In this document: positions 1 to 64,000 of the stretch, piece after piece
Numbering within the stretch: position 1 is the stretch's first letter
Layout: each line of letters starts with the position of its first letter
Assembly: GCF_028021195.1 (NCBI RefSeq)
Contig: NZ_CP115668.1
Location: forward strand, 2,046,001-2,110,000
Direction of reading: 5' to 3'
Length of the DNA: 64,000 nt
From: Cutibacterium equinum
Lineage (GTDB): Bacteria > Actinomycetota > Actinomycetes > Propionibacteriales > Propionibacteriaceae
Notes under the pieces: model-generated
Databases searched by the model: none
Told to the model about the DNA's origin: nothing
Seen by the model: only the letters and a program-made list of their open reading frames with translations
Translations under genes and position numbers: made by a program

Positions 1-37
1 CACCTTCTTCCCGCGTCCACCCCCTAGACTCGCCGCC

Positions 38-1411
38 ATGACCGAACCCGATCAGCAGCTGCACCGCAGTCTGCGCAACCGACACATCCAGCTCATCGCT
101 CTGGGTGGCGCCATCGGAACCGGCCTGTTCTATGGAGCTGCCGACTCGATCGCTGCCGCCGGCCCCGCCATCGTCCTCAGTTACCTGGTGGGTGGCGCGG
201 TGATCTATCTGATCATGCGCGCCCTCGGCCAGATGAGCGTCCACCACCCGACCTCGGGTGCCTTCAGTGAGTATGCGCACCGATGGTGGGGGGACCTGCC
301 CGGTTTCATCTCCGGCTGGAACTACTGGTTCAACTACATCTTCGTGTCGATGGCCGAGCTGTCGGTGGTCGGAATCTACGTCAACTACTGGTTCCCGGCC
401 ATCCCCCGCTGGCTGTCGGCGGCTGTCCTGCTCGTCATCGTGACCACCGTCAACCTGCTTCACGTCCGCGCATACGGCGAGGTGGAGTTCTGGTTCGCCA
501 TCATCAAGGTTGTCGCCATCGTCGCGATGATCATTCTGGGCCTGTGGATCATCCTCTTCGGATCGCCTTCCACCCCGGCGACCGGATTCGCCAACATGTG
601 GCGAAACGGCGGGTTCATGCCTCACGGAGTTACCGGGATGCTCGTCGGCATCATCGTCGTCATGTTCTCCTTCGGCGGCACCGAACTCATCGGCATCACT
701 GCCGGGGAGGCCGAGGACCCGAAGCGCTCCATTCCGAAGGCCATCAACCAGGTCGTGGCACGAATCCTGATCTTCTACGTCGGGGCCCTCATCGTCATGT
801 TAGCGATCGTCCCGTGGACCAAGATCGACGGCACCGCCAGCCCCTTCGTCCAGATCTTCGACCTCGTCGGGGTCCCGGGAGCGGCCGCCATCCTCAACCT
901 CGTCGTACTCACCGCGGCGATGTCGGCGTACAACTCCGGGCTCTATGCCAATGGCCGGATGCTGCACGCCCTGGCCCACCAGGGTGATGCCCCCAAGGTC
1001 CTCGGCAAGGTCAACAAGGCCGGTTCCCCGTGGGTCGGCGTGCTGGTCTCCAGTGCGGTGACGGCCATCGCGGTCGTCATCGTCGGGCTGCTGCCGGAGC
1101 AAGCGTTCATGTACATCATGTCGATCGCCACGATCGCCGGCATCATCAACTGGGCGACGATCGTCATCACCCAGATGCTCTTCCGTCGCCATCTGGACCC
1201 CGCAACCCGAGCCGAGCTGACCTTCCGGATGCCAGGGGCCCCGGTCACCAACTGGATCGTCATCGCCTTCCTGGTCCTCATGATCGTCGTCATGTCGATC
1301 ATGCCGCAGTATCGGATCGCCGTCGTGATCGGCCCGATCTGGCTGGCCGTCCTGACGCTGGGGTGGTGGCTGTCGCGTCGCCACAAGCAGACGGACTCAG
1401 CCACAGCCTGA
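38..1411 (+). CDS. Amino acid permease, APC superfamily (AAT type)
   Basis: Encodes a 457-residue integral membrane protein that should import an amino acid by proton symport. The N-terminal helix carries GGAIGTGLF (about residues 23-31), the signature of the AAT branch that includes CycA, GabP and ProY. A second conserved stretch, GTELIGITAGEA followed by P and IPKAI, lies near residue 225. About twelve hydrophobic segments are evident and the length is normal for the family. No clear Shine-Dalgarno is seen before the ATG, which lies close to the window edge. The gene converges on the next one and the two share a strong hairpin. The substrate cannot be told from sequence. Confidence 0.9.
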   Translation: MTEPDQQLHRSLRNRHIQLIALGGAIGTGLFYGAADSIAAAGPAIVLSYLVGGAVIYLIMRALGQMSVHHPTSGAFSEYAHRWWGDLPGFISGWNYWFNYIFVSMAELSVVGIYVNYWFPAIPRWLSAAVLLVIVTTVNLLHVRAYGEVEFWFAIIKVVAIVAMIILGLWIILFGSPSTPATGFANMWRNGGFMPHGVTGMLVGIIVVMFSFGGTELIGITAGEAEDPKRSIPKAINQVVARILIFYVGALIVMLAIVPWTKIDGTASPFVQIFDLVGVPGAAAILNLVVLTAAMSAYNSGLYANGRMLHALAHQGDAPKVLGKVNKAGSPWVGVLVSSAVTAIAVVIVGLLPEQAFMYIMSIATIAGIINWATIVITQMLFRRHLDPATRAELTFRMPGAPVTNWIVIAFLVLMIVVMSIMPQYRIAVVIGPIWLAVLTLGWWLSRRHKQTDSATA

Positions 1412-1432
1412 GACAGGTACCCGTTGACACGA

Positions 1433-1468
1433 CGAGGGCCGGTCGGTTGCACAACCGACCGGCCCTCG
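1433..1468. terminator. Bidirectional terminator hairpin
   Basis: A perfect 17-bp inverted repeat (CGAGGGCCGGTCGGTTG and its complement) with almost no loop sits between two convergent genes. Its position and symmetry suit a terminator used from both sides. Confidence 0.8.
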
Positions 1469-1485
1469 TGTGTCCTAACAAGATC

Positions 1486-3063
1486 TCACACCAGGACGAT
1501 GACCTGCACCAGCAAGATCTTGACGATGGTTCCCAGCGCGAACAGGGCACCATAGGCCGACTCGATGCGCTCGTCGTTGACCAGCGAGTTGGCGTAGCTG
1601 AGGATGGCCGGCTGGCCCACGAAACCAGCAAAGGCGCCGGTGGCACGCTGGGCCGACAACTTGTTGAACCAAGCCGCCGCGATGACGATCGCACCGCCGA
1701 GAACCAAGGTGATCGCCGAGACGCCGACGACTGCCAGGCCCGTCCAACTGATGGCCTGGGACAGGAAGGCCGGGCCCGACGCCAGCCCGACACAGGCCAG
1801 GAAGAGCATGAGACCCAGCTGACGCAAGATCGCGTTGGTGGCGTGCGGCAGTTGCCAGCGAATCGGGCCAGTACGGTGCACCGCCCCCAGGATCATGCCC
1901 ATGACGAGCGGTCCGGCAGCGGCCCCCAGCTCGAACTGCAGACCGCTGGGCAAGGCCACCATGAGTGCACCGAGCAGGAGACCAAGGGCCGCACCCAGCC
2001 CCAGGGACAGGGCATCGACCTGGGAGACGCGGGCCTCGGAGTCGCCGAAGAGGTCGGCGGCGTCGGAGAGGCGGTGGGCCGGCACCACACACAGCACGCG
2101 GTCGCCTGGTTGTATGACGATGTCGTCGCGGGCCAGCATGTCGAGGTCGCCACGGCGCACTCGGGTCACCTTGCCGCTGGTACGCCCACGCACGTCGATG
2201 CTGCCGAGAGTGTGGCCCACCAGGGCCGGGTTGGACACCACGAAGCGGCGATAGTCGATCTCGTGGCGTTCGTCGGTGAGGGTGCGATCCGAGACGTGTC
2301 CAAGGTGTTCGACGGCACGGTCGACGTCGTCAGGGTTACCGATGACAAGCACCTGGTCGCCGACATGGAGGTCGTCGTCAGGGGTGGCCAGCCGCATCTC
2401 GCCGTCGCGCAGCAGGTAGGACATGCGGATCTGGTCGTCGTTGAAGCCGGGGGTCTCGCGGATGGAGGTCTCGCGGTCGACGACCGTTGACACCGAGGTC
2501 AGTCCGGCCTCAGCCATGGAGGTGTTGTCCTTGGCGGCCGGCCAGTGTCGTTTGGCGACGAGGGCGACCATGATGAGTCCGACGACCACGCCGACCGGAT
2601 AGGACAATGCGTAGCCGACGAGGGTGTCCCCGGCGCCGTGGGTCGCCGTCGATGCGGCGTCAATGGCTGGCGAGGTGAGAACACCGGCGTACAGCCCTGC
2701 GACGTGGGCCGGGCTCAGTCCGAACACTCTGCCCAGCCCGAGCCCTGCTGCGGCCATGGCGGCCAATCCGACGATGCCGGCGAGCATGAGGCTCCACTGA
2801 CGTTTCAGGTCAGACAGGAAGGTTGATCCAGCAGCCAGGCCGACGGTGTAACAGAACAGCACGACGCCCAAGCCCTTGATCATCCCCAGGTTCTGACCGA
2901 AACGCGGGTCGAGGGCACCCACGACAAGCCCCATGAACAGGGCTCCGGCAGCGCCAAATCTCAGCGGGCCGAACTTGATCTGACCCAGCAAGGCACCAGA
3001 GGCCAGAACGATGAGGATCGTCAGCAGTTGATGCGTGGCAAGGAAGTCGGTCAGTACTGTCAT
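1486..3063 (-). CDS. AspT/YidE-like transporter with central RCK_C domains
   Basis: A 525-residue protein with the layout of the aspartate-alanine exchanger family (AspT, YidE, YbjL). It has five or so N-terminal helices (roughly 1-170), a soluble central part with two TrkA-C/RCK_C-like units (about 180-360), and a second hydrophobic half (about 365-525). The two membrane halves are internal duplicates, as usual for this family. The ATG is preceded by GGAG at a normal distance. The exchanged substrate is unknown: AspT swaps aspartate for alanine, but most actinobacterial members are uncharacterised. Confidence 0.82.
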   Translation of the reverse strand: MTVLTDFLATHQLLTILIVLASGALLGQIKFGPLRFGAAGALFMGLVVGALDPRFGQNLGMIKGLGVVLFCYTVGLAAGSTFLSDLKRQWSLMLAGIVGLAAMAAAGLGLGRVFGLSPAHVAGLYAGVLTSPAIDAASTATHGAGDTLVGYALSYPVGVVVGLIMVALVAKRHWPAAKDNTSMAEAGLTSVSTVVDRETSIRETPGFNDDQIRMSYLLRDGEMRLATPDDDLHVGDQVLVIGNPDDVDRAVEHLGHVSDRTLTDERHEIDYRRFVVSNPALVGHTLGSIDVRGRTSGKVTRVRRGDLDMLARDDIVIQPGDRVLCVVPAHRLSDAADLFGDSEARVSQVDALSLGLGAALGLLLGALMVALPSGLQFELGAAAGPLVMGMILGAVHRTGPIRWQLPHATNAILRQLGLMLFLACVGLASGPAFLSQAISWTGLAVVGVSAITLVLGGAIVIAAAWFNKLSAQRATGAFAGFVGQPAILSYANSLVNDERIESAYGALFALGTIVKILLVQVIVLV

Positions 3064-3248
3064 GAAACTCCTGACGTCGTGCCAGCGATCCCGCCCCGAT
3101 GGCGGGATGCGTCATCGCGGCAGTCCCGGCATGTCCGGGGCTCAACCCTTGGATTGTAGGACCTTGCTGTGACACTGAGATGAGAGTGTGGCTTCAGGCC
3201 CGGCCACAGCGACGCCCCCGTCGTGGCCCTGACGTTGCCTTGAGACGG

Positions 3249-3280
3249 GGGTGCCGTCGCGACCCATCGCGACGGCACCC
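3249..3280. terminator. Hairpin terminator downstream of the alcohol dehydrogenase gene
   Basis: A 14-bp perfect stem (GGGTGCCGTCGCGA, loop CCCA) lies just downstream of the minus-strand alcohol dehydrogenase gene. It separates that gene from the transporter gene that follows. Confidence 0.75.
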
Positions 3281-3325
3281 TGTGCGTTGAACTGTGCTTT
3301 TACGTATGCGTGACGCCTGGGGACG

Positions 3326-4369
3326 TCAGGGCTTGACGAGGATGCGGATCGGGTTGCCCTTGTGGGACTCCAGCTCCTCGATGCCGCTCTCGATGTCCTT
3401 CAGCTCGATGACCCTGGAGATCGACTCGGAGAGGTCGAGGCGGTGGTAGGACAGCATCTCGGCGAGCATGGCGATGTCCTGCGACTTGTAGCCGAGATGG
3501 CCCAGAACCTGCTTGCGGTGCAGGTTGAAGTCGAGGAACGGGCCAGCGTCGATGTCCTGGGCGGACAGACCGACGGAGACTGCCTTGCCGTCGACGTCGA
3601 GGGAGTCGACGCAGGCGCGCAGGGTGGGCTTGATACCGACGGCGTCGAAGGCGACGTCGATCATGCGGCCGTTGGTGATGTCCTCGATCTTCTGCATGAG
3701 CTCGGGGTCGTCGCTACGCAGGGTGTGGTCGGCACCGAGTCGCTTGGCACGCTCGAGAACGGCGTCATTGAGGTCGATCGCGATGACGGGGACGCCACCG
3801 GCCAGCTTGGAGAGCTGGACGAGGTGGGTGCCGACACCACCGACGCCCCACACGGCGACGGCGTTGCCCATGTGCACCTTGCCGGTGCGCACGACAGCGG
3901 CGTACGGGGTGGAGACGGCGTCAGCGAGCAGGGCAGCCTGGTCCATCGGGACGTTGTCGGGAATCTTCGTCATGCCGGAGGCCTGGGCGATGTGGTACTC
4001 GGCCCATGCGCCGTCGTAGGCGAAGGCCATCAGGTTGAGGTCCAGGCAGTCGGTGAAGGCGCCACGGCGGCACTTGCGGCATGTCAGGCAAGGACGGCCA
4101 GCAGACGGGATGACGCGATCACCCTCCTTCCATCCGGTGACGCCGGCACCCAGTTCGACGATGGTGCCGGAGGCCTCGTGGCCCTGGGTCACGACAGGGC
4201 GCCGGGGAGGGAACGCACCGCTGATGAGGCTCAGGTCGGAGTGGCAAATACCGCAGTAAGCGACCTTGATGAGCACCTCACCGGGACCGGGGTGCGGGAT
4301 CGGAATGTCCTCAAGGGTGATGGACCGATCCGCGGCGTGGAATCGTTCAGCAAGCATGGTTTCTGTCAT
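3326..4369 (-). CDS. adhP: Zinc-dependent alcohol dehydrogenase (AdhP type)
   Basis: A 347-residue medium-chain dehydrogenase that should interconvert a primary alcohol and its aldehyde with NAD. CGICHSD (about residue 38) and GHEASG (about 63) supply catalytic zinc ligands. CLTCRKCRRGAFTDC (about 92-106) has the four-cysteine structural-zinc pattern CxxCxxCx7C. GVGGVG (about 173) is the Rossmann nucleotide loop. Length and motif order match ethanol-preferring AdhP. AAGGGA stands about six bases before the ATG. It lies downstream of the heat-shock operon on the same strand but is separated from hspR by about 170 bp, so it is probably a separate unit. Confidence 0.9.
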   Translation of the reverse strand: MTETMLAERFHAADRSITLEDIPIPHPGPGEVLIKVAYCGICHSDLSLISGAFPPRRPVVTQGHEASGTIVELGAGVTGWKEGDRVIPSAGRPCLTCRKCRRGAFTDCLDLNLMAFAYDGAWAEYHIAQASGMTKIPDNVPMDQAALLADAVSTPYAAVVRTGKVHMGNAVAVWGVGGVGTHLVQLSKLAGGVPVIAIDLNDAVLERAKRLGADHTLRSDDPELMQKIEDITNGRMIDVAFDAVGIKPTLRACVDSLDVDGKAVSVGLSAQDIDAGPFLDFNLHRKQVLGHLGYKSQDIAMLAEMLSYHRLDLSESISRVIELKDIESGIEELESHKGNPIRILVKP

Positions 4370-4540
4370 CTTTGATCCCTTGTCAGGGCGTCGACCTCGG
4401 TGCCGACGCTACTGAGATTCAGGGTAATACGAGTGAGACCATTCAGCATGCAAACGTCAGGTCAGGATGTGTGTTCTCTCACACTGGCCGCCACATGACG
4501 TCGAGAGTTTGGCCATGAGCGCAACCGCTACCACGGGCTG

Positions 4541-5002
4541 TCAGCCACGGTGGGCAGGCAGTGCCAATTGGGCGTGGACGACCGTCCTACCCATGTGGAC
4601 CCGTCCGGTCGGCTCGGCGGTGAACACTCGCGGGTCCTCGCTGCCCTCGAACCTGGCTGCCTGCATCCCACGCACGGTGTCGGTGAGCTGCTCGACCTGG
4701 TCTGACAGTTGTTCGATACGACGCTCCATCAGCAGGATGCGTCGAATACCGTTGAGGTTGATCCCCTCTTCCTGGGACAGGTGCTGGACCATCCGCAGGG
4801 CATCGACATCACGCATCGAGTACCGACGGCCCCGCCCGCGGGTGCGCTGCGGGACGACCAGCCCGAGCCGGTCGTAGGTGCGCAGGGTCTGTGGGTGCAT
4901 CCCTGCGAGCTCGGCGGCCACCGAGATGGGGAAAATGGCGGCGGTCTTGTCGATCACCGCCAGATCGACGGCCTCGGACAGCTTCCTGCTGGGCCGTGCC
5001 AT
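4541..5002 (-). CDS. hspR: HspR, MerR-family heat-shock repressor
   Basis: A 153-residue MerR-type regulator and the last gene of the dnaK operon. The N-terminal half carries the winged-helix signature (about residues 26-70): AAELAGMHPQTLRTYDRLGL followed by a GRGRRYS segment. A coiled coil follows (ERRIEQLSDQVEQL, about 113-126). In actinobacteria HspR binds HAIR operators together with DnaK and represses the dnaK operon, and three HAIR sites lie upstream of dnaK here. It starts two bases after the dnaJ stop, with GGGAGGTGA at a good distance inside dnaJ, so the two are probably co-translated. Confidence 0.95.
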   Translation of the reverse strand: MARPSRKLSEAVDLAVIDKTAAIFPISVAAELAGMHPQTLRTYDRLGLVVPQRTRGRGRRYSMRDVDALRMVQHLSQEEGINLNGIRRILLMERRIEQLSDQVEQLTDTVRGMQAARFEGSEDPRVFTAEPTGRVHMGRTVVHAQLALPAHRG

Positions 5003-5003
5003 G

Positions 5004-6146
5004 TCACTTCACCTCCCACGGCCTCGGGTTGGGCTGCCGGACGGCGTCACGGAACCTCTCCAAGGCGTGTCGGGCGTTGTCGTCGAGCGTGTTGGGGATG
5101 GCAATCTCGACGGTGGCGAGGACGTCTCCCTTGCTGCCGTCGGAACGCGGCACGCCACGGCCACGTACCCGGAAGGTCCGACCGTTCGGAGTGCCGGCAG
5201 GGATGCGCAGCCGAACGGGGCTTCCCGTCAGGGTCGGTACCTCGACCTCGGCGCCGAGCACGGCCTCGGCGAAGGTCACTGGCACGTCAATGGTGAGATT
5301 GTTGCCATCACGTCCGAAGATCTCGTGCGGACGCACTGCCACCTTGACGTACAGGTCGCCAGCCTGGCCACCGTTCTCCCCCGGGGAACCCTTGCCCTTG
5401 ATACGGATACGTTGGCCATCCTCCACACCGGCCGGGATGCGAATCTGCATGGACTTGGTGGACTTGGCGCGACCCGATCCGTGGCACACCTGGCACGGAT
5501 CCTCGACGACCATGCCGCGCCCGTGGCAATCCGGGCACGGTTCAGTCATCTCGAACACGCCACCGGCCGAGGTCGCGTGCATGCCCGAACCCTGGCAGGT
5601 CGAGCACACTCGCGGCACGGTTCCGGCCTTGGCGCCGGTCCCACGGCACGCCTGACAGGGGGCCTGGGAGACCATGTCCATGGTGACGGTCGTCCCGGAG
5701 ATGGCGTCGTCGAAGGAGATCGTCGTCTCCCCCTCGACGTCAGCTCCTCGACGGGCTGCCCTGGTGGTGGTGCGGCGTCCGCCCGTGGAGCCGAAGAGGT
5801 TGCCGAAGAGGTCCCCGAAGCCGTCCCCGTTCGAGGCAGTACGGATGAAGTCCTCGACGTTGACGTTGGGCTGGGCACCACCACGCGGGAACCCGAACTT
5901 GCCCGCTGCTCCGAAGAGGCTGCGAGCCTGGTCGTATTCCTTGCGCTTCTTGGGGTTCGACAGGACGTCGTTGGCCTCGGAGGCCTCCTTAAAACGGGCC
6001 TCGGCAGCGTGGTCGCCGGGGTGGGAGTCGGGATGGTTGTCCAAGGCGATCTTGCGGAACGCTTTCTTGATCTCCTCGGGCTTGGCGTCCTTGGAGACAC
6101 CGAGAACCTTGTAATAGTCCTTCTCGGCCCAGTCTTTGGCACTCAT
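5004..6146 (-). CDS. dnaJ: Chaperone DnaJ (Hsp40)
   Basis: A 380-residue co-chaperone that delivers unfolded protein to DnaK and stimulates its ATPase. The J domain is at the N-terminus with its HPD tripeptide near residue 38. A Gly/Phe-rich stretch follows. The four zinc-binding repeats CxxCxGxG (CQACRGTG, CSTCQGSG, CPDCHGRG, CQVCHGSG) span about 160-230. The C-terminal substrate-binding domain completes the protein. It is the third gene of dnaK-grpE-dnaJ-hspR. Actinobacteria often have a second dnaJ elsewhere; this operon copy would be DnaJ1. Confidence 0.95.
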   Translation of the reverse strand: MSAKDWAEKDYYKVLGVSKDAKPEEIKKAFRKIALDNHPDSHPGDHAAEARFKEASEANDVLSNPKKRKEYDQARSLFGAAGKFGFPRGGAQPNVNVEDFIRTASNGDGFGDLFGNLFGSTGGRRTTTRAARRGADVEGETTISFDDAISGTTVTMDMVSQAPCQACRGTGAKAGTVPRVCSTCQGSGMHATSAGGVFEMTEPCPDCHGRGMVVEDPCQVCHGSGRAKSTKSMQIRIPAGVEDGQRIRIKGKGSPGENGGQAGDLYVKVAVRPHEIFGRDGNNLTIDVPVTFAEAVLGAEVEVPTLTGSPVRLRIPAGTPNGRTFRVRGRGVPRSDGSKGDVLATVEIAIPNTLDDNARHALERFRDAVRQPNPRPWEVK

Positions 6147-6237
6147 CGTGGTCCTCCCTCCCTGGTCATCGTGAATTCTTCGGGTCGGTGGTCGTGACCG
6201 ACCTGGTCAATGGTGTCAGCCTGCTAGAGGTATCGCC

Positions 6238-6876
6238 TCAGTCAGCCTCGGGGATCTGCTGACCCGGCTCCTGCGACTCTGCCGGTGTGGCGTTCGGGTC
6301 AGGATCGGAGACCGCCACCCGCGCGGGGCGCAGCACTCGCTCACCAAGCTTGTAACCGGGCTGCATCACTTGGCTGACCGAGGTGACTGTGGCCCCTTCC
6401 AACGGCATCTGCATGAGAGCCTCGTGCAGATTCGGGTCGAAGGCGTCACCCACCTCACCGAAGCTGGTCAGACCGTGGGCGCTGGCCACCTTCTCCAACT
6501 CGTCGACGACGAGCTTGAAGCCACCCTCGACCTCACCGTGCTGGCGAGCCATGGCAATCGAGTCCAGAACCGGCATGAGGTCGGTGATGACCTTGTCGAC
6601 GCCGGACTGACGCGACAGAGCACGATCCCGGTCGACGCGCCTCTTGTAGTTGACGTACTCGGCCTGCAGACGCTGCAAGTCCTCGGTGCGCTCGGCCAAC
6701 AGAGCCTCGAGCTGGTCCTCCCGGGACAATTCCTCGGGAGCCGGCACGTCGTCAGTCGCCTGGTCGGCGTCGATGTCGACGCCATCGACAATGTCAGCGA
6801 AACGCTCGTCGACGCTCTCGCCAGCCTGGTTGTCGTCGGCCTGGCCGTCGTCGGGATTGACGTTGTTGTCAGTCAT
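6238..6876 (-). CDS. grpE: GrpE, nucleotide exchange factor for DnaK
   Basis: A 212-residue protein that swaps ADP for ATP on DnaK. After a long acidic, low-complexity N-terminus (rich in D and E, about 1-65) comes the coiled coil ([20 protein letters not shown] region) and the compact beta domain ending in [14 protein letters not shown], the family signature. I place the start at the ATG with GGAGGA directly upstream. An in-frame GTG twelve bases earlier overlaps that ribosome site and is less likely. It sits between dnaK and dnaJ on the same strand, in the order usual for actinobacteria. Confidence 0.94.
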
Positions 6877-6966
6877 GTCTTCCTCCACGTGGGTGCCGAC
6901 CGCCGGGCCGTCATGAGTGGCGACCCGGCGGTCGATGCGGGATTTGGGATCAGGCCGTGACCTCGG

Positions 6967-8814
6967 TCACTTCTTGTCGTCCTCGTCGTCGACGATCTCT
7001 GCATCCACGACGGTGTCGTCGCCAGACTCAGAGGTGGCCGACTCGGCGCCCTCACCCTGCGGGTTCTGGGCCTGCTGGGCGGCAGCGTAGATCGCCTGGC
7101 CCATGGCCGACGCCTTCTGGTTGAGGTCGTCCATAGCGGCCTTGACCTCGTCGTCATTGTCGGTGCCCTTGAGGGCCTCCTTCAACGTGGCGATGGCCTC
7201 GGTCACCGGAGCCTTGGTGTCCTCGGGGATCTTGTCGGTGTTCTCGTCGAGCAGCTTCTCGGTGCGGAAGGCCAGGGCATCGGCCTCGTTGCGCATCTCG
7301 ACAGCCTCGCGACGCTTCTTGTCGGCCTCGGCGTTGGCCTCAGCCTCCTTGACCATGCGATCGATCTCATCCTTGCCCAGGGCGGAACCGCCGGTGACAG
7401 TCATGGACTGCTCCTTGCCGGTGGCCATGTCCTTGGCGTGGACGTGAACGATGCCGTTGGCGTCGATGTCGAAGGACACCTCGATCTGCGGGATGCCACG
7501 CGGGGCGGGCATGAGGCCGGTCAGCTCGAAGTTGCCCAGCGGCTTGTTGTCGCGGACGAACTCGCGCTCACCCTGGAAGACCTGGATCATCACCGACGGC
7601 TGATTGTCCTCGGCGGTGGTGAAGACCTCGGAACGCTTGGTCGGGATGGTGGTGTTGCGCTCGATGATCTTCGTCATGACGCCGCCCTTGGTCTCGATAC
7701 CAAGGCTCAACGGGGTGACGTCGAGCAGCAGCACGTCCTTGACCTCGCCCTTCAGCACACCGGCCTGCAGGGAGGCACCGAGAGCCACGACCTCATCAGG
7801 GTTGACGCCCTTGTGCGGCTCCTTGCCAGCAAGCTCCTTGACGAGGTCGGAGACGGCGGGCATACGGGTGGAGCCACCAACGAGGATGACCTCGTCAATC
7901 TGCGAGACGTTGAGGCCGGCGTCCTTCATGACAGCGTTGAACGGGGTGCGGCAACGCTCGAGAAGGTCGGAGGTCATGCGCTGGAACTCGGCGCGGGTCA
8001 GCTTCTCGTCAAGGTGAAGCGGGCCGGCAGCACCAGCGGTGATGTACGGCAGGTTGATGTGGGTCTCCGAGGCCTGCGACAGCTCGATCTTGGCACGCTC
8101 GGCGGCCTCCTGCAGACGCTGCTTGGCCATCTTGTCGGCGGACAGGTCGATGCCATTGGCGTTCTTGAACTGAGTGACCAGCCAGTCGACGATGCGCTGA
8201 TCCCAGTCGTCACCACCGAGGTGGTTGTCACCGTTGGTGGCCTTGACCTCGAAGACACCGTCGGAGATGTCGAGCAGGGAGACGTCGAAGGTGCCACCAC
8301 CGAGGTCGAAGACCAGGACGGTCTGCTCCTTGTCGGCCTTGTCGAGGCCGTAAGCCAGGGCAGCAGCGGTGGGCTCGTTGACAATGCGGTCAACGGTCAG
8401 GCCAGCGATCTCGCCGGCCTCCTTGGTGGCCTGACGCTGGGCGTCGGAGAAGTAAGCCGGGACGGTGATGACGGCGTTGGTGACCGGCTCACCGAGGTAA
8501 GCCTCGGCGTCCCTCTTCAGCTTCTGCAGGATGAAGGCGCTGATCTGCTGGGGCTTGTAGCTCTTGTCATCGACGCCCATCGTCCAGGACTCGCCCATGT
8601 GGCGCTTGACGGAACGGACAGTGCGGTCGACGTTGGTGACGGCCTGGCGCTTGGCGACCTCACCGACGAGGGTCTCCCCGGAGTTGGTGAAAGCAACCAC
8701 CGACGGGGTGGTGCGAGCGCCCTCGGCGTTCGGGATGACGGTGGGCTCGCCGCCCTCGAGGACGGCGACACACGAGTTGGTGGTTCCGAGGTCGATACCG
8801 ACTGAACGGGCCAT
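6967..8814 (-). CDS. dnaK: Chaperone DnaK (Hsp70)
   Basis: A 615-residue Hsp70. The ATPase domain begins with [18 protein letters not shown] and includes [15 protein letters not shown] (about 165-180) and [13 protein letters not shown] (about 310). The peptide-binding domain follows at about 370-500. The tail is acidic and ends DDEDDKK, in place of the EEVD of eukaryotic proteins. AGGAGG precedes the ATG at about eight bases. It is the first gene of the heat-shock operon, and its upstream region has three HspR operators, so expression should rise when HspR and DnaK are titrated by unfolded protein. Confidence 0.97.
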
Positions 8815-8858
8815 GGTTGATTTCCTCCTGATGGACGAATGTTCTAAGAAAGCATCAA

Positions 8859-8879
8859 CGTGAGTGACTTCAACTCAAC
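8859..8879. promoter_or_regulatory. HAIR operator 1 (HspR site) upstream of dnaK
   Basis: CGTGAGT-N7-ACTCAAC matches the HspR HAIR consensus CTTGAGT-N7-ACTCAAG in the core. It is the site nearest to dnaK. Confidence 0.8.
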
Positions 8880-8886
8880 CTTAGAC

Positions 8887-8907
8887 CCTGAGTCACGGGC
8901 ACTCAAG
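8887..8907. promoter_or_regulatory. HAIR operator 2 (HspR site)
   Basis: CCTGAGT-N7-ACTCAAG is one base from the full HAIR consensus. It lies 28 bp from operator 1, centre to centre. Confidence 0.85.
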
Positions 8908-8933
8908 TTGATGACGGCATCATTGGCGATGAT

Positions 8934-8954
8934 GTTGAGTTCACCAGACTCAAC
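8934..8954. promoter_or_regulatory. HAIR operator 3 (HspR site)
   Basis: GTTGAGT-N7-ACTCAAC is a perfect 7+7 inverted repeat matching HAIR. It lies between dnaK and the divergent deoC, so it could also affect deoC. Confidence 0.83.
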
Positions 8955-9063
8955 CTGCTGTGGGCAGCGTCTATTCCCACATCTGTACCGGCCGTCTGTA
9001 CCGGCCGTCGGAGACAAGAATCCCGGGTAGGGTGAATGCACTTGTTCAAGAGAAGGAGCTGGC

Positions 9064-9738
9064 ATGTCCTCTACCCGCCCGTCTGCCACCGCGCTGGCCA
9101 GCATGATCGACCACACCCTGCTGACCCCAGAGGCCACCCATGACGACGTCGCCACCTTGATCGCCGAGGCCAGGGAATACGGGACGTGGTCGGTGTGCGT
9201 GTCCCCGTCGATGCTGCCGCTCAACGTCGACATGGGGGATGTGAAGCTGGCCGTGGTGTGCGGGTTCCCGTCGGGCAAGCACACCAGCGCGGTGAAGGCC
9301 GCCGAGGCTCGTGACGCCATTGCCGCCGGTGCCGACGAGGTTGACATGGTCATCAACCTCGGCATGGTCAAGGAGGGACGGTGGGCGGACGTCACCGCTG
9401 ACATCGCCGCCGTCAAGCAGGCTGTCCCGGACCCGAAGATCCTCAAGGTCATCATTGAGTCGGCCGTGCTCACCGACGACGAGATTGTTCGTGCGTGCAA
9501 GGCCGCTGAGGGGGCTGGCGCCGATTTCGTCAAGACCTCGACGGGATTCCATCCCAAGGGCGGGGCGAGCGTCGAGGCCGTCGCGCTCATGGCCAACACT
9601 GTCGGTGGTCGTCTGGGGGTCAAGGCTTCGGGCGGCATTCGCGATTACGAGACGGCCTGCGCCATGGTCGAGGCCGGTGCCACCCGTCTCGGCGTCTCGT
9701 CGACCGCCAAGATTCTCGCGGGAGCTCCCCAGGCGTGA
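9064..9738 (+). CDS. deoC: Deoxyribose-phosphate aldolase DeoC
   Basis: A 224-residue class I aldolase that cleaves 2-deoxyribose-5-phosphate to glyceraldehyde-3-phosphate and acetaldehyde in deoxynucleoside breakdown. The Schiff-base lysine lies in DFVKTSTGF, and [14 protein letters not shown] provides the second conserved lysine and the phosphate-binding glycines. The early IDHTLL motif is also present. Length is normal. AAGGAG stands five bases before the ATG. The gene is divergent from dnaK and stands alone; the acetaldehyde it makes could feed an alcohol dehydrogenase, but nothing here links the two. Confidence 0.95.
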
Positions 9739-10166
9739 CGATGTGCGCGCCAAGGTCGCACTGATGGCTGGGTCGGATCCTCGGGTCCGGCCCTTGCCAT
9801 GTCCGGGAGCCGGCGACGGAGTGCCCTGGACCCCGTGGTGTGCCGACGCCACCGTCCCCTGCCACCTGCGCCAGTTGTGCCCCACCTGCGCCCTGGATCG
9901 AGCTGGTGTGCCGACGCCACCTGCGCCAGTTGTGCCCCACCTGCGCCTCCCCACCAACCCCAAACCACGCCCCCAACGCCCAACCCCTGCCACCTGCGCC
10001 AGTTGTGCCCCACCTGCGCCAAAAAATCTGGCGCAGGTGGGGCACAACTGGCGCAACTGCGTTTTGCAGGGGAGCAGGGGGGAAGAAGCGGGACCAGGGC
10101 CAAGATGGCAGCAGCCAAGATCGGCCGAGGCCAAGCGAACGAGCGGGAGCTACCTCTGAACCCGCC
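9739..10166. repeat. Intergenic repeat cluster: 31-bp unit, three direct copies and one inverted
   Basis: This 428-bp gap has no convincing gene. A 31-bp unit starting CCACCTGCGCCAG and ending CCCACCTGCGCC occurs at 9862-9892, 9917-9947 and 9990-10020. An inverted copy starts at 10030. A further 15-bp stretch, GTGTGCCGACGCCAC, occurs at 9838 and again at 9906. ORFs crossing it on both strands are by-products of the repeat. Confidence 0.85.
9996..10054. terminator. 26-bp perfect inverted repeat
   Basis: The third direct copy and the inverted copy of the 31-bp unit form a perfect 26-bp stem (9996-10021 with 10029-10054) and a 7-base AAAAATC loop. It lies between convergent deoC and the ThuA-like gene. 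It may end transcription from both sides, although it is much longer than a typical terminator. Confidence 0.6.
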
Positions 10167-10886
10167 TCAGACCGTCTGGGGCTGCGGGTTCACCTCAACA
10201 CCCGCCGCAGCAGATTCGCGTCGCTTCCAATTCAGCAACCACGACACCTCGTTGCACAACAACTGACGTCGCGACGGCGAGTAGTACGACCTCGACGAGT
10301 GGCCCAGTCCGTCGTAGACGACGTTGTTGCCCATCACCCAGCACATCACGTGGAACTCCTCGCCGGTTTCATGAAAGAGCAACGGGTTGGCGAGCGAGTT
10401 GATGTCCAGGTTGCAGTAACGCTCGTCATAAGCGATCACCTGATCGACACCGCGCAGGATCGGGTGATCCGCAGCCTCCGGAACCGGTTCGAACACGGCG
10501 TAGGAGCGCTCCGGATGTCCGCTGGCCCCCAGCACCCACGCACCTCCGAGGATGGCCGGCCACAACTCCCAGTCACAGAAGGTGTTGCATGCGGTGTGCA
10601 GGCCGAGGATCGGTTTACCGGCCTCGTGGTGCTCACGGACCTTGTTGTGGGCGCGGGACCACTCGGGCATGTAGTCCCATCCCTCCTCCGGGTCACCTCC
10701 GCCGGTATTGACGATGAGCAAGTCCGCGTCATCGAGGTGGTCCAGGGCTTCCGGCTCGGAACGCCTCACCTCCACGTGATGACCACGCTCGGTCAAGATC
10801 TGAGAGACGGCCTCGGAGGTCGCGTCAAAGTCGTGAATCTCGTCGGCGTAACGTCCAGCCCCCGACAACACGAGAATGTGTCCCAT
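10167..10886 (-). CDS. ThuA-like domain protein
   Basis: A 239-residue protein of the ThuA group, which has a class I glutamine-amidotransferase-like fold. The N-terminus ILVLSGAGRYADEIHD, the LLIVNTGGGDPEEGWDY segment (about 56-72) and GKPILGLHTACNTFCDW (about 90-106) match the family. A histidine-rich strand near HVMCWVMGNNVVYDGLGHSS follows the usual pattern, where relatives read P-V-W or similar. ThuA is tied to trehalose and disaccharide metabolism in rhizobia, but its reaction is unclear. AGGAAGGAA precedes the ATG. No sugar genes are adjacent. Confidence 0.75.
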   Translation of the reverse strand: MGHILVLSGAGRYADEIHDFDATSEAVSQILTERGHHVEVRRSEPEALDHLDDADLLIVNTGGGDPEEGWDYMPEWSRAHNKVREHHEAGKPILGLHTACNTFCDWELWPAILGGAWVLGASGHPERSYAVFEPVPEAADHPILRGVDQVIAYDERYCNLDINSLANPLLFHETGEEFHVMCWVMGNNVVYDGLGHSSRSYYSPSRRQLLCNEVSWLLNWKRRESAAAGVEVNPQPQTV

Positions 10887-10994
10887 CGGACTTCCTTCCT
10901 GATTCTGGGTGGACCCAATAGATCACAGTAGGAGACTAACCCGCCGAGAAGGAACTCGTTCATGTGGGAGCTCTCGACGGCACTGACGACGACA

Positions 10995-11024
10995 AGGACC
11001 CCCACGATTCCTCGCGGGGGTCCT
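10995..11024. terminator. Hairpin terminator of the FHA gene
   Basis: AGGACCCCC...GGGGGTCCT forms a 9-bp outer stem, with a further CGA/TCG inner pairing across one mismatch. It lies 20 bp past the FHA gene stop on the minus strand. Confidence 0.7.
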
Positions 11025-11043
11025 GATGTCTGGCGGGCTCGAG

Positions 11044-12669
11044 TCAGCCTTGGTAGGCCTCAATGGTGATGATGACGCCGTCACCCAGATCGACGGAGTC
11101 ACCGATGGCCAGGTCAATCGTCTGCCCACTGTCCAGTCGCAGCGGCTCCTGGCCGATGCGGCGAACGACGGTGCCGTTCGTGGAATGCATGTCGGTGACT
11201 TCGATCCCCCACTGGCCGGGAGCGAATTTCACGTGGGTACGACTGATGTCTTGTCCAGGCGACGGAACGCGCATGACGTCCTCGCCATTGTCAGCTCGCG
11301 GGGCGCGACCGGCGAGAACGGCACCCTTGAGGTGAGCGACCTCTCCGGTCGTCGAGACCAGGGTGGCAGCCGCAGAATCTGACGGCGAGGAGAGTCGTCG
11401 GATCGTCGAAGCGGACGCGAAGCGCCAGTCCCCGTTGTACCGCGACTCGCCGTGAGGCTGCTCCGACGAGGCGGGCTGCTCCGAGGGCGCTGTCTGCTCA
11501 GGCTGCTGGGGTGCCACCACCGGAGCGAGGGCGGAGACGTCGTCGGGCTCGGACTGGACCCCCACCGGCTGAGTACCGGTGTGGAGCTCACCACCGTCGG
11601 CAAGCCCAGGCGCCTCGTCGCTCCCCAGGTCCTCGTCGAGGGGGCGGATTGGCGCCATGTCCTCATCAGCAACCGCAACCTCGACGGATTCCGGCTCGGT
11701 GACTCGGGCCGGGACAAGGTCCACGGGCTCCTCGGCATCCGGGGCGGCATCGTCAGCACCGGTCGTCGCGTCCTCGCCGGAAAGGACAGATTCCGTCGGA
11801 ACCGGAATCCCCGTCGGTGCGACCTCAGCAACCGGGTCGGGGACCACAACCGGGTCGGGGACCACAACCGGGTCGGGAATCTCGCCCGGGGCGGGAACCT
11901 CGACGAACCCGGGACCTTCCGCCTCGGCGGGCTGACCCTGATGATCGGTGAACTCGCGAGCTTCCGAGCCGCTTCCTGACTCGTCGAGCTTCTGCTCCTC
12001 AACCTCAGCGGCCCACGGCTTCTGGTCCTCAGGCTCAGGAGTCCACGGCTTCAGATCATCGTCAGGCTCGGGAGTCCACGGCTTGAGATCAGGCTCGGAG
12101 GCCCACGGCTTCTGCTCCTCAGGCTCGGGAGCCCACGGCTTGAGAGCGTCCTCAGAACTGGCCAACACCCTCGGACGGCGAACCTTGTCGCCCTCCTCGA
12201 CGACGAAGGGCTCGACGTTGCCCGTCGCGTCAATGATGATCTTGCTCGCCTGAGCCACGCCCAACAGCAGCGGCATCGTCAGCCTCTGCTCGACCTGTTC
12301 CATCTCGACGACGACGGTCGACGGATCAAGCTTCTTCTCGCTCCACGTCAGCAGACCCTCGCCGTGATTGACGACCTCACCGGTGGAGGCATCCTTGACG
12401 ACGATCTGGCCGCGGGCCATGGAGTACATCTCCCCGTCAACCCAGAAGAACAGTCCCAGGCTCGGCATCTGCGCCAACCCGATGGCCGTCAACGTCTCCA
12501 CGAGTGACTGGGGATCAGTCGCATCGGCCACCTGCTGCCAGATGGACGACACCAAGCCGGAATGACGCGGGGCAGCCGGCTGCATGACGACGAGGCTGCT
12601 CGGCCCGGCCAGCACCACCCAGGAGCCAGGGGTGTAGGTGGCACGCCAGGCGCCGAAAGTCTGGGACAT
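11044..12669 (-). CDS. FHA-domain protein with proline/tryptophan repeats
   Basis: A 541-residue protein. The last 100 residues form a forkhead-associated domain that binds phosphothreonine: GRAPRAD, then DISRTHVKF, then DMHSTNGTVV. The N-terminal 150 residues (from MSQTFGAWRATYTPG) form a separate globular domain of unknown role. Between them lies a long acidic Pro-rich linker with about five tandem units of the type KPW-APEP and a triple PDPVV repeat that is also visible in the DNA. I start at the ATG with GGAGGG five bases upstream; the reading frame continues open upstream but lacks such a site. FHA proteins of this kind often sit with Ser/Thr kinases, but none is nearby. Confidence 0.8.
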   Translation of the reverse strand: MSQTFGAWRATYTPGSWVVLAGPSSLVVMQPAAPRHSGLVSSIWQQVADATDPQSLVETLTAIGLAQMPSLGLFFWVDGEMYSMARGQIVVKDASTGEVVNHGEGLLTWSEKKLDPSTVVVEMEQVEQRLTMPLLLGVAQASKIIIDATGNVEPFVVEEGDKVRRPRVLASSEDALKPWAPEPEEQKPWASEPDLKPWTPEPDDDLKPWTPEPEDQKPWAAEVEEQKLDESGSGSEAREFTDHQGQPAEAEGPGFVEVPAPGEIPDPVVVPDPVVVPDPVAEVAPTGIPVPTESVLSGEDATTGADDAAPDAEEPVDLVPARVTEPESVEVAVADEDMAPIRPLDEDLGSDEAPGLADGGELHTGTQPVGVQSEPDDVSALAPVVAPQQPEQTAPSEQPASSEQPHGESRYNGDWRFASASTIRRLSSPSDSAAATLVSTTGEVAHLKGAVLAGRAPRADNGEDVMRVPSPGQDISRTHVKFAPGQWGIEVTDMHSTNGTVVRRIGQEPLRLDSGQTIDLAIGDSVDLGDGVIITIEAYQG

Positions 12670-12778
12670 TGACCCTCCAGAAGTCGAGGCACGGTTGGGG
12701 CCATTATTCCGCGCACACGGCCACGAAGTCGACAAAACTCCCCGATCGGACGTGGATCGGGGGTTCTGGACAGACATC

Positions 12779-12812
12779 GTGCGGCCCCTCCACCGCAATG
12801 GAGGGGCCGCAC
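12779..12812. terminator. Terminator of ppdK
   Basis: A perfect 14-bp stem (GTGCGGCCCCTCCA and complement, loop CCGCAA) lies about 35 bp past the ppdK stop on the minus strand. Confidence 0.85.
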
Positions 12813-12847
12813 GATTCACGTCAAGGGCGAAGTGACGTCCTCAAACT

Positions 12848-15499
12848 TCACTTCTCCTTCTGGGAGATGACGGCCTGAGCCGCAGCGAACCGAGCAACCG
12901 GGACGCGGAACGGCGAGCAGGACACGTAATCGAGCCCGGTCTTGTTGAAGAAGTGGATCGATTCCGGATCGCCACCGTGCTCACCGCAGACACCCAGATC
13001 CAGCTTCGGGTTGGTCTTGCGGCCTTTCTCGACAGCTCCGGCGACGAGCTGGCCGACGCCTTCCTGGTCGATCGAGGCGAACGGGTTGTCCTTGAGGACC
13101 TTGGTGCGCAGGTACTCGGTGAGGAAGCCGTTCTCGGCGTCGTCGCGGGAGATGCCCAACGTCGTCTGGGTCAGGTCATTGGTGCCGAAGCTGAAGAAGT
13201 CGGCGACCTCGGCGATCTTGTCGGCGATCAGGGCAGCACGCGGCAGCTCGATCATGGTGCCGATCTTGACGTCGACCTTGGTGCCGGCCGCCTCGCACTC
13301 CTCGTCAATGGCCTTCTGGACGATACGGCGATGGGTCTCGAGCTCGATCGGGGTGAAGACCAGCGGGATCATGATGTTGATCTGGACGGTCTCGCCCTCC
13401 TTCTTGAGCACCGACAGGACGGCGCGGATGATGGCGCGGGCCTGCATGTCGGGGATCTCCGGGTACAGCATGCCGAGGCGGCAACCACGGGTACCGAGCA
13501 TCGGGTTCTGCTCGTGCAGCTTCTTGACCTGGGCCAGCAGACGACGCTCTTTGTCGAGCTCGTTCGGATCGGCGCCCTGGTCCTCCATCTTCTGGACCTT
13601 CAGGGACTGCTCGACGAGGTTCGGCAGGAACTCGTGGAGCGGCGGGTCAAGCAGACGGACGGTGACGGGCAGCCCCTTCATCGCGGTGAAGATGCCCTCG
13701 AAGTCGGCCTGCTGCATCGGCAGGATCGTGTCGACGGCGGCCTGGCGCTCCTCCGGGGTGTCCGCGGTGATCATCTGGTGCATGGCCGGCAGACGATCGG
13801 CACCGAAGAACATGTGCTCGGTACGGCACAGGCCGATGCCCTCGGCGCCGAGTTCACGAGCCTTGGCGGCGTCGGTGGCGTTGTCGGCGTTGGCCTCGAC
13901 GCCCAGACGGCGGATGTCGTCGGCCCAGGAGAGGACCTCCTGGAAGTCGGCGTTGATCTGCGGCGGGGTGAGGGGAAGACCAGCAGCGAAGACTTCACCG
14001 GTGGAGCCGTCGAGGGTGATCATGTCTCCCTCGTGAATGACGGTGTCACCGATGGTCAGGGTGGCGGCCTTGGCGTCGATCTTGATGCCACGGGCACCAG
14101 CAACACAGGGCTTGCCCATGCCACGGGCAACCACGGCGGCGTGGGAGGTCATGCCGCCGTGGGCGGTCAGGACGCCCTGGCTGACGATGACGCCGTGAAT
14201 GTCGTCAGGGGTGGTCTCGAAGCGGACCAGGACGACCTTCTCGCCCTTGGCGCCGCGCTCGGCGGCGATGTCGGCGTCGAAGACAGCCTCACCGACGGCG
14301 GCACCGGGCGAGGCCGGCAGACCCTCGGCGACCGGCTGCTCGGAGTGGTTCGGGTCGATGGCCTCGTGCAGAAGCTGATCGAGCTGAGCGGGCTCGATCC
14401 GCATGAGGGCCTCTTCCTTGCTGATGACACCCTCGTCGACGAGGTCGCGAGCCACCTTGAGGGCAGCAGCGGCGGTGCGCTTGCCGTTACGGGTCTGCAG
14501 TAGGTAGAGCTTGCCGTTCTCGACGGTGAACTCCATGTCCTGCATGTCGCGGTAGTGCAGCTCCATCTTCTTCATGGTGTCGATGAGGTCGTGGTAGGCC
14601 TCCGGCAGCACCTGCTCCATCTCGGCGAGGGAGCGCGGGGTGCGGATGCCGGCGACGACGTCCTCACCCTGGGCGTTGACGAGGAACTCGCCGTAGAGCT
14701 CCTTGGCGCCGGTGGCGGGGTTACGGGTGAAGCAGACGCCGGTGGCCGAGGTGTCGCCACGGTTGCCGAAGACCATCTGCATGACGTTGACGGCGGTGCC
14801 CAGGTCGTCGGGAATCTTGTTGGCCTTGCGGTAGACGAAGGCGCGCGGGTTGAGCCAGGACCGGAAGACTGCGTCGACGGCACGCATCAGCTGCTCACGC
14901 GGATCCGTCGTCCAGTTGCCACCGAGCTGCTCGTTGGACAGCGTCTTGAAGGTGTCAACCAGGCCCTTGAGGTCATCGGCGGTCAGATCGGTGTCGGAGT
15001 CGACGCCCTTGTTCTCCTTGAGGGCGGTCAGGGCGTCCTCGTAGATGTGGGCGTCGATACCCTCGACGACCTCGCCGTACATCTGGATGAAGCGGCGGTA
15101 GCAGTCCCATGCGAAGCGCTCGTTGCCAGCTTCCTTGGCGACGGCCTCAACGGTGTCGTCGGAGATACCGAGGTTGAGGATCGTGTCCATCATGCCGGGC
15201 ATCGAGATGACGGCACCCGACCGAACCGAGACGAGAAGCGGCTTGTCGACGTCGCCCAGGCCGCGTCCGGTGCGCTCCTCCAGACGCTTGAGTCCATCCC
15301 ACACCTGGGAGTCGAGGCCTTCTGGCCACTCTCCCTTCCTCGTCATGGTGTCCACGCAGGCTTCGGTGGTGACGGTGAAACCGTCGGGCACCGGGACGCC
15401 GAGACGCATCATCTCGGCAACTCCTGCGCCCTTGCCGCCGAGCAGCGGCTTCATCTCTGCGCTGCCCTCGGACAAGTCGTACACGTAACGGTCGGTCAT
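12848..15499 (-). CDS. ppdK: Pyruvate, phosphate dikinase
   Basis: An 883-residue enzyme that interconverts pyruvate + ATP + Pi and PEP + AMP + PPi, an important reversible step in propionibacterial central carbon flow. The ATP-grasp domain fills the N-terminal 350 residues. The phosphohistidine domain has GGMTSHAAVVARGMGKPCV (about residue 450), containing the catalytic His and the nearby Thr that the partner regulator would phosphorylate. The C-terminal PEP/pyruvate barrel holds GTRGCRLG and ends with FGTNDLTQ and the active-site Cys in LGVCGEHGGDP. Length is normal. GGAG precedes the ATG. Its regulator gene lies upstream on the same strand. Confidence 0.97.
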   Translation of the reverse strand: MTDRYVYDLSEGSAEMKPLLGGKGAGVAEMMRLGVPVPDGFTVTTEACVDTMTRKGEWPEGLDSQVWDGLKRLEERTGRGLGDVDKPLLVSVRSGAVISMPGMMDTILNLGISDDTVEAVAKEAGNERFAWDCYRRFIQMYGEVVEGIDAHIYEDALTALKENKGVDSDTDLTADDLKGLVDTFKTLSNEQLGGNWTTDPREQLMRAVDAVFRSWLNPRAFVYRKANKIPDDLGTAVNVMQMVFGNRGDTSATGVCFTRNPATGAKELYGEFLVNAQGEDVVAGIRTPRSLAEMEQVLPEAYHDLIDTMKKMELHYRDMQDMEFTVENGKLYLLQTRNGKRTAAAALKVARDLVDEGVISKEEALMRIEPAQLDQLLHEAIDPNHSEQPVAEGLPASPGAAVGEAVFDADIAAERGAKGEKVVLVRFETTPDDIHGVIVSQGVLTAHGGMTSHAAVVARGMGKPCVAGARGIKIDAKAATLTIGDTVIHEGDMITLDGSTGEVFAAGLPLTPPQINADFQEVLSWADDIRRLGVEANADNATDAAKARELGAEGIGLCRTEHMFFGADRLPAMHQMITADTPEERQAAVDTILPMQQADFEGIFTAMKGLPVTVRLLDPPLHEFLPNLVEQSLKVQKMEDQGADPNELDKERRLLAQVKKLHEQNPMLGTRGCRLGMLYPEIPDMQARAIIRAVLSVLKKEGETVQINIMIPLVFTPIELETHRRIVQKAIDEECEAAGTKVDVKIGTMIELPRAALIADKIAEVADFFSFGTNDLTQTTLGISRDDAENGFLTEYLRTKVLKDNPFASIDQEGVGQLVAGAVEKGRKTNPKLDLGVCGEHGGDPESIHFFNKTGLDYVSCSPFRVPVARFAAAQAVISQKEK

Positions 15500-15804
15500 G
15501 ACTGATCTCCTTCGATCTGTGTCAGCCTGTTTAGCGATTCACGGCGTTCGGACCCGTGCGACTGCGCAACGAGCCCGACACCCGGCCCTATCGGGCCGGA
15601 CGTCGTCATTCTCTCACGCTCGCGGGGCATTTTCACGGGGCAGAGCGATCAAGAATGACGAATACTTACGCGCGCACCAGGATCGTCACAACAGAATATG
15701 ACTTCCCATCTTTGATGCACTGTCTCCCAGCAAACAACCGCCCGCTTGATCGAAAGCGTCAAGTCCACGGGGTCTAGCGGGGTGCCGCTCCGGTGCCACG
15801 AGTG
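15500..15804. promoter_or_regulatory. Intergenic leader of ppdK
   Basis: A gap of about 305 bp between the regulator gene and ppdK, both minus strand. I see the ppdK ribosome site (GGAG) next to the start, and otherwise no gene, RNA or clear operator. It presumably holds the ppdK promoter. Confidence 0.4.
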
Positions 15805-16689
15805 TCAGGGCCGGGTGCGATAGGACCCCGCCGGTTTGCGCAGCCTCGTCCCGGCTGTCTTGGCTCGCTGGTCGACGACGTCGATGACCTTCGTCGCCGA
15901 CTCCTCCAGGGCCAGGCCGGTGGTGTCGATGATGGGGCATCCCAGACGGCGTTGAATCTTGCCCACCTCGTCGAGTTCGTCGTAGATCGCGGCAAGGTCT
16001 GCGTAGCCGTCCTCATTGCCGAATCCGCCCAGCCCACGGACGCGACGGCCACGGATTTCCAGCAGCCGCTGGGCGTCGATCGTCAGGCCGACGATGCGCC
16101 ACCGATCGACGGCGGCCAGTTCGGCTGGCGGGGCGATACCGGGGACGAGCGGGACGTTGACGGTCTTGTAACCCAGGTAGCCCAGGTAGATCGACAGTGG
16201 GGTCTTGCCCGAGCGGCTCACGCCGACCAGGCAGATGTCGGCCTCGGTCAGCCGGTCGGGGATGGCGCCGTCGTCGTTACGGACCGCGAACTCCATCGCG
16301 GAGATGCGGGTGAAGTAGTCGGCCTCGACACCCACGGGACGGCGCGGTACGGCGTCCGCGTCGAGGCCAGAGGCCTCCTCCATCGCCTCGAGCATGGGGC
16401 CCATGAGGTTGACCTCGCGGATACCCATTTCCTCGCATGCATCAGTGACCATGTCGCGCATGTCGGGCAGGACAAGAGTGTGTACCACGCACACCCACTG
16501 CCCTGCTTCATGGGATTCCTCTACGGCTTCCAAGGCCGCAACCATGTCCGGGACGGTGCCGATCATCGGGTGGCGCACGATGTGCCAGTGGACCCCCTCG
16601 AACTGACTGCGCGCGGCGCGAGCCAGACGAACGGCGGTCTCACCCGTCGAATCGGCGATGACGTGTATTTCCAGGGGCGACTCTGCCAT
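15805..16689 (-). CDS. PPDK regulatory protein (DUF299 kinase/pyrophosphorylase)
   Basis: A 294-residue DUF299 protein. This family inactivates pyruvate phosphate dikinase by ADP-dependent phosphorylation of a Thr beside the catalytic His, and reactivates it with phosphate, releasing pyrophosphate. The N-terminus reads IHVIADSTGETA, the family signature. GVSRSGKTPLSIYLGYLGYK (about residues 155-174) is its P-loop. The position directly upstream of ppdK supports PPDK, rather than PEP synthetase, as the target. No second dikinase gene is visible in the window. Confidence 0.92.
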   Translation of the reverse strand: MAESPLEIHVIADSTGETAVRLARAARSQFEGVHWHIVRHPMIGTVPDMVAALEAVEESHEAGQWVCVVHTLVLPDMRDMVTDACEEMGIREVNLMGPMLEAMEEASGLDADAVPRRPVGVEADYFTRISAMEFAVRNDDGAIPDRLTEADICLVGVSRSGKTPLSIYLGYLGYKTVNVPLVPGIAPPAELAAVDRWRIVGLTIDAQRLLEIRGRRVRGLGGFGNEDGYADLAAIYDELDEVGKIQRRLGCPIIDTTGLALEESATKVIDVVDQRAKTAGTRLRKPAGSYRTRP

Positions 16690-16769
16690 GTCGTCATCCT
16701 AGGCTGCGGGCGGGCCGCAACGGCTGGGGACATCACCGTCGAGGTCACGTGGTCTGCCAGACTGCCATC

Positions 16770-17771
16770 ATGGACGCTGCCACCTTGGACCCCGTTGACG
16801 AGCTCATCGTCGCCGAATCACCGCAGGCTGAGGCTGTCTGGGTGCTGGGACGCCCTGGCCTGGTGCCACTCGCTGGCGAGCACGCCACCGCATGGTCTGA
16901 CGACTGCCGCGACCTCGCAGCGATTTCGGAGGGTCGCCGCCGCAACCCCCTGACCGCCAAGGACTGCACCACCCCGGTGGTCTGGATGGGCCTGCCGACC
17001 AGCCTCGACGCACTCGATGAACTCCTCGGCGCGCTGTGGCGGCTCCTGGGACCCGACGCCCACATCGTCGCCGGCGGACGCATCAAGCACATGTCCCGGT
17101 CCATGAATGACGTCGCAGCCCGTTGGTTCGATGACGTCCACGCCAGTCTCGGGGTGCGCAAGGCCCGTGTGCTGCACTTCTCGTCTCCCCGACAACGCCC
17201 TGCCATCACTGGCGAGTGGCCGCGCACCAACACCGTCAACGGGTTGACGATCCGGGCCCACGGCGGGGTCTTCCACACCGCAGGCCTCGACGCGGGGACG
17301 TCTCTCCTCCTCGACCACCTCGACGCCATCGCAGCCGACGTCACCACCGAGGTCGTCGACCTGGGATGCGGCAACGGCGTCATTTCCGCTCACCTGGCAC
17401 ACAGGCTCCCCCACGCCACCGTCCACGCCACCGACGTCTCCTGGCAAGCCGTCGACTCCACCCGTCTCACCGCCGAGGCGAACCGATTGCGCGTCATCAC
17501 CCATTGGTGCGACGGACTGTCAGACCTGCCCGACGGCAGTGTCGACGTCGTCGTCACCAACCCGCCCTTCCATCGTGGCTCCGCCCAGGATCACGCCCCG
17601 ACCCTGGCCATGCTGGCCGACGCCGCTCGCGTGTTGCGGCCCGGGGGCACTGTGTGGTGTGTCTACAACAATCACCTGCCCTGGGCGTCCCATCTGCGGC
17701 GCACAGTCGGGCCGACCCGCCAAATGGCGCGAAACCGTCAGTACACGGTCACGCGGACTGTCCGGGCGTAG
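16770..17771 (+). CDS. Class I SAM methyltransferase, RsmC/RlmG-like
   Basis: A 333-residue protein with the two-part layout of RsmC/RlmG enzymes that methylate guanine N2 in ribosomal RNA. A poorly conserved N-terminal domain (about 1-165) precedes the catalytic domain. VVDLGCGNGVIS (about 195) is the SAM-binding motif I and VVTNPPFH (about 260) is the NPPF active site. The C-terminal VLRPGGTVWCVYNNHLPW stretch fits the family. I start at the ATG MDAATLD; an in-frame GTG lies 21 bases upstream, and neither has a clear ribosome site, so the mRNA may be leaderless. The exact rRNA base cannot be assigned. Confidence 0.8.
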   Translation: MDAATLDPVDELIVAESPQAEAVWVLGRPGLVPLAGEHATAWSDDCRDLAAISEGRRRNPLTAKDCTTPVVWMGLPTSLDALDELLGALWRLLGPDAHIVAGGRIKHMSRSMNDVAARWFDDVHASLGVRKARVLHFSSPRQRPAITGEWPRTNTVNGLTIRAHGGVFHTAGLDAGTSLLLDHLDAIAADVTTEVVDLGCGNGVISAHLAHRLPHATVHATDVSWQAVDSTRLTAEANRLRVITHWCDGLSDLPDGSVDVVVTNPPFHRGSAQDHAPTLAMLADAARVLRPGGTVWCVYNNHLPWASHLRRTVGPTRQMARNRQYTVTRTVRA

Positions 17772-17849
17772 GTGCTGTCCGGGCGTAGGTGCTCGCGCCA
17801 AAGAGCAGAACTGTCACCGAACGCCCCGAAATCCACCTACCGTGGTGTC

Positions 17850-18707
17850 ATGAGTTCTCGCGTCATCCTCGTCAGTGACGATCGCCCCAGCCTCCGCTTC
17901 CCCGGCAGTCTGTTGTGGCCCGATGCCGCCTGTATGCGCGGCATTCACACTGGTGACTGGGCCGCCCACATTTTCGAGTACGCCATGTCCTTCGAGGGCA
18001 ATATGACGCAGGTGCGCGACATGGCCGCCTCCCACGGGATCGGTGTGCTGCATCCCCACGGCCTCCTGGCCAGCGAGCCGCCGGGGCTCATCGTCTGTGA
18101 CGTCGACTCCACCATCACGCGCACCGAAGCCATCGATCTGCTGGCCGAGTGCGCCGGAAAGGCCGAGGAGGTCAGCGAGATCACTGCCCGGGCGATGGCC
18201 GGACAGCTCGACTTCGCCCAGTCCCTCCACGAGCGCGTGAGGTGTCTGGAGGGTCTGCACGTCGGAGCCCTGGAGGAGGCTCGCAAGGCCACCGTCGTCA
18301 CGCCTGGGGCGGCCGAGCTCGTGGCTGCTGCACACGAGGTCGGGGCGGCTGTGGGCTTGGTCTCGGGGGGATTCACGGCCCTCGTCACCCCACTCGCCGA
18401 ACAGATCGGCGCTGACGTCACGGCTTCCAATGAATTGGAGATCGTCGACGACCATCTCACCGGTCGGGTCGTCGGGGACATCGTCGATCGGGCTGCCAAA
18501 GCCGCCTGGCTGCGTCGCTGGGCCGCTGAACGCGAGGTCCCCCTGGAACAAACGATTGCCGTGGGAGACGGGGCCAACGACCTCGACATGTTCGCCGTTG
18601 CCGGGATGGCGATCGCCTTTTGTGCCAAGCCCATTGCCGTCGAGGCGGCACGAAACACCATCCGGTGTGAGCGGATCGACGCAGTTCGCGCAGTGTGGGC
18701 GCGATGA
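17850..18707 (+). CDS. serB: Phosphoserine phosphatase SerB
   Basis: A 285-residue HAD-superfamily phosphatase for the last step of serine synthesis. Motif I is CDVDSTITRTEAID (about residues 87-100), where the first Asp is the nucleophile. Motif II is GLVSGGFTALV. Motif III is AVGDGANDLDMF. The first 80 residues form a short extra N-terminal region rather than a full ACT pair. I start at the ATG of MSSRVILVSDD; upstream codons are open but lack conservation or a ribosome site. The gene follows the methyltransferase by about 80 bp and precedes the mutarotase by 16 bp, suggesting a small plus-strand operon. Confidence 0.93.
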   Translation: MSSRVILVSDDRPSLRFPGSLLWPDAACMRGIHTGDWAAHIFEYAMSFEGNMTQVRDMAASHGIGVLHPHGLLASEPPGLIVCDVDSTITRTEAIDLLAECAGKAEEVSEITARAMAGQLDFAQSLHERVRCLEGLHVGALEEARKATVVTPGAAELVAAAHEVGAAVGLVSGGFTALVTPLAEQIGADVTASNELEIVDDHLTGRVVGDIVDRAAKAAWLRRWAAEREVPLEQTIAVGDGANDLDMFAVAGMAIAFCAKPIAVEAARNTIRCERIDAVRAVWAR

Positions 18708-18723
18708 CCACGATCATAGGACC

Positions 18724-19542
18724 ATGACCAATCTTCTCGGGAACCTTCACAGCGCTCATGACGGCACGTGGCAAGTGGCCGAGCACGGCTGCCAGGTGTT
18801 GGCATGGCAGGCCGACGACAAGCCCGTCATCTGGTTCGACGCCGCGCACACCGACGAGTCCGACGCGGTCATCCGGGGAGGTATCCCGCTGTGTGCTCCG
18901 TGGTTTGGTCACGGACCCAACAACGACCAGGATCCCCAGCACGGCCTGGCTCGCCGCACAGACTTCCAGGTGACGGCGGCAGAACCTTTTGCAGAATCCT
19001 TTGCAGAGCCCTTTCAGGTTGTGGGAACCGCCGAGACCGATTCCATCGAGATTCGCCATGAGGTCGTCATGACCGACACCCGCCTGAAGATGACGCTCAC
19101 GCTCACCAACCGTGACGACCAGCCCCGCACCGTCGAGGGAATGTGGCACACCTACCTGCGTGTCAAAGACGCCGAGCAGGCCCGCGTCCGGGGGGTGAAG
19201 GGAGCCGACTGGCACAATTTCGCAACCGGTGACAAGGGGTTCTTCGACGCCGGCGAACTTGTCATGGCTCCCGACACTGACACCGTCCTCCAGGGAGTCG
19301 GGCCGGAACTGACCCTCGTCGACCCGGCGTGGGGACGCGAGATTCATCTGGCGACGACCCATTGCCCCAGCGCGGTGATCTGGAACCCGCGCTCCTCGTC
19401 GGGAATCGGCGACAGCCCGACGGCCCGGGCCTGGCGAGACTTCGTGTGCGTCGAGACCGGTGTGTGCAAGGACAACGCCATCACCCTCGAACCCGAGGGG
19501 GACCTCGTCCTGACGACGACGATCAGCGTCACGACCTTGTGA
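18724..19542 (+). CDS. D-hexose-6-phosphate mutarotase (YeaD-like)
   Basis: A 272-residue aldose-1-epimerase-type beta-sandwich protein that should interconvert the alpha and beta anomers of hexose-6-phosphates. The GIPLCAPWFG segment (about 57-66), the RHEVVM strand and EGMWHTYLRV (catalytic His, about residue 142) are the family landmarks. VIWNP and DFVCVETG near the end complete the active site. It begins 16 bp after serB, in the same direction. No glycolytic gene is adjacent. Confidence 0.85.
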   Translation: MTNLLGNLHSAHDGTWQVAEHGCQVLAWQADDKPVIWFDAAHTDESDAVIRGGIPLCAPWFGHGPNNDQDPQHGLARRTDFQVTAAEPFAESFAEPFQVVGTAETDSIEIRHEVVMTDTRLKMTLTLTNRDDQPRTVEGMWHTYLRVKDAEQARVRGVKGADWHNFATGDKGFFDAGELVMAPDTDTVLQGVGPELTLVDPAWGREIHLATTHCPSAVIWNPRSSSGIGDSPTARAWRDFVCVETGVCKDNAITLEPEGDLVLTTTISVTTL

Positions 19543-19819
19543 TCATGGCCCTGGTTGGACGCCCCACTGCGCGTCCGACAAGGGGTGTCTCAGGCTCGTC
19601 GTGCACAGGTGTGCGAGCGCGCCACGTTCCCGAGGAACAGCAGTGCGATTACGGACCCAATAGGTAGGGGTGCCCCATCCCACACCCAGCTCCCCCCTAT
19701 ACAGTGTTGTCAAGGTTTCGGACCGCCTTCACCGGGGACGAAACAGTCTTTCTTCGACGGTTCATGGGTAGTGCCGTGTGCCGTCACCGACAACCAGCCG
19801 CACGGCGGCAGGAGGACAG

Positions 19820-21334
19820 ATGTCAGAGCGGATTGCCAACGCAACCCATCGTCAGAAATTGATGAGCGCCGAAGACGCGGCTGCCCTCATCAATGACGGC
19901 GACCAGATCGGATTCGGTGGATTCACTGGGTCGGGCTACCCCAAGGCGCTTCCGGGCGCACTCGCCAAGCGCATCAAGGAATCCCACGATCGAGGCGAGA
20001 AGTTCACCGTCAACGTGTTCACCGGAGCCTCGACCGCTCCTGAACTGGATGGCGCCCTCGCCTCCGTTGACGGCATCGGCTGGCGCATGCCCTACCAGTC
20101 CGATCCCCAGATGCGTAACAAGATCAACGACGGCACCTCTTTCTACACCGACATCCACCTCTCCGAGGCCGGCATGATGGTGCGCGAGGGATTCTTCGGC
20201 AACATTGATTTCGCCATCATCGAGGCCGCCAAGATCACCGAGGACGGGCACATCATCCCCACCTCTTCCATCGGCAACAACAACGTGTGGGTGGAGAAGG
20301 CCGACAAGGTCATCGTTGAGGTCAACTCGTGGCAGTCCGAGGATCTCGAGGGCATGCACGACATCTACTACGGCTTCGCGCTGCCCCCGAACCGCGTGCC
20401 GATTCCGATCACCCACCCCGGAGACCGCATCGGCGAGAAATACTTGCGCATTCCGCAGAACAAGGTGGTTGCCGTCGTCGAGACCTCCGATCCTGACCGC
20501 AACACCCCGTTCAAGCCAATCGACGACGACTCCCGCAAGATCGCTGGCTACCTGCTGGACTTCTACGACAACGAGGTCAAGCAGGGGCGTATGCCGAAGA
20601 ACCTGCTGCCGCTGCAGTCGGGGGTCGGCAACATTCCGAACGCCGTTCTCGACGGGCTGCTGCACTCCGACCTGGAGCACCTGACCTCCTACACCGAGGT
20701 CATCCAGGACGGCATGATCGACCTCATCGACGCCGGCAAGCTTGACGTCGCCTCGGCCACTGCTTTCTCACTGTCGCCTGAATACGCGCACAAGATGAAC
20801 GAGAACGCGGCCTTCTACCGCGAGCACATCATTCTGCGCCCGCAGGAGATTTCGAACCATCCCGAGGCGATCCGTCGTCTGGGTGTTGTCGGTGCCAACG
20901 GCATGATCGAGGCCGACATCTACGGCAACGTCAACTCGACCCACGTCATGGGCTCGCGAATGATGAACGGTATCGGTGGGTCCGGTGACTTCACCCGTAA
21001 CGCCTACATTTCGGCCTTCGTGTCCCCGTCGACGGCCAAGAACGGCGACATTTCGGCGATCGTCCCGATGGTCTCGCACGTCGATCACACCGAGCACGAC
21101 GGCATGGTCATCATCACCGAGCAGGGCATCGCCGATCTGCGTGGTCTGGCTCCGCGTCAGCGCGCGCCGAAGATCATCGAGAACTGCGCCCACCCGGACT
21201 ACCGTCCGATGCTGATGGACTACTACGAGCGTGCGCTGCGTGACTGCAAGTTCAAGCACACCCCGCACCTGCTGAGCGAGGCCTACAGCTGGCACACCCG
21301 GTTCCTCGAGACCGGCACCATGAAGATGAACTGA
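19820..21334 (+). CDS. Succinate/propionyl-CoA:succinate CoA transferase
   Basis: A 504-residue class I CoA transferase of the acetyl-CoA hydrolase/transferase family. In propionibacteria this enzyme moves CoA from propionyl-CoA to succinate and closes the Wood-Werkman cycle. GFGGFTGSGYPKALP is the N-terminal signature. The stretch GVGNIPNAVLDGL followed by SYTEVIQDG contains the expected catalytic Glu. GSRMMNGIGGSGDF (about 390) builds the CoA site. AGGAGG sits a few bases before the chosen ATG; upstream in-frame codons lack one. Acetyl-CoA:succinate transfer is an alternative activity that sequence cannot exclude. Confidence 0.88.
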   Translation: MSERIANATHRQKLMSAEDAAALINDGDQIGFGGFTGSGYPKALPGALAKRIKESHDRGEKFTVNVFTGASTAPELDGALASVDGIGWRMPYQSDPQMRNKINDGTSFYTDIHLSEAGMMVREGFFGNIDFAIIEAAKITEDGHIIPTSSIGNNNVWVEKADKVIVEVNSWQSEDLEGMHDIYYGFALPPNRVPIPITHPGDRIGEKYLRIPQNKVVAVVETSDPDRNTPFKPIDDDSRKIAGYLLDFYDNEVKQGRMPKNLLPLQSGVGNIPNAVLDGLLHSDLEHLTSYTEVIQDGMIDLIDAGKLDVASATAFSLSPEYAHKMNENAAFYREHIILRPQEISNHPEAIRRLGVVGANGMIEADIYGNVNSTHVMGSRMMNGIGGSGDFTRNAYISAFVSPSTAKNGDISAIVPMVSHVDHTEHDGMVIITEQGIADLRGLAPRQRAPKIIENCAHPDYRPMLMDYYERALRDCKFKHTPHLLSEAYSWHTRFLETGTMKMN

Positions 21335-21352
21335 GCGCCTAACCTCAATTTG

Positions 21353-21383
21353 CTGCCCCCGGACCGTCCTGGTCTGGGGGCAG
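21353..21383. terminator. Terminator of the CoA transferase gene
   Basis: CTGCCCCCGGACC-GTCCT-GGTCTGGGGGCAG forms a 13-bp stem with one G-T pair, about 20 bp after the stop codon. Confidence 0.8.
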
Positions 21384-21428
21384 TTGCGTGTGGGCAGAGT
21401 TTTCTACCTCCCCACCGGTCGAAGCGGC

Positions 21429-21564
21429 GGTTTTTGTCAGCCCGGGGATGACCTCAACCCCCACAGATCCCCAACCCCCACCGAGCTGACGATTTTCGTC
21501 AGCCCACGGTGGCGTCGAGCAATGGAATTGACCCGGGCCTACCCGGCATGATGATTTTCGTCAG
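21429..21564. repeat. Three 12-bp direct repeats spaced exactly 62 bp
   Basis: GGTTTTTGTCAG at 21429, GATTTTCGTCAG at 21491 and GATTTTCGTCAG at 21553 are spaced 62 bp each. The first two continue with CCC. The middle copy is also the right half of the hairpin GCTGACGA-TTT-TCGTCAGC (21485-21503). The DNA between copies is not repeated. The region lies between convergent terminators and encodes no gene. Confidence 0.6.
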
Positions 21565-21571
21565 ACACGCA

Positions 21572-21603
21572 CAGGCCCGGCCACCCTGAGGTGGCCGGGC
21601 CTG
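21572..21603. terminator. Terminator of the secreted phosphoesterase gene
   Basis: A perfect 14-bp stem (CAGGCCCGGCCACC and complement, loop CTGA) about 65 bp past the minus-strand gene. Confidence 0.8.
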
Positions 21604-21667
21604 TTGGTATCCCCGGTGCCGCTTGGAACTCCAGGAGAGTCCCTCACGGCACCGCGTCAATCATCGA

Positions 21668-24130
21668 TCACACACCGGTCTTGGGCAGAGCCGCCGGGCG
21701 GTAACCCTGGCCAGCGGAGCCACCACTCACGACGACGCTGCTCGAGACAGTCGCGGGTGCAGCACTCGGGGTGCTGGCGGAACCGCTCGGAGACGGGCTG
21801 GCCGACTCGGACTCACTCGGGGCCGGAGACGCAGTGGCCGACTCACTCGGGGCCGGGGTCGCCGACTCAGAAGGAGACGGGGTCGCCGACTCGGACTCAG
21901 ACGGGGCCGGAGTCGGAGACGGGGTCTCCTTCTTCTCGACCACGGTCACCTTGCGAACGGCCTTGGCAGTGTTTCCAGCCTTGTCGGTCACCTCGTAGGT
22001 CACCTCGTAGTCGCCGAGCTGAGTGGTGTCGACATCTCCGTCAACCTTGATGTTGGCGGCATCGATGTCACCGTCGAGGTCGTCGGCGACGCTGACACCG
22101 GCCATCGGGTCGAAGCTGGCACCCTGCTCAACCTCGGTGTCCTCGACACCCTTGAAGGTCGGAGCGGTCTTGTCGACCTGGTACAGGGTGACCTCGTCGA
22201 CCTTCTCGACCGGGCCGTCACTGCGGACAGCCTGGGCGAAGGTGGAGAAGGTGATCTTGTCGTTGCTGACCTTGACCGCGGTGTAGTTCGGGGTCATCGT
22301 CTGTGCGTGCACCGAGACGTACTTGTAGACGTCGTCCCAGTCGGTCGGCTTCTCGTCGTAGAACTTGGAGCCGGAGCCGGAGTTGGCGGTGAGGTAGAAG
22401 CCCTCGCCGTCCTGCGGGTGGTACTCGCTGAGGGCCTTGTCATCGGTGCGGTCGGCGTCAACCGGGTTCACCTTCGGGTCGATGAGGTGGGCGCGGGTGT
22501 AGACGTGATCATGGCCGTTGAGGACACCGGCGAAGCCGAGCTCGGAGACGACCGGAATCATCTTGCGCCATTCACGGATGTTCTTGTCACGCGAGTGCGA
22601 GGCGTTGGAGAACATGTTGTGGTGCTGGATGACGAACTTCCAACGCACGTCAGGATCCTTGCCGTGCTCGGCGTCGATCTTGCGCAGGTACTCAATGTGA
22701 CCGTTGGCGCCGTCGTAGTTGAGGTCGTTGGAGTTGATGTTCACGAACAGGATGCCGTTGAACTTGAACCAGTAGTCGCCGTTGGCCTGCTCGGGGTTGC
22801 CGGCACCGTACTGCTTGTCAACGTTCGGGCGTCCGAAGAAGTTCTCGTAGATGGGCGAGATGTCGTGGTTGCCGATCGTCGTCACCAGCGGCTGGGTGCG
22901 CAGGATGTCGGGGCGGTAGAAGTTCTCGTACTGGGTGCCGAGGACGTCGTAGTCGTCGAAGCCGTTGATCTGGTCACCCAAGGACAGCAGCATCGACGAG
23001 TTCGGGTAGGCCTTCTGAGCGCGCTCCATCGTCTTGACCCACCAGTCACCGTGGATGTTGGGGTCCTTGGTGAAGCGTCCGCTGGCGCCGATCTGCGGGT
23101 CACCGACCATGAGGAAGGTGAAGTCCTTGGTCGGGTCCATCGAGTCGGTGGTGAAGGAGTAGGTCTTGCTCCAGCCACGCTCGGATCCGGCGCGGTAGAC
23201 GTACTTGGTGTTGGGCTTGAGGCCCTTGACGTCGCTGCGGTGGAAGACGTAGTCGGAGAACTGCTCCTTGTCGATGGTGGAGGTGGAGGCAGGCTCGTCG
23301 GCGATGAGCTCGGTCGGGAAGGGATCGTCGTCCTTGGCCGGGGCGAGGGCAAGCTGCAGACGCTCCTGCTCGGTCTCATCGGAAACCCAGGTGAAGATGC
23401 GATCATGCTGGTCGCTGCCGATCTGCATCGACAGTTCCTTGATCGTGGGGGCCTGGGTGGTCGAACCCAGAACGACGTCCTTGTCGACGGCGAACCAGAT
23501 GTCGGAGCTGGTCGGGCGGCCATTGTGGACCTCGACACCGATGACGTTCTTGCCCTCGACGAAGGGCGAGCCCTCGATTGCGGCGTCAGCCAGGTTGAAG
23601 GTCTGGGGAGCGGACTTGTTGGAGCCGCCGTAGGAGTTCCAGGCCTTGATGTCCTCGTCGTCAGCACCGGCGATGCGCTTGCCGTTGACGTAGACGGTGA
23701 TCGAGTCGTCGTAGCTGAGGACGCCGGACAGGGCGGTGCTCTGGGCCTGGTCGGCGGTCAGGTCAACCTCGGTACGGAAGAAGAACCCGGGGATGTTCTC
23801 GTTACCGCCGGGCAGGTACTGGTTGAGCAGGACGGTCGGGGTGTGCTCGCTGCTAAGCGGGGCGAGCTTGCCGCGCTTGGCACCGAACTTGCCGGCGTCG
23901 GTCTTCCAATTGGAGCCAGGGTTGAAGTCGGTAGTTGCCCAGGCCGTACCGTCGGACGGCTCGGTGCCGTCGTCGAGGTAGGTCCACGTGGTGTCGGGGG
24001 TGAGCAGGGTCTTCGATTCGGATGCGGCCTGCGAGGTCGGCGCGAGACCGACCATCGACGCGACGGTGACGACCGCCGCGAGCAGGAACGCGCTGGCATT
24101 CCTGCTACGTCGCTGTGACACAAGATCCAT
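21668..24130 (-). CDS. Secreted metallophosphoesterase (purple acid phosphatase-like) ending at LPKTGV
   Basis: An 820-residue exported protein. A signal peptide covers about residues 1-35 (SQRRSR, then a hydrophobic run, then SQAA). A beta-rich N-terminal domain and a fibronectin-like domain (about 245-345) precede the metallophosphoesterase core. The core has MVGDPQIG (about 352), SLGDQINGFDDY (about 395), TIGNHDIS (about 430) and NGHDHVYTRAHL (about 555). Near the C-terminus lies an Ig-like domain beginning VDKTAPTF, then a 100-residue Pro/Ser/Glu/Ala repeat. The protein stops right after LPKTGV, with no membrane helix or basic tail. GAGGA precedes the ATG. A PHO-box-like site upstream suggests induction by phosphate starvation. 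Confidence 0.85.
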   Translation of the reverse strand: MDLVSQRRSRNASAFLLAAVVTVASMVGLAPTSQAASESKTLLTPDTTWTYLDDGTEPSDGTAWATTDFNPGSNWKTDAGKFGAKRGKLAPLSSEHTPTVLLNQYLPGGNENIPGFFFRTEVDLTADQAQSTALSGVLSYDDSITVYVNGKRIAGADDEDIKAWNSYGGSNKSAPQTFNLADAAIEGSPFVEGKNVIGVEVHNGRPTSSDIWFAVDKDVVLGSTTQAPTIKELSMQIGSDQHDRIFTWVSDETEQERLQLALAPAKDDDPFPTELIADEPASTSTIDKEQFSDYVFHRSDVKGLKPNTKYVYRAGSERGWSKTYSFTTDSMDPTKDFTFLMVGDPQIGASGRFTKDPNIHGDWWVKTMERAQKAYPNSSMLLSLGDQINGFDDYDVLGTQYENFYRPDILRTQPLVTTIGNHDISPIYENFFGRPNVDKQYGAGNPEQANGDYWFKFNGILFVNINSNDLNYDGANGHIEYLRKIDAEHGKDPDVRWKFVIQHHNMFSNASHSRDKNIREWRKMIPVVSELGFAGVLNGHDHVYTRAHLIDPKVNPVDADRTDDKALSEYHPQDGEGFYLTANSGSGSKFYDEKPTDWDDVYKYVSVHAQTMTPNYTAVKVSNDKITFSTFAQAVRSDGPVEKVDEVTLYQVDKTAPTFKGVEDTEVEQGASFDPMAGVSVADDLDGDIDAANIKVDGDVDTTQLGDYEVTYEVTDKAGNTAKAVRKVTVVEKKETPSPTPAPSESESATPSPSESATPAPSESATASPAPSESESASPSPSGSASTPSAAPATVSSSVVVSGGSAGQGYRPAALPKTGV

Positions 24131-24226
24131 GTCTGAATGTCCTCACGGTTGATGGGTGCAGACGATCCTTGCCTGCACCTTCATCGTCAAGGAGAGCTCT
24201 GAACTCGACAGCCCCAGTAGGCCAAG

Positions 24227-24259
24227 GTTCGGTAACGAATGAATGAAACATCCATGAAC
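24227..24259 (-). promoter_or_regulatory. PHO-box-like direct repeats upstream of the phosphoesterase gene
   Basis: Read on the minus strand, three adjacent 11-base units GTTCATGGATG, TTTCATTCATT and CGTTACCGAAC resemble the actinobacterial PhoP direct repeat GTTCACC-N4. They lie about 97 bp upstream of the start codon. The first two units fit well, the third poorly. Confidence 0.5.
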
Positions 24260-24387
24260 AACATCGCATTTCAGGGGTCGACCCGCTTGACAAGAGGATT
24301 CGACAATTGTAAGGAAACCGAAGGTTCATTGCAGCGCTCCTCGTCGCCCCCCTACCATGATCAACCGTGAGGACACGTGGAGTTCCG

Positions 24388-24957
24388 GTGCGCATCGCTG
24401 TCGCAGGTGCGATCGTTGTGGCCCTGGTCGGCTGTTCAGACCAGGATGCCTCCAACCATGCGACGACTCCGGTAGCCAATGGGACGACGCCGGCGATTGT
24501 CGCGCCCACCAAGACTCCATCCAGCGCCAAGACCCCCTCAGTGACCGCCGAAAACGCCTCGGTGACCTACGAGAGCGTCCTCGTCACGCTCACCGGGACA
24601 TTTCGTGATCCCAACCATCCCTGGCACCTGGACGACAGCAAGGTCGGATTCACGCCGTCGGGGTCGAAGTGCGCATACCGGTCCGTGACGTGGACGACTG
24701 ACGAAGGGTTGGAACCCCTGCTCAAGGCTTCACATTGGGAGGGCAATATTGCCTACTCCGTGCAGGATCGCCTCGACGAGGTGGGGTTCTTCGAGCAACA
24801 GGTGGACGGTACGACGGTCCATGCGACCGATGAGTCCGGGGCCACGTTGATCATGACGTCGAAGGCGTCAACGACGTCGATGCACATCGAGACGACGGTC
24901 CCCAAGTCGGGCAGACCGTCGTGCAAGGACTTCCCGGTCGACATCCCCGACCCGTGA
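24388..24957 (+). CDS. Putative lipoprotein of unknown function
   Basis: A 189-residue exported protein. The very short signal peptide MRIAVAGAIVVALVGC ends in a lipobox with Cys at residue 16. A Thr/Pro/Ala-rich linker (about 20-55) follows, then a compact domain of about 130 residues with two Cys that could pair. I do not recognise this domain. I choose the GTG with GGAG six bases upstream; another in-frame GTG 21 bases earlier is possible and would add seven residues. It is divergent from the phosphoesterase and convergent with the oxidoreductase. Confidence 0.7.
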   Translation: MRIAVAGAIVVALVGCSDQDASNHATTPVANGTTPAIVAPTKTPSSAKTPSVTAENASVTYESVLVTLTGTFRDPNHPWHLDDSKVGFTPSGSKCAYRSVTWTTDEGLEPLLKASHWEGNIAYSVQDRLDEVGFFEQQVDGTTVHATDESGATLIMTSKASTTSMHIETTVPKSGRPSCKDFPVDIPDP

Positions 24958-25069
24958 TCTGAGGCTTCGTCGCTGGCATTGGTCCTGCTGGGCGGTGCCG
25001 TGACCTTTCCCATCCGAACGGTGCGCAGAAGGCAACAAGCCGGGGTTGGTTGGCATCCTCGCAGCGTCA

Positions 25070-25103
25070 GCAGTGGTCCCCGGTAGATACGGGGGACCAC
25101 TGC
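25070..25103. terminator. Bidirectional terminator
   Basis: GCAGTGGTCCCC pairs with GGGGACCACTGC around a 10-base loop, between the convergent lipoprotein and oxidoreductase genes. Confidence 0.8.
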
Positions 25104-25123
25104 CGTTCATGGACTGACGATGA

Positions 25124-26050
25124 TCAGATTCGAACGATGACCTTGCCGCGCACGTGACCGCCGCGCAGAAGTGCGACCGCGTCTTGAATGTCATCGAGGG
25201 AGAACACCTGCTCGATCGGCAGCATGACGTCGCCTTGAGCAACGAGATCGGCGATGCGAGCGAGAGCACCCTCGGTGGCCCGGGCTGCGCCGGTCTCGCG
25301 GACCCCGGCCGGGTAGTCATCTCCGCCTGCAATGACCCCGATCCGCTCGGGCGAGACTCCGAGGGTGACGGCGGCTTCGGCCGTGTCGGCACCATGAAAA
25401 TCAAGGGCTGCGGTGACACCGTTCGGGGCAAGCTCGCGGACCCGGTCGACCAGTCCCGGACCGTAAGTGGTGGGGAGAGCACCCAGGCTGCGCAGGTACT
25501 CATGGTTCTTCTCAGACGCAGTACCGATCACCGTGGCACCGAGGCGGGAAGCCAGCTGGACGGCGATCGTTCCGACCCCGCCAGCGGCTCCACCGATGAG
25601 AACGGTGTCGTCTTTGGTCAGACCGATCGTCGTCAACGACCCGTCTGCCGTCTTCGCGACAACGGGGAGCCCAGCTGCCAGCTCCTCGGAAAGCTTGTCC
25701 GGTGTGTGCAACAGGGACTGTTCGGGAGTGTCGATGACGACGTACTGGGCAGCCGCCCGACCTAGTCCGGTCTGTCCAAAAACGCGATCACCGACGGCGA
25801 ATCCCTCGACGCCCTCACCGACCTCATCGACGGTTCCTGCCATGTCCAGGCCGAATCCTGTCGGCTCATTGACACCGAAGGCAGCCGCCATCTGCGCGTT
25901 CGCTGCCACCTTCCAGTCGAGTGGGTTCAAGCCCACTGCCGCAACACGCACCCTGACCTGTCCGGGACCGGCATGGGGCTCTTCTTCCTCAACGACGGTG
26001 AGGGTGAAAGGGTCCTCAAATTTGGCGAGCTTCGCATACTTGTTCGTCAT
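25124..26050 (-). CDS. Quinone-oxidoreductase-like medium-chain dehydrogenase
   Basis: A 308-residue NADP-dependent oxidoreductase of the zinc-free MDR group (quinone/enone reductases). The GroES-like N-terminus contains VAAVGLNPLDWKV and GLDMAGTVDEVGEGV. The nucleotide-binding half has VLIGGAAGGVGTIAVQLASRLGA (about 150). No structural-zinc cysteine set is present. I start at MTNKYAKL; upstream codons look non-coding. No ribosome site is obvious. It lies 95 bp downstream of the amidase start of the same strand group and may share its transcript. Its electron acceptor cannot be predicted. Confidence 0.82.
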   Translation of the reverse strand: MTNKYAKLAKFEDPFTLTVVEEEEPHAGPGQVRVRVAAVGLNPLDWKVAANAQMAAAFGVNEPTGFGLDMAGTVDEVGEGVEGFAVGDRVFGQTGLGRAAAQYVVIDTPEQSLLHTPDKLSEELAAGLPVVAKTADGSLTTIGLTKDDTVLIGGAAGGVGTIAVQLASRLGATVIGTASEKNHEYLRSLGALPTTYGPGLVDRVRELAPNGVTAALDFHGADTAEAAVTLGVSPERIGVIAGGDDYPAGVRETGAARATEGALARIADLVAQGDVMLPIEQVFSLDDIQDAVALLRGGHVRGKVIVRI

Positions 26051-26144
26051 GTCAAGGAAACGCGACAGACAGCGAGATATTCCGCAACACGGTCGGCAGC
26101 GCATCCTGTGGCGCGACGGATGGTGCGCGCCCGCTCATGGATTG

Positions 26145-27545
26145 TCAGCAAGTCGACCCGCCCTGGGCCCGTTCCAACGCACATCCAAGTTGCAGCACCG
26201 TAGCCTCGTCGTACATTCGACCACCAATCATGATGCCGATGGGCAGCTCAACACCGTCGATCATTGCGGTGTGCAGCGGCACGCTCATCGCTGGACGCCC
26301 AGTGATGTTCCACAGGCTCGTCCACGGCGTGAAACGGCACTGGGCGTCAAAGTCGGCCGCCGGGTCGTCGTCATTGCGCAATGCCCCGACAGGTAGGGGT
26401 GGTTGGGCGAGGGTCGGACTGACGATGGCGTCGAATTGTTGCCAATGCTGTGCCACGCGGCGAGCCACCATCTGGATACCGGCCAAGGCCTCAGCCAGCT
26501 CGATTCCAGTGCGACGTCGGCCCCGGTCGCGCAGCCACCTCGACAGTGGGGTGCAGAACTCCTCGCGTTCGGGTGGCACCGAAATCGCGGCGGCCCCCAC
26601 TTCCCACACACACTGGAAGGACTCCCATTCAGCACGGCCAAAAGGGGCGGTCGTCGGCTCGACGATGTGGCCCATCGACTCCAAGACGCCAGCCGTTTGA
26701 TCCAGGGCCGTCATGATGTCGGGATGCACCTGAGTGTCAGTGATGACCGGTTCCCGCAGGATCCCGATGCGTAGTCGTCCGGGGCCGCGGTCACACACGG
26801 ACAGGAAGGACTCCGTTGGCGACGGGGCGAAGTAAGGGTCCCCCGGCCACGGCTCGCAGAGCACGTCAAGAGCGGCAGCGGTGTCGCGCACTGTACGGGT
26901 CAGTACTCCGCCGCTGACCAGACCGGGGCCGTCGATCCCATAGGGCCCAAAGGACACCCGGCCTCGACTGGGCTTGAGGCCGACGACCCCGCAACATGAC
27001 GCCGGGATACGTATTGATCCTCCGCCATCGGATCCTTGGGCGATTGGCACCTCTCCAGCCCCGACTGCGGCCGCCGCGCCACCTGAGGATCCTCCCGCCA
27101 TCCGCGTGTGATCCCACGGGGTGACGGTGGCGTCCCGACCGTCCGGCTCGGTGTAACAGGGCAGTCCGAACTCCGGCGCAGCCGTTGTCCCTATCGGGAT
27201 CGCCCCGGCAGACTTGAGCCGAGTGACGATGCCGTCGTCGTGGTCGGCCACGGATCCTCCGACAGCCCTGCTACCGACGTGGCGCGGCGCGCCATCAAGA
27301 GAGTCGAGGTCCTTGATCGGGCAGGGAACGCCGAATAACGGGCCCGGACGAACCTGCTCGGTGTCAAGTTGACGCTGAAGTTCACGGGCCGTGTTCCGGG
27401 CTCCGTCGTCGTCGATCCACGTCCACGCATGGCATTGGTCGGCGTGAGCGGCCTCCAACGCAGCATCCACAACCTCAAGGACTCCGAGTTCCCCAGCGGC
27501 GATGCGGGTGGAGGTTTCCAGCGCAGTGATTGGCTCCATAGTCAT
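26145..27545 (-). CDS. Amidase (amidase-signature family)
   Basis: A 466-residue amidase-signature hydrolase. The Ser-cisSer-Lys triad is visible: Lys in [11 protein letters not shown] (about residue 76), then the Gly/Ser stretch [16 protein letters not shown] holding the cis-Ser, and the nucleophile in [13 protein letters not shown]. It lacks the partner genes of GatCAB, so it is more likely a free amide hydrolase than a tRNA amidotransferase subunit. I start at MTMEPITAL, just after the lacI stop; a second Met two codons later is equally possible. It is last in the minus-strand set GH16-lacI-amidase, with only about 30 bp to lacI. Confidence 0.85.
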
Positions 27546-27576
27546 GGTCGTATCACAGACGGCATCACAAGCTGGA

Positions 27577-28584
27577 TCAGTCTTCGGTCGGAGGACACGC
27601 AGATGCCCGGACGATGAGCTTCGTAGGAATCTCGACAGTTCCGATCGGGTCTTCTCCCAGGGCAAGACGGGCCGCTGTTTCTCCCACGGCCGCAAAATCA
27701 AGCCGCACCGTCGTCAGCGCTGGCCGAGTAGCCACTGAGTGAGGATGGTCATCCATGCCGACAACCGAGACATCTTCGGGGACCCGCAGCCCCAGCCGAT
27801 CCAGCCCTGTCAAGAGCCCGAGGGCCACATCGTCGTTTCCACACAGGACAGCGGTCACCCGATGTGCTCGCACCGCCTCTGCAACGTGCATACCTGTCTC
27901 GACCGACCACCCAGTCGCCAACGGTTGAAGTGGTGGGAGCCCTCGGGCAGACAGGACTGCGCGCCATCCCGCGCATCGTGGATCGGGGTGTCCTGCAGGA
28001 GGCACTCCGACATAGGCAATGCGACGGTGACCCAAATCAGCCAGGTACTCGGTAGCTCTTACTGCACCTGCATGATCGTCGGTCCACGCCCGGGACCAAG
28101 GTTCCCCCTCCTCGGGTCTCCCTCCGGCAATGGCGACCGGAAGGTCAACGGGCAAGCCAGGCAAGAGGGCCACGCTCGGGGAATCGAATTCGAGGACGAC
28201 GACTCCGTCGGCTCGAGCATCCAAGGCACATTGCACAGTGGAACGGCACCGCGCTGGCGATCCCGCCAACACATGCAAGGAGGTCTCGACCTCGAGGTCC
28301 AGGGCCGCGCTCAGCACACCCGAGAGTGTCGCCCAATAGCCGGTGCGACCGATGTCGGAAACGAGGACATGCAAGCGGGGAATGTCAGGGACTGCACGCC
28401 GATAGCCAAGGTCGGCGGCCGCAGTGAGTATCTCTTCAGTGGCCTGTGGAAGGGCACCCTCAGCGCCATTCTGACGTGCCAGAGCGCGAGACGCCGTCGC
28501 CAAGGAGACGCCGGAACGCTTGGCGACGTCAGCCAACCGCGGAGGCCACCAAGGCCTCCGCACCATGGACGGATCACGTTCCAT
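27577..28584 (-). CDS. LacI-family transcriptional regulator
   Basis: A 335-residue LacI-type repressor. The HTH lies at about residues 16-40 (LADVAKRSGVSLATASRALA), followed by a hinge helix and a periplasmic-binding-like sugar domain. Landmarks in this domain are HRRIAYVG and VTAVLCGNDDVALG. It sits 19 bp downstream of the GH16 gene, between it and the amidase, and probably controls the divergent GH16 and alpha-galactosidase transcripts. The palindrome in their shared intergenic region is the best candidate operator. The inducer is presumably a galactoside released by these enzymes. Confidence 0.9.
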   Translation of the reverse strand: MERDPSMVRRPWWPPRLADVAKRSGVSLATASRALARQNGAEGALPQATEEILTAAADLGYRRAVPDIPRLHVLVSDIGRTGYWATLSGVLSAALDLEVETSLHVLAGSPARCRSTVQCALDARADGVVVLEFDSPSVALLPGLPVDLPVAIAGGRPEEGEPWSRAWTDDHAGAVRATEYLADLGHRRIAYVGVPPAGHPDPRCAGWRAVLSARGLPPLQPLATGWSVETGMHVAEAVRAHRVTAVLCGNDDVALGLLTGLDRLGLRVPEDVSVVGMDDHPHSVATRPALTTVRLDFAAVGETAARLALGEDPIGTVEIPTKLIVRASACPPTED

Positions 28585-28603
28585 GCACCGGACGATACCG
28601 GGT

Positions 28604-29932
28604 TCATACCCCCGACCTCGTCAGGCGCGTCCACGGGAGGTCGCGGCGCGACGAGGCCCCATTCGACACTGTTGGGACAGAGCGATCCGGGGTGGACGGC
28701 GCTGGTGCCGATGAGCTGCGGACGGGCGATGAACCTGTCTCGGTGAGCATCCAGACCGCCGCTGGGTCTCCATCAACACCCTCGATCACCCGACTGTCCG
28801 CGACGATGATCGGCAAGCCGGTGAACTTTGAGTGCAGGGTACGCCCCGAACGACCCGCAAGCAGGTGCCAGCGATTGAGGCTACCCCCGGCATCCGACGT
28901 CGTCAGACGGCCCGACCCGACGACGACCTCGTGCTTCCCGGCCTCGGTGTCGACGCCGAGGACCGCACCGTCAGGTGTCGAGAGACTGTAGGTGCAGTCG
29001 TCGTGTCGAACCACACGCCACGTCTGAGGCTGCGCCTGCAAGGTGGGAGCACCGTCGTGGGATACCAAGAATCTCCCGTCCGCACTAGTCAACAGGTAGT
29101 CGCCAGATTCCAATGCCGGATTGGGAGCGTACCAAGTGCGGACGTAGTCGATGTCGAAAGTAGCCGGGAGCTGACTGGCAACGGGGGTTCCCAGGTGACC
29201 CTCAAGACTGAGAACCATGTGCCGCGACATCCGCCACAGCGAAGAGTCACCAGGATTCGTCTCCCAGGCCAAATGACGGTCAAAATAGAATCGGAGTCGA
29301 CCGTCACGGCGTTCGACTCCGTAGGTGTGGAAGTCGCGCGAAATGTCGACACCCACCGGGTAGGAGTAGCCCCCAAAGCTTCGGTGAGTGGTTTCCGTGT
29401 TATCTGGCCAGACATGGGTCGCGATGTTCATCTTCGTGTGGTCAAAGGTTTCCTCGATGTCAAGCTCTGGGTTTGGCTCGGCACCCGCAAGCAAGGAGGG
29501 GCCACCGTCGAGAGCAGACGACTGCATCCAGATGGCCGACAACACGTTGGCGGCAGAGGGCAAGGCCTTGGCGCGCACCTCGACATAGGTACACAGGCCC
29601 GGCACGTCAAAGACCGACTCGACGGCGCTGAATGTGTAGGAAAAGGTGTCAATCTGCTCAGCACGGGCAGCTAGACGGAGCTGTCCGTCAGAAAAAGACA
29701 CATTCGCGTCTCGAAAGAGACCTTTTCCCGAATGCGGGTACCACAGACCGCGATGCCACTGGGAGGAGCTGCGAACTGGATCGGTGAATTCGTCTCCAAT
29801 ATTCAGGAGGGTCCAGCCAGTGAGGTCAATGTCGGCGTCGGCGGCAACAGCTCTGCCGTGACCAACAACCACCGAAGCTGACGCAGTGAGAATGGCGGCT
29901 CCTAAAACTGATCTACGCGTCATGAGTGCCAT
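28604..29932 (-). CDS. Secreted glycoside hydrolase family 16 enzyme
   Basis: A 442-residue exported beta-glycanase. The signal peptide (about 1-32) begins with TRRSVLG, a twin-arginine-like pattern, and ends AVAA. The GH16 domain (about 35-275) contains PELDIEETF (about residue 165), whose Glu-x-Asp-x-x-Glu holds the nucleophile and acid/base. A trefoil-like or fascin-like module may follow (about 280-410), then a Ser/Pro tail. GH16 includes agarases, laminarinases and endo-beta-galactosidases. The neighbouring alpha-galactosidase favours a galactose-containing polymer, but this is inference. AAAGGAGC precedes the chosen ATG (MALMTRR). Confidence 0.82.
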   Translation of the reverse strand: MALMTRRSVLGAAILTASASVVVGHGRAVAADADIDLTGWTLLNIGDEFTDPVRSSSQWHRGLWYPHSGKGLFRDANVSFSDGQLRLAARAEQIDTFSYTFSAVESVFDVPGLCTYVEVRAKALPSAANVLSAIWMQSSALDGGPSLLAGAEPNPELDIEETFDHTKMNIATHVWPDNTETTHRSFGGYSYPVGVDISRDFHTYGVERRDGRLRFYFDRHLAWETNPGDSSLWRMSRHMVLSLEGHLGTPVASQLPATFDIDYVRTWYAPNPALESGDYLLTSADGRFLVSHDGAPTLQAQPQTWRVVRHDDCTYSLSTPDGAVLGVDTEAGKHEVVVGSGRLTTSDAGGSLNRWHLLAGRSGRTLHSKFTGLPIIVADSRVIEGVDGDPAAVWMLTETGSSPVRSSSAPAPSTPDRSVPTVSNGASSRRDLPWTRLTRSGV

Positions 29933-30008
29933 GTGTGCTCCTTTGCAACAGTGCCCCCGCAACGGGATGACACGCAGCCTACGACACATGGCCACGATTG
30001 CGAGGACG

Positions 30009-30029
30009 ACGTGAAAACAGCATTTTCAC
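30009..30029. promoter_or_regulatory. Palindrome, probable LacI-type operator
   Basis: CGTGAAAA-N5-TTTTCACG is a perfect 8+8 inverted repeat in the 183-bp gap between the divergent GH16 and alpha-galactosidase genes. A LacI-family gene sits in the same locus. This is the only strong palindrome in the gap. Confidence 0.65.
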
Positions 30030-30115
30030 GGCGTGTGGACGACTCGTCTTCCGAATCCTAGGGTGAACGGCATCACGAACGACGGCCAGTGTCGGCCAAC
30101 CAGGAGTTCACCACC

Positions 30116-32203
30116 ATGCACGACGTCATCCACGGCAGCGAACCGTTCCGGTTCACGACAGCCGCCGACCAACCGATCGGGTTAGCAGTCGGAGCCCTCG
30201 ACGACGCGGTGGCCCTTCCTCTCGTCGAATGCCTCACGCTCGAACACGGCCGATCCTTCGTCGATCACCGACTCACCCAGACTGCGGTGGGGTCCGGCCT
30301 ACGCCCCGTTCGCCGCGAACCGCTCGAGTCACCGTGGCCCGGAACCCGCATCATCCAGCATGATCCCGTATCCGGGCTCACCGTCACCGTCGATCTTTGG
30401 CACCCCACCCCAGCGACCGTGCACGGGCGAACGACCGTACGCAACGACGGCAAACTCCCGGTCCACCTCACGGCCGTCTCTGTGATGTGTGCCAGCTTGC
30501 TGTCTGGGGCCAAGCTCGATGACCTCGATGTGCTTGTGGCACCCAGCGCATGGATGGCCGAGCAACGGTGGACCCATCACCTCCTATCCGATCTTCTCGT
30601 CTCCGTCGGCACCGAGGTGCACGGCGAATCTCCACGCGACCGCTTCGTCCTGTCCTCGGAATCCGGTTGGTCATCAGGGCGTTGGGAACCGGTGGGCTTC
30701 GTCACTGATCCGGCTTCCGGACGCGCCGTGGGCTGGCAGATTGAGCACAACGGCGGCTGGACCGTCGAATTAGCCCGGCGTTCCTCGACCCTCGGCATTT
30801 GCCTCTTCGGGCCGACCGACCTTCAGCATCACTGGATGCATCAGCTCAACCCGGGAGAATCTTTCACCACCCCCACGGTGTCGTTGGTGGTGTCCGATAA
30901 CGGCTGGCAGGGCGCGGTGGCCGAACTCAGCACATACCGCCGCGTGTTGAGAGGCAACCCGGACGCAGCCCCGATCGTCTTCAACGACTACATGAACACC
31001 CTCATGGCTGATCCAACGGCCGAGCGTCTCTCGACCCTCATTCCGGCCGCAGCTCGCACCGGAGCCGAGGTGTACTGCATTGACGCCGGATGGCATTCCG
31101 ACGCCACAGACTGGTGGGATGACGTTGGCCGCTGGGAGCCCTCGGCCCGCCGATTTCCTGGTGGCCTGCGTCGCACACTCGATCTCATCGTCGCCAACGG
31201 CATGACGCCGGGGCTGTGGATTGAACCACTGGCGGTCGGTCTCCGCAGCCCCCTGGTCAACGATTTACCACCGGCGGCTTTCATGCGTCGCGCCGGGATT
31301 CCCATCGTTGAACAGAATCGGTTGCGTCTGGATATGCGCAATCCACAAGCTCGTGCTCATCTCGACACGGTTATCGACCGCATGGTCAGTTACGGAATTG
31401 GCTATCTCAAACTCGATGACAATTTTTCTGTCGGTTCTGGCCCCGATGAGGACGCGGATTCTCCTGGGGACGGTTTGCTGGAGCACTGCCGCGCTTGGGC
31501 TGCCTGGCTGGCCGACCTACCACGTCGCCACCCCGGGCTCGTGGTTGAAAACTGTGCATCTGGGGGCATGACCACCGACTACGCCCTGTTAGCCCAAGCG
31601 GCCGTACAGTCCACATCAGATCTCCAGGATTCACTCCGCTACCCGCCCATCGCCGCGAATGCGCCGATGACGGTTTTGCCCGAACAAGCCGCCAATTGGG
31701 CTTACCCGCAGCCGAATATGGATGACGAGGAAATCGTTTTTACCGTCACGACCTCCTTGGCAGGCACCTTCTACCTGTCCGGCCATGTCGACCGCATGAA
31801 CCCTCACCAGCTCGCACTCGTGCAATCAGGCGTGGAGGTGGCAAAGACCTTGCGGTCAGATTTGACCAGCCACATCCCGTGGTGGCCACATGGCCTTGCC
31901 AGCTGGGACGACGAGTGGGTCGTCACCGGGCGTCGAGAAAAGTCGTCTCGCGACGGGGTGATCATCGTCTGGCACCGCCCGAGCAATGGATCGACGGTTC
32001 TCGAGCTACCGGACCTGGCTGGGACACGGCTTGAACCCCTGTATCCACCAGCTGCTCTGGTTCCCGATGTGGGAATTCACGTTACTGACTCATCGGGCTC
32101 GCCTCGGCTGAGTTGCCCCTCCCCTCAACCAACCGGCCGGGTCTTCCGCGTCCGGGACCTTCACAATTGCGTCACTGACGTCGCAGAAATGGAGAAGAAA
32201 TGA
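30116..32203 (+). CDS. Alpha-galactosidase, glycoside hydrolase family 36
   Basis: A 695-residue GH36-type enzyme removing terminal alpha-galactose. The N-terminal beta-sandwich covers about 1-270. The catalytic barrel includes YCIDAGWHSDATDWW (about 320). GYLKLDDNF (about 435) holds the likely nucleophile Asp; it is a variant of the usual KWDMN. ENCASGG (about 480) is followed by STSDLQD with the acid/base Asp. There is no signal peptide, so it acts inside the cell on imported oligosaccharides. I start at the ATG with AGGAG nine bases upstream; an in-frame GTG at 30089 is possible. Its stop overlaps the next start (ATGA). Confidence 0.86.
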   Translation: MHDVIHGSEPFRFTTAADQPIGLAVGALDDAVALPLVECLTLEHGRSFVDHRLTQTAVGSGLRPVRREPLESPWPGTRIIQHDPVSGLTVTVDLWHPTPATVHGRTTVRNDGKLPVHLTAVSVMCASLLSGAKLDDLDVLVAPSAWMAEQRWTHHLLSDLLVSVGTEVHGESPRDRFVLSSESGWSSGRWEPVGFVTDPASGRAVGWQIEHNGGWTVELARRSSTLGICLFGPTDLQHHWMHQLNPGESFTTPTVSLVVSDNGWQGAVAELSTYRRVLRGNPDAAPIVFNDYMNTLMADPTAERLSTLIPAAARTGAEVYCIDAGWHSDATDWWDDVGRWEPSARRFPGGLRRTLDLIVANGMTPGLWIEPLAVGLRSPLVNDLPPAAFMRRAGIPIVEQNRLRLDMRNPQARAHLDTVIDRMVSYGIGYLKLDDNFSVGSGPDEDADSPGDGLLEHCRAWAAWLADLPRRHPGLVVENCASGGMTTDYALLAQAAVQSTSDLQDSLRYPPIAANAPMTVLPEQAANWAYPQPNMDDEEIVFTVTTSLAGTFYLSGHVDRMNPHQLALVQSGVEVAKTLRSDLTSHIPWWPHGLASWDDEWVVTGRREKSSRDGVIIVWHRPSNGSTVLELPDLAGTRLEPLYPPAALVPDVGIHVTDSSGSPRLSCPSPQPTGRVFRVRDLHNCVTDVAEMEKK

Positions 32204-33510
32204 AACATACCCTCAAGGCCGTCGCGATAGGTGCCGCCGCGGCATTGTGTCTAACAGCCTGTTCCGACCCCGGTTCAGGCTCATCGCAGTCCTCAGAGCC
32301 ACAATCCTGGCCGTCAGCAACCGCCAATCTCGACGGTGTTGAGTTGACGATGTGGGCTGCCCAGTCGTCGGCGTCGATCCCCAAGCAGGTCGCCGCGGAC
32401 TTCAGTAAGGCCACCGGGGCGAAGATCAAGATCGTCACCATCCCCGATCCCTATGAGCAGGGTGTCCAGACGAAGGTCGCCACCGGAGACGTTCCGGACC
32501 TGGCCATGTGGCAGCCGACGACATCCATGCTCACGAGCCTGGGAGCCAAAGAGCATCTGCAGGTGCTCGATAATGCCCCATGGGAGTCGAATACTGACAA
32601 GAACGTCCTTGCTGCCGGCGGTTCTCTCGACGGGCACCGCTACGCGGCCTTCGTCTCAGCCCCCTCGGTCATGGGTGTCTGGTACAACAAAGAGATCTTC
32701 GCCAAGAATGGCGTCCAGGTGCCAAAGAATTTCGACGAGATGCTCGCCACCGCCAAGAAGCTCAAGGCCGCCGGTCAGACCCCGTTCTACGAGATGGGCG
32801 GAGAGTGGTGGGCCTCCCAGTGGGCAGTCCAGGTGCAACTGGCCGACGCCGCCAACAGCGGGCTGTGGGACAGAGTCAACAAGAACGAAGACAAGTTCAC
32901 AGGCGCTGAGATTCAGGGTGCCATCAACACCTACGACACCATGATCAAGGACGGCCTGTTTAATTCGGACATCAAGACCGCAACTTTCAATGACCAAGCC
33001 CAGGCACTGCTCGACGGAAAAGCAGCCATGGCCATTCAGGTTACGAGCCTGTTGGGCAACATGGCAGCCCATGCAGACACCGCCACCCTCGACAAGAAGA
33101 TCGGATTCTTCCCGATCTCCAAGTCGAGCACCCTCGCTACGTCAATCCCCGACCAAACCAACGCCGTAGTCGCCTTCAAGTCAAAGGACACAAAAAAGGA
33201 GGCTGCAGCACGTCAGTTCATCACCTACTGGCTATCTGACGGCTACGAATCCTTCGTCAAGGCACAAAACACCGTGTCCATCATCAACGGTGTTGACACG
33301 CCTGATTCCGTACCCAAAGCCCTCATCGATTCGAACGACACCCTCAAGGACTCTGTCGGCTCAATGCAGTCTCTCGCCATCGCTAATCCCGACCTGGCCA
33401 AGAACCTTGGTGACATGATCGCCGGCACGAAGACTGCCGCTCAGGTGGGTTCAGAGACTCAGTCCCAGTTCGCCCAACTCGCCAAGGCAATCGGCGCGAA
33501 GGGGTTCTGA
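32200..33510 (+). CDS. ABC transporter sugar-binding lipoprotein
   Basis: A 436-residue extracellular solute-binding protein of the carbohydrate type (SBP_bac_1). The signal peptide ends in LCLTAC, a lipobox, with Cys near residue 24. The mature protein starts with a Ser/Pro linker, then LTMWAAQSS and later SVMGVWYNKEIFAKNGVQVP, typical of sugar binders. Its start overlaps the alpha-galactosidase stop, so the enzyme and importer are translationally coupled. The likely ligand is a galactose-containing oligosaccharide. Confidence 0.9.
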   Translation: MKHTLKAVAIGAAAALCLTACSDPGSGSSQSSEPQSWPSATANLDGVELTMWAAQSSASIPKQVAADFSKATGAKIKIVTIPDPYEQGVQTKVATGDVPDLAMWQPTTSMLTSLGAKEHLQVLDNAPWESNTDKNVLAAGGSLDGHRYAAFVSAPSVMGVWYNKEIFAKNGVQVPKNFDEMLATAKKLKAAGQTPFYEMGGEWWASQWAVQVQLADAANSGLWDRVNKNEDKFTGAEIQGAINTYDTMIKDGLFNSDIKTATFNDQAQALLDGKAAMAIQVTSLLGNMAAHADTATLDKKIGFFPISKSSTLATSIPDQTNAVVAFKSKDTKKEAAARQFITYWLSDGYESFVKAQNTVSIINGVDTPDSVPKALIDSNDTLKDSVGSMQSLAIANPDLAKNLGDMIAGTKTAAQVGSETQSQFAQLAKAIGAKGF

Positions 33511-33515
33511 TCGGT

Positions 33516-34418
33516 ATGTCCTCGTTGGCAGCCGCACCGCGACACGGCAGTGCAGATAAGTCGCATCCCTGGGGATTCGTCGTACCCGCGTTCGCCGTGC
33601 TCGCGGTGTTCTTCCTCACACCAACGATTTACAACTTCATCTACGCTTTCACCGACTGGTCGAGCTTCAAGACGACCATCAATCCGGTGGGGTGGAGCAA
33701 CTTCGCCGATCTCATCGAATCAGGGAGCTTGCGGAAATCCCTCATCATCACTCTGATTTACGCAGGTGGCGTGGCCGTCCTGCAAAATCTGTTCGGCCTG
33801 ATGCTGGCCGTAATGCTGGAGCGCGACACTCTCGTCAACAAGATCGTCCGGGTGATCTTCTTCATCCCCGTGATCCTCTCAGCACTAGCGACTGGTTACA
33901 TCTTTCAAGCGTTGTTGCGCCCCAACGGAGGGCTTAACCAAATGCTTGGAATGCTCACTGGCACTCCAGTAGAAATCTCCTGGCTGGGATCGACGACGTG
34001 GACTCTGTTCGTGTGCATTGTCATTCATGCATGGAAGTGGATGGGCATGTCGATGCTCGTCTACCTGGCCGGACTCAAGACGATCGATGCCCAAGTGCTT
34101 GAAGCGGCACGCATCGACGGGGCGTCACGGTGGGCAACCTTCCACCAGATCCGCCTGCCTCTCATTGCCCCAGCGGTAACGTTCAACGTCGCCACCGCCC
34201 TACTCGGGTCGATGAACTCCTTCGATATCGTCCAGGCGACGACGGGCGGAGGCCCCGGCGGTTCCACCGAACTGTTCAACCTCTTCATTTACCGAACCTT
34301 CGGCCAGGGGCTCTACGCCCAGGCGACGACGATGAGTCTGGTGCTCTTCATAGCTGTCGTCATCTTGGCATTCCCTGTGATCGGGATGCTTCGTCGCCGC
34401 GAGGGAAAGATGTCATGA
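33516..34418 (+). CDS. ABC transporter sugar permease, MalF type
   Basis: A 300-residue membrane protein with six predicted helices. The EAA loop reads EAARIDGASRWATFHQIRLP (about residues 193-212), where the permease meets its ATPase. It begins 5 bp after the binding protein and overlaps the second permease by ATGA. The pair forms the import channel. Confidence 0.92.
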   Translation: MSSLAAAPRHGSADKSHPWGFVVPAFAVLAVFFLTPTIYNFIYAFTDWSSFKTTINPVGWSNFADLIESGSLRKSLIITLIYAGGVAVLQNLFGLMLAVMLERDTLVNKIVRVIFFIPVILSALATGYIFQALLRPNGGLNQMLGMLTGTPVEISWLGSTTWTLFVCIVIHAWKWMGMSMLVYLAGLKTIDAQVLEAARIDGASRWATFHQIRLPLIAPAVTFNVATALLGSMNSFDIVQATTGGGPGGSTELFNLFIYRTFGQGLYAQATTMSLVLFIAVVILAFPVIGMLRRREGKMS

Positions 34419-35230
34419 TCAAACGCATCATTCAACCAATTTGCGCGGTCTTGCTGGCTTTAGTCGTTGTCGGGATACCTCTGTGGACGGTCGTCGTCAC
34501 CGCAGGCAAATCGCAGACTGAAGCGCTCACCCCGGACATGTCGCTGCCGCAGCACTGGCAACTATGGGCCAACATCTCCACTGTCATCGATCAGACAAGG
34601 ATCGGCTGGGCATATCTGGGCTCGCTGCTCCTGCTCGTTCCCTCAGTGGTCATCGTCTTGATCATTGGATCAATGGCATCGTGGGTATTAGCTCGACGTC
34701 AAGGCAAGCTCGTCTCGGTGATCTACGCTATCGGAATTTCGGGAATTATCCTGCCTCCAGCAGTTGTCACCCTGGTGTTGCTGTTACGCCAGCTGGGATT
34801 GGCTGGCCACGCGATCGGCATGATCTGCGCTTATGTCGGAATGTACCTGTCGACGGTGATTTTCTTCGTCACAGGGTTCATCCGCACCATACCCGAATCC
34901 CTCGAGGAGGCGGCCCGCATCGATGGAGCTGGACCGATGCGCGTCTTCGTGACGGTCATCCTCCCCTTACTGCGACCAGTGCTGGCAACGGCGACCATCC
35001 TCATCAGCCTGTACGTGTGGAACGACGTCTTCTATGCCTTTTTCATCGTGGGAGGTCGGATGGACACCCTGCCACTTAATCTGTTTTCAGTCGCCAGCGC
35101 AGGAGTGCACCTCAACAACTGGCATTTGATCTTCACTTACGTACTGCTCATGAGCCTGCCGATTGTGGCGCTGTTCATCGTTTTCCAGCGCAGCATCATT
35201 TCGGGCATTACCTCGGGGGCGGTCAAGTAG
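34415..35230 (+). CDS. ABC transporter sugar permease, MalG type
   Basis: A 271-residue permease with six helices. Its EAA loop reads EEAARIDGAGPMRVFVTVILP (about 168-187). It is the last gene of the operon. No ATP-binding subunit is encoded here, so the importer must borrow a shared MsiK/MalK-type ATPase from elsewhere, as is common in actinobacteria. A strong hairpin follows. Confidence 0.92.
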   Translation: MIKRIIQPICAVLLALVVVGIPLWTVVVTAGKSQTEALTPDMSLPQHWQLWANISTVIDQTRIGWAYLGSLLLLVPSVVIVLIIGSMASWVLARRQGKLVSVIYAIGISGIILPPAVVTLVLLLRQLGLAGHAIGMICAYVGMYLSTVIFFVTGFIRTIPESLEEAARIDGAGPMRVFVTVILPLLRPVLATATILISLYVWNDVFYAFFIVGGRMDTLPLNLFSVASAGVHLNNWHLIFTYVLLMSLPIVALFIVFQRSIISGITSGAVK

Positions 35231-35244
35231 CCCCAATTACTGCC

Positions 35245-35285
35245 TGTCACTGTCGACCATCGTCGGCCCATGGTCGACAGTGACA
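35245..35285. terminator. Terminator of the sugar operon
   Basis: A perfect 16-bp stem (TGTCACTGTCGACCAT and complement) with a 9-base loop begins 15 bp after the permease stop. Confidence 0.8.
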
Positions 35286-35496
35286 ACGAGTGCCCCGCTC
35301 GCGGCGACTGTCGTTGCAAGGTCGTATGCCCCCGACGTTCAGGTGCCGACAAGGCACACACACATGCGCACGGGCCTAGTCTCTGTAGCCGCACCCGTTG
35401 ACTGCGGGCGCAGACTCACCCTCTTGCTGTCCCTGCATGAGGTTCACGCAATTCACCACTGCGTTTAAGCTGGTGTTCGAGACCACCAGGAGGATC

Positions 35497-36120
35497 GTGA
35501 CCGAACAGCCCGCACACCCGCAGCCCCGCCACGGAGAATCGGAAGACGCGTCAGCGCGCGCCGACGATACTCAGCCGGTGCGCGCCAGTGCCGAGACGAT
35601 CGGCACCCTTCCCCCTCCCGACGACGTGGAGACCCAGACGAAAACCTCGGCCACATGGGGGCACGTCGCCGCTGGTTTGTATTACGTCGCAGCCGTGGCT
35701 GCTGCGGTCGCCTTGGTGGTGGCGTGGTGGCAGTCGATCCACATGGCCACCTTCATCGAGGCGACCCACCTCATGACGTGGACCCACCCGAGACCGGGAT
35801 CGCTGGCGTCGGTCCTGCTGGCGACTGCGATGATGTGCATCGCCGCAGCCATGGTGGCCATGCCGGGAATCCTTGCGGTCAACACCTGGCTGGGACGTCG
35901 CTGGGTGCGATGGGGAGCCATCGGCGGCGTCGTGGTCGGATGCGCCGCCGTGACCCTGAACTGGGTGGCGTGGATCGCAATGCCGTTCCTCGTCGCTGCC
36001 GGGGCCATCGTCTGGTTGCCCCCGGTGCGCCAATGGATGGATTCGCGGCGCCCGGCACCGCCCGAGATACGCCGCTATGACGCCCCGATCACCTACGGAC
36101 GCATTCCGCAGCATTACTGA
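35497..36120 (+). CDS. Small integral membrane protein, unknown function
   Basis: A 207-residue protein. About 55 polar N-terminal residues rich in Pro, Glu and Ala are followed by four hydrophobic helices, and the protein ends GRIPQHY. I do not recognise a family. I start at the GTG with AGGAGG just upstream (short spacing); the frame stays open further upstream. The last nucleotides of the gene recur about 1.55 kb downstream, next to the intact tRNA gene, as part of a duplicated segment. Confidence 0.6.
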   Translation: MTEQPAHPQPRHGESEDASARADDTQPVRASAETIGTLPPPDDVETQTKTSATWGHVAAGLYYVAAVAAAVALVVAWWQSIHMATFIEATHLMTWTHPRPGSLASVLLATAMMCIAAAMVAMPGILAVNTWLGRRWVRWGAIGGVVVGCAAVTLNWVAWIAMPFLVAAGAIVWLPPVRQWMDSRRPAPPEIRRYDAPITYGRIPQHY

Positions 36121-36165
36121 CCAGCTCGGCGCGGGGGTGAGTCATCTCGCAACGAGGGCATGCAC

Positions 36166-36184
36166 TAAGGTAAGCCTTGCCTTA
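36166..36184. promoter_or_regulatory. DtxR/IdeR-like iron box
   Basis: TAAGGTAAGCCTTGCCTTA matches the iron-box consensus TWAGGTTAGSCTAACCTWA at 16 of 19 positions and is itself nearly palindromic. It is about 105 bp upstream of the secreted-protein gene. The matching place in the other copy of the duplication lacks it. Confidence 0.55.
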
Positions 36185-36192
36185 GGGCAGAT

Positions 36193-36266
36193 TCAGGCAT
36201 CGTTCAATGGCTGCGCGCCAGCTTCCCAAGCTGAACACGCGGCTTCGATTCCCGATACCCAGTCTA
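36193..36266 (+). pseudogene. Decayed tRNA-Gly copy
   Basis: Aligns base for base with the intact tRNA-Gly(CCC) at 37747-37820. The anticodon arm CAGCTTCCCAAGCTG is kept, but the acceptor stem (tcaggca against gataccc) no longer pairs and the D-arm has changes. It should not make a working tRNA. Confidence 0.8.
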
Positions 36267-36289
36267 TGTGACTCATAAAGGAGTTGGTA

Positions 36290-37270
36290 ATGAAATTACG
36301 GTACACAGTATCGGTAGCCATAACAATGGCGCTAATGTTCGCATCACCGGGAGTGGCGCACGCAGACAGTACGGGCAATTCTTCTGAAATGCCAACGACT
36401 CAAACTATCGATCAGGCATCTTCATATGAAGGAATTGACACATCAATCAACCAGAGCCTGGCCACGTCAAGAAATGATATTTTGACTTCAACAGAAGCAG
36501 GAACAATCCGGATTTCCAATAATGACGGCCGGGCGACAGTAGAAAGCAACTCAGGATCTCTGGTGATCGAAGACTCAAATGGAGAAACCCTAGGCACAGA
36601 TGGCCGCAAACTCGCGAGAGTCAACGCATCGAAATCAAATAATGTCACCTATGCCGCCACAGTGACCGATACAGGGAACATCCGCGTCTACAGTATAATA
36701 GGCGACCATAGAGCACCAGAAAGCTACTCTTATTCTTTTCCTGACGTGGATTCAATTGTTCTTGATAGCGAGACTGGCACTGCTTTTCTTTTCAAATATA
36801 CCGGCGGTGAGCCTGAACTTGTTGGTGGTGTAGACACACCATGGGCTCGAGATGCAAGCGGAATGAGAGTTCCCACACATTTTGAAGTCCGAGGAAATAC
36901 CCTAATCCAAGTCGTCGAACACAAGTCAAGGGCGTTTACTTATCCCATCACCGCAGACCCATCATGGTGGAATAATACAAAGAAATGGTTAAAAAAGACA
37001 GGGTCAAAGGTCGCCAGCAAGGCAAACTCCGCTGCCAGCAGAATCAAATCCGCCGCCAAGTGGCTTGGCCCGAAAGCAAAGTGGCTTCATGGCAAAACTT
37101 GGCATCCAGGAACCAAAACAGTCGCACGCAAAGCGGGCCGATTTCTCGTGAAAAAAATCGGGCCCGGTGGACTCGCATTATGTGCGATCGGAGGCACTTG
37201 GGCTTGGTATAGATCCGATGCTTCTGGATGGGTCCGAGTCGGAGATGCGGTAGCGGGGTGCATCATATGA
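36290..37270 (+). CDS. Secreted protein with cationic C-terminus (bacteriocin-like candidate)
   Basis: A 326-residue exported protein with a clear signal peptide (about 1-26, ending AHAD). The middle (about 80-225) is beta-rich and ends in FTYPITADPSWW, a motif seen in other actinobacterial secreted proteins. The last 100 residues are strongly basic, with many Lys and Trp (KKWLKKTGSKVASKA, KWLGPKAKWLHGKTW), and end with a Gly-rich hydrophobic part and two Cys. AAAGGAG is six bases before the ATG. The DNA is AT-rich compared with its surroundings, suggesting transfer. The next gene overlaps it. Function is unknown; a secreted antibacterial or surface-active role is a guess. Confidence 0.6.
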   Translation: MKLRYTVSVAITMALMFASPGVAHADSTGNSSEMPTTQTIDQASSYEGIDTSINQSLATSRNDILTSTEAGTIRISNNDGRATVESNSGSLVIEDSNGETLGTDGRKLARVNASKSNNVTYAATVTDTGNIRVYSIIGDHRAPESYSYSFPDVDSIVLDSETGTAFLFKYTGGEPELVGGVDTPWARDASGMRVPTHFEVRGNTLIQVVEHKSRAFTYPITADPSWWNNTKKWLKKTGSKVASKANSAASRIKSAAKWLGPKAKWLHGKTWHPGTKTVARKAGRFLVKKIGPGGLALCAIGGTWAWYRSDASGWVRVGDAVAGCII

Positions 37271-37479
37271 AGAAGTGGCTTCGTTTCATATGGGACCTCA
37301 TCGGTGTCTCGTTTGTTTGCCTGCTACTGACAACGAAAACCACCCATACTCTTAACTACTGGAAGATCTCCGCAGGTCTGGCTCTGGCTTTAATGCTCCC
37401 AGATTTCATCAGCCTGCTACGAAACGACGAACCCCAAGACAAAGACAAAGGTCAAGATGAAGACAAAAGCCAGGAATAG
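37267..37479 (+). CDS. Small membrane protein, partner of the secreted protein
   Basis: A 70-residue protein with two hydrophobic segments (about 8-25 and 33-52) and a charged tail of Asp, Lys, Gln and Glu. The start overlaps the previous stop as ATGA, so the two are translationally coupled. An immunity or export-helper role is suggested only by size, position and topology. Confidence 0.55.
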   Translation: MKKWLRFIWDLIGVSFVCLLLTTKTTHTLNYWKISAGLALALMLPDFISLLRNDEPQDKDKGQDEDKSQE

Positions 37480-37643
37480 ACCCCGATTAGAATAGTCGAT
37501 TCTTTCCGATATTAATGCCCTCCCGGTTGCCATGTTCATACCGTCCTTACCTACTCGTTCACCGTCAAGGAGAGGTCTGAACGTGGCAGCCGGTACCAAG
37601 TCAGGCCGGTCACCATGTCCAGACCTCCCGGTCGCCCCCGGCC

Positions 37644-37820
37644 ACCTACGGATCCACTCCGCAGCGTTACTGACCCGGTCGACCGGGGATGAGTCGCCTC
37701 GAGGCGACTACATGCGCTAGACTGTCCCAAGTCCCTTCAGGGACATGCGGGCGTAGCTCAATGGTAGAGCGCCAGCTTCCCAAGCTGGACACGCGGGTTC
37801 GATTCCCGTCGCCCGCTCCA
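37644..37820. repeat. Duplicated segment, copy B (carries the intact tRNA)
   Basis: The second copy of the segment at 36091-36266. It keeps a remnant of the membrane-protein gene's 3' end (ccgcagcgttactga) and the complete tRNA gene. It marks the right edge of the islet. Confidence 0.75.
37747..37820 (+). tRNA. tRNA-Gly (anticodon CCC)
   Basis: A 74-base cloverleaf. The acceptor stem GCGGGCG/CGCCCGC has 7 pairs, the D-arm is GCTC/GAGC, and the anticodon arm is CCAGC-TTCCCAA-GCTGG with anticodon CCC. The T-arm GCGGG-TTCGATT-CCCGT follows. The discriminator T and the CCA end are encoded. It is the right border of the islet. Confidence 0.95.
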
Positions 37821-37856
37821 TTTTTGGCAGGCGCAACATTTCGTCCTTGGAGCCTA

Positions 37857-38396
37857 CTAACGGTCGGTCAACCAGTCAGGATGGTCGCGTCGTACGTCTT
37901 GAATGATCTGGGAATACTCCCCGCTGTACTCGTCGGTACTTATCGCCATGGCAACCGGCATCGGAACAAATCCGAGCGCATGGTCGGAATCGTCGGCAAA
38001 CTCAACCCGCGTCATTGTGACCGATGATGTCCTGCGGTACATCGCGATGTTGTCTGGGAAGACACGTATGACGTAATAGGTCTCATCGTCCTTGGTGAAC
38101 GACCCAGCTTCGTCCGCAGTCATGGAGCTCACAATCAGGGCGACGAACCCTACAAGGCAGCTCAATCCCAACGCAGCCACAATGGCGACGATCCGCAAGA
38201 TACGCCACTTCTTCGTGCGGGTCGGCATGCGCACGCACTCCACGACGACTTCGACAGCAAGGATGACAAGACACAGATCAACGACGGCGAGCTGACTGTT
38301 ATTGACAACCGGGATGAACCGATGGAACGACCTCGCCACCACGATGGCCGCGGTGAGGACCATTGAGATCCCGGCTGCACATCGCAAGTACTTCAC
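37857..38396 (-). CDS. Membrane protein, unknown function
   Basis: A 179-residue protein with about three hydrophobic helices in the first 100 residues (around 5-22, 35-55 and 70-92) and a polar C-terminal domain. I do not recognise a family. Its start overlaps the nucleoside hydrolase stop by 4 bp, so it should be translated from the same message. Confidence 0.6.
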   Translation of the reverse strand: MKYLRCAAGISMVLTAAIVVARSFHRFIPVVNNSQLAVVDLCLVILAVEVVVECVRMPTRTKKWRILRIVAIVAALGLSCLVGFVALIVSSMTADEAGSFTKDDETYYVIRVFPDNIAMYRRTSSVTMTRVEFADDSDHALGFVPMPVAMAISTDEYSGEYSQIIQDVRRDHPDWLTDR

Positions 38397-39367
38397 TCGC
38401 CAGACCTCACTGTCAACCCCTCCCGCAAGGTCGAGATGAGGTGCTCGATGAACCCCTCGGCGTCGACGTCACACAGCAGATCAACATTGGGCTCCTTGCC
38501 CCACCGCCCCAACTCGTCGCCCACAGTCTGGCCACGGGTCAACGTCCCGGCCAACTCGACGTCGACGGCCAGCGGCCGAGTCCGCGCGAACCGACCCGTC
38601 ACCGCATGGGCCACGACGAGCGGGTCGTGCAAATACGCGCACCATCCCAACCCGTCAGCCTGGTGAAACTCAAAGTAGAACCGCAGCGCGTCAGACAGGA
38701 CGGCAACAACTGGATGGTCTCCCAGCTCCGCCACAGCCTGACGGTGACCCTCGTCCATCCGGATGACCTCGGTAGCCTGCAAGGCCCCGAGCACGAGCCG
38801 CCTGGATGCCTGGCCCCACGCCTCGAAGATCTCGTGGGCAGCTTCCGGGTCCACCGCGATGTTCCACTCGCTCGTCGGGCCGGTGTTGCCACGGTAATTG
38901 ATCGCCCCACCCATGACGTGCAGCCGTTTGAGCAGTCTCGGTAGTTCCGGCTCCTCCCGCAACGCCAGGGCCAGGTTCGTCAGCGGTCCGGTGACGATGC
39001 CAACCAGCTCCCCGGGGTATGTCCGGGCAAGATCAACCCACAATTGCGCGCCGGTGCGCTCATCGGGGCGACGCCCGCACTCCCCCACCTGAGCATGACC
39101 AAGGCCGTGGGGTCCATGGGTCTCCTCGGCGGTCATCATCGGCTCGACCAGCGGCTGGTCTGCCCCGCGTGCCACGGGAATATCGGCCCCGAGCAGAGCG
39201 GTGAGCCCCAGGGCATTGCGCAGCACGTCGTCTTGACCGACATTGCCAGCCGTTGTCACCACCCCGACGGTCTCGACGTCGCTACGGCAGGCCAGGTAGG
39301 CCAGCGCGAACGCGTCGTCAATCCCAGGGTCGCAGTCGAGCAGAACCGGCATAGAGCGTGTCAGCAT
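38393..39367 (-). CDS. Inosine-uridine-preferring nucleoside hydrolase
   Basis: A 324-residue hydrolase splitting ribonucleosides into base and ribose. LLDCDPGIDDAFAL near the N-terminus is the calcium-binding signature. GPLTNLALAL (about 140) and VMGGAINYRGNTGPTSEWNIAVDPEAA (Asn, Glu and Asp ligands, about 165-190) complete the site; a conserved late ligand Asp is in HDPLVVAH. Length is normal. No ribosome site is obvious at this ATG; a Met five codons later is possible. Substrate choice cannot be predicted. Confidence 0.88.
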   Translation of the reverse strand: MLTRSMPVLLDCDPGIDDAFALAYLACRSDVETVGVVTTAGNVGQDDVLRNALGLTALLGADIPVARGADQPLVEPMMTAEETHGPHGLGHAQVGECGRRPDERTGAQLWVDLARTYPGELVGIVTGPLTNLALALREEPELPRLLKRLHVMGGAINYRGNTGPTSEWNIAVDPEAAHEIFEAWGQASRRLVLGALQATEVIRMDEGHRQAVAELGDHPVVAVLSDALRFYFEFHQADGLGWCAYLHDPLVVAHAVTGRFARTRPLAVDVELAGTLTRGQTVGDELGRWGKEPNVDLLCDVDAEGFIEHLISTLREGLTVRSGE

Positions 39368-39719
39368 GGCGTCAGAATAAAGCCCCGGCAGCTTACCTGG
39401 TCAGTCACCCACCCAGAAGCCGTTGTTCCGGTGCGAATGACCGTCACGTTGACGACGCTGCCCCCTCGCGGCCGACGCCAGCGACAGGTCCATGACCTCG
39501 ACGCTCTCTAGCAGTTCGGGGTTTGTGTCCGGACCAGGGAGGAAACCGATGGACTCGGCGTCACTGATCTCCATGTCTGCCATGGCGATATACTGTGTAT
39601 CATCCTCAGATCGCCCCGGACCCGGCTTGCTCTTGAGCCGGTTTGGAGGACACTTGGCCGTGGTGAGCGGGCTCAGCAGCGAAGTGCTAGCGGCACTGAG
39701 GAACGAGTGTGAGGAAGTC
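39368..39719. promoter_or_regulatory. Divergent intergenic region with a near-palindrome
   Basis: About 350 bp between the nucleoside hydrolase and the next plus-strand gene. GATATACTGTGTATC (39587-39601) is a 15-bp near-palindrome of the kind bound by PadR or GntR proteins. The rest is open in one frame but shows no recognisable protein. Confidence 0.35.
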
Positions 39720-40133
39720 ATGACCGTTGAGGAGAAGGAACCGTCCCGCGCCGAGAGGATCCTCGCGGGCACTGTCGCGCTGACGCTCTACATGGCCGTG
39801 GCGTTCGCAATTGTGGCGATCTTCACTGGTTGGCGCTGGGCCTTGAAGATGTTTATCGGTGTCCTGCTCATCCTAATTCCCGGCAAAGTCTTGCTAGAAC
39901 TGGTTGGCGAGAACCGAGTATTCCCCCGTGGCGACGGTAAATCGGGCCAAACACGAACCGAGCGTTTGGCCATTCTGATGGCCTTCCTTGCCGCATGGGC
40001 TCTCATCGTCCTCGCCCTCACCGCCCTCATACAACCGTGGCATGGCGCTGTCGGCGAGATGGCGTGGACCATGGCGATCGGGATCGTCACGATCCTTATC
40101 CAAGAGATCGGGGGCACCAAGAAAAAGTCTTAG
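39720..40133 (+). CDS. Small integral membrane protein, unknown function
   Basis: A 137-residue protein with four hydrophobic segments (about 15-35, 36-56, 84-104 and 110-128) and a charged loop (GENRVFPRGDGKSGQTRTERL). I start at the ATG behind GAGGAA. The reading frame extends about 230 bases upstream, so a longer protein is possible. It is the last chromosomal gene before the restriction-locus remnants. Confidence 0.55.
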   Translation: MTVEEKEPSRAERILAGTVALTLYMAVAFAIVAIFTGWRWALKMFIGVLLILIPGKVLLELVGENRVFPRGDGKSGQTRTERLAILMAFLAAWALIVLALTALIQPWHGAVGEMAWTMAIGIVTILIQEIGGTKKKS

Positions 40134-40203
40134 TGGTCCTCATGATCACGGTGATGGGAGACGCCAACGCGCGGTGCGCACGTAGCTAGCCGTTTTGGGG
40201 GGC

Positions 40204-40408
40204 TCAGTCTTCGAGATCAACGTCGCGGACGCCCAGGCCCAGGAACCGCTCAACGTGGGCCTTGAGCTTGTCGATCACCCGGCGCTTCTTGTCGTCATGT
40301 CCGCCGTCGCGCGAGAAGCGGGAGACGGGCTTGAAGATCCGCGTGATCGCTGTGCCAGAGGTGGTGAGCACGCCGTTGCGCAGACGCTCGTTACGTACAG
40401 TTTCAACA
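40204..40408 (-). pseudogene. hsdR: hsdR remnant (C-terminal end only)
   Basis: About 65 codons in one frame on the minus strand read ETVRNERLRNGVLTTSG, then RIFKPVSRFSRD and a final DKLKAHVERFLGLG, ending in a stop at 40204. This resembles the C-terminus of type I restriction subunit R, where similar PxSRF and EKYFG-type endings occur. It is joined head-on to rhuM in a different frame, so the rest of hsdR has been deleted. Confidence 0.65.
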
Positions 40409-40889
40409 CCTGGTGGTACAGAACCTTTTCGCTGCTCCTGATGTCACGGATACGTTCGAGGAGTTCTCGCCAATAAGTCCCGCCGCCCAGCTCCTTGAGC
40501 CTGGCGTCATCCATCACGAAACCCTTGACGAGGTACTCGCGCAGTCGCTCCGTCGCCCAGATCCTAAACTGCGTGGCCAGCAGGCTCTTCACCCGGTAAC
40601 CAACCGCGATAATGAGGTCAAGGTTGTAGAAGGGGACCTCGCGCGCAACCTGGCGTCGCCCCTCAAGTCGAACCTGTCGGAAATTCCGACAGGTTGTTTC
40701 CTTCGAAAGCTCCCCCTCTGCGTAGATGTTTCTGATGTGCTCCACGATGTTCTCCCTCGATGTCTGGAACAACTCAGCGATCTGCTGTTGGCTGAGCCAG
40801 AGGGTCTCGTCAACCAACTTCAGCTCGATGGCCGCCGACCCGTCATCTCGGCGGTACAGCAAGATCTCCCCTCCAGGTGTCTCGCTCAT
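40275..40889 (-). CDS. rhuM: RhuM-family protein, C-terminally truncated
   Basis: A 204-residue ORF whose first 165 residues are a RhuM protein, a family often sitting inside type I restriction operons. LWLSQQQIAELFQTSRENIVEHI (about 30-52), VGYRVKSLLATQFRIWAT (about 96-113) and YWRELLERIRDIRSSEKVLYHQVLKLY (about 137-163) match. Family members are about 330 residues long. Past YHQVLKLYVTS the frame reads into hsdR DNA out of phase and gives a meaningless Ser/Pro tail. The start overlaps the hsdM stop by 4 bp. Function of RhuM is not established; this copy is probably inactive. Confidence 0.75.
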   Translation of the reverse strand: MSETPGGEILLYRRDDGSAAIELKLVDETLWLSQQQIAELFQTSRENIVEHIRNIYAEGELSKETTCRNFRQVRLEGRRQVAREVPFYNLDLIIAVGYRVKSLLATQFRIWATERLREYLVKGFVMDDARLKELGGGTYWRELLERIRDIRSSEKVLYHQVLKLYVTSVCATACSPPLAQRSRGSSSPSPASRATADMTTRSAG

Positions 40890-42865
40890 TGGTTCTCACC
40901 CTCCAGGTCGGCGACGATCTCGTCGATGGCGGCCCGCAACTCCGCCTGACGGGCGACGATCCGCTTGATCTCCGCGTTCAGCGCGACGATGTCGACCTCT
41001 TCGCGAGTGTCCTCCGGCTCCACATAACTGGAGACCGCGATGTTGTAATTGTTCTCTGCGATCTCCTCATTGCTCACCAGCTTGGTGACGTAATCGACGT
41101 CTGCCCGGTTCGTGAACCACTCCAAGATCTGCGCCCGATTCTCTTCAGTGAGCTTGTTCTTGTTGCCGAACCGTTTGAACTGGTCTGAAGCGTTGACAAA
41201 CAAGACACTGTTGTCCGCCTTGGACTTCTTCAACACAATAATGCATGTACCAATAGTGGTACCGAAGAACAGATCATCGGGCAACCGATACGCCTGATAC
41301 AACTCGCCCGCCCGCTCCGACAGGCCGTCGTCGATATCGCAGTGGGCGTCGAGGAACTGGGCGAACCAGTTGTTCTCCTCCCGATACGCCGCCGATGCCG
41401 CCACCACCCGCGCCGGAGCGGTCAGGTGGTAGTTCTCGGCGTGGATGAGCCGGGCACCTTCCATGATCCACGCCAGGATTGCTCCGCCAGCCGTGCGGTA
41501 GAGGCGGTCGGCGTAGTTCTTGATGTCGCTACTGCCGTCGATTTTGGCTTCGAAGGGGATGACGATCAGCCTGCGCCAAATACCCGCGTCCATCGCCCCC
41601 ACCCTGGGCAAATGATTCGTGTACAAAATGAGGGTGTGGGAGGGGGTGAAGGCGAAGGGTGCCTTGTATTTCTTCTCCGCATAAATCTGGTCAGTCGACG
41701 CGAGCTGTTTGACCACGGAGGTTGACATGCGCACGCCTTCCTCTGACTCGGCGGAGATGATGAGGCGTTTGCCTTTCGCTTCGGCGAGTTCGGGTTTGAC
41801 GTTGCGCATCCCACCGATCGTGAGCACGTCAGCGCTCATGTTGCCTGCGTAGGTGCCGAGTACTCTGGCGATGGTGTTCCAGAACGTGGATTTGCCGTTG
41901 CGTCCGTCGCCGTAGGCGATGACGAGGGCTTCGACGAACACTTGCCCGATCGCGGCCAACCCCACAATCCGCTGCACATAGTCGATCAGCTCGGTATCGC
42001 CTTGGAAGAACACGTCTAGGGCTTCGGCCCAGATCTCGGCACCCTCGCTGTTGGGGTCGAGGCTGGTTTGCTTGGTCGCCAGATCGGCTGGGTCGTGGTC
42101 GCGCTTGCTGGCCTGCCCGACGCGTAGGTCGTAGGTGCCAGATGGGGTGTTGAGCAGATAAGGGTCCGCGTCGAGCTGCTCGGGGCTGGTGAGCAGCATC
42201 GGGCGAGCCTCTTTCAGGCAGTTCGTGATCGACCGTGACTCCCGCCGTTTCAGCGCATAGGCCGCATACACACGAGCGTCCTCAAATGCCGCGAATGCGT
42301 CGCGTTGGGCTTGGGTGAACATGCCTTGGGCTTTGGTTTTGGACATGGAGGCGAGCACCATGTCGGCACCGGTCGTGGCCATCTGGTCTTTCGCGTCCTC
42401 GAGCAGGGCGTGTGCTTCGGCGAGTTGCCGTTCGGTGAGTTCCTGAGCAACTGCCTGGGCTGCGGGCGCGGATTCGTACCAAACCCCTGCGTAGTAGACC
42501 AGCCAATCGGTGGCCTCCGAATACCGCAACGTGTCAGGATATGCCGCTTTGAGGGCTTGGGCTTGGCCGACATCGCTATAGTCCCCGGGCCGCACCGACT
42601 CCAGGCTGGCCTCGTACTCGTCGGGCGGCAGATAGCCCGGCTCGGACTCAACACCCTTCGCGAACCGGGTGGCTGAGCGCCAGATCGACTCGACCTCCGC
42701 TTCTGGCAAGGGTGGGTGGCACCGGGCGGCTTTGCGATCAAACAGCGCCCGCGCCTCAGCCGTCATGCCGAGCCGGATCAACAGCTTGCCTGCAAACCTG
42801 GACAGGGTGGCGTTTCGCGCCCCTTCCTCGATAATCTGCGTGCCCTCATCCCACTCAGTAAACAA
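40886..42865 (-). CDS. Chimera: phage primase/helicase fused in frame to HsdM C-terminus
   Basis: A 659-residue ORF made of two unrelated parts. Residues 1 to about 527 are the C-terminal part of a phage/plasmid primase: a PriCT-type domain (NATLSRFAGKLLIRLG), then a D5-type helicase with Walker A GDGRNGKS (about 318-325) and a following ATPase core. From residue 528 (LPDDLFFGTTIGTCIIVLKK) to the end it is the C-terminus of a type I modification subunit. The join lies at about 41284/41285. The TTG start used here is only the first available codon: the same frame continues upstream through an amber codon into the primase catalytic domain. Confidence 0.8.
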   Translation of the reverse strand: MFTEWDEGTQIIEEGARNATLSRFAGKLLIRLGMTAEARALFDRKAARCHPPLPEAEVESIWRSATRFAKGVESEPGYLPPDEYEASLESVRPGDYSDVGQAQALKAAYPDTLRYSEATDWLVYYAGVWYESAPAAQAVAQELTERQLAEAHALLEDAKDQMATTGADMVLASMSKTKAQGMFTQAQRDAFAAFEDARVYAAYALKRRESRSITNCLKEARPMLLTSPEQLDADPYLLNTPSGTYDLRVGQASKRDHDPADLATKQTSLDPNSEGAEIWAEALDVFFQGDTELIDYVQRIVGLAAIGQVFVEALVIAYGDGRNGKSTFWNTIARVLGTYAGNMSADVLTIGGMRNVKPELAEAKGKRLIISAESEEGVRMSTSVVKQLASTDQIYAEKKYKAPFAFTPSHTLILYTNHLPRVGAMDAGIWRRLIVIPFEAKIDGSSDIKNYADRLYRTAGGAILAWIMEGARLIHAENYHLTAPARVVAASAAYREENNWFAQFLDAHCDIDDGLSERAGELYQAYRLPDDLFFGTTIGTCIIVLKKSKADNSVLFVNASDQFKRFGNKNKLTEENRAQILEWFTNRADVDYVTKLVSNEEIAENNYNIAVSSYVEPEDTREEVDIVALNAEIKRIVARQAELRAAIDEIVADLEGENQ

Positions 42866-42889
42866 CTGCTCATCGAGGGCATCGGCCAG

Positions 42890-43405
42890 CTACTGGTCAA
42901 TCAAGACCTCGCCTTCATGGGAGGTGACCTCAGGTGTGGGGTGGCCATAAATGAACCGGCCCGCATCCAGAGCCTGCGTATCAAAGAACCCGAACCGGGC
43001 AGCAAGACGACGTTTCAAGCCCGCATACTCATTCGCGTCCGTCACTGGCGTGATCGGAAAATAGGCGTGGAAACGCGGCCGCTCCGACAGGACGCCTTTT
43101 ACCCGCATGTGGTTACGTGACGTGGCGGTCATGAACGCTACCCCCGGTAGCTGTCCGGCAAGAGCCTCTGGGGTGACCCACTCGTCGGGGTCCTCGGTGT
43201 GGTCGTTATCAACATCCATCACCAGACAGTCCGAGGTCACGAAGTTCGCACTCGATCGTTGATTGTGCTCATACTGGGCGGCAACGTGGTCATACCTGGC
43301 GGCTTGTTCCAGCCCTGCCGGTTCAGTGATGTCATGGCGCTGGGGATAGGTTGTATTCAGTTCCCTCCCAGCCCCGTGAGCTGTGTAGAGCGTCACTGTT
43401 CTCAT
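42890..43405 (-). CDS. Primase-polymerase catalytic domain, ended by an in-frame amber codon
   Basis: A 171-residue archaeo-eukaryotic-type primase domain. CLVMDVDND (about 60-68) looks like the metal-binding DxD motif, and RPRFHAYFPIT (about 108-118) like the His motif. DAGRFIYGHP follows near the end. The ORF ends in TAG (42890-42892). The next codons in the same frame (LADALDEQ) lead straight into the PriCT/helicase ORF. Phage enzymes of this class are normally one polypeptide of about 700-800 residues, so this is one gene with a nonsense codon, or a split gene. Confidence 0.72.
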   Translation of the reverse strand: MRTVTLYTAHGAGRELNTTYPQRHDITEPAGLEQAARYDHVAAQYEHNQRSSANFVTSDCLVMDVDNDHTEDPDEWVTPEALAGQLPGVAFMTATSRNHMRVKGVLSERPRFHAYFPITPVTDANEYAGLKRRLAARFGFFDTQALDAGRFIYGHPTPEVTSHEGEVLIDQ

Positions 43406-43800
43406 CGCAGATCACCCCTGGTTGATTGAGCTTGAAGAGTGTCGGCAGCGAACCGGAGCACCTTGATGAGCGTGGCGAGCTCGTCATCGCCGTAACCGAC
43501 AATGTCCAACGTGTGGGAGCGTGGATCGTGTTTGATCATGAAAGTGCCGCAGCCTTCTTCCGCAGATCGCAGATAGGGTCGACTGCCATGCCCACCGTCA
43601 CCACCGTGGAAACCGTTCGTGCCAACGGTGGCGGTCATGATCGAACAGCCCACTGATGTCAGTTGCTCACAGGCAAGCACCCGCCCATCAACCACGGCCC
43701 CAATCGAGGTGGTGTCATCATCAAAGTTCACACGCCACTGGGCGCGGTTAGCTTCTTCAATACGCTCTTGACGTACAACGTTTCTCACATGGTTACTCAT
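43402..43800 (-). CDS. Hypothetical phage-type protein
   Basis: A 132-residue protein with no motif I recognise. Gly/His-rich GFHGGDGGHGS lies near the middle. The start overlaps the previous gene's stop and its own stop overlaps the primase start, so it belongs to the tightly packed minus-strand module. Confidence 0.55.
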   Translation of the reverse strand: MSNHVRNVVRQERIEEANRAQWRVNFDDDTTSIGAVVDGRVLACEQLTSVGCSIMTATVGTNGFHGGDGGHGSRPYLRSAEEGCGTFMIKHDPRSHTLDIVGYGDDELATLIKVLRFAADTLQAQSTRGDLR

Positions 43801-44249
43801 CAGATGCTGACCTCCTCAAAATCGGCCGAAAAGTACTTCACGGGTAGGTCGAGGTGGTGTGCCCACTCGATCTCGGCACGCATCCCCGCCGACACCCGGG
43901 CGGTGTACACCCAGATCGCCTCACACTTGGACAGCAGGACCCGGTTGAAAAACATCGCCAACTCCCGCTCAGCAGGATCCTGGTCGTTCATGAATTGGGG
44001 GTAATGCAGGTGCGGAGCCAACGGAATCTTGTTAGACGCGACCGCATGCGCGCAGAACGTGCGCGCCACCTCCACGTTCGCGTCCACGTCACCTGAATAG
44101 GGCGAGCAGATATACACCAGGGGCCGGTAGCCGTACTCGGCGCGCTGCACGTTCTTGAGCGCTTTGAACGCTGTGGGGTCCGGGTAGCCCTCGGTGTTGC
44201 GGGGCGAAAACCCCACGTCCAGGCCGGTCAGAATCGCAGTTGTCGTCAT
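43800..44249 (-). CDS. DUF4406-like protein (nucleoside deoxyribosyltransferase fold)
   Basis: A 149-residue protein. YICSPYSGDVDANVEVARTFC (about 46-66), PLAPHLHYPQFMND and CEAIWVYTARVSAGMRAEIEWA (about 108-129) are the DUF4406 layout, related to nucleoside 2-deoxyribosyltransferases: a nucleotide-type site and a late Ser/Gly-Met-x-x-Glu motif. Such genes are common in actinophages. Substrate unknown. It overlaps the antirepressor stop by 4 bp. Confidence 0.7.
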   Translation of the reverse strand: MTTTAILTGLDVGFSPRNTEGYPDPTAFKALKNVQRAEYGYRPLVYICSPYSGDVDANVEVARTFCAHAVASNKIPLAPHLHYPQFMNDQDPAERELAMFFNRVLLSKCEAIWVYTARVSAGMRAEIEWAHHLDLPVKYFSADFEEVSI

Positions 44250-45031
44250 GCGGCGTCACCACCGTTCTGTTCGATGGAAGGCAGGATGCCGAGGCGGTTC
44301 TTGAGCTGGTCGTAGATGAACAGTCGGCCCTTCTGTGTCCAGTAGGTGTGGATCTTGGCGTGGTTGCCGTCGTTGATGACGTGGGTTTTCGTGTCGGTGT
44401 AGCCGTTTCCCGCATGACCCGCATACAGCAGCCATACGCCTGATTGCTTGTATTGGATACCGAGCTCGTGCAGCAGCTGGTTGAGCTTGCGGCCCGAGAG
44501 TCCGTAGTCCTTGGCGATCACGGTGATCGGTAGCGCATCCTTGGACTGGAGCACCATGTCGTAGTAGGACAGTTTCGGTTTCGCTTCGGCCAGGGCTTGA
44601 GCTTGCGCGAGATTCTCCAACGTCAATTCAGCGGTCTTGCGGCGTTCGGCGACGTAGGCGTCGAGCACTTTGAGCAGCGCTTCGGGGTTAGTGACCAGCT
44701 CGTCGGTGGCATAGAGGCCGTGGCGTCGAATCGATGGCAGCACCTCGTGGGTGACCCAGCGTTTGAACGTTTTCGCCTCGGGTTTTCGTGACGCCATGAT
44801 CAGGGCGTAGAGGCCGGGCTCGTTGACACACCACGTCGGGCCGCCGGAGAACCCTAAGTTGAACTTAGCCTTCTCATCATCATCATCGAGGCGTGATACT
44901 GCAACCGAGGGGTTCGACAGCTCGAGTGCCTGGCAGATGTCAGCGGCGATGAACCACGTCTCATCATCGGCGCTGACGCTTCTCACTTGCCCGAAACGCT
45001 CGTGAGCGAACGTCTGGATCGTGTTGCCCAT
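44246..45031 (-). CDS. Phage antirepressor, BRO-N plus KilAC
   Basis: A 261-residue protein with an N-terminal BRO domain (FGQVRSVSADDETWFIAADICQALEL, then EPGLYALIMASRKPEAKTFKRWVTHEVLPSIRRHG) and a C-terminal KilA-C/ANT domain (ITVIAKDYGLSGRKLNQLLHELGIQYKQSGVW). Such proteins lift phage repression or sense DNA damage. I start at the ATG with AGGAG six bases upstream, which skips a short upstream extension. A 43-bp repeat lies about 55 bp upstream. Confidence 0.88.
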   Translation of the reverse strand: MGNTIQTFAHERFGQVRSVSADDETWFIAADICQALELSNPSVAVSRLDDDDEKAKFNLGFSGGPTWCVNEPGLYALIMASRKPEAKTFKRWVTHEVLPSIRRHGLYATDELVTNPEALLKVLDAYVAERRKTAELTLENLAQAQALAEAKPKLSYYDMVLQSKDALPITVIAKDYGLSGRKLNQLLHELGIQYKQSGVWLLYAGHAGNGYTDTKTHVINDGNHAKIHTYWTQKGRLFIYDQLKNRLGILPSIEQNGGDAA

Positions 45032-45085
45032 AACAGGCTCCTGTTCTGAGAGCCCGTTAGACGAAAGTTGCACCGGCTGGTGCGA

Positions 45086-45128
45086 GTGGCTCTCAGCAGA
45101 AGGCCAGAATCAGCGCAAGAGTTAACAC
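45086..45128. repeat. 43-bp imperfect repeat, copy 1
   Basis: About 33 of 43 positions agree with 50021-50063. The best-kept parts are GAAGGCCAG and GAGTTAACAC. It lies upstream of the antirepressor gene. Confidence 0.55.
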
Positions 45129-45212
45129 TCCACACCCGAACGCCGGAAGATCGCTTATTTTCCCGGGTATACCCCGTCGACCCAAGCCACGAAGCGGGCG
45201 AGGATCACTGTC

Positions 45213-45350
45213 ATGGATCGACACACTGTCATGGCAGTGTTGGATTTGATGGACGACGAGATGATCTTCGAATGGTCCTACCGGCTACGCACCGATACTC
45301 GCCCCGGTGCTGCCGAGTTGTATGCGCTGGTGCGGGAATATTTGGAGTAG
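45213..45350 (+). CDS. Small acidic ORF, opposite strand
   Basis: A 45-residue ORF starting MDRHTVMAVLDLMDDEM and ending in VREYLE. It is Asp/Glu- and Met-rich and helical in character. It lies on the plus strand while every neighbour is minus, filling the gap between the antirepressor and the polymerase. AGGA precedes the ATG at about 9 bases. I cannot assign a family. Confidence 0.45.
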   Translation: MDRHTVMAVLDLMDDEMIFEWSYRLRTDTRPGAAELYALVREYLE

Positions 45351-45361
45351 GCCTACGCGGA

Positions 45362-47323
45362 TTAGTCTTTGCGGTAGAACTCGCACTCATACCCGTCTGC
45401 CGCGAGCGGCAACCCGGCTGCCCAATCTGGTGCGGTGGACATGAGGGCACAGATTTCGTCGACGGTGGCGGTGGTGGTTTCGACGACGATTTCGTCGTGG
45501 ACGTGCATGACGATCCAGTGCCCAGCCTGGCTCACTCGGTGCATGCCGTAGACGAGTAGGTCGCGGGCGATGGCTTGGACGATATTCTCAGTCAGCTTGC
45601 CACCATAGGTCTCCAGAGTGCCCCATTTCCGTCCGGTGGAGATACCGTCATAGAGGATCGAGGTGCCACCGAAACGGTTCTCACCCAGGCGGGGCTTCAC
45701 ATACGCCAGGCGTCGCCCAGATGGCAGCTCGATGAAGAAGATCCCGGACTCCACCGTGAACCTCAGCGGCCCAACTCGGGTGGGCTGACGGGTCGAGATC
45801 ACGTCGATCGCAGCGGAATTGATCTGCGCCCAGAGGTCGACGATGTTGGGGTTGGCTGCCCGCCACGCATCCACCAACGGCTGCAACTCGTGTTCGGCGA
45901 GCCCCATGCGTAGGGCACCCATGGCTTTCAGCGCCCCTGCCGCGCCGCCGAATCCGCAAGCGAGAACTGCAATTTTTCCTTTCTGCCGCAGATCGCCGTT
46001 GACGCCATGCTTTTCGACTGGCACGCCGAACATCCTGCTCGCGATCTCGCAATACAGATCCTTGCCTTCCTCAAACGCTTTGAGGGTTGTAGTTTCTCCG
46101 GCGAGCCAAGCGATCACCCGGGCTTCGATCGCCGAAAAATCCGCAACCACGAAGCGGTGCCCCTCGCCTGGGATGAACGCGGTACGGACCAACTGGGAAA
46201 GCGTGTCAGTCACCGACGGATACAGCAGCTCAATTGCGTCGAAGTTTCCCGTCCGCACGAGCGCTCGGGCCTCATCGAGGTCTGGGAGGTAGTTGCGGGG
46301 CAAGTTCTGAACCTGAACCAAGCGGCCCGCGAACCTACCGGTTCGTCCTGCACCGTAAAATTGGAGGAAACCCCGCCCGCGCCCATCACGCCCGGCGACG
46401 TGCTGCATCGCCTCATATTTCTTGACTGAGGACTTTGCGAGGTCGCCTCGCAGCTCCAACGCCTCGCGAACCGTGCCGGTGGCTGTTTCCAATGCTGCTG
46501 CGACTTCGGTTTTGGTCAGTGAGGTCATGCGGCAGCCGTGGGTGGCGAGCCATTCTTTGAGCTGGATCGGCGAATTGGGATTCTCTAACCCCGTCAATTT
46601 CTGCGCCCGCGCGAGCGTGGTGGCGCGGTGTTGCCGGTCGCATTCCACAGCCTTATCCACAAGCACCTTATCCAGCAGAATCCCCGCGTCGTTGATGGTC
46701 TGGTCGAGTGTGTAGATGTCCCACTCGGCCTCGGGCAGGGGAAAGGCTGCGAGCCGCTCGTGAATCGCGAGTTCAACTTCCACGTCGCGGCGGTTATAGG
46801 CGGTGAATGCTTCCCACCCGGCAGGATCCGATGAGGGCGGGTTCCGCGTTGTCCCACCATTTAACACCGTAGGCTTCGCGGGAGTGCAGAATTGGGTGAT
46901 GAGCTTCCTGCCCGCCGCATCCTTCCGAACATCAAGATTCAGCACGGTGGCAACCTGCTCGAGGCTCATCGGCAACCCCACGTAGGCCGACCACACCATG
47001 GTGCACCGCCACTGCGAGGGATCCAGAAAGGTGTGTCCTACCATCAGCTCTGGGTGGTGGCGGTGCAGCCAGGCTGAGAGACAGACCCGTTCGAAGGCCG
47101 CGTTGAACGCCCATTTCGTCACGCCCGGATCCACCAACGCCTCCACCACCTCGCCCGGTAGCGCCTCACCCGAGGCCAGGTCAATGACCTGGACGGGGCC
47201 ACCGTCGATGGAGTAGCCGAATAGCAGAATGTCGAAGTCAGGGTGTTCGGCATACGGGTAGACCCCGGATTTGTTGAGATTGACGGGACTAAAGGTCTCG
47301 AGATCGACGAAAAGCTCATGCAC
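45362..47323 (-). CDS. Family A DNA polymerase, phage type
   Basis: A 653-residue DNA polymerase. The N-terminal proofreading exonuclease starts with LFVDLETFSPVNL. The polymerase domain has FVVADFSAIEARVIAWLAG (motif A, about residue 393), KIAVLACGFGG (motif B region, about 450) and HVHDEIVVE (motif C, about 610). It lacks the 5' nuclease domain of bacterial Pol I, which is typical of phage and plasmid forms. I start at a GTG with TGGAG eight bases upstream. It is the core of the minus-strand replication module. Confidence 0.9.
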   Translation of the reverse strand: MHELFVDLETFSPVNLNKSGVYPYAEHPDFDILLFGYSIDGGPVQVIDLASGEALPGEVVEALVDPGVTKWAFNAAFERVCLSAWLHRHHPELMVGHTFLDPSQWRCTMVWSAYVGLPMSLEQVATVLNLDVRKDAAGRKLITQFCTPAKPTVLNGGTTRNPPSSDPAGWEAFTAYNRRDVEVELAIHERLAAFPLPEAEWDIYTLDQTINDAGILLDKVLVDKAVECDRQHRATTLARAQKLTGLENPNSPIQLKEWLATHGCRMTSLTKTEVAAALETATGTVREALELRGDLAKSSVKKYEAMQHVAGRDGRGRGFLQFYGAGRTGRFAGRLVQVQNLPRNYLPDLDEARALVRTGNFDAIELLYPSVTDTLSQLVRTAFIPGEGHRFVVADFSAIEARVIAWLAGETTTLKAFEEGKDLYCEIASRMFGVPVEKHGVNGDLRQKGKIAVLACGFGGAAGALKAMGALRMGLAEHELQPLVDAWRAANPNIVDLWAQINSAAIDVISTRQPTRVGPLRFTVESGIFFIELPSGRRLAYVKPRLGENRFGGTSILYDGISTGRKWGTLETYGGKLTENIVQAIARDLLVYGMHRVSQAGHWIVMHVHDEIVVETTTATVDEICALMSTAPDWAAGLPLAADGYECEFYRKD

Positions 47324-47352
47324 GGTAACGGCTCCACAATGGGTTAAGGGCC

Positions 47353-47384
47353 GGGAGAACACCCACAGTGGTGGATGTTCTCCC
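47353..47384. terminator. Hairpin between the small membrane gene and the DNA polymerase
   Basis: A 14-bp stem with one mismatch (GGGAGAACACCCAC against GTGGATGTTCTCCC) and a 4-base loop. It may act as a terminator or attenuator within the minus-strand module. Confidence 0.5.
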
Positions 47385-47401
47385 AGCCAAAGGTTGATGA
47401 T

Positions 47402-47593
47402 TTATGGGTTGGCGGGCGTGCGGTACTGCTCTCGCTGCGCATCGGCATCAGCCATGAGCTGGTCGATGCACTTGCGATCTTTACGGATCTCGCGCTTCTC
47501 TCTGAGCCAGTGGAAGAACCACGCACCCCAGAACGGAATGACCACATACACCAATACGGCCAAAGTGATGGCGTTGAAAACGTCCCACATCAT
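47402..47593 (-). CDS. Small phage membrane protein
   Basis: A 63-residue protein with one hydrophobic helix (about 5-25, VFNAITLAVLVYVVIPFWGAW) and a basic, helical C-terminal half. The start is one of two adjacent ATGs; AAGGGAG lies about 10 bases upstream. No family assigned. Confidence 0.6.
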   Translation of the reverse strand: MMWDVFNAITLAVLVYVVIPFWGAWFFHWLREKREIRKDRKCIDQLMADADAQREQYRTPANP

Positions 47594-47615
47594 GACGATC
47601 ACGCTCCCTTTCCGG

Positions 47616-48167
47616 CTAGTTGAGGAAGTCGTCGCTGGCAGCGAAGACCCCGAAGTCGTCCGCAGCGCTGATGCGGTTGCCGCCGAGCGATTCGCCGTCA
47701 CGCAGCTTCTGGATGTTGCCCAGCCCGCAGGCGATACCCCGGTTGCCGTTCGTGTTGAACGCATAGAAGGAGACGGAGACGCGGGCGTAGCAGCCCGAAT
47801 ACACCTCGGACGCGTCCAAAATCGGCTGCAGATCGGCGCCAACGACCTGGGGTGGCGTGGTCGAGTTGGCGTTGACGAACATCGCGTTCGCATACGCTTC
47901 GTCGTCGCGCTCGATATCGCCGTCACGCAGCGGCAGCTTGAGCGCGGCCTTGTTCGGGCGCTTACCACCAAACTTGCCAATCCCGGCATCGATCGCTGCG
48001 TCGATGGCGCGTTCGATCTTGGCCAGGGTCTCGGTGTCGGACTTCGGGATGATGAGCGACACGGAGTACTTGGGCTTACCGCCCTGAATCGACTTGGCTT
48101 CGAAAATGTTGGCGTAGGAGAGGCGGACCTCATTGGTGACCACGCGGGTCAGATTGGTTGTAGACAT
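47616..48167 (-). CDS. DUF2815 single-strand DNA-binding-like protein
   Basis: A 183-residue DUF2815 protein. VRLSYANIFEAKSIQGGKPKYSVSLIIPKSD near the start and VYSGCYARVSVSFYAFN with GIACGLGNIQKLRDGE near the end are characteristic. Members are believed to be phage single-strand DNA-binding proteins and regularly sit beside DUF2800 and DNA polymerase genes, as here. Confidence 0.85.
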   Translation of the reverse strand: MSTTNLTRVVTNEVRLSYANIFEAKSIQGGKPKYSVSLIIPKSDTETLAKIERAIDAAIDAGIGKFGGKRPNKAALKLPLRDGDIERDDEAYANAMFVNANSTTPPQVVGADLQPILDASEVYSGCYARVSVSFYAFNTNGNRGIACGLGNIQKLRDGESLGGNRISAADDFGVFAASDDFLN

Positions 48168-48193
48168 ACTTGTCTTACCTTCTTTCTTCGTTG

Positions 48194-49330
48194 TTACTTG
48201 ATTTCGCTGAATTCGTCTGTTGCTGACTGGATGTCCAGTGCGGGCCTCTTGTCGGATTCGGGAACCAGGGCAGGTTTGCCTGCCGGTTTGACGACGAGGT
48301 CACCGAGGAGTTCGGTGAACCGTTTCTTGCCGAGCTGCTTCTCGAGGGCGGTGATGGTTTTGAGCTTGCGCTCGTAGATATCAGTCACCCCGGCAGCCTC
48401 AGCGGCCTGGGCGACGGCTTGCTCGTTGGCGTATTTGCGAATGGAGCGGCCTTCGACGAGCTTGAACCCTGACCAGGTCTTGCCCTGATTGACCGCTAAC
48501 GACAGTGCGTAGGCTTCGACGTCCGCCGCCCAGGCCTTCAGTTGCGGCAACTGGGCCAGCACGGCCGCGATCTCGGCGTCGTCGAGCTCAGCTGGAGGGG
48601 CAAACTCGTGCCGCGCCAGTGCGAGGTTGACCTCGGCTCTCGTGCGGCAGGTTGGGTTGAGTTTGCAGAACCGGCACCACTCACCAGAAGCAAACTCGCC
48701 GTTACCACGGGCTGCGAGTGCGGCGGTTGGTTTCACCACCTGCTCAGCCCACGCCTCCAACTCCGCCACGGTGACGTGCCAGGTGGAGATGTTGCCCCTG
48801 CGCGGCTGGAAGATCGTCACCGCAACCTCGTCGATGTCATAGAGCGACCCGAACGCGTTCAGCGCACCGAGGGCGTAGAGCATCAACTGTGGGTTGTGCT
48901 CGGCCTCGACCAAGACCCCCTGGCCGTATTTCAGGTCGATGATCTGGAGCATGGGTTCGGCGATGATCACGGCATCCCCAGTCCCAAATCCACCCGGCAC
49001 CACGTGGGAGAAGTCGAGGCGTTGCTCGATGAGTACGGTCGGATCCGCACGTGTGGCACGCACATCACGCAGCCGTTCTTGGATGAACGCCACATAGTCG
49101 TCGGTGAGCGCTTCCATTTCGTCGTCGATCCACTCCGAGACCGGCTTGATCGTTGGTGAGTCGTGGAGGGCGCGGCGTAGCTTCCACTCCGCCAACCCGT
49201 GCGCCACCGTGCCCTGCTCGGCAACCGCCGACGACGACTCCGGAAGCCCAGCCTCCAACCGTGCTGAGGGCGGGCAGGCCAGCCAACGGTGTGCACCAGA
49301 AGCACTGAGCATCGCGTGTTGGTCAGGCAT
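48194..49330 (-). CDS. DUF2800 protein (PD-(D/E)XK nuclease fold)
   Basis: A 378-residue DUF2800 protein. HRWLACPPSARLEAGLPESSS at the N-terminus, GTGDAVII then QIIDLKYGQG (catalytic D-x-K, about 155), and CRFCKLNPTC (about 235, possible Fe-S cysteines as in Cas4) are the landmarks. It probably processes DNA ends in phage recombination or replication. I start at MPDQHAML, which overlaps the upstream stop by 8 bp. Confidence 0.82.
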   Translation of the reverse strand: MPDQHAMLSASGAHRWLACPPSARLEAGLPESSSAVAEQGTVAHGLAEWKLRRALHDSPTIKPVSEWIDDEMEALTDDYVAFIQERLRDVRATRADPTVLIEQRLDFSHVVPGGFGTGDAVIIAEPMLQIIDLKYGQGVLVEAEHNPQLMLYALGALNAFGSLYDIDEVAVTIFQPRRGNISTWHVTVAELEAWAEQVVKPTAALAARGNGEFASGEWCRFCKLNPTCRTRAEVNLALARHEFAPPAELDDAEIAAVLAQLPQLKAWAADVEAYALSLAVNQGKTWSGFKLVEGRSIRKYANEQAVAQAAEAAGVTDIYERKLKTITALEKQLGKKRFTELLGDLVVKPAGKPALVPESDKRPALDIQSATDEFSEIK

Positions 49331-49739
49331 CGGGCATCGCCTCCGCCCGCTCCAACAACCACCCATACTTGGCCGGATCGACCTCGGACAGCTTGCCTGC
49401 ACCCGCCGCTTGGATCAGTTCGCGCACCTTGGTGGTGTGACCAGCCTGCGAGAGACGTGCGAGTACGGCGCGCACCTGCTCAAGCGTCACCGGCTCCGGT
49501 TCCTCAGCCTTCGCAGGCTCTGGGCTGGTCTGTTGGTGGGTGGTGTCGTACTCCTCGGCCGCATCCTCGAGAGCTGGCTGCGCCAGCTGGGCAGCCGCGA
49601 TCGGACGTGTGCCAGGCATGCCTGCGTGGTCTTCGAAGTTCTCCCAGGCGGATTCTTCGATTGCTTGGGCGAGCATCGTCGCCCCTTCAGCAATCCGGTT
49701 CAACGCGGTGATGTACCGGTTGGCTTTGGTGATGTTCAT
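49323..49739 (-). CDS. Hypothetical phage-type protein
   Basis: A 138-residue acidic protein. A helical N-terminus (NRIAEGATMLAQAIEESAWE), a Glu/Pro linker and a C-terminal helical part (EQVRAVLARLSQAGHTTKVRELIQ) are visible. No enzyme motif. It overlaps its neighbours at both ends, so it is part of the packed module. Confidence 0.6.
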   Translation of the reverse strand: MNITKANRYITALNRIAEGATMLAQAIEESAWENFEDHAGMPGTRPIAAAQLAQPALEDAAEEYDTTHQQTSPEPAKAEEPEPVTLEQVRAVLARLSQAGHTTKVRELIQAAGAGKLSEVDPAKYGWLLERAEAMPDA

Positions 49740-49990
49740 TGCTGATCACCACCACGGGTGGCGCCGACTGCGCGGGCCAGGGCCAGGAGATTGTCATCGG
49801 CGGCGTTGGCGATGCGGACTTCGACTTCGGTGGTGTCGGAGCCGGGCAAGATGATGGCCATCTTGTGGCGCGGTGTCGCGGTGCCGAAGATGTGGCGCAG
49901 CAGGCGCTTGCTGGCTCGGATTTCCTTGGTTGAGATCGTCGCCTTCGGATCGGGCTTCTTGCCGACCCGGAGCTTGAGCTTGGTACTCAT
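49736..49990 (-). CDS. Hypothetical basic protein
   Basis: An 84-residue protein with a Lys/Arg-rich N-terminal half (KLKLRVGKKPDP). No recognised domain. It overlaps its neighbours by about 4 bp on both sides. Confidence 0.55.
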   Translation of the reverse strand: MSTKLKLRVGKKPDPKATISTKEIRASKRLLRHIFGTATPRHKMAIILPGSDTTEVEVRIANAADDNLLALARAVGATRGGDQQ

Positions 49991-50610
49991 CGGTTCTTTC
50001 CTTCCTGAGCGCCACGCTGTGTGTCGCTCAACTGAAGGCCAGGAACCGACGAAGAGTTAACACCCACCTCCCTAAGCCTGTGGATGAGGGTCTCTTTTAC
50101 TCGCTTCAATGCCTGTGAAACGGCCGCCTTGTTCACTCCACGCTCGACAGCGACCTGGGTCGCCGGGCGGCGCTCTATCAGGATCGCGATCGCCACCGCG
50201 CGCTGCACCTCTGGCAGCCCGTCGATCAGGTCGTGCATCAAAGCCATGAGGGCTTCGCGAGTGCGTTCCTCTTCGGCAGCGAAATACTGGTCCTCTGCCG
50301 AGGCCGTGACATAGAGGTCTTGGTTGCCGTGGGCGTTCCACACCTCCCAGGAACACAACACATCCTTGTTGCGGTCTTGCCGCCACAGCGTGTGCCACGC
50401 GTTGTACTCATCGCGCCCGAGCTCGGTGACAATGTCTTGGGCGGTGCGCGGCTGGAGAGTTGACGGGTCGTCGGCTGCTTGTTGGCGCTGTTTGAGGTCG
50501 GTGGCGATCATCGCCGCCACTTCCTCAGGTGAGGCTTCCAAGTCACGGTCGATACGTGCCTTCGCGCCGGTGTAGTTCCTGATGGGTTCTGATGTAATCG
50601 TGAGCTTCAT
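49987..50610 (-). CDS. Sigma-70 region-4-like regulator
   Basis: A 207-residue protein with a charged helical N-terminus and a C-terminal HTH of sigma region 4 type (about 140-180: RRPATQVAVERGVNKAAVSQALKRVKETL). GGAGGA sits just before the ATG. Phages of actinobacteria often carry such sigma-like proteins to drive early or late genes. Its last codons overlap one copy of the 43-bp repeat. Confidence 0.7.
   Translation of the reverse strand: MKLTITSEPIRNYTGAKARIDRDLEASPEEVAAMIATDLKQRQQAADDPSTLQPRTAQDIVTELGRDEYNAWHTLWRQDRNKDVLCSWEVWNAHGNQDLYVTASAEDQYFAAEEERTREALMALMHDLIDGLPEVQRAVAIAILIERRPATQVAVERGVNKAAVSQALKRVKETLIHRLREVGVNSSSVPGLQLSDTQRGAQEGKNR
50021..50063. repeat. 43-bp imperfect repeat, copy 2
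   Basis: Lies at the 3' end of the sigma-like gene and about 31 bp upstream of the next start on the minus strand. Its relative is at 45086-45128. Confidence 0.55.
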
Positions 50611-50913
50611 GGCTCCTCCGCATTCGTTGCGGAAGACCCAGTGCTCAGGCCGGGATAGGATTCACGAGAGGAGAGCGTTCAAGGCGGATATGACGACGGG
50701 CACCCCACCTGCTGCGCTGATGGCAGCGAGGCGAGGTGCCCGTCAGGCCTGAACGGGGTCTCCCAAGTGAAATTGATTGACAAATAGGTCTGCTGGCTTA
50801 GCTACAGCCGCAGAGAAGGTGTGCTGACCGGCCAGCTACCGGTACGAGACGGCCAGCAATGAACAAGTGGTGGACTCGGCGCTGTCGACACGCAGACGAA
50901 CCAACCTCAGGGG
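50611..50913. other. Gap with a 10-bp hairpin
   Basis: No gene is visible. GACGGGCACC (50695-50704) pairs with GGTGCCCGTC (50735-50744) and encloses a smaller GCTGC/GCAGC stem. This could be a terminator for the 47-residue gene on the minus strand or a small structured RNA. Confidence 0.4.
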
Positions 50914-51057
50914 CTACTTGCCCTTCTTCGACGGACGTGCCTGCGCCAGAGCCGACGCCGCGACCGACTTCGTCCTGGCAGACGAACGCCCGTCACGCAG
51001 TGCAGCCGACGCCTTGCGCGCAACAGCCCGCGACGTTTGCTTCGAGTTCCTCGCCAT
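50914..51057 (-). CDS. Small basic Ser/Ala/Lys-rich protein
   Basis: A 47-residue protein beginning MARNSKQTSRAVARKAS and ending ARPSKKGK. It is strongly basic with few large hydrophobics. Similar short basic Ser/Ala/Lys proteins are found on many plasmids and chromosomes, without known function. A very strong ribosome site, GGAGGAGGTGATC, precedes its ATG. It heads the minus-strand module. Confidence 0.7.
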   Translation of the reverse strand: MARNSKQTSRAVARKASAALRDGRSSARTKSVAASALAQARPSKKGK

Positions 51058-51278
51058 GGTGATCACCTCCTCCTGCTCGATCCGATTCACCCGTGCCGGG
51101 TGCGTGTTAGTGAGCGTTGAAGCGTGGTCTTGTGAGACAATGAAGGGGTCAAACTGAGTCTCAAAGGCCGTGATCTGCTCACATGTTCATTTCACGACAT
51201 CGTTTTTGGACTCAACGGCTCGAAAACTTGGACTGGATGGACTGGTTCTTGGACTGATCGGCAAAGGAGCGCACAGCG
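51058..51278. promoter_or_regulatory. Divergent control region between phage module and defence operon
   Basis: Four copies of TGGACT occur at 51207, 51229, 51238 and 51250, just before the ribosome site AAAGGAG of the first defence gene. The last two spacings are 9 and 12 bp. They may form an operator array. The minus-strand ribosome site of the 47-residue gene is at the left end. Confidence 0.4.
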
Positions 51279-52133
51279 ATGACCCTTCGTAGCTTCTGCA
51301 CAGCCGTTTACAAACGAAACGGCAAAGTCACAAGCCAGACGAAATTTGCCCAAGCGCTCTTTTCAGCGTGCGGATCGTCCTATCAGGTCAGCGATGATTA
51401 CGGCCCGAAGTTGTTCAAAAGGGAAGCTCCGCTTGACCCAGATATCCGGTCAATGTTCCCCAAGCCAATCGACCGCGAGGCTCTTCGAGATTTCCTTCAA
51501 GACCACATCACTCCCGGGCCAGGGCAGCGCAAGGACGTTCAAGACCGCATCCGCGAGATCGCCGAGAAAACGGGGCTCGGCGGAAGGGGACAAGTAGACC
51601 AGGCTGCGTTCTTCTTGGCACTAACAGACTGGCTGAACTCGATCATTCACACCCCAGAAAACACTGAACGACTCCTTGACCACTACCTTCGGCGAGTCAA
51701 TGGGGGTGTCCCCGACGATCAAGCGATCTATCAGCCGCCACCCCGCCCCGGCGACAAAGTAGACGTCTTGTACCCGCCCACGCAACAGGATTATCGTCCG
51801 GCATTCTGGGGCGGATTCGAACACCGATGGGTCATGAAGAACCTTGGACACGAACCATGGGTAGGGCGAACTCTTGTCTGCACAAACCCAAAAGACAATG
51901 GAATACGGCCAGCAGCAGCGGTGATCCCTATCCCGGATAGCGCACCGTCGAAAAACAACCTCATAGAGATCAGAGCACAATTCACTGCACACGGACGCGA
52001 AGGAAAAGCCACCAGTGAATGGCAGATGCACGACGAGAGCGGAACGAACTGCTTCCCCGGATCTTCGAATCAATTCAACGTGGAAGCGACCGTCGTCAAC
52101 CCGAATGTCTCCATCAACGGAGGGCGCAGATGA
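51279..52133 (+). CDS. Protein with predicted C-terminal NBR1-like four-tryptophan domain
   Basis: A 284-residue protein, first gene of the defence operon. The N-terminal 135 residues look helical, possibly HTH-like near TSQTKFAQAL. After a Pro-rich linker (about 150-165), residues 172-275 carry four Trp at 177, 184, 194 and 248. The pattern is W-x-M/L-x-N-x-G-x(3)-W, and later EWQMHDESGTNCFPG. This matches the FW (NBR1 Ig-like) domain, known from autophagy receptors and also from bacterial, often actinobacterial, proteins. Its stop overlaps the next start (ATGA). AAAGGAG precedes the ATG. A sensing or scaffolding role is inference. Confidence 0.6.
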   Translation: MTLRSFCTAVYKRNGKVTSQTKFAQALFSACGSSYQVSDDYGPKLFKREAPLDPDIRSMFPKPIDREALRDFLQDHITPGPGQRKDVQDRIREIAEKTGLGGRGQVDQAAFFLALTDWLNSIIHTPENTERLLDHYLRRVNGGVPDDQAIYQPPPRPGDKVDVLYPPTQQDYRPAFWGGFEHRWVMKNLGHEPWVGRTLVCTNPKDNGIRPAAAVIPIPDSAPSKNNLIEIRAQFTAHGREGKATSEWQMHDESGTNCFPGSSNQFNVEATVVNPNVSINGGRR

Positions 52134-52354
52134 CAGACCCCTTCGAACCATGGGTCACGATGAAAGACGTCCAGGAGCATTTAGGTGCCCGCAGAGAAAC
52201 GATCACCCAATGGATCGGGAAACGAAATATGCCCGCCTACAAAGTAGGCAGGCAATGGAAATTCAAACTCAGTGAGATAGACGAATGGGTTCGCTCCGGC
52301 GGGGCAGCAGAAACAGACGTAACAAGGCAGAAAGAGGAGGGCGCAGATGCCTGA
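52130..52354 (+). CDS. Excisionase-like HTH protein (MerR/Xis group)
   Basis: A 74-residue DNA-binding protein with the HTH_17 pattern: VTMKDVQEHLGARRETITQWIGKRNMPAYKVGRQWKFKLSEIDEWV. The wing residue pattern KVGRQWKF is typical. It overlaps both neighbours, ATGA upstream and eight bases downstream into mod, so it is co-translated. It may be an operon regulator (a TGGACT array lies upstream) rather than a true excisionase, since no integrase is present. Confidence 0.82.
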   Translation: MTDPFEPWVTMKDVQEHLGARRETITQWIGKRNMPAYKVGRQWKFKLSEIDEWVRSGGAAETDVTRQKEEGADA

Positions 52355-54311
52355 ACTGACATGGGTAGGCAAAGACAAAGTCATCACCCACCACCTCGAC
52401 GTGCCCTACCGCGTCCTCGACCGCCAGTACTCCTTCGACGAGACCGGCCAACACAATGACAACAACGGCTCCGAGAACATGATCATCCATGGCGACAACC
52501 TCGAAGCCCTCAAAGCCCTACTGCCCAAATACGAAGGCAAAGTCGACTGCATCTACATCGACCCTCCCTACAACACCGGCAACGAGGGCTGGGTCTACAA
52601 CGACAACGTGAACGACCCGCGCATCAAGAAATGGCTCGGCGAAGTCGTCGGCAAAGAAGGCGAAGACCTCAGCCGCCATGACAAGTGGCTCTGCATGATG
52701 TACCCACGCCTGCGGCTGCTGCACCGGCTGCTGTCACCGACCGGGGTCATCTTTATCTCGATCGACGATAACGAGGCGGCACCACTGCGGCTCATCTGTG
52801 ACGAGATCTTCGGTAACCGGTGCTTCGTCGCCGATATCTGCTGGCAACGCACCTACTCCACACGAAACGATTCCAAAGGCATCCCGGCCGAGGTCGAACA
52901 CCTTCTCGTCTTCTCCAAACAGCCCGGATGGAACCCAAACAAGCTGGAACGCACCGAAGACATGGATTCGATCTACAAGAATCCCGACAACGATATTCAG
53001 CCTTGGACCAGCTCTGATGCTTTCGCGCCTGGTGCGGCAACTCACCAAGGAATGGTGTACGCGGTCCAGTCTCCATTTACAGGGGAATTCATTTATCCTG
53101 CACGTGGTCGATGCTGGACATTTGAACAATCTGAAGTTCTTCGGCTGATGCGGGGTTGGACTGAATACGAGCTCCGTGATCTCGATGACGCAGAGAAGAG
53201 GGCTGAAGTGTGCGGCATCCCTGTCGCTGCCGTTAAGCCGGACGTGCTCGGAATTGTTCTGAGCAAACCCTTGGACGAGGCCCGTGCGGATGCCCAGGCA
53301 GTGATGGATCGCGGGCAGTGGCCACGCTTCTACTTCACTAAGGGTGGATACGGAGGAGTTCGACGCAAAACCTATCTCGATAGTGTTGGAGGTCTGTTGC
53401 CAACAAATTTCTGGCCCTATGACGTGGCCGGGCACACAGACGAGGCAAAGAAAGAGGTTCGCGCGATCTTTGACGGCCGGGTGGCATTCGATACCCCGAA
53501 GCCGACTCGGCTCATCGAACGGATCCTGAAAATCGCAACCGAGCCCGGTGACCTAGTGTTGGACTCGTTTGCAGGCTCTGGCACAACCGGTCAAGCCGTG
53601 CTGAACGTCAACAAGCAAGATGGCGGAGAGCGCAGATTCATTCTTGTCGAACTCGGCGACTACGCCGATACGGTGACTGCTGAGCGCGTTCGCCGCACGA
53701 TTCACGGGTTCAAAGACACACGTACCGAAGAGCACGTGCTGTTCGAGGAGAAACTGACTTTGAGCGCGTTGCGCAAGGGCGAGAACCTTTTGGCGGAGGC
53801 CACGGAAATTTTCGAGCAGGCACGGGGCAACTACACGAAAGTGCTGCGGCCGAAGATCGTCACAAAAGTTACCGGCAAGTCAGGCTCATCCTTTGTTCAA
53901 GTGGTTGCACGACAGGAGCACGAGGACGATGTTTCGGGTACCGGCGGCAGCTTTTCCTACTACGAACTTGGCTCCCCACTACTTATTGGTGGCGACCTGA
54001 ATCCTGAGGTTCCGTTGGAGCGTGTGCGTGAGTACATCTGGTTCACGGAGACTGGCCAGGCATACGAGTCAGGCTCGGCCGATATTCATGCTGACTTCCT
54101 GGGGCGTTCTGTTACCGGGGTGGCGTATTTCTTTGCTTTTGATGCCGAGGCACCGACTGTGCTTGATCGGGAGTATTTGGCGTCAATCCCGGCGGAGTGT
54201 GCGGCTGAGGCGTATGTGATGTATGCCGATACGTGTGTGCTGTCTGAGCAGGAGTTGGCGGCGCATTCGATCACGTTTAAGAAGATCCCTCGGGATATCA
54301 CCCGCTTGTAA
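52347..54311 (+). CDS. Type III restriction-modification, methyltransferase subunit (Mod)
   Basis: A 654-residue N6-adenine methyltransferase of the beta class. The catalytic motif DPPYNTG (72-78) comes first, the target-recognition region lies in the middle, and the SAM motif FAGSGTTGQAV (408-418) near the end. This order and length match type III Mod subunits. Mod sets the specificity of the system and protects host DNA. It overlaps the upstream HTH gene by 8 bp and is followed by res after 16 bp. The recognition site cannot be predicted. Confidence 0.9.
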   Translation: MPELTWVGKDKVITHHLDVPYRVLDRQYSFDETGQHNDNNGSENMIIHGDNLEALKALLPKYEGKVDCIYIDPPYNTGNEGWVYNDNVNDPRIKKWLGEVVGKEGEDLSRHDKWLCMMYPRLRLLHRLLSPTGVIFISIDDNEAAPLRLICDEIFGNRCFVADICWQRTYSTRNDSKGIPAEVEHLLVFSKQPGWNPNKLERTEDMDSIYKNPDNDIQPWTSSDAFAPGAATHQGMVYAVQSPFTGEFIYPARGRCWTFEQSEVLRLMRGWTEYELRDLDDAEKRAEVCGIPVAAVKPDVLGIVLSKPLDEARADAQAVMDRGQWPRFYFTKGGYGGVRRKTYLDSVGGLLPTNFWPYDVAGHTDEAKKEVRAIFDGRVAFDTPKPTRLIERILKIATEPGDLVLDSFAGSGTTGQAVLNVNKQDGGERRFILVELGDYADTVTAERVRRTIHGFKDTRTEEHVLFEEKLTLSALRKGENLLAEATEIFEQARGNYTKVLRPKIVTKVTGKSGSSFVQVVARQEHEDDVSGTGGSFSYYELGSPLLIGGDLNPEVPLERVREYIWFTETGQAYESGSADIHADFLGRSVTGVAYFFAFDAEAPTVLDREYLASIPAECAAEAYVMYADTCVLSEQELAAHSITFKKIPRDITRL

Positions 54312-54327
54312 GGCCAGGAGCTCGATC

Positions 54328-56982
54328 ATGGAATTGAAGAAGTATCAAAAGCGTGTGATTGCCGACCTGACGGACTACCTTGCGCAGCTGAAGGAGCACT
54401 CGTCACTGAGCGAGGCGTTTACCGCGTTTTGGGAGTCACGCCAGATCCCTGTTGGTAGGGATGGTATCCCTGGGTATCAGAACATCATCGATGAGGTTCC
54501 GCATGTGTGTTACAAGGTGCCCACGGGTGGTGGTAAGACGTTCTTGGCGTGTGCGTCGGTGAAGCCGATTTTTGATGCGTTGCCGCTGGTGCGTCGCCGG
54601 GCGGTGGTGTGGCTTGTGCCGTCCGATGCGATATTGACCCAAACGTTGGCAGCGTTGAAGGATCCGCATCACCCGTACCGTCAACGGTTGAATGCTGACT
54701 TCACTGGCCGCGTGGAGGTCTACTCGAAGGAGGAACTGCTGGCCGGGCAGAACTTCAGCCCCGCTACGGTGGCTGAGCAGTTGTCAGTGATGGTGCTGTC
54801 GTATGACTCGTTCCGCTCGGCAAATAAGGAAGGCCGTAAGGCGTATCAAGCTAACGGCAATCTGGCACCGTTCGCGACTGCGTTGGGTGCCCCGGAGCAG
54901 CCGATCGAGAACGCTGATGAGACTGCGCTGTTCCAGGTGATTAATCAGCTCAATCCGGTGGTGATCGTGGATGAGTCGCATCATGCCACGAGTAACTTAA
55001 GTACCGAGATGCTGGTGAACTTCAACCCAGCGTTCATTCTTGATCTGACAGCGACACCGAAGAAGCAGTCGAACATCATCTCGTACGTTGATGCGTTGGC
55101 GTTGAAGAACGAGAACATGGTCAAGCTCCCGGTGATCGCCTACAACCGGTCTTCGCAGGCTGAGGTGGTCACGGATGCGATCGATCTGCGACAGTCACTC
55201 GAAACCGCAGCCGCCCAGCAACAAGCTGCGGGTGGGCGCTATATTCGCCCGATCGTGCTGTTCCAGGCGCAACCGAAGACCGGCGAGGATGCCACGTCAT
55301 TCGAGAAACTGCGTGACAAGCTGGTAGGCACCGGCATCCCGGCCGAGCAGATCGCTATCAAGACGGCAAACATCAACGAACTCAAGGGTGTGGATCTGCT
55401 GAGCCCTGAGTGCGAGATCCGCTATATCATCACGGTCAATGCGCTCAAGGAGGGCTGGGACTGCCCGTTCGCCTACATTTTGGCGTCCCTTGCGAACAAG
55501 ACCAGCCAAGTGGACGTGGAGCAGATCCTGGGCCGTGTGCTTCGCCAGCCTCACGCCGCCCGGCAGCGCAACCAGCTGTTGAACATGAGCTACGTATTGA
55601 CCTCATCGAATGATTTCAGTGCCACGCTCGAACAGATCGTTGCGGGCTTGAATAGTGCAGGGTTCTCCAGGCGCGACTTCCGTGCCGCAGACGAATCGGT
55701 ACTTGATTTCACCCCAGGGTCAACCGCGCCAGCTCCTCAACCGCAGCCCGGGAAACCTGTGGATGAATCCGTAACTGCTGACGAAGATTTCCTCGATTTC
55801 GATGAGAACGATGTCGCCTCCGGCCTGGAGCAGCGAGGCACGGCTGCAGGCGAGACAGCCGAGCCTGGTGACGCTCATGCCGGGTTGGCGTCGATGCTCG
55901 AGCACGCTGCACAGCAAGGAGCTGATTATGAGCATGAGGCAGAGCAGGCGGCGCAGCTTGGTGATGTTTTTGTTCCCTCGGATTTGGAGGACACTGTGGA
56001 CACTACGGAAATGATCGCCGACTACCGTGACGAAGTCTCCGAGCTGAAGATTCCGCAGTTTGTTATCCAGACTCCTCCGTCGGTGTTGTTCCCAACTGGC
56101 GGTGACGGGGTGGATCTTCTGCGCAATGATGCGCTTGCCGCAGACTTCGTGCTGCGCGATAAGGACATTCAACTCGACCTGACGATCGCTGACGAGCAGA
56201 TGTACAAGATCGATGTGAAGAAACAAGCTGATGTGCCGCGCGCGTTCCGCATGAGTGCCTCTGACCAGAAGATCATGCGGGAACACTTCAGCAGGCTGAG
56301 TGTCGAATCCCAGAAACGCAACGCTGCCGAAGCGATCTATGAGCGCCTTAAGCCGATCAACTCTGTCAACGATTCCGACCTGCGTTCCTACATCGGGCGG
56401 ATTGCCGACAACTTCGGGCCTGAGGATCTGTTGACCTACCAGGAGCGGCCGAACGCTGTGGCCGACAAAATCCGCGACAAGATCAAGGGGCTGTTGGAGG
56501 AGTACAAAACCAAGAAGTTCTATGACGCGATCGAAACCCGCCACATCGACATTCGATACACCTACAATCTGCCGGTGGTGATTCAGCCCATCCACTCGAC
56601 CTCGCTGATCGGCGGTTCGCTTTATGAGGCCGAAGACCAGATGAATAAGGACGAGACGGAATTCGCCGCCCGGTTCTCAGGCATGGAGAACGTGCGGTGG
56701 TGGCATCGCAACATTGAACGAAAAGGCTTCGCAATCAATGGCCCGTTCAACCACTACCCGGACTTCATTGTGATGACCACCAGCGGCACCGTGGTGATGG
56801 TCGAGCCTAAGGGAGAACAGCTCAAGAACGATGACTCCAGGCGCAAAATCAAGCTCGGCAACAAGTGGGCCTCGCTAGCAGGTAACCAGTTCCGGTACTA
56901 CATGGTGTTCCAAGACGGTGTTACACCGCTGGAAGGTGCACTGAACCAGTCGCAGTTCTTCTCGATCCTCGAGCAGCTCTAA
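54328..56982 (+). CDS. Type III restriction-modification, helicase-nuclease subunit (Res)
   Basis: An 884-residue superfamily 2 helicase with nuclease. Motif I is VPTGGGKTF (64-72), motif II VDESHHATS (about 214), motif III LTATPKK, and motif VI QILGRVLRQPHA (about 405). The C-terminal nuclease domain shows PDFIV...MVEPKG, with Asp812, Glu826 and Lys828, the PD-(D/E)XK set of type III Res. The ATG has AGGAG eight bases upstream. All residues needed for activity appear present, so with Mod it should form a working system. Confidence 0.9.
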   Translation: MELKKYQKRVIADLTDYLAQLKEHSSLSEAFTAFWESRQIPVGRDGIPGYQNIIDEVPHVCYKVPTGGGKTFLACASVKPIFDALPLVRRRAVVWLVPSDAILTQTLAALKDPHHPYRQRLNADFTGRVEVYSKEELLAGQNFSPATVAEQLSVMVLSYDSFRSANKEGRKAYQANGNLAPFATALGAPEQPIENADETALFQVINQLNPVVIVDESHHATSNLSTEMLVNFNPAFILDLTATPKKQSNIISYVDALALKNENMVKLPVIAYNRSSQAEVVTDAIDLRQSLETAAAQQQAAGGRYIRPIVLFQAQPKTGEDATSFEKLRDKLVGTGIPAEQIAIKTANINELKGVDLLSPECEIRYIITVNALKEGWDCPFAYILASLANKTSQVDVEQILGRVLRQPHAARQRNQLLNMSYVLTSSNDFSATLEQIVAGLNSAGFSRRDFRAADESVLDFTPGSTAPAPQPQPGKPVDESVTADEDFLDFDENDVASGLEQRGTAAGETAEPGDAHAGLASMLEHAAQQGADYEHEAEQAAQLGDVFVPSDLEDTVDTTEMIADYRDEVSELKIPQFVIQTPPSVLFPTGGDGVDLLRNDALAADFVLRDKDIQLDLTIADEQMYKIDVKKQADVPRAFRMSASDQKIMREHFSRLSVESQKRNAAEAIYERLKPINSVNDSDLRSYIGRIADNFGPEDLLTYQERPNAVADKIRDKIKGLLEEYKTKKFYDAIETRHIDIRYTYNLPVVIQPIHSTSLIGGSLYEAEDQMNKDETEFAARFSGMENVRWWHRNIERKGFAINGPFNHYPDFIVMTTSGTVVMVEPKGEQLKNDDSRRKIKLGNKWASLAGNQFRYYMVFQDGVTPLEGALNQSQFFSILEQL

Positions 56983-57004
56983 ACCGAAAGAAGGGCGTGA
57001 GTCG

Positions 57005-57940
57005 ATGGACGCAGGTGACCAGTTGAGCATGTCGTTGTCTCGCACGTCAAGAGACAGCGGCTTCAACGCGATCTTCACCGAGGTCAGCCACCCTCACACG
57101 CTCGGATTGAAGAATGCTGAACAACTACGCTTGTTCCACCTCGCGGTGCAAAACAGTCGGTTCTCTCACCGAGATCTGATCAGCTTCCTACGTCTAAATT
57201 TGGGACGTTACGTGTTTTCCCGAGCCGAAATCGCCGACTACACAGTCACTGATAGGACTGAGCTGATCGTCTACGACGCTGCCGGACGAATGGGGACCCA
57301 AGACAGCGGACAAGGACTCGGGGAACTCATGCTCTACATCCTGCTCGAGCAGGTCCTTAATGCACCGAAGGTATTAAGCAAGATTGAGCTCAATCAGCAA
57401 GCCGGGCACACGCGTAGCCGCTGTGATGCCATCCATCTGCTTACCCCCGATGGTGGCACCCCGGTGAGCAGTATCGTCTTCGGAACCTCCAGCCTGAGCG
57501 GAGACATCCAAGACGCAATTGACGACGCCTTTGACAAGATCGTGCAGATCGAGACGAACTCAGCAACAGAATGTCAGCTGGCTGAAGAACAGGTGTTCAC
57601 AACCTTCCTCGACTCGGGAACAGCCAAGACCATCAAAGAACTTCTGATCCCGCAACCTGGCGGGGCTGTTTCTTACGACAGTTCCTACGGAATCTTCCTC
57701 GGCTACAACCTTGGGCTCCTACCCGGCAATTACAGCAACGACGATTACCGGCATCAGTTGGACTGGAAAATGGGCCACGATATCGCCCACCACGCCTCCT
57801 ATATCGCCAACAAGATCACAACCCTGAACCTAGGCACACACGCCTTCTACGTCTACGTCCTCCCATTCGACGACAGTGACACAGATTCCGTTTCGATCAT
57901 GGACGCCGTGCTGCAGCGAGGAGGTAAGACCAGTGGCTGA
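57005..57940 (+). CDS. hamA: HamA (DUF1837), Hachiman antiphage subunit
   Basis: A 311-residue protein matching DUF1837/HamA. LGELMLYILLEQVLNAP (about 105-121), SRCDAIHLL (about 138-146) and SSIVFGTSSLSGDIQDAIDDAF (about 155-176) follow the family order. HamA is the nuclease-fold subunit paired with helicase HamB; together they guard against phage by acting on DNA. In HamA proteins I know, the third segment carries a GE-x-K active-site motif; here it reads GTSS (160-163), so the catalytic pair may be lost. The next gene, a long helicase, overlaps it by 8 bp, the usual hamAB arrangement. Confidence 0.78.
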   Translation: MDAGDQLSMSLSRTSRDSGFNAIFTEVSHPHTLGLKNAEQLRLFHLAVQNSRFSHRDLISFLRLNLGRYVFSRAEIADYTVTDRTELIVYDAAGRMGTQDSGQGLGELMLYILLEQVLNAPKVLSKIELNQQAGHTRSRCDAIHLLTPDGGTPVSSIVFGTSSLSGDIQDAIDDAFDKIVQIETNSATECQLAEEQVFTTFLDSGTAKTIKELLIPQPGGAVSYDSSYGIFLGYNLGLLPGNYSNDDYRHQLDWKMGHDIAHHASYIANKITTLNLGTHAFYVYVLPFDDSDTDSVSIMDAVLQRGGKTSG

Positions 57941-60587
57941 GACCCCTGTCAACGTTGGGGAGCTGGTCTTCAACGATATTGACTCTAATGGCTTTCTCCA
58001 GCAGCTTTACGCCAACCTGCTCTACAACTACGGTCTTTACCGGCTCCGACTTCCGAAGCGTGAACCCTACGATGTTGATGTGGAAGCAGCTCTGCGGTTT
58101 GCCGACCTGCTGTCAAAATCCACCCATCCTGACAATCGCGACACCCACCGAGTGTGGGCGCAAGAGATCGCACTGCTGTGCCAGATCCTTTATCCAAACG
58201 ATCCACTCACGCAGGCTTACGTTCCCGCCATCTTCACCACACTGGGCAACTACCCAGGACTACGCCAATTGGGTGTGACTGCAGATACCGGCTTCCTTGA
58301 TACAGCATTTAACGCTTACCAGGCCCAGTATTTGACGGTTCCTGGGGATCCCGCAATGAAGTTCTTCGTCCCTCAAAAGAAAATCTACGAGCGCCTGACC
58401 GACGGCAAGTTCTCGTTCTCGGCTCCCACCTCGTTGGGTAAGTCCTTCATCATGCGTACCTTCATCACGAACCAGATCAAATCCGGGGTCAAGGAAAACT
58501 ACGCGATCATCGTGCCTTCCAAGGCGCTGATCAACGAGACCCGTTCAAAATTGATCGCCGATCTTGGAGAAGATCTCGAACGGTACGACTACCGTATCGT
58601 CAGCGCCGCCGGGGACATCGTGCTCGAAGGCGACCATCATTTCATCTTCGTCCTCACCCCAGAACGACTGCTCTACCTCCTGATCGGCAAACCCTCGATC
58701 GAGTTCGCCTACGTCTTCTTTGACGAATCGCACAAGCTCTCAGGCAAAAACAGCCGAGCACCGTTCTACTACCAAACCGTCACAATCCTTCAACACCGAC
58801 CCAAGCCACCGCACTTTATCTTCGCCTCACCCAACATTCCCAACCCAGAAATCTTCCTCAGACTCATCAACCCCGAAACTGGTGAAAGCGAAGCCAACGC
58901 AATTGCAACCCAGTATTCACCAGTCGTGCAGTTCAAATACCTTGTCAACCTGTATGACGATACGATCTCCAGCTACAACGACTACACCCAAGAATTCAGC
59001 CACCTGGCGTCCATCGAACGCCCGGGAACCACTGCTGCGGACATCACTCGATTTGTTGGCGAATCGTCACGGCGGTTGAACAACCTTGGCCAAACCATCG
59101 TGTTCCACTCAGCCCGTCAGCGCGCGGTGGACGCCGCCCGAGAATACGCCGAGGGGATGGCAAACCTCAACGACGAGGACCTCGACGCGCTCGCCAAAGA
59201 CATCGAACGCGATGTCCATGAGGACTACTATCTCAGCGACCTGATTCGTAAAGGCATCAGCTACCACATCGGCTACCTCCCACCAGCGATCCGAGAACGC
59301 ATTGAAGGCCTGTTCCGCGAAGGAAAAATAGCGACGCTGTTTTGCACCAGCACGCTACTCGAAGGAGTCAACCTCCCAGCCGACAACCTCGTCATTACAA
59401 CGAACAAGATCGGCCGATCAGGCATGACACCAGTCGATTTCAAGAATCTCATCGGCCGCGTTGGACGCATCGAGTTCAATCTCTACGGCAACGTCTTCAT
59501 CGTCGTCGGCCAAGACCTCGCTGACGAGCAAAAGGCGAAGGAACTCTTGCAAGCATCCGTGCCCACGCAGAAGCTCTCCATCGAAACCGACTCCCACATC
59601 ATCAGCAACAGGATGAAACAAGATGTCGTCAATGATCTCCAAGAAGGAAAGATCGAGTTCACCAAGGGAAATGAGACCTACGAACGCTACGACATGAAAC
59701 GAAAGTTTGGCCTCATGCTGCTGCGCGACATCACCACCGGCCGTCAAAGCCTAGTTCGTGAAGAATTCTCCGACTACCTCAACGAACAAACCATTAGCAG
59801 AATTCATACTGCCTTTGCACAACGAGAAACCCAACAAGATGATGACATCAACGTTTCCGTTGACCAAACAGAATCCTTAGCCGACGCCATCAAAGCCGGA
59901 CTTAAATATCCACAAATCTCTCAAGACGGCAAGTTCGACTACGACACGACGCTGGCTTTTCTGGAAAGGCTCGCCTCAATTTTCAAATGGCGGATCTATG
60001 ACCCAGAGACACTAGGCAAAACAGCACGCGGCAGCAACCAACTCACCCTGCTGCGCTGGTACACAGTCTTACTCACCCAGTGGATGGAAGGCCACGGGCT
60101 TCGCTCAATCATGAACCGCGCCCTCGACTACCATCTAAGGCAAGGAACGCTCTACATCGCTGGAAAGGGCGAAATCCGGTACGAAAACACACTCCAGCAT
60201 CGCAACATCGTCATCAGCGAAATTCTCAAGGTACTCGAAGATGTGATCCTGTTTAGCCTGTCTAACTATTTCCTGAAGTTCTCCAACGAATACAAGAAAG
60301 TCCATGGTGTCGAGCAATTCAAAAACGACTGGTACGAATACGTCGAATACGGTACAACGAAGCAAGAAACCATCCTGCTCCAACGACTCGGATTCACCCG
60401 TGAAAGCGCCACCTACATTCGTACCAACATTTCTAACGCACTCATCCTTCACGAGGGAACTCCCTACTTGAACCCCCTCCTCCTCGAAAGTACCAACATC
60501 AACGTTCGCAAAGAAGCCAACGAAATCCGTTACAACGTGCCTGAAGCGTTCTCGCTCCCAAGTAGCTACTTTCCGCACCATAACTAA
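57933..60587 (+). CDS. hamB: HamB, Hachiman helicase subunit
   Basis: An 884-residue superfamily 2 helicase. Walker A is APTSLGKS (164-171), motif II FDESH (264-267), motif III FASPN, and motif VI LIGRVGRIEFN. After a 160-residue N-terminal domain and the two RecA lobes come about 350 further residues. I start at the GTG preceded by AGGAGG at 8 bases, overlapping the hamA stop. In Hachiman, HamB translocates on DNA and controls HamA. An intact helicase next to DUF1837 is the strongest evidence for Hachiman. Confidence 0.85.
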   Translation: MAETPVNVGELVFNDIDSNGFLQQLYANLLYNYGLYRLRLPKREPYDVDVEAALRFADLLSKSTHPDNRDTHRVWAQEIALLCQILYPNDPLTQAYVPAIFTTLGNYPGLRQLGVTADTGFLDTAFNAYQAQYLTVPGDPAMKFFVPQKKIYERLTDGKFSFSAPTSLGKSFIMRTFITNQIKSGVKENYAIIVPSKALINETRSKLIADLGEDLERYDYRIVSAAGDIVLEGDHHFIFVLTPERLLYLLIGKPSIEFAYVFFDESHKLSGKNSRAPFYYQTVTILQHRPKPPHFIFASPNIPNPEIFLRLINPETGESEANAIATQYSPVVQFKYLVNLYDDTISSYNDYTQEFSHLASIERPGTTAADITRFVGESSRRLNNLGQTIVFHSARQRAVDAAREYAEGMANLNDEDLDALAKDIERDVHEDYYLSDLIRKGISYHIGYLPPAIRERIEGLFREGKIATLFCTSTLLEGVNLPADNLVITTNKIGRSGMTPVDFKNLIGRVGRIEFNLYGNVFIVVGQDLADEQKAKELLQASVPTQKLSIETDSHIISNRMKQDVVNDLQEGKIEFTKGNETYERYDMKRKFGLMLLRDITTGRQSLVREEFSDYLNEQTISRIHTAFAQRETQQDDDINVSVDQTESLADAIKAGLKYPQISQDGKFDYDTTLAFLERLASIFKWRIYDPETLGKTARGSNQLTLLRWYTVLLTQWMEGHGLRSIMNRALDYHLRQGTLYIAGKGEIRYENTLQHRNIVISEILKVLEDVILFSLSNYFLKFSNEYKKVHGVEQFKNDWYEYVEYGTTKQETILLQRLGFTRESATYIRTNISNALILHEGTPYLNPLLLESTNINVRKEANEIRYNVPEAFSLPSSYFPHHN

Positions 60588-60596
60588 GGCATAGAC

Positions 60597-61529
60597 ATGG
60601 CAACATCTGCTCTCCACCGTGAACTTGGAGTACCGGCACGCACGCCCGTGACCTATGAGCTTCTTTGTAAACTCGCTGAGCACGGCGTCCGCGAGCAATC
60701 TGACCTCGACTTTAAACAAACGCTCTACCACCCGAAGAACGAGAAGGATAAGCGAGAACTCGTCAAGGACGTGTGCGCCATGGCTAATTCCGGAGGTGGT
60801 TGGATCATCTGTGGCATAGCCGAAGACGACAGTGCCGCCGCCCATGCCCCTGGAGTCAACCTGGCAATAACGAGTGAGACAGATGTACACCAGCTTCTAG
60901 AAAGCCGACTTGACCCACCAGTGACTGTTGACATCCGTATCTACGAAAGCGCGAACCGAGATACAACTCTCGTAGCTCTACGCGTTCCTGATTCTCCAAA
61001 TAAGCCACACTTAGTGCGAGCTACGAAGACTGACGGTCAAGAGCTTGTGGACACAAGAACTTTTCGAGTTCCACTTCGAAAAGGCGCAAGTACAGTCTGG
61101 CTAGACGAAAGGACAATTCGCAGTCTGTATCGCAAGAGCCTCAGCATCGCCGAAGAAACAGAAGCCCTGAAAATTCACCGCCTTGAGGAACTTGCAGCTA
61201 AGGCTGCCGATGAGTTCCCTGGTGTCGCGCTTGCGCTAGTGCTCAGCCCCCACGACCCGCTTTCGGGAAAACTCAACAAACAAGAGGTTCAAAAGCTACT
61301 CCAGGATGTCGACTCGGATAGATTCACGCTGAACCAAGGATATTCCTCCCTGCACGGCATATCTGGATCGCTAATCGTAGGCGATCGTCGTTACATAGGT
61401 AAACAATCTTCTAATCGCCGTCACAGACTCGGAACTGCATGCTCGCCTCGTCCCACATGGCGAAGCACCCATCATCATCCGCAGAAACGAAGGCGCCTGG
61501 GCAAGCAGTCTTCTTCGCCCCCGAAATGA
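60597..61529 (+). CDS. AlbA_2/Schlafen-like protein, frameshifted
   Basis: A 310-residue ORF with an AlbA_2 (Schlafen AAA_4-type) domain in the first 150 residues: EQSDLDFKQTL (about 32-42) and VCAMANSGGGWIICGIAEDD (about 60-79) are the signature. A mixed region follows to about residue 265 (GDRRYI). After that the reading frame turns into a Arg/Ser/His-rich run without protein character. The neighbouring frame resumes sense with VNNLLIAVTDSELHARLV, so one base has been gained or lost near 61395-61400. It starts 9 bp after hamB, as last gene of the operon. Schlafen-type proteins can bind or cleave RNA; the role here is unknown. Confidence 0.65.
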   Translation: MATSALHRELGVPARTPVTYELLCKLAEHGVREQSDLDFKQTLYHPKNEKDKRELVKDVCAMANSGGGWIICGIAEDDSAAAHAPGVNLAITSETDVHQLLESRLDPPVTVDIRIYESANRDTTLVALRVPDSPNKPHLVRATKTDGQELVDTRTFRVPLRKGASTVWLDERTIRSLYRKSLSIAEETEALKIHRLEELAAKAADEFPGVALALVLSPHDPLSGKLNKQEVQKLLQDVDSDRFTLNQGYSSLHGISGSLIVGDRRYIGKQSSNRRHRLGTACSPRPTWRSTHHHPQKRRRLGKQSSSPPK

Positions 61530-61719
61530 ATCGATGCCTATTAAGCATTTCAGAACCATCACCCACACTCTTCAAGCCAGCCCGACACCAGAGGAAGAGC
61601 ACGAAATCCTCACTGACCTCATCGCCGAGGTGCTTAACCAGGGCGGCATCGAAACGACGCGCCTACTCCAGCCGCTTCAGCAACACGAAGAATCAAGCCC
61701 CTCACCTAGAACTCAGTAA
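61399..61719 (+). pseudogene. Continuation of the AlbA_2-like gene in another frame
   Basis: About 106 codons read VNNLLIAVTDSELHARLVPHGEAPI through LRPRNESMPIKHF to QQHEESSPSPRTQ and a stop. The composition is normal protein and fits as the true C-terminus of the previous gene, which would then be about 374 residues. Confidence 0.6.
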
Positions 61720-62105
61720 TGCAGGCACCAAACCACACCCGCCCGCCACTCCGTGCACAGCCTGAGAGGCTGAAAGCGCGGAGGACGGGCTGGTAGAAGG
61801 CTTCTTCACCCCAGCAGTCGCTAACTCCGCGCCTCGCATCCGTCAGCGAACCGTATGAGGTCACCGCATACCTTTTGATGGCTCAGGTACCGGCCTCTGT
61901 ACTGGGTGCACTTCACTGATCCAACTCAGGCCATTTCGCCGAACTTGCCCCCGAGACCGCGCTTCAAGATGGGACCCGAAAGATCATCGGCTCCCGAGGA
62001 ATCCGCTTCAGTTTCGCCTTTTCGCTGGTAACAGCGCATTTCCTACGTCGCTAGAGCCCAGTCGCGCACACTACGATTTTGTATCAACGTCTGAATCCAA
62101 CGTTT
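61720..62105. other. Gene-free right end of the inserted segment
   Basis: About 385 bp between the defence operon and the hsdM fragment. I see no recognisable gene, tRNA or inverted repeat. Short open stretches on both strands do not resemble known proteins. The boundary with hsdM lies at about 62105. Confidence 0.4.
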
Positions 62106-63024
62106 GGAGACGATCGCCTCGAAGGGTTCGTCGTCCCAGTGCGCGGGATCGATGAGAGTGTCGCCGTGGGCGAGGTTGAACTTCTCGTAGTTGATGTCAT
62201 GCAGGAACATGTTGATGCGCGCGAGGTTGTACGTCGTCAGGTTGATCTCTTGGCCGAAGAACCCCTGGCGGACGTTTTCCTTGCCCAGCACCTTCGCGAA
62301 TTTCAGCAGCAAACCACCGGACCCACAGGCCGGGTCATAAACCTTGTTGACCTCCGTCTTGCCGACGACGGTAATCCGCGCCAATAGCTCGGACACCTCC
62401 TGGGGTGTGTAGTACTCCCCACCGGACTTACCGGCCTGGGATGCATACATCGCCATGAGGTATTCGTACGCATCGCCAAACAGATCAATAGTGTTGTCGG
62501 CAAAGTCGCCTAACGGCATGTCCCCCCACCGCGTCGAGCAACTTGACCGACTTGGCATTCCGCTGGGCGACGGTTGACCCAAGCTTATTGCTGTTCAGAT
62601 CGAAATCTGCGAACAATCCCTTGAGGTCGTCCTCGCTCTCCGTGCCCAAAGCAGAACCCTCAATGTTCTTGAACACCCGCTCAAGAGTCTCGTTGAGGTT
62701 CACATCTTGCGCCGCCCTGGCACGCACGTTGCAGAACAGCTCCGACGGAAAGATGTAGAACCCCTTCTCCTCCACCGTCGACTGCATGCCGTACACCGCC
62801 ATCTCGTCGGAGAAGGTGGCGTAGTCGAAGTCGGCGTCCCCGGCAGCCCGCTCCTGCTCGTTGATGTAAGCCGTGAGGTTCTCGGAGATGAACCGATAGA
62901 ACAACGTTCCAAGCACATAGGTCTTGAAGTCCCACCCATCCACAGAGCCGCGCAGGTCGTTCGCGATCCGCCAGATCGTTTTATGCAACTCAGCACGCTG
63001 ATTCTCGGAAATCGCAGGCGACAT
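62106..63024 (-). pseudogene. hsdM: hsdM N-terminal fragment, frameshifted and truncated
   Basis: The N-terminal part of a type I modification subunit. The start MSPAISENQRAELHKTIW has AGAGG six bases upstream. Reading is normal to KLLDAVGG (about 62525), where a run of six G shifts the frame. In the other frame [54 protein letters not shown] and DEPFEAIVS continue it. At EAIVS the sequence breaks off, just before the expected NPPY motif, and unrelated DNA follows. The C-terminus of the same gene is found 20.8 kb away at 40886-41284. Without NPPY it cannot methylate. Confidence 0.88.
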
Positions 63025-63518
63025 CGGCATCCTCTCGACATGGGCCATTAGGTGAACGGTATCGCCTGCCTCCGACAAGAATCACAGCCAGGTGCCGGAA
63101 CAGATCCTGCGGACATCTGCCCATGCCGACTGGCACACTCCTCGCAGGATCACCGGCGAGGCCGTCACGCTCGACGGCCCGGGACACTGCGCACAGTTGC
63201 CCTGCACAGGAGTCCTGGGCGACACCGTCATCACGAGTCGACGTTGCGGATAGCCCGTGCCCACCGCCAAGCATACGGACAGGCTACCCTCAAATCATTT
63301 CCCATAACACGAGGACGCCATTCTTGGTGCGTCGTACTTCAACGTCACCACATTCATCGTCACCGTTCCGACGATCGCCTTTTCCCACTATTTTTATCGT
63401 GTAGAATGGATCAAACATGGTTGTGAGACAATGGTCGCCTTACCGATGCCAACCCATCCGTCCAGGACGGCCAACGACCCACACCACGGCACGAATACCC
63501 GGAAAGGAAGCGTCGACC
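63025..63518. promoter_or_regulatory. Intergenic region upstream of the cupin gene
   Basis: About 490 bp with no convincing gene; ORFs here are shadows of the cupin gene. The last 130 bp are more AT-rich and contain TAGAAT at 63402-63407, a possible -10 element with TG one base before it. The hsdM promoter must also lie here. Confidence 0.35.
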
Positions 63519-63995
63519 ATGAAGATCAACGACAACGGACCCAAGCCAAACGCCTTCGACATCGAGACCGCGACGAAGGAGAACACGAACTACCGCACCA
63601 CCGCCTGGACCGGCAAATACCTGCAGGTCACCCTCATGTCCATCCCGGTGGGAGAGTCCATCGGCCTGGAGGCTCACCCCGACACCGACCAGTTCCTGCG
63701 TCTGGACTCCGGCAAGGGCCGCTGCGTCATGGGACCGGCTGAGGACCAGCTCGACTTCCAGCAGGACGTCAGCGACGGCTGGTCCATCCAGGTCCCGGCC
63801 GGCACCTGGCACGACGTCATCAACACCGGCGACGAGCCGATGCAGGTCTACGCCATTTACGCCCCGGTTCACCACACCCCGGGCATCGTCCAGGAGACCG
63901 CCGCCAAGGCCGAGGAGGACGAGAAGTCGGGCGTCGACGTCCCGCCCGAGTGGAGCGTCCAGCCCGACAAGACCGCCGACGATCTGCACGCCTGA
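63519..63995 (+). CDS. Cupin-domain protein
   Basis: A 158-residue single-domain cupin. Motif 1 reads EAHPDTDQFLRLDSGKGRCVMG (about 45-66), with one His and a glycine turn, and motif 2 WSIQVPAGTWHDVINTGDEPMQVYAIYAP (about 88-116). Metal-binding His residues appear at about 47 and 98. Similar proteins are often annotated as mannose-6-phosphate isomerase-like, but enzyme activity is doubtful. AGGAAG is about ten bases before the ATG. High GC and codon use return to chromosomal style here. Confidence 0.8.
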   Translation: MKINDNGPKPNAFDIETATKENTNYRTTAWTGKYLQVTLMSIPVGESIGLEAHPDTDQFLRLDSGKGRCVMGPAEDQLDFQQDVSDGWSIQVPAGTWHDVINTGDEPMQVYAIYAPVHHTPGIVQETAAKAEEDEKSGVDVPPEWSVQPDKTADDLHA

Positions 63996-64000
63996 GAAAC

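Follow-up and report, generated by a model that had tools for sequence, protein, structure and literature searches.

The stretch of Cutibacterium equinum DNA analyzed here, 64,000 nucleotides in length and called the window (NZ_CP115668.1, positions 2,046,001 to 2,110,000), carries a run of plus-strand genes that opens with an FW-domain protein and continues through a type III restriction-modification (RM) system and a Hachiman-like gene pair. Its features are the following, in window coordinates.

40275–50610, minus strand: phage replication module, divergent from the cassette (Pfam, PHROGs, and open reading frames)
51279–52133, plus strand: FW protein, first gene of the cassette; helical N-terminal domain (residues ~1–140) and NBR1-type FW beta sandwich (residues ~158–275)
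52130–52354, plus strand: HTH_17 or excisionase-family protein (HTH), 74 amino acids (HTH_17 43.1 bits, for the longer ORF)
52347–54311, plus strand: Mod, type III N6/N4 DNA methyltransferase with a variable recognition region (PADLOC MTase_III, E 3.2e-177; Pfam N6_N4_Mtase)
54328–56982, plus strand: Res, type III restriction subunit, helicase and PD-ExK nuclease (PADLOC REase_III, E 4.5e-87; Pfam ResIII)
57005–57940, plus strand: HamA (DUF1837), free-standing, nuclease motif lost (PADLOC HamA, E 1.4e-118; Pfam HamA, 146 bits)
57479–57493, plus strand: HamA residues 159–163, FGTSS, with T161 and S163 at the expected catalytic E and K of GExK
~57924–60587, plus strand: HamB, Ski2-like helicase, start codon uncertain (PADLOC HamB, 1190 bits)
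60597–61529, plus strand: AlbA_2 (Schlafen-like) gene, apparently frame-broken, outside the conserved cassette (Pfam SLFN_AlbA_2, 55.7 bits)

The HTH gene is taken to start at the ATG at 52130; the listed ORF start, 52019, falls within the FW gene. The start of Res (54328) was taken from relatives, the ORF itself opening at 54223. All six ORFs from FW to HamB are open, and neighbors in the run either overlap or are separated by 9, 16, or 22 bp. The first-pass annotation had described seven plus-strand genes that overlap or lie no more than 22 bp apart, and had assigned Mod/Res and HamA/HamB to recognized families; gene content and order were confirmed, and PADLOC and Pfam matches bear out the families. 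The PADLOC models detect each of Mod, Res, HamA, and HamB separately and include no FW family. With the DNA methylase domain of Mod and the helicase and PD-ExK nuclease of Res, the middle genes constitute a type III RM system. The Res motifs GGGKT, DESH, and PD...EPK are intact, and the identity of Mod between relatives drops sharply in mid-gene. HamB likewise has intact helicase motifs (SLGKS and DESH) and matches the solved relative 9wh1_B with an E-value of 1.2e-63. In a consensus scan of 50400–63500, one sigma-70-like site was observed, inside Mod, as compared with 5.0 by chance. Terminator-like sites in the same span numbered 19 versus 13.0 expected (sd 4.5), and every one on the plus strand was within a gene.

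The trailing AlbA_2 gene had been included in a proposed combined cassette. Its own frame closes at 61529, but sequence of coding character continues in a different frame up to a stop that ends at 61719, where the first-pass annotation had placed the end of the run, and the gene therefore looks frame-broken. A tblastn search found no counterpart in 23 related loci, and no AlbA_2 gene follows HamB in 11 further inspected, partly redundant loci. Seven homologs in the host family have longer open frames (421–463 amino acids) and occupy other genomic places; only one of their genomes also has Hachiman in the host-family set, ~0.7 Mb apart (G466). The lack of a match in related loci, the broken frame, and the location of homologs elsewhere rule out AlbA_2 as a member. 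The proposal of a combined cassette thus stands for six genes, FW-HTH-Mod-Res-HamA-HamB, which recur in other genera, and falls for AlbA_2. The same division holds for the flanking genes: FW-HTH is conserved beside RM-HamAB in other genomes, whereas AlbA_2 is not conserved beside HamB in related loci. The first-pass annotation had overlooked three properties of the locus, namely its setting as phage cargo, a HamA that lacks its nuclease motif, and the exchangeability of the RM slot.

Searches with the single FW sequence found no homologs in genome or viral contigs, nor in 395 other sampled Actinomycetota genomes. These empty results reflect the limits of such searches rather than absence, since scans based on a four-row alignment (A1) found 17 FW loci, eight on viral and nine on genome contigs. 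A HamA scan yielded 22 loci on viral contigs, and for three of these the contig had already come up in the FW scans. Merging at at least 98% identity left 24 distinct FW loci, three of which end before HamA, leaving 21; these loci represent one phage lineage, and counts among them are not independent events. Across the phylum, the Pfam FW profile has a match in 36 of 246 genomes, including that of the window. Six actinobacterial genera, among them that of the window, carry the order FW-HTH-Mod-Res-HamA-HamB, which lies beside the replication module in seven of the nine genome contigs. Carriers are Trueperella bernardiae, Gleimia europaea, Winkia neuii, two Mobiluncus species, Propionimicrobium lymphophilum, and a record titled Tissierella. 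HTH directly follows FW in all 24 distinct FW loci, and the replication module is upstream on the opposite strand in 22; the other two (L038 and L071) have less than 2 kb of upstream sequence present. As judged from this recurrence of order, the six genes from FW to HamB make up a conserved cassette.

Some of the records have peculiarities of their own. The Tissierella-titled locus is 97.9% identical over 19.5 kb to one from Trueperella (L052), which indicates either contamination or recent transfer across phyla; it was not counted as a separate host. Loci from the two Mobiluncus species (L056 and L057) are identical in the element over 19,168 bases, which points either to a very recent transfer or to mixed-up records. 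At L051 (4913–8980), HerA-like and NurA genes and a piece of a type III methylation subunit precede FW-HTH, at a contig end.

The replication module has genes for a DNA polymerase, a Gp2.5-like SSB, and an exonuclease by PHROGs, and for a Bro/KilAC antirepressor and a RhuM fragment by Pfam, along with a sigma/KorA-like gene at a sub-threshold match and a gene that we read as primase-like. DUF2815 corresponds to the Gp2.5-like SSB and DUF2800 to the exonuclease. The module is 66–78% identical in DNA to four actinobacterial relatives, and similarity to these four spans ~41.3 kb to 60.56 kb of the window. Of the 13 genomes or records of relatives, 12 have a match to the portal family PF04860, and the one without is a 35.7 kb viral contig; the portal gene is ~26 kb from FW in Gleimia and Mobiluncus mulieris. 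A search for PF04860 in the window's own genome gave no match, so no portal gene of this family, as would mark an intact prophage, accompanies the window copy. Because relatives mostly have this gene, the window copy is most likely a prophage remnant that retained the cassette. Adjoining the remnant on the minus strand are type I hsdM fragments in two frames (62043–63078), which are a decayed second RM system.

The ends of the cassette are constant and its middle is not. Of the 21 loci that reach HamA, 19 have RM genes after HTH and before HamA: type III mod-res in six, res-mod in two, and type I in 11, where type I denotes an HsdM or HsdR match after FW, with HsdS recognized in some loci only and HsdM and HsdR in one (L069) having no gene between them. 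The remaining two (L066 and L075) have FW-HTH-HamAB with no RM between. Clostridial phages keep the FW-HTH and HamA-HamB ends with a different RM middle. An Anaerosphaera phage record and its kin have FW-HTH-Res-Mod-HamA-HamB, with a Res that no PADLOC model matches, and other clostridial phages have type I genes at this position. In the HamA tree, the type III and res-mod forms sit among type I forms; several forks are poorly supported, and the topology fits with exchange of the RM part. Gene order across these loci establishes the RM slot as exchangeable between fixed FW-HTH and HamA-HamB ends. Defence-like genes also follow HamB in the same direction in seven loci (L062, L063, L065, L067–L069, and L072). 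Ten proteins scanned after HamB in clostridial loci include GmrSD, Mrr, AAA_13, part of an ABC-3C system, a helicase, and AAA_5, and the phage site is one that accumulates defence genes.

Known HamA proteins have a D-GExK motif, and a double mutation in ECOR31 HamA (E138A,K140A) abolishes defence, according to PMC12278908. The position of the motif in the window HamA was set by alignment with three HamA proteins that keep GESK and by a 29-row alignment; one further locus (L082) ends before the motif. None of the 27 lineage rows has the catalytic E, where T, A, K, or S stands instead, and the catalytic K is gone from 26 of them, L076 alone retaining it. Outgroup HamA proteins keep both E and K (two rows of the 29-row alignment and three of three overall). 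The protein is 311 amino acids long, with the HamA domain alone above its Pfam cut-off. Among five relatives (10 pairs), dN/dS is 0.07–0.23 for HamA, as compared with 0.09–0.17 for HamB, 0.04–0.09 for Res, and 0.00–0.36 for FW. These HamA ratios indicate that the loss of the motif is not decay and that HamA is under purifying selection despite it. It is conceivable that HamA is still a nuclease with an altered active site, the whole being ordinary Hachiman plus RM: HamA is well conserved, and the D of the motif is retained in many rows as CD[AG]IH. We regard this as highly improbable, as the E is replaced in every lineage row and the K in all except one, and these are the two residues whose joint mutation in ECOR31 HamA led to loss of defence (PMC12278908).

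Other Hachiman loci served as controls. A pattern search found no GESK-type HamA in viral contigs, and controls were therefore drawn from plasmids and host-family genomes. No annotated methyltransferase-restriction system was near Hachiman, in the stretch shown, in any of nine plasmid loci (nine of 30 records, 7 of 21 plus 2 of 9, from a PLSDB gene table that is incomplete and irrespective of HamA motif). One of these (L090) has a DUF262 gene with a GmrSD-like name behind HamB. In five others (L084–L088), the next gene in the same direction is named 'DCL family protein' and is possibly an accessory part. In the host family, Hachiman is beside RM in one of three loci; the two others, both with GESK, have no RM adjoining by BLAST against an RM set. 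In the one that does (L041, 4712–13173), GESK Hachiman directly follows type III mod-res with overlapping genes, its HamA is ~25–27% identical, and no FW was found; it is an independent joining of RM and Hachiman in the same host family. A gene behind this Hachiman that appeared AlbA_2-like by eye was dissimilar to the window AlbA_2 and had no AlbA_2 match. At L093 (4298–13566), which is without FW, a C5 methylase, AAA_5, and a LlaJI nuclease are followed by a fused HamA and then HamB. Where FW-less loci are classed as lacking an intervening RM, other RM types such as this LlaJI-type RM are outside the scope of the classification. A search for PF08878 over 396 genomes of the phylum had a match in the window's own genome only. 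Proximity of RM to Hachiman is therefore uncommon, although it does occur outside this lineage.

RM and Hachiman might be independent modules at a phage defence hotspot, sharing a cargo site and a promoter, with FW-HTH as a marker or regulator of the site. The GmrSD, Mrr, AAA_5, and ABC-3C genes behind clostridial HamB, the swapping of RM types and their absence from two loci, and the joining of mod-res to a GESK-keeping Hachiman at L041 all favor such independence. We consider it doubtful, though a serious possibility: FW, HTH, HamA, and HamB keep a fixed order around a changing RM in 19 of 21 loci, and the motif is lost from HamA in all aligned rows, which would leave a separate Hachiman without its known effector.

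The Pfam FW profile is just at cut-off for the FW protein of the window and clearly above it for two others (L060 and L066), and a profile of 23 FW proteins matches NBR1 (4ole) with an E-value of 1.1e-6. The domain belongs to the FW fold, a beta sandwich as in NBR1 and ILRUN, and the window protein has four tryptophans (W177, W184, W194, and W248). Unlike in NBR1 and ILRUN, the FW domain here is joined to a helical domain and sits inside a phage defence cassette. Against a library of viral structures, the best matches had TM-scores of only about 0.2–0.3. FW shows no sign of partnership with Mod, as its allele classes vary irrespective of the type of Mod; in L055 and L056, Mod is shared and the FW N-terminus differs. 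In seven FW-less relatives, HamA has an N-terminal extension that weakly resembles the N-terminal domain of FW (~10% identity, HHalign probability 33–34%). The HHalign score was 29.8, as compared with 21.0 for the best of 100 column shuffles and 14.3 for the reversed sequence. Models of FW and of the HamA extension have helices in similar order, the fused-HamA model being poor in its HamA part (mean pLDDT 59.5).

The HTH protein scores 42.2 bits against the NCBIfam excisionase model (cut-off 28.8) and 59.4 bits against MAD1, under the cut-off of 80. In MADS systems, a small HTH_17 protein (MAD1) precedes a DNA methyltransferase, an arrangement that the window shares. Unlike in MADS, the window HTH is below the MAD1 cut-off, and different genes follow. 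Membership in the excisionase family, together with the lead position of FW-HTH in all 24 distinct loci, its facing the divergent phage module, and possible DNA binding by the helical part of the FW protein, raises the idea that FW and HTH are a control pair for lysogeny or RM, delaying restriction until methylation is complete or tying the cassette to the prophage state, with no sensing. We think this unlikely. The weak resemblance of the extension in FW-less relatives to the FW N-terminal domain suggests a link with HamA and not with a promoter, and the FW domain of eukaryotic Nbr1 binds a protein, Ams1 (PMC9233695).

Compared with known systems, the window pair resembles Hachiman in having adjacent HamA (DUF1837) and Ski2-like HamB with intact helicase motifs. 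It differs in that FGTSS occupies the place of D-GExK and in sharing its run of genes with RM and FW-HTH. As D-GExK is a defining feature, the window system is not canonical Hachiman. Adjoining methyltransferase and helicase-nuclease genes are as in type III and type I RM systems, but here they are embedded between FW-HTH and HamAB and are swapped for other RM types in relatives. Inactive HamA is known from fusions, with a protease in HamMAB and with a nuclease domain in AbpA, and acts as a relay in the protease-HamA systems, as described in PMC12799240 and PMC12278908. The likeness to HamMAB and AbpAB lies in an inactive HamA domain kept with HamB, the effector in those systems being outside the HamA domain; the difference is that the window HamA is free-standing and the FW protein separate. 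The window system is not HamMAB, which consists of a trypsin-like protease fused to inactive HamA and a separate MBL nuclease: neither protease nor MBL had a match among eight scanned ORFs (PADLOC best 25, for two ORFs). The window system is a Hachiman variant that probably acts like the dead-HamA systems, with an effector outside HamA. Among the open-licence PMC literature matches listed, none describes an inactive HamA that stands alone and is linked to RM and FW, nor a composite unit with an exchangeable RM part and an FW protein; PMC12839542, in its accessible part, mentions Hachiman but neither NBR1 nor the FW domain.

At the level of sequence, the conserved order, phage setting, exchange of RM, loss of the HamA motif, and intact HamB and Res motifs are established. 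We put at even the chances that the cassette is a temperate phage defence unit, in which FW-HTH heads a single run of genes for RM and a Hachiman variant. Such a unit could operate as follows. With moderate likelihood, the HTH protein would set expression of the unit in the lysogen, RM would mark self DNA and cut unmarked phage DNA, and HamB, a sensor of DNA ends in known Hachiman, would load onto broken or replicating phage DNA. The inactive HamA would not cut but relay the signal, as reported for protease-HamA systems. FW is the first candidate for a partner in this relay, given its constant position and its resemblance to the HamA extension, and the odds are about balanced that it is HamA's partner, an adaptor or sensor handing the signal on. 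A partner might then do the cutting, the RM nuclease being the most plausible one in loci that have it; we advance this step only tentatively because two FW-HTH-HamAB loci are without RM. These same two loci (L066 and L075) indicate that RM is not obligatory, and the GESK Hachiman directly behind mod-res at L041 indicates that an inactive HamA is not required for adjacency to RM.

A fuller reading, which is possible although we lean against it, is composite phage-borne immunity in which an exchangeable RM recognizes and cuts, dead HamA with HamB senses damage, and FW couples the two. In this composite immunity, and with the same reserve, FW may be the detached counterpart of the domain that is fused to HamA in sister phages.

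The FW domain is a hallmark of the autophagy receptor NBR1. Judged from the literature matches listed, its proposed part in the cassette would, if true, be the first role of an FW domain in bacterial immunity, and the domain is now placed in an antiphage setting, with an RM slot swapped between fixed ends across phyla. Two defence systems that are usually counted apart would be linked in one conserved, phage-carried unit, and the reason for the retention of an inactive HamA would become testable: its effector should be among its neighbors.
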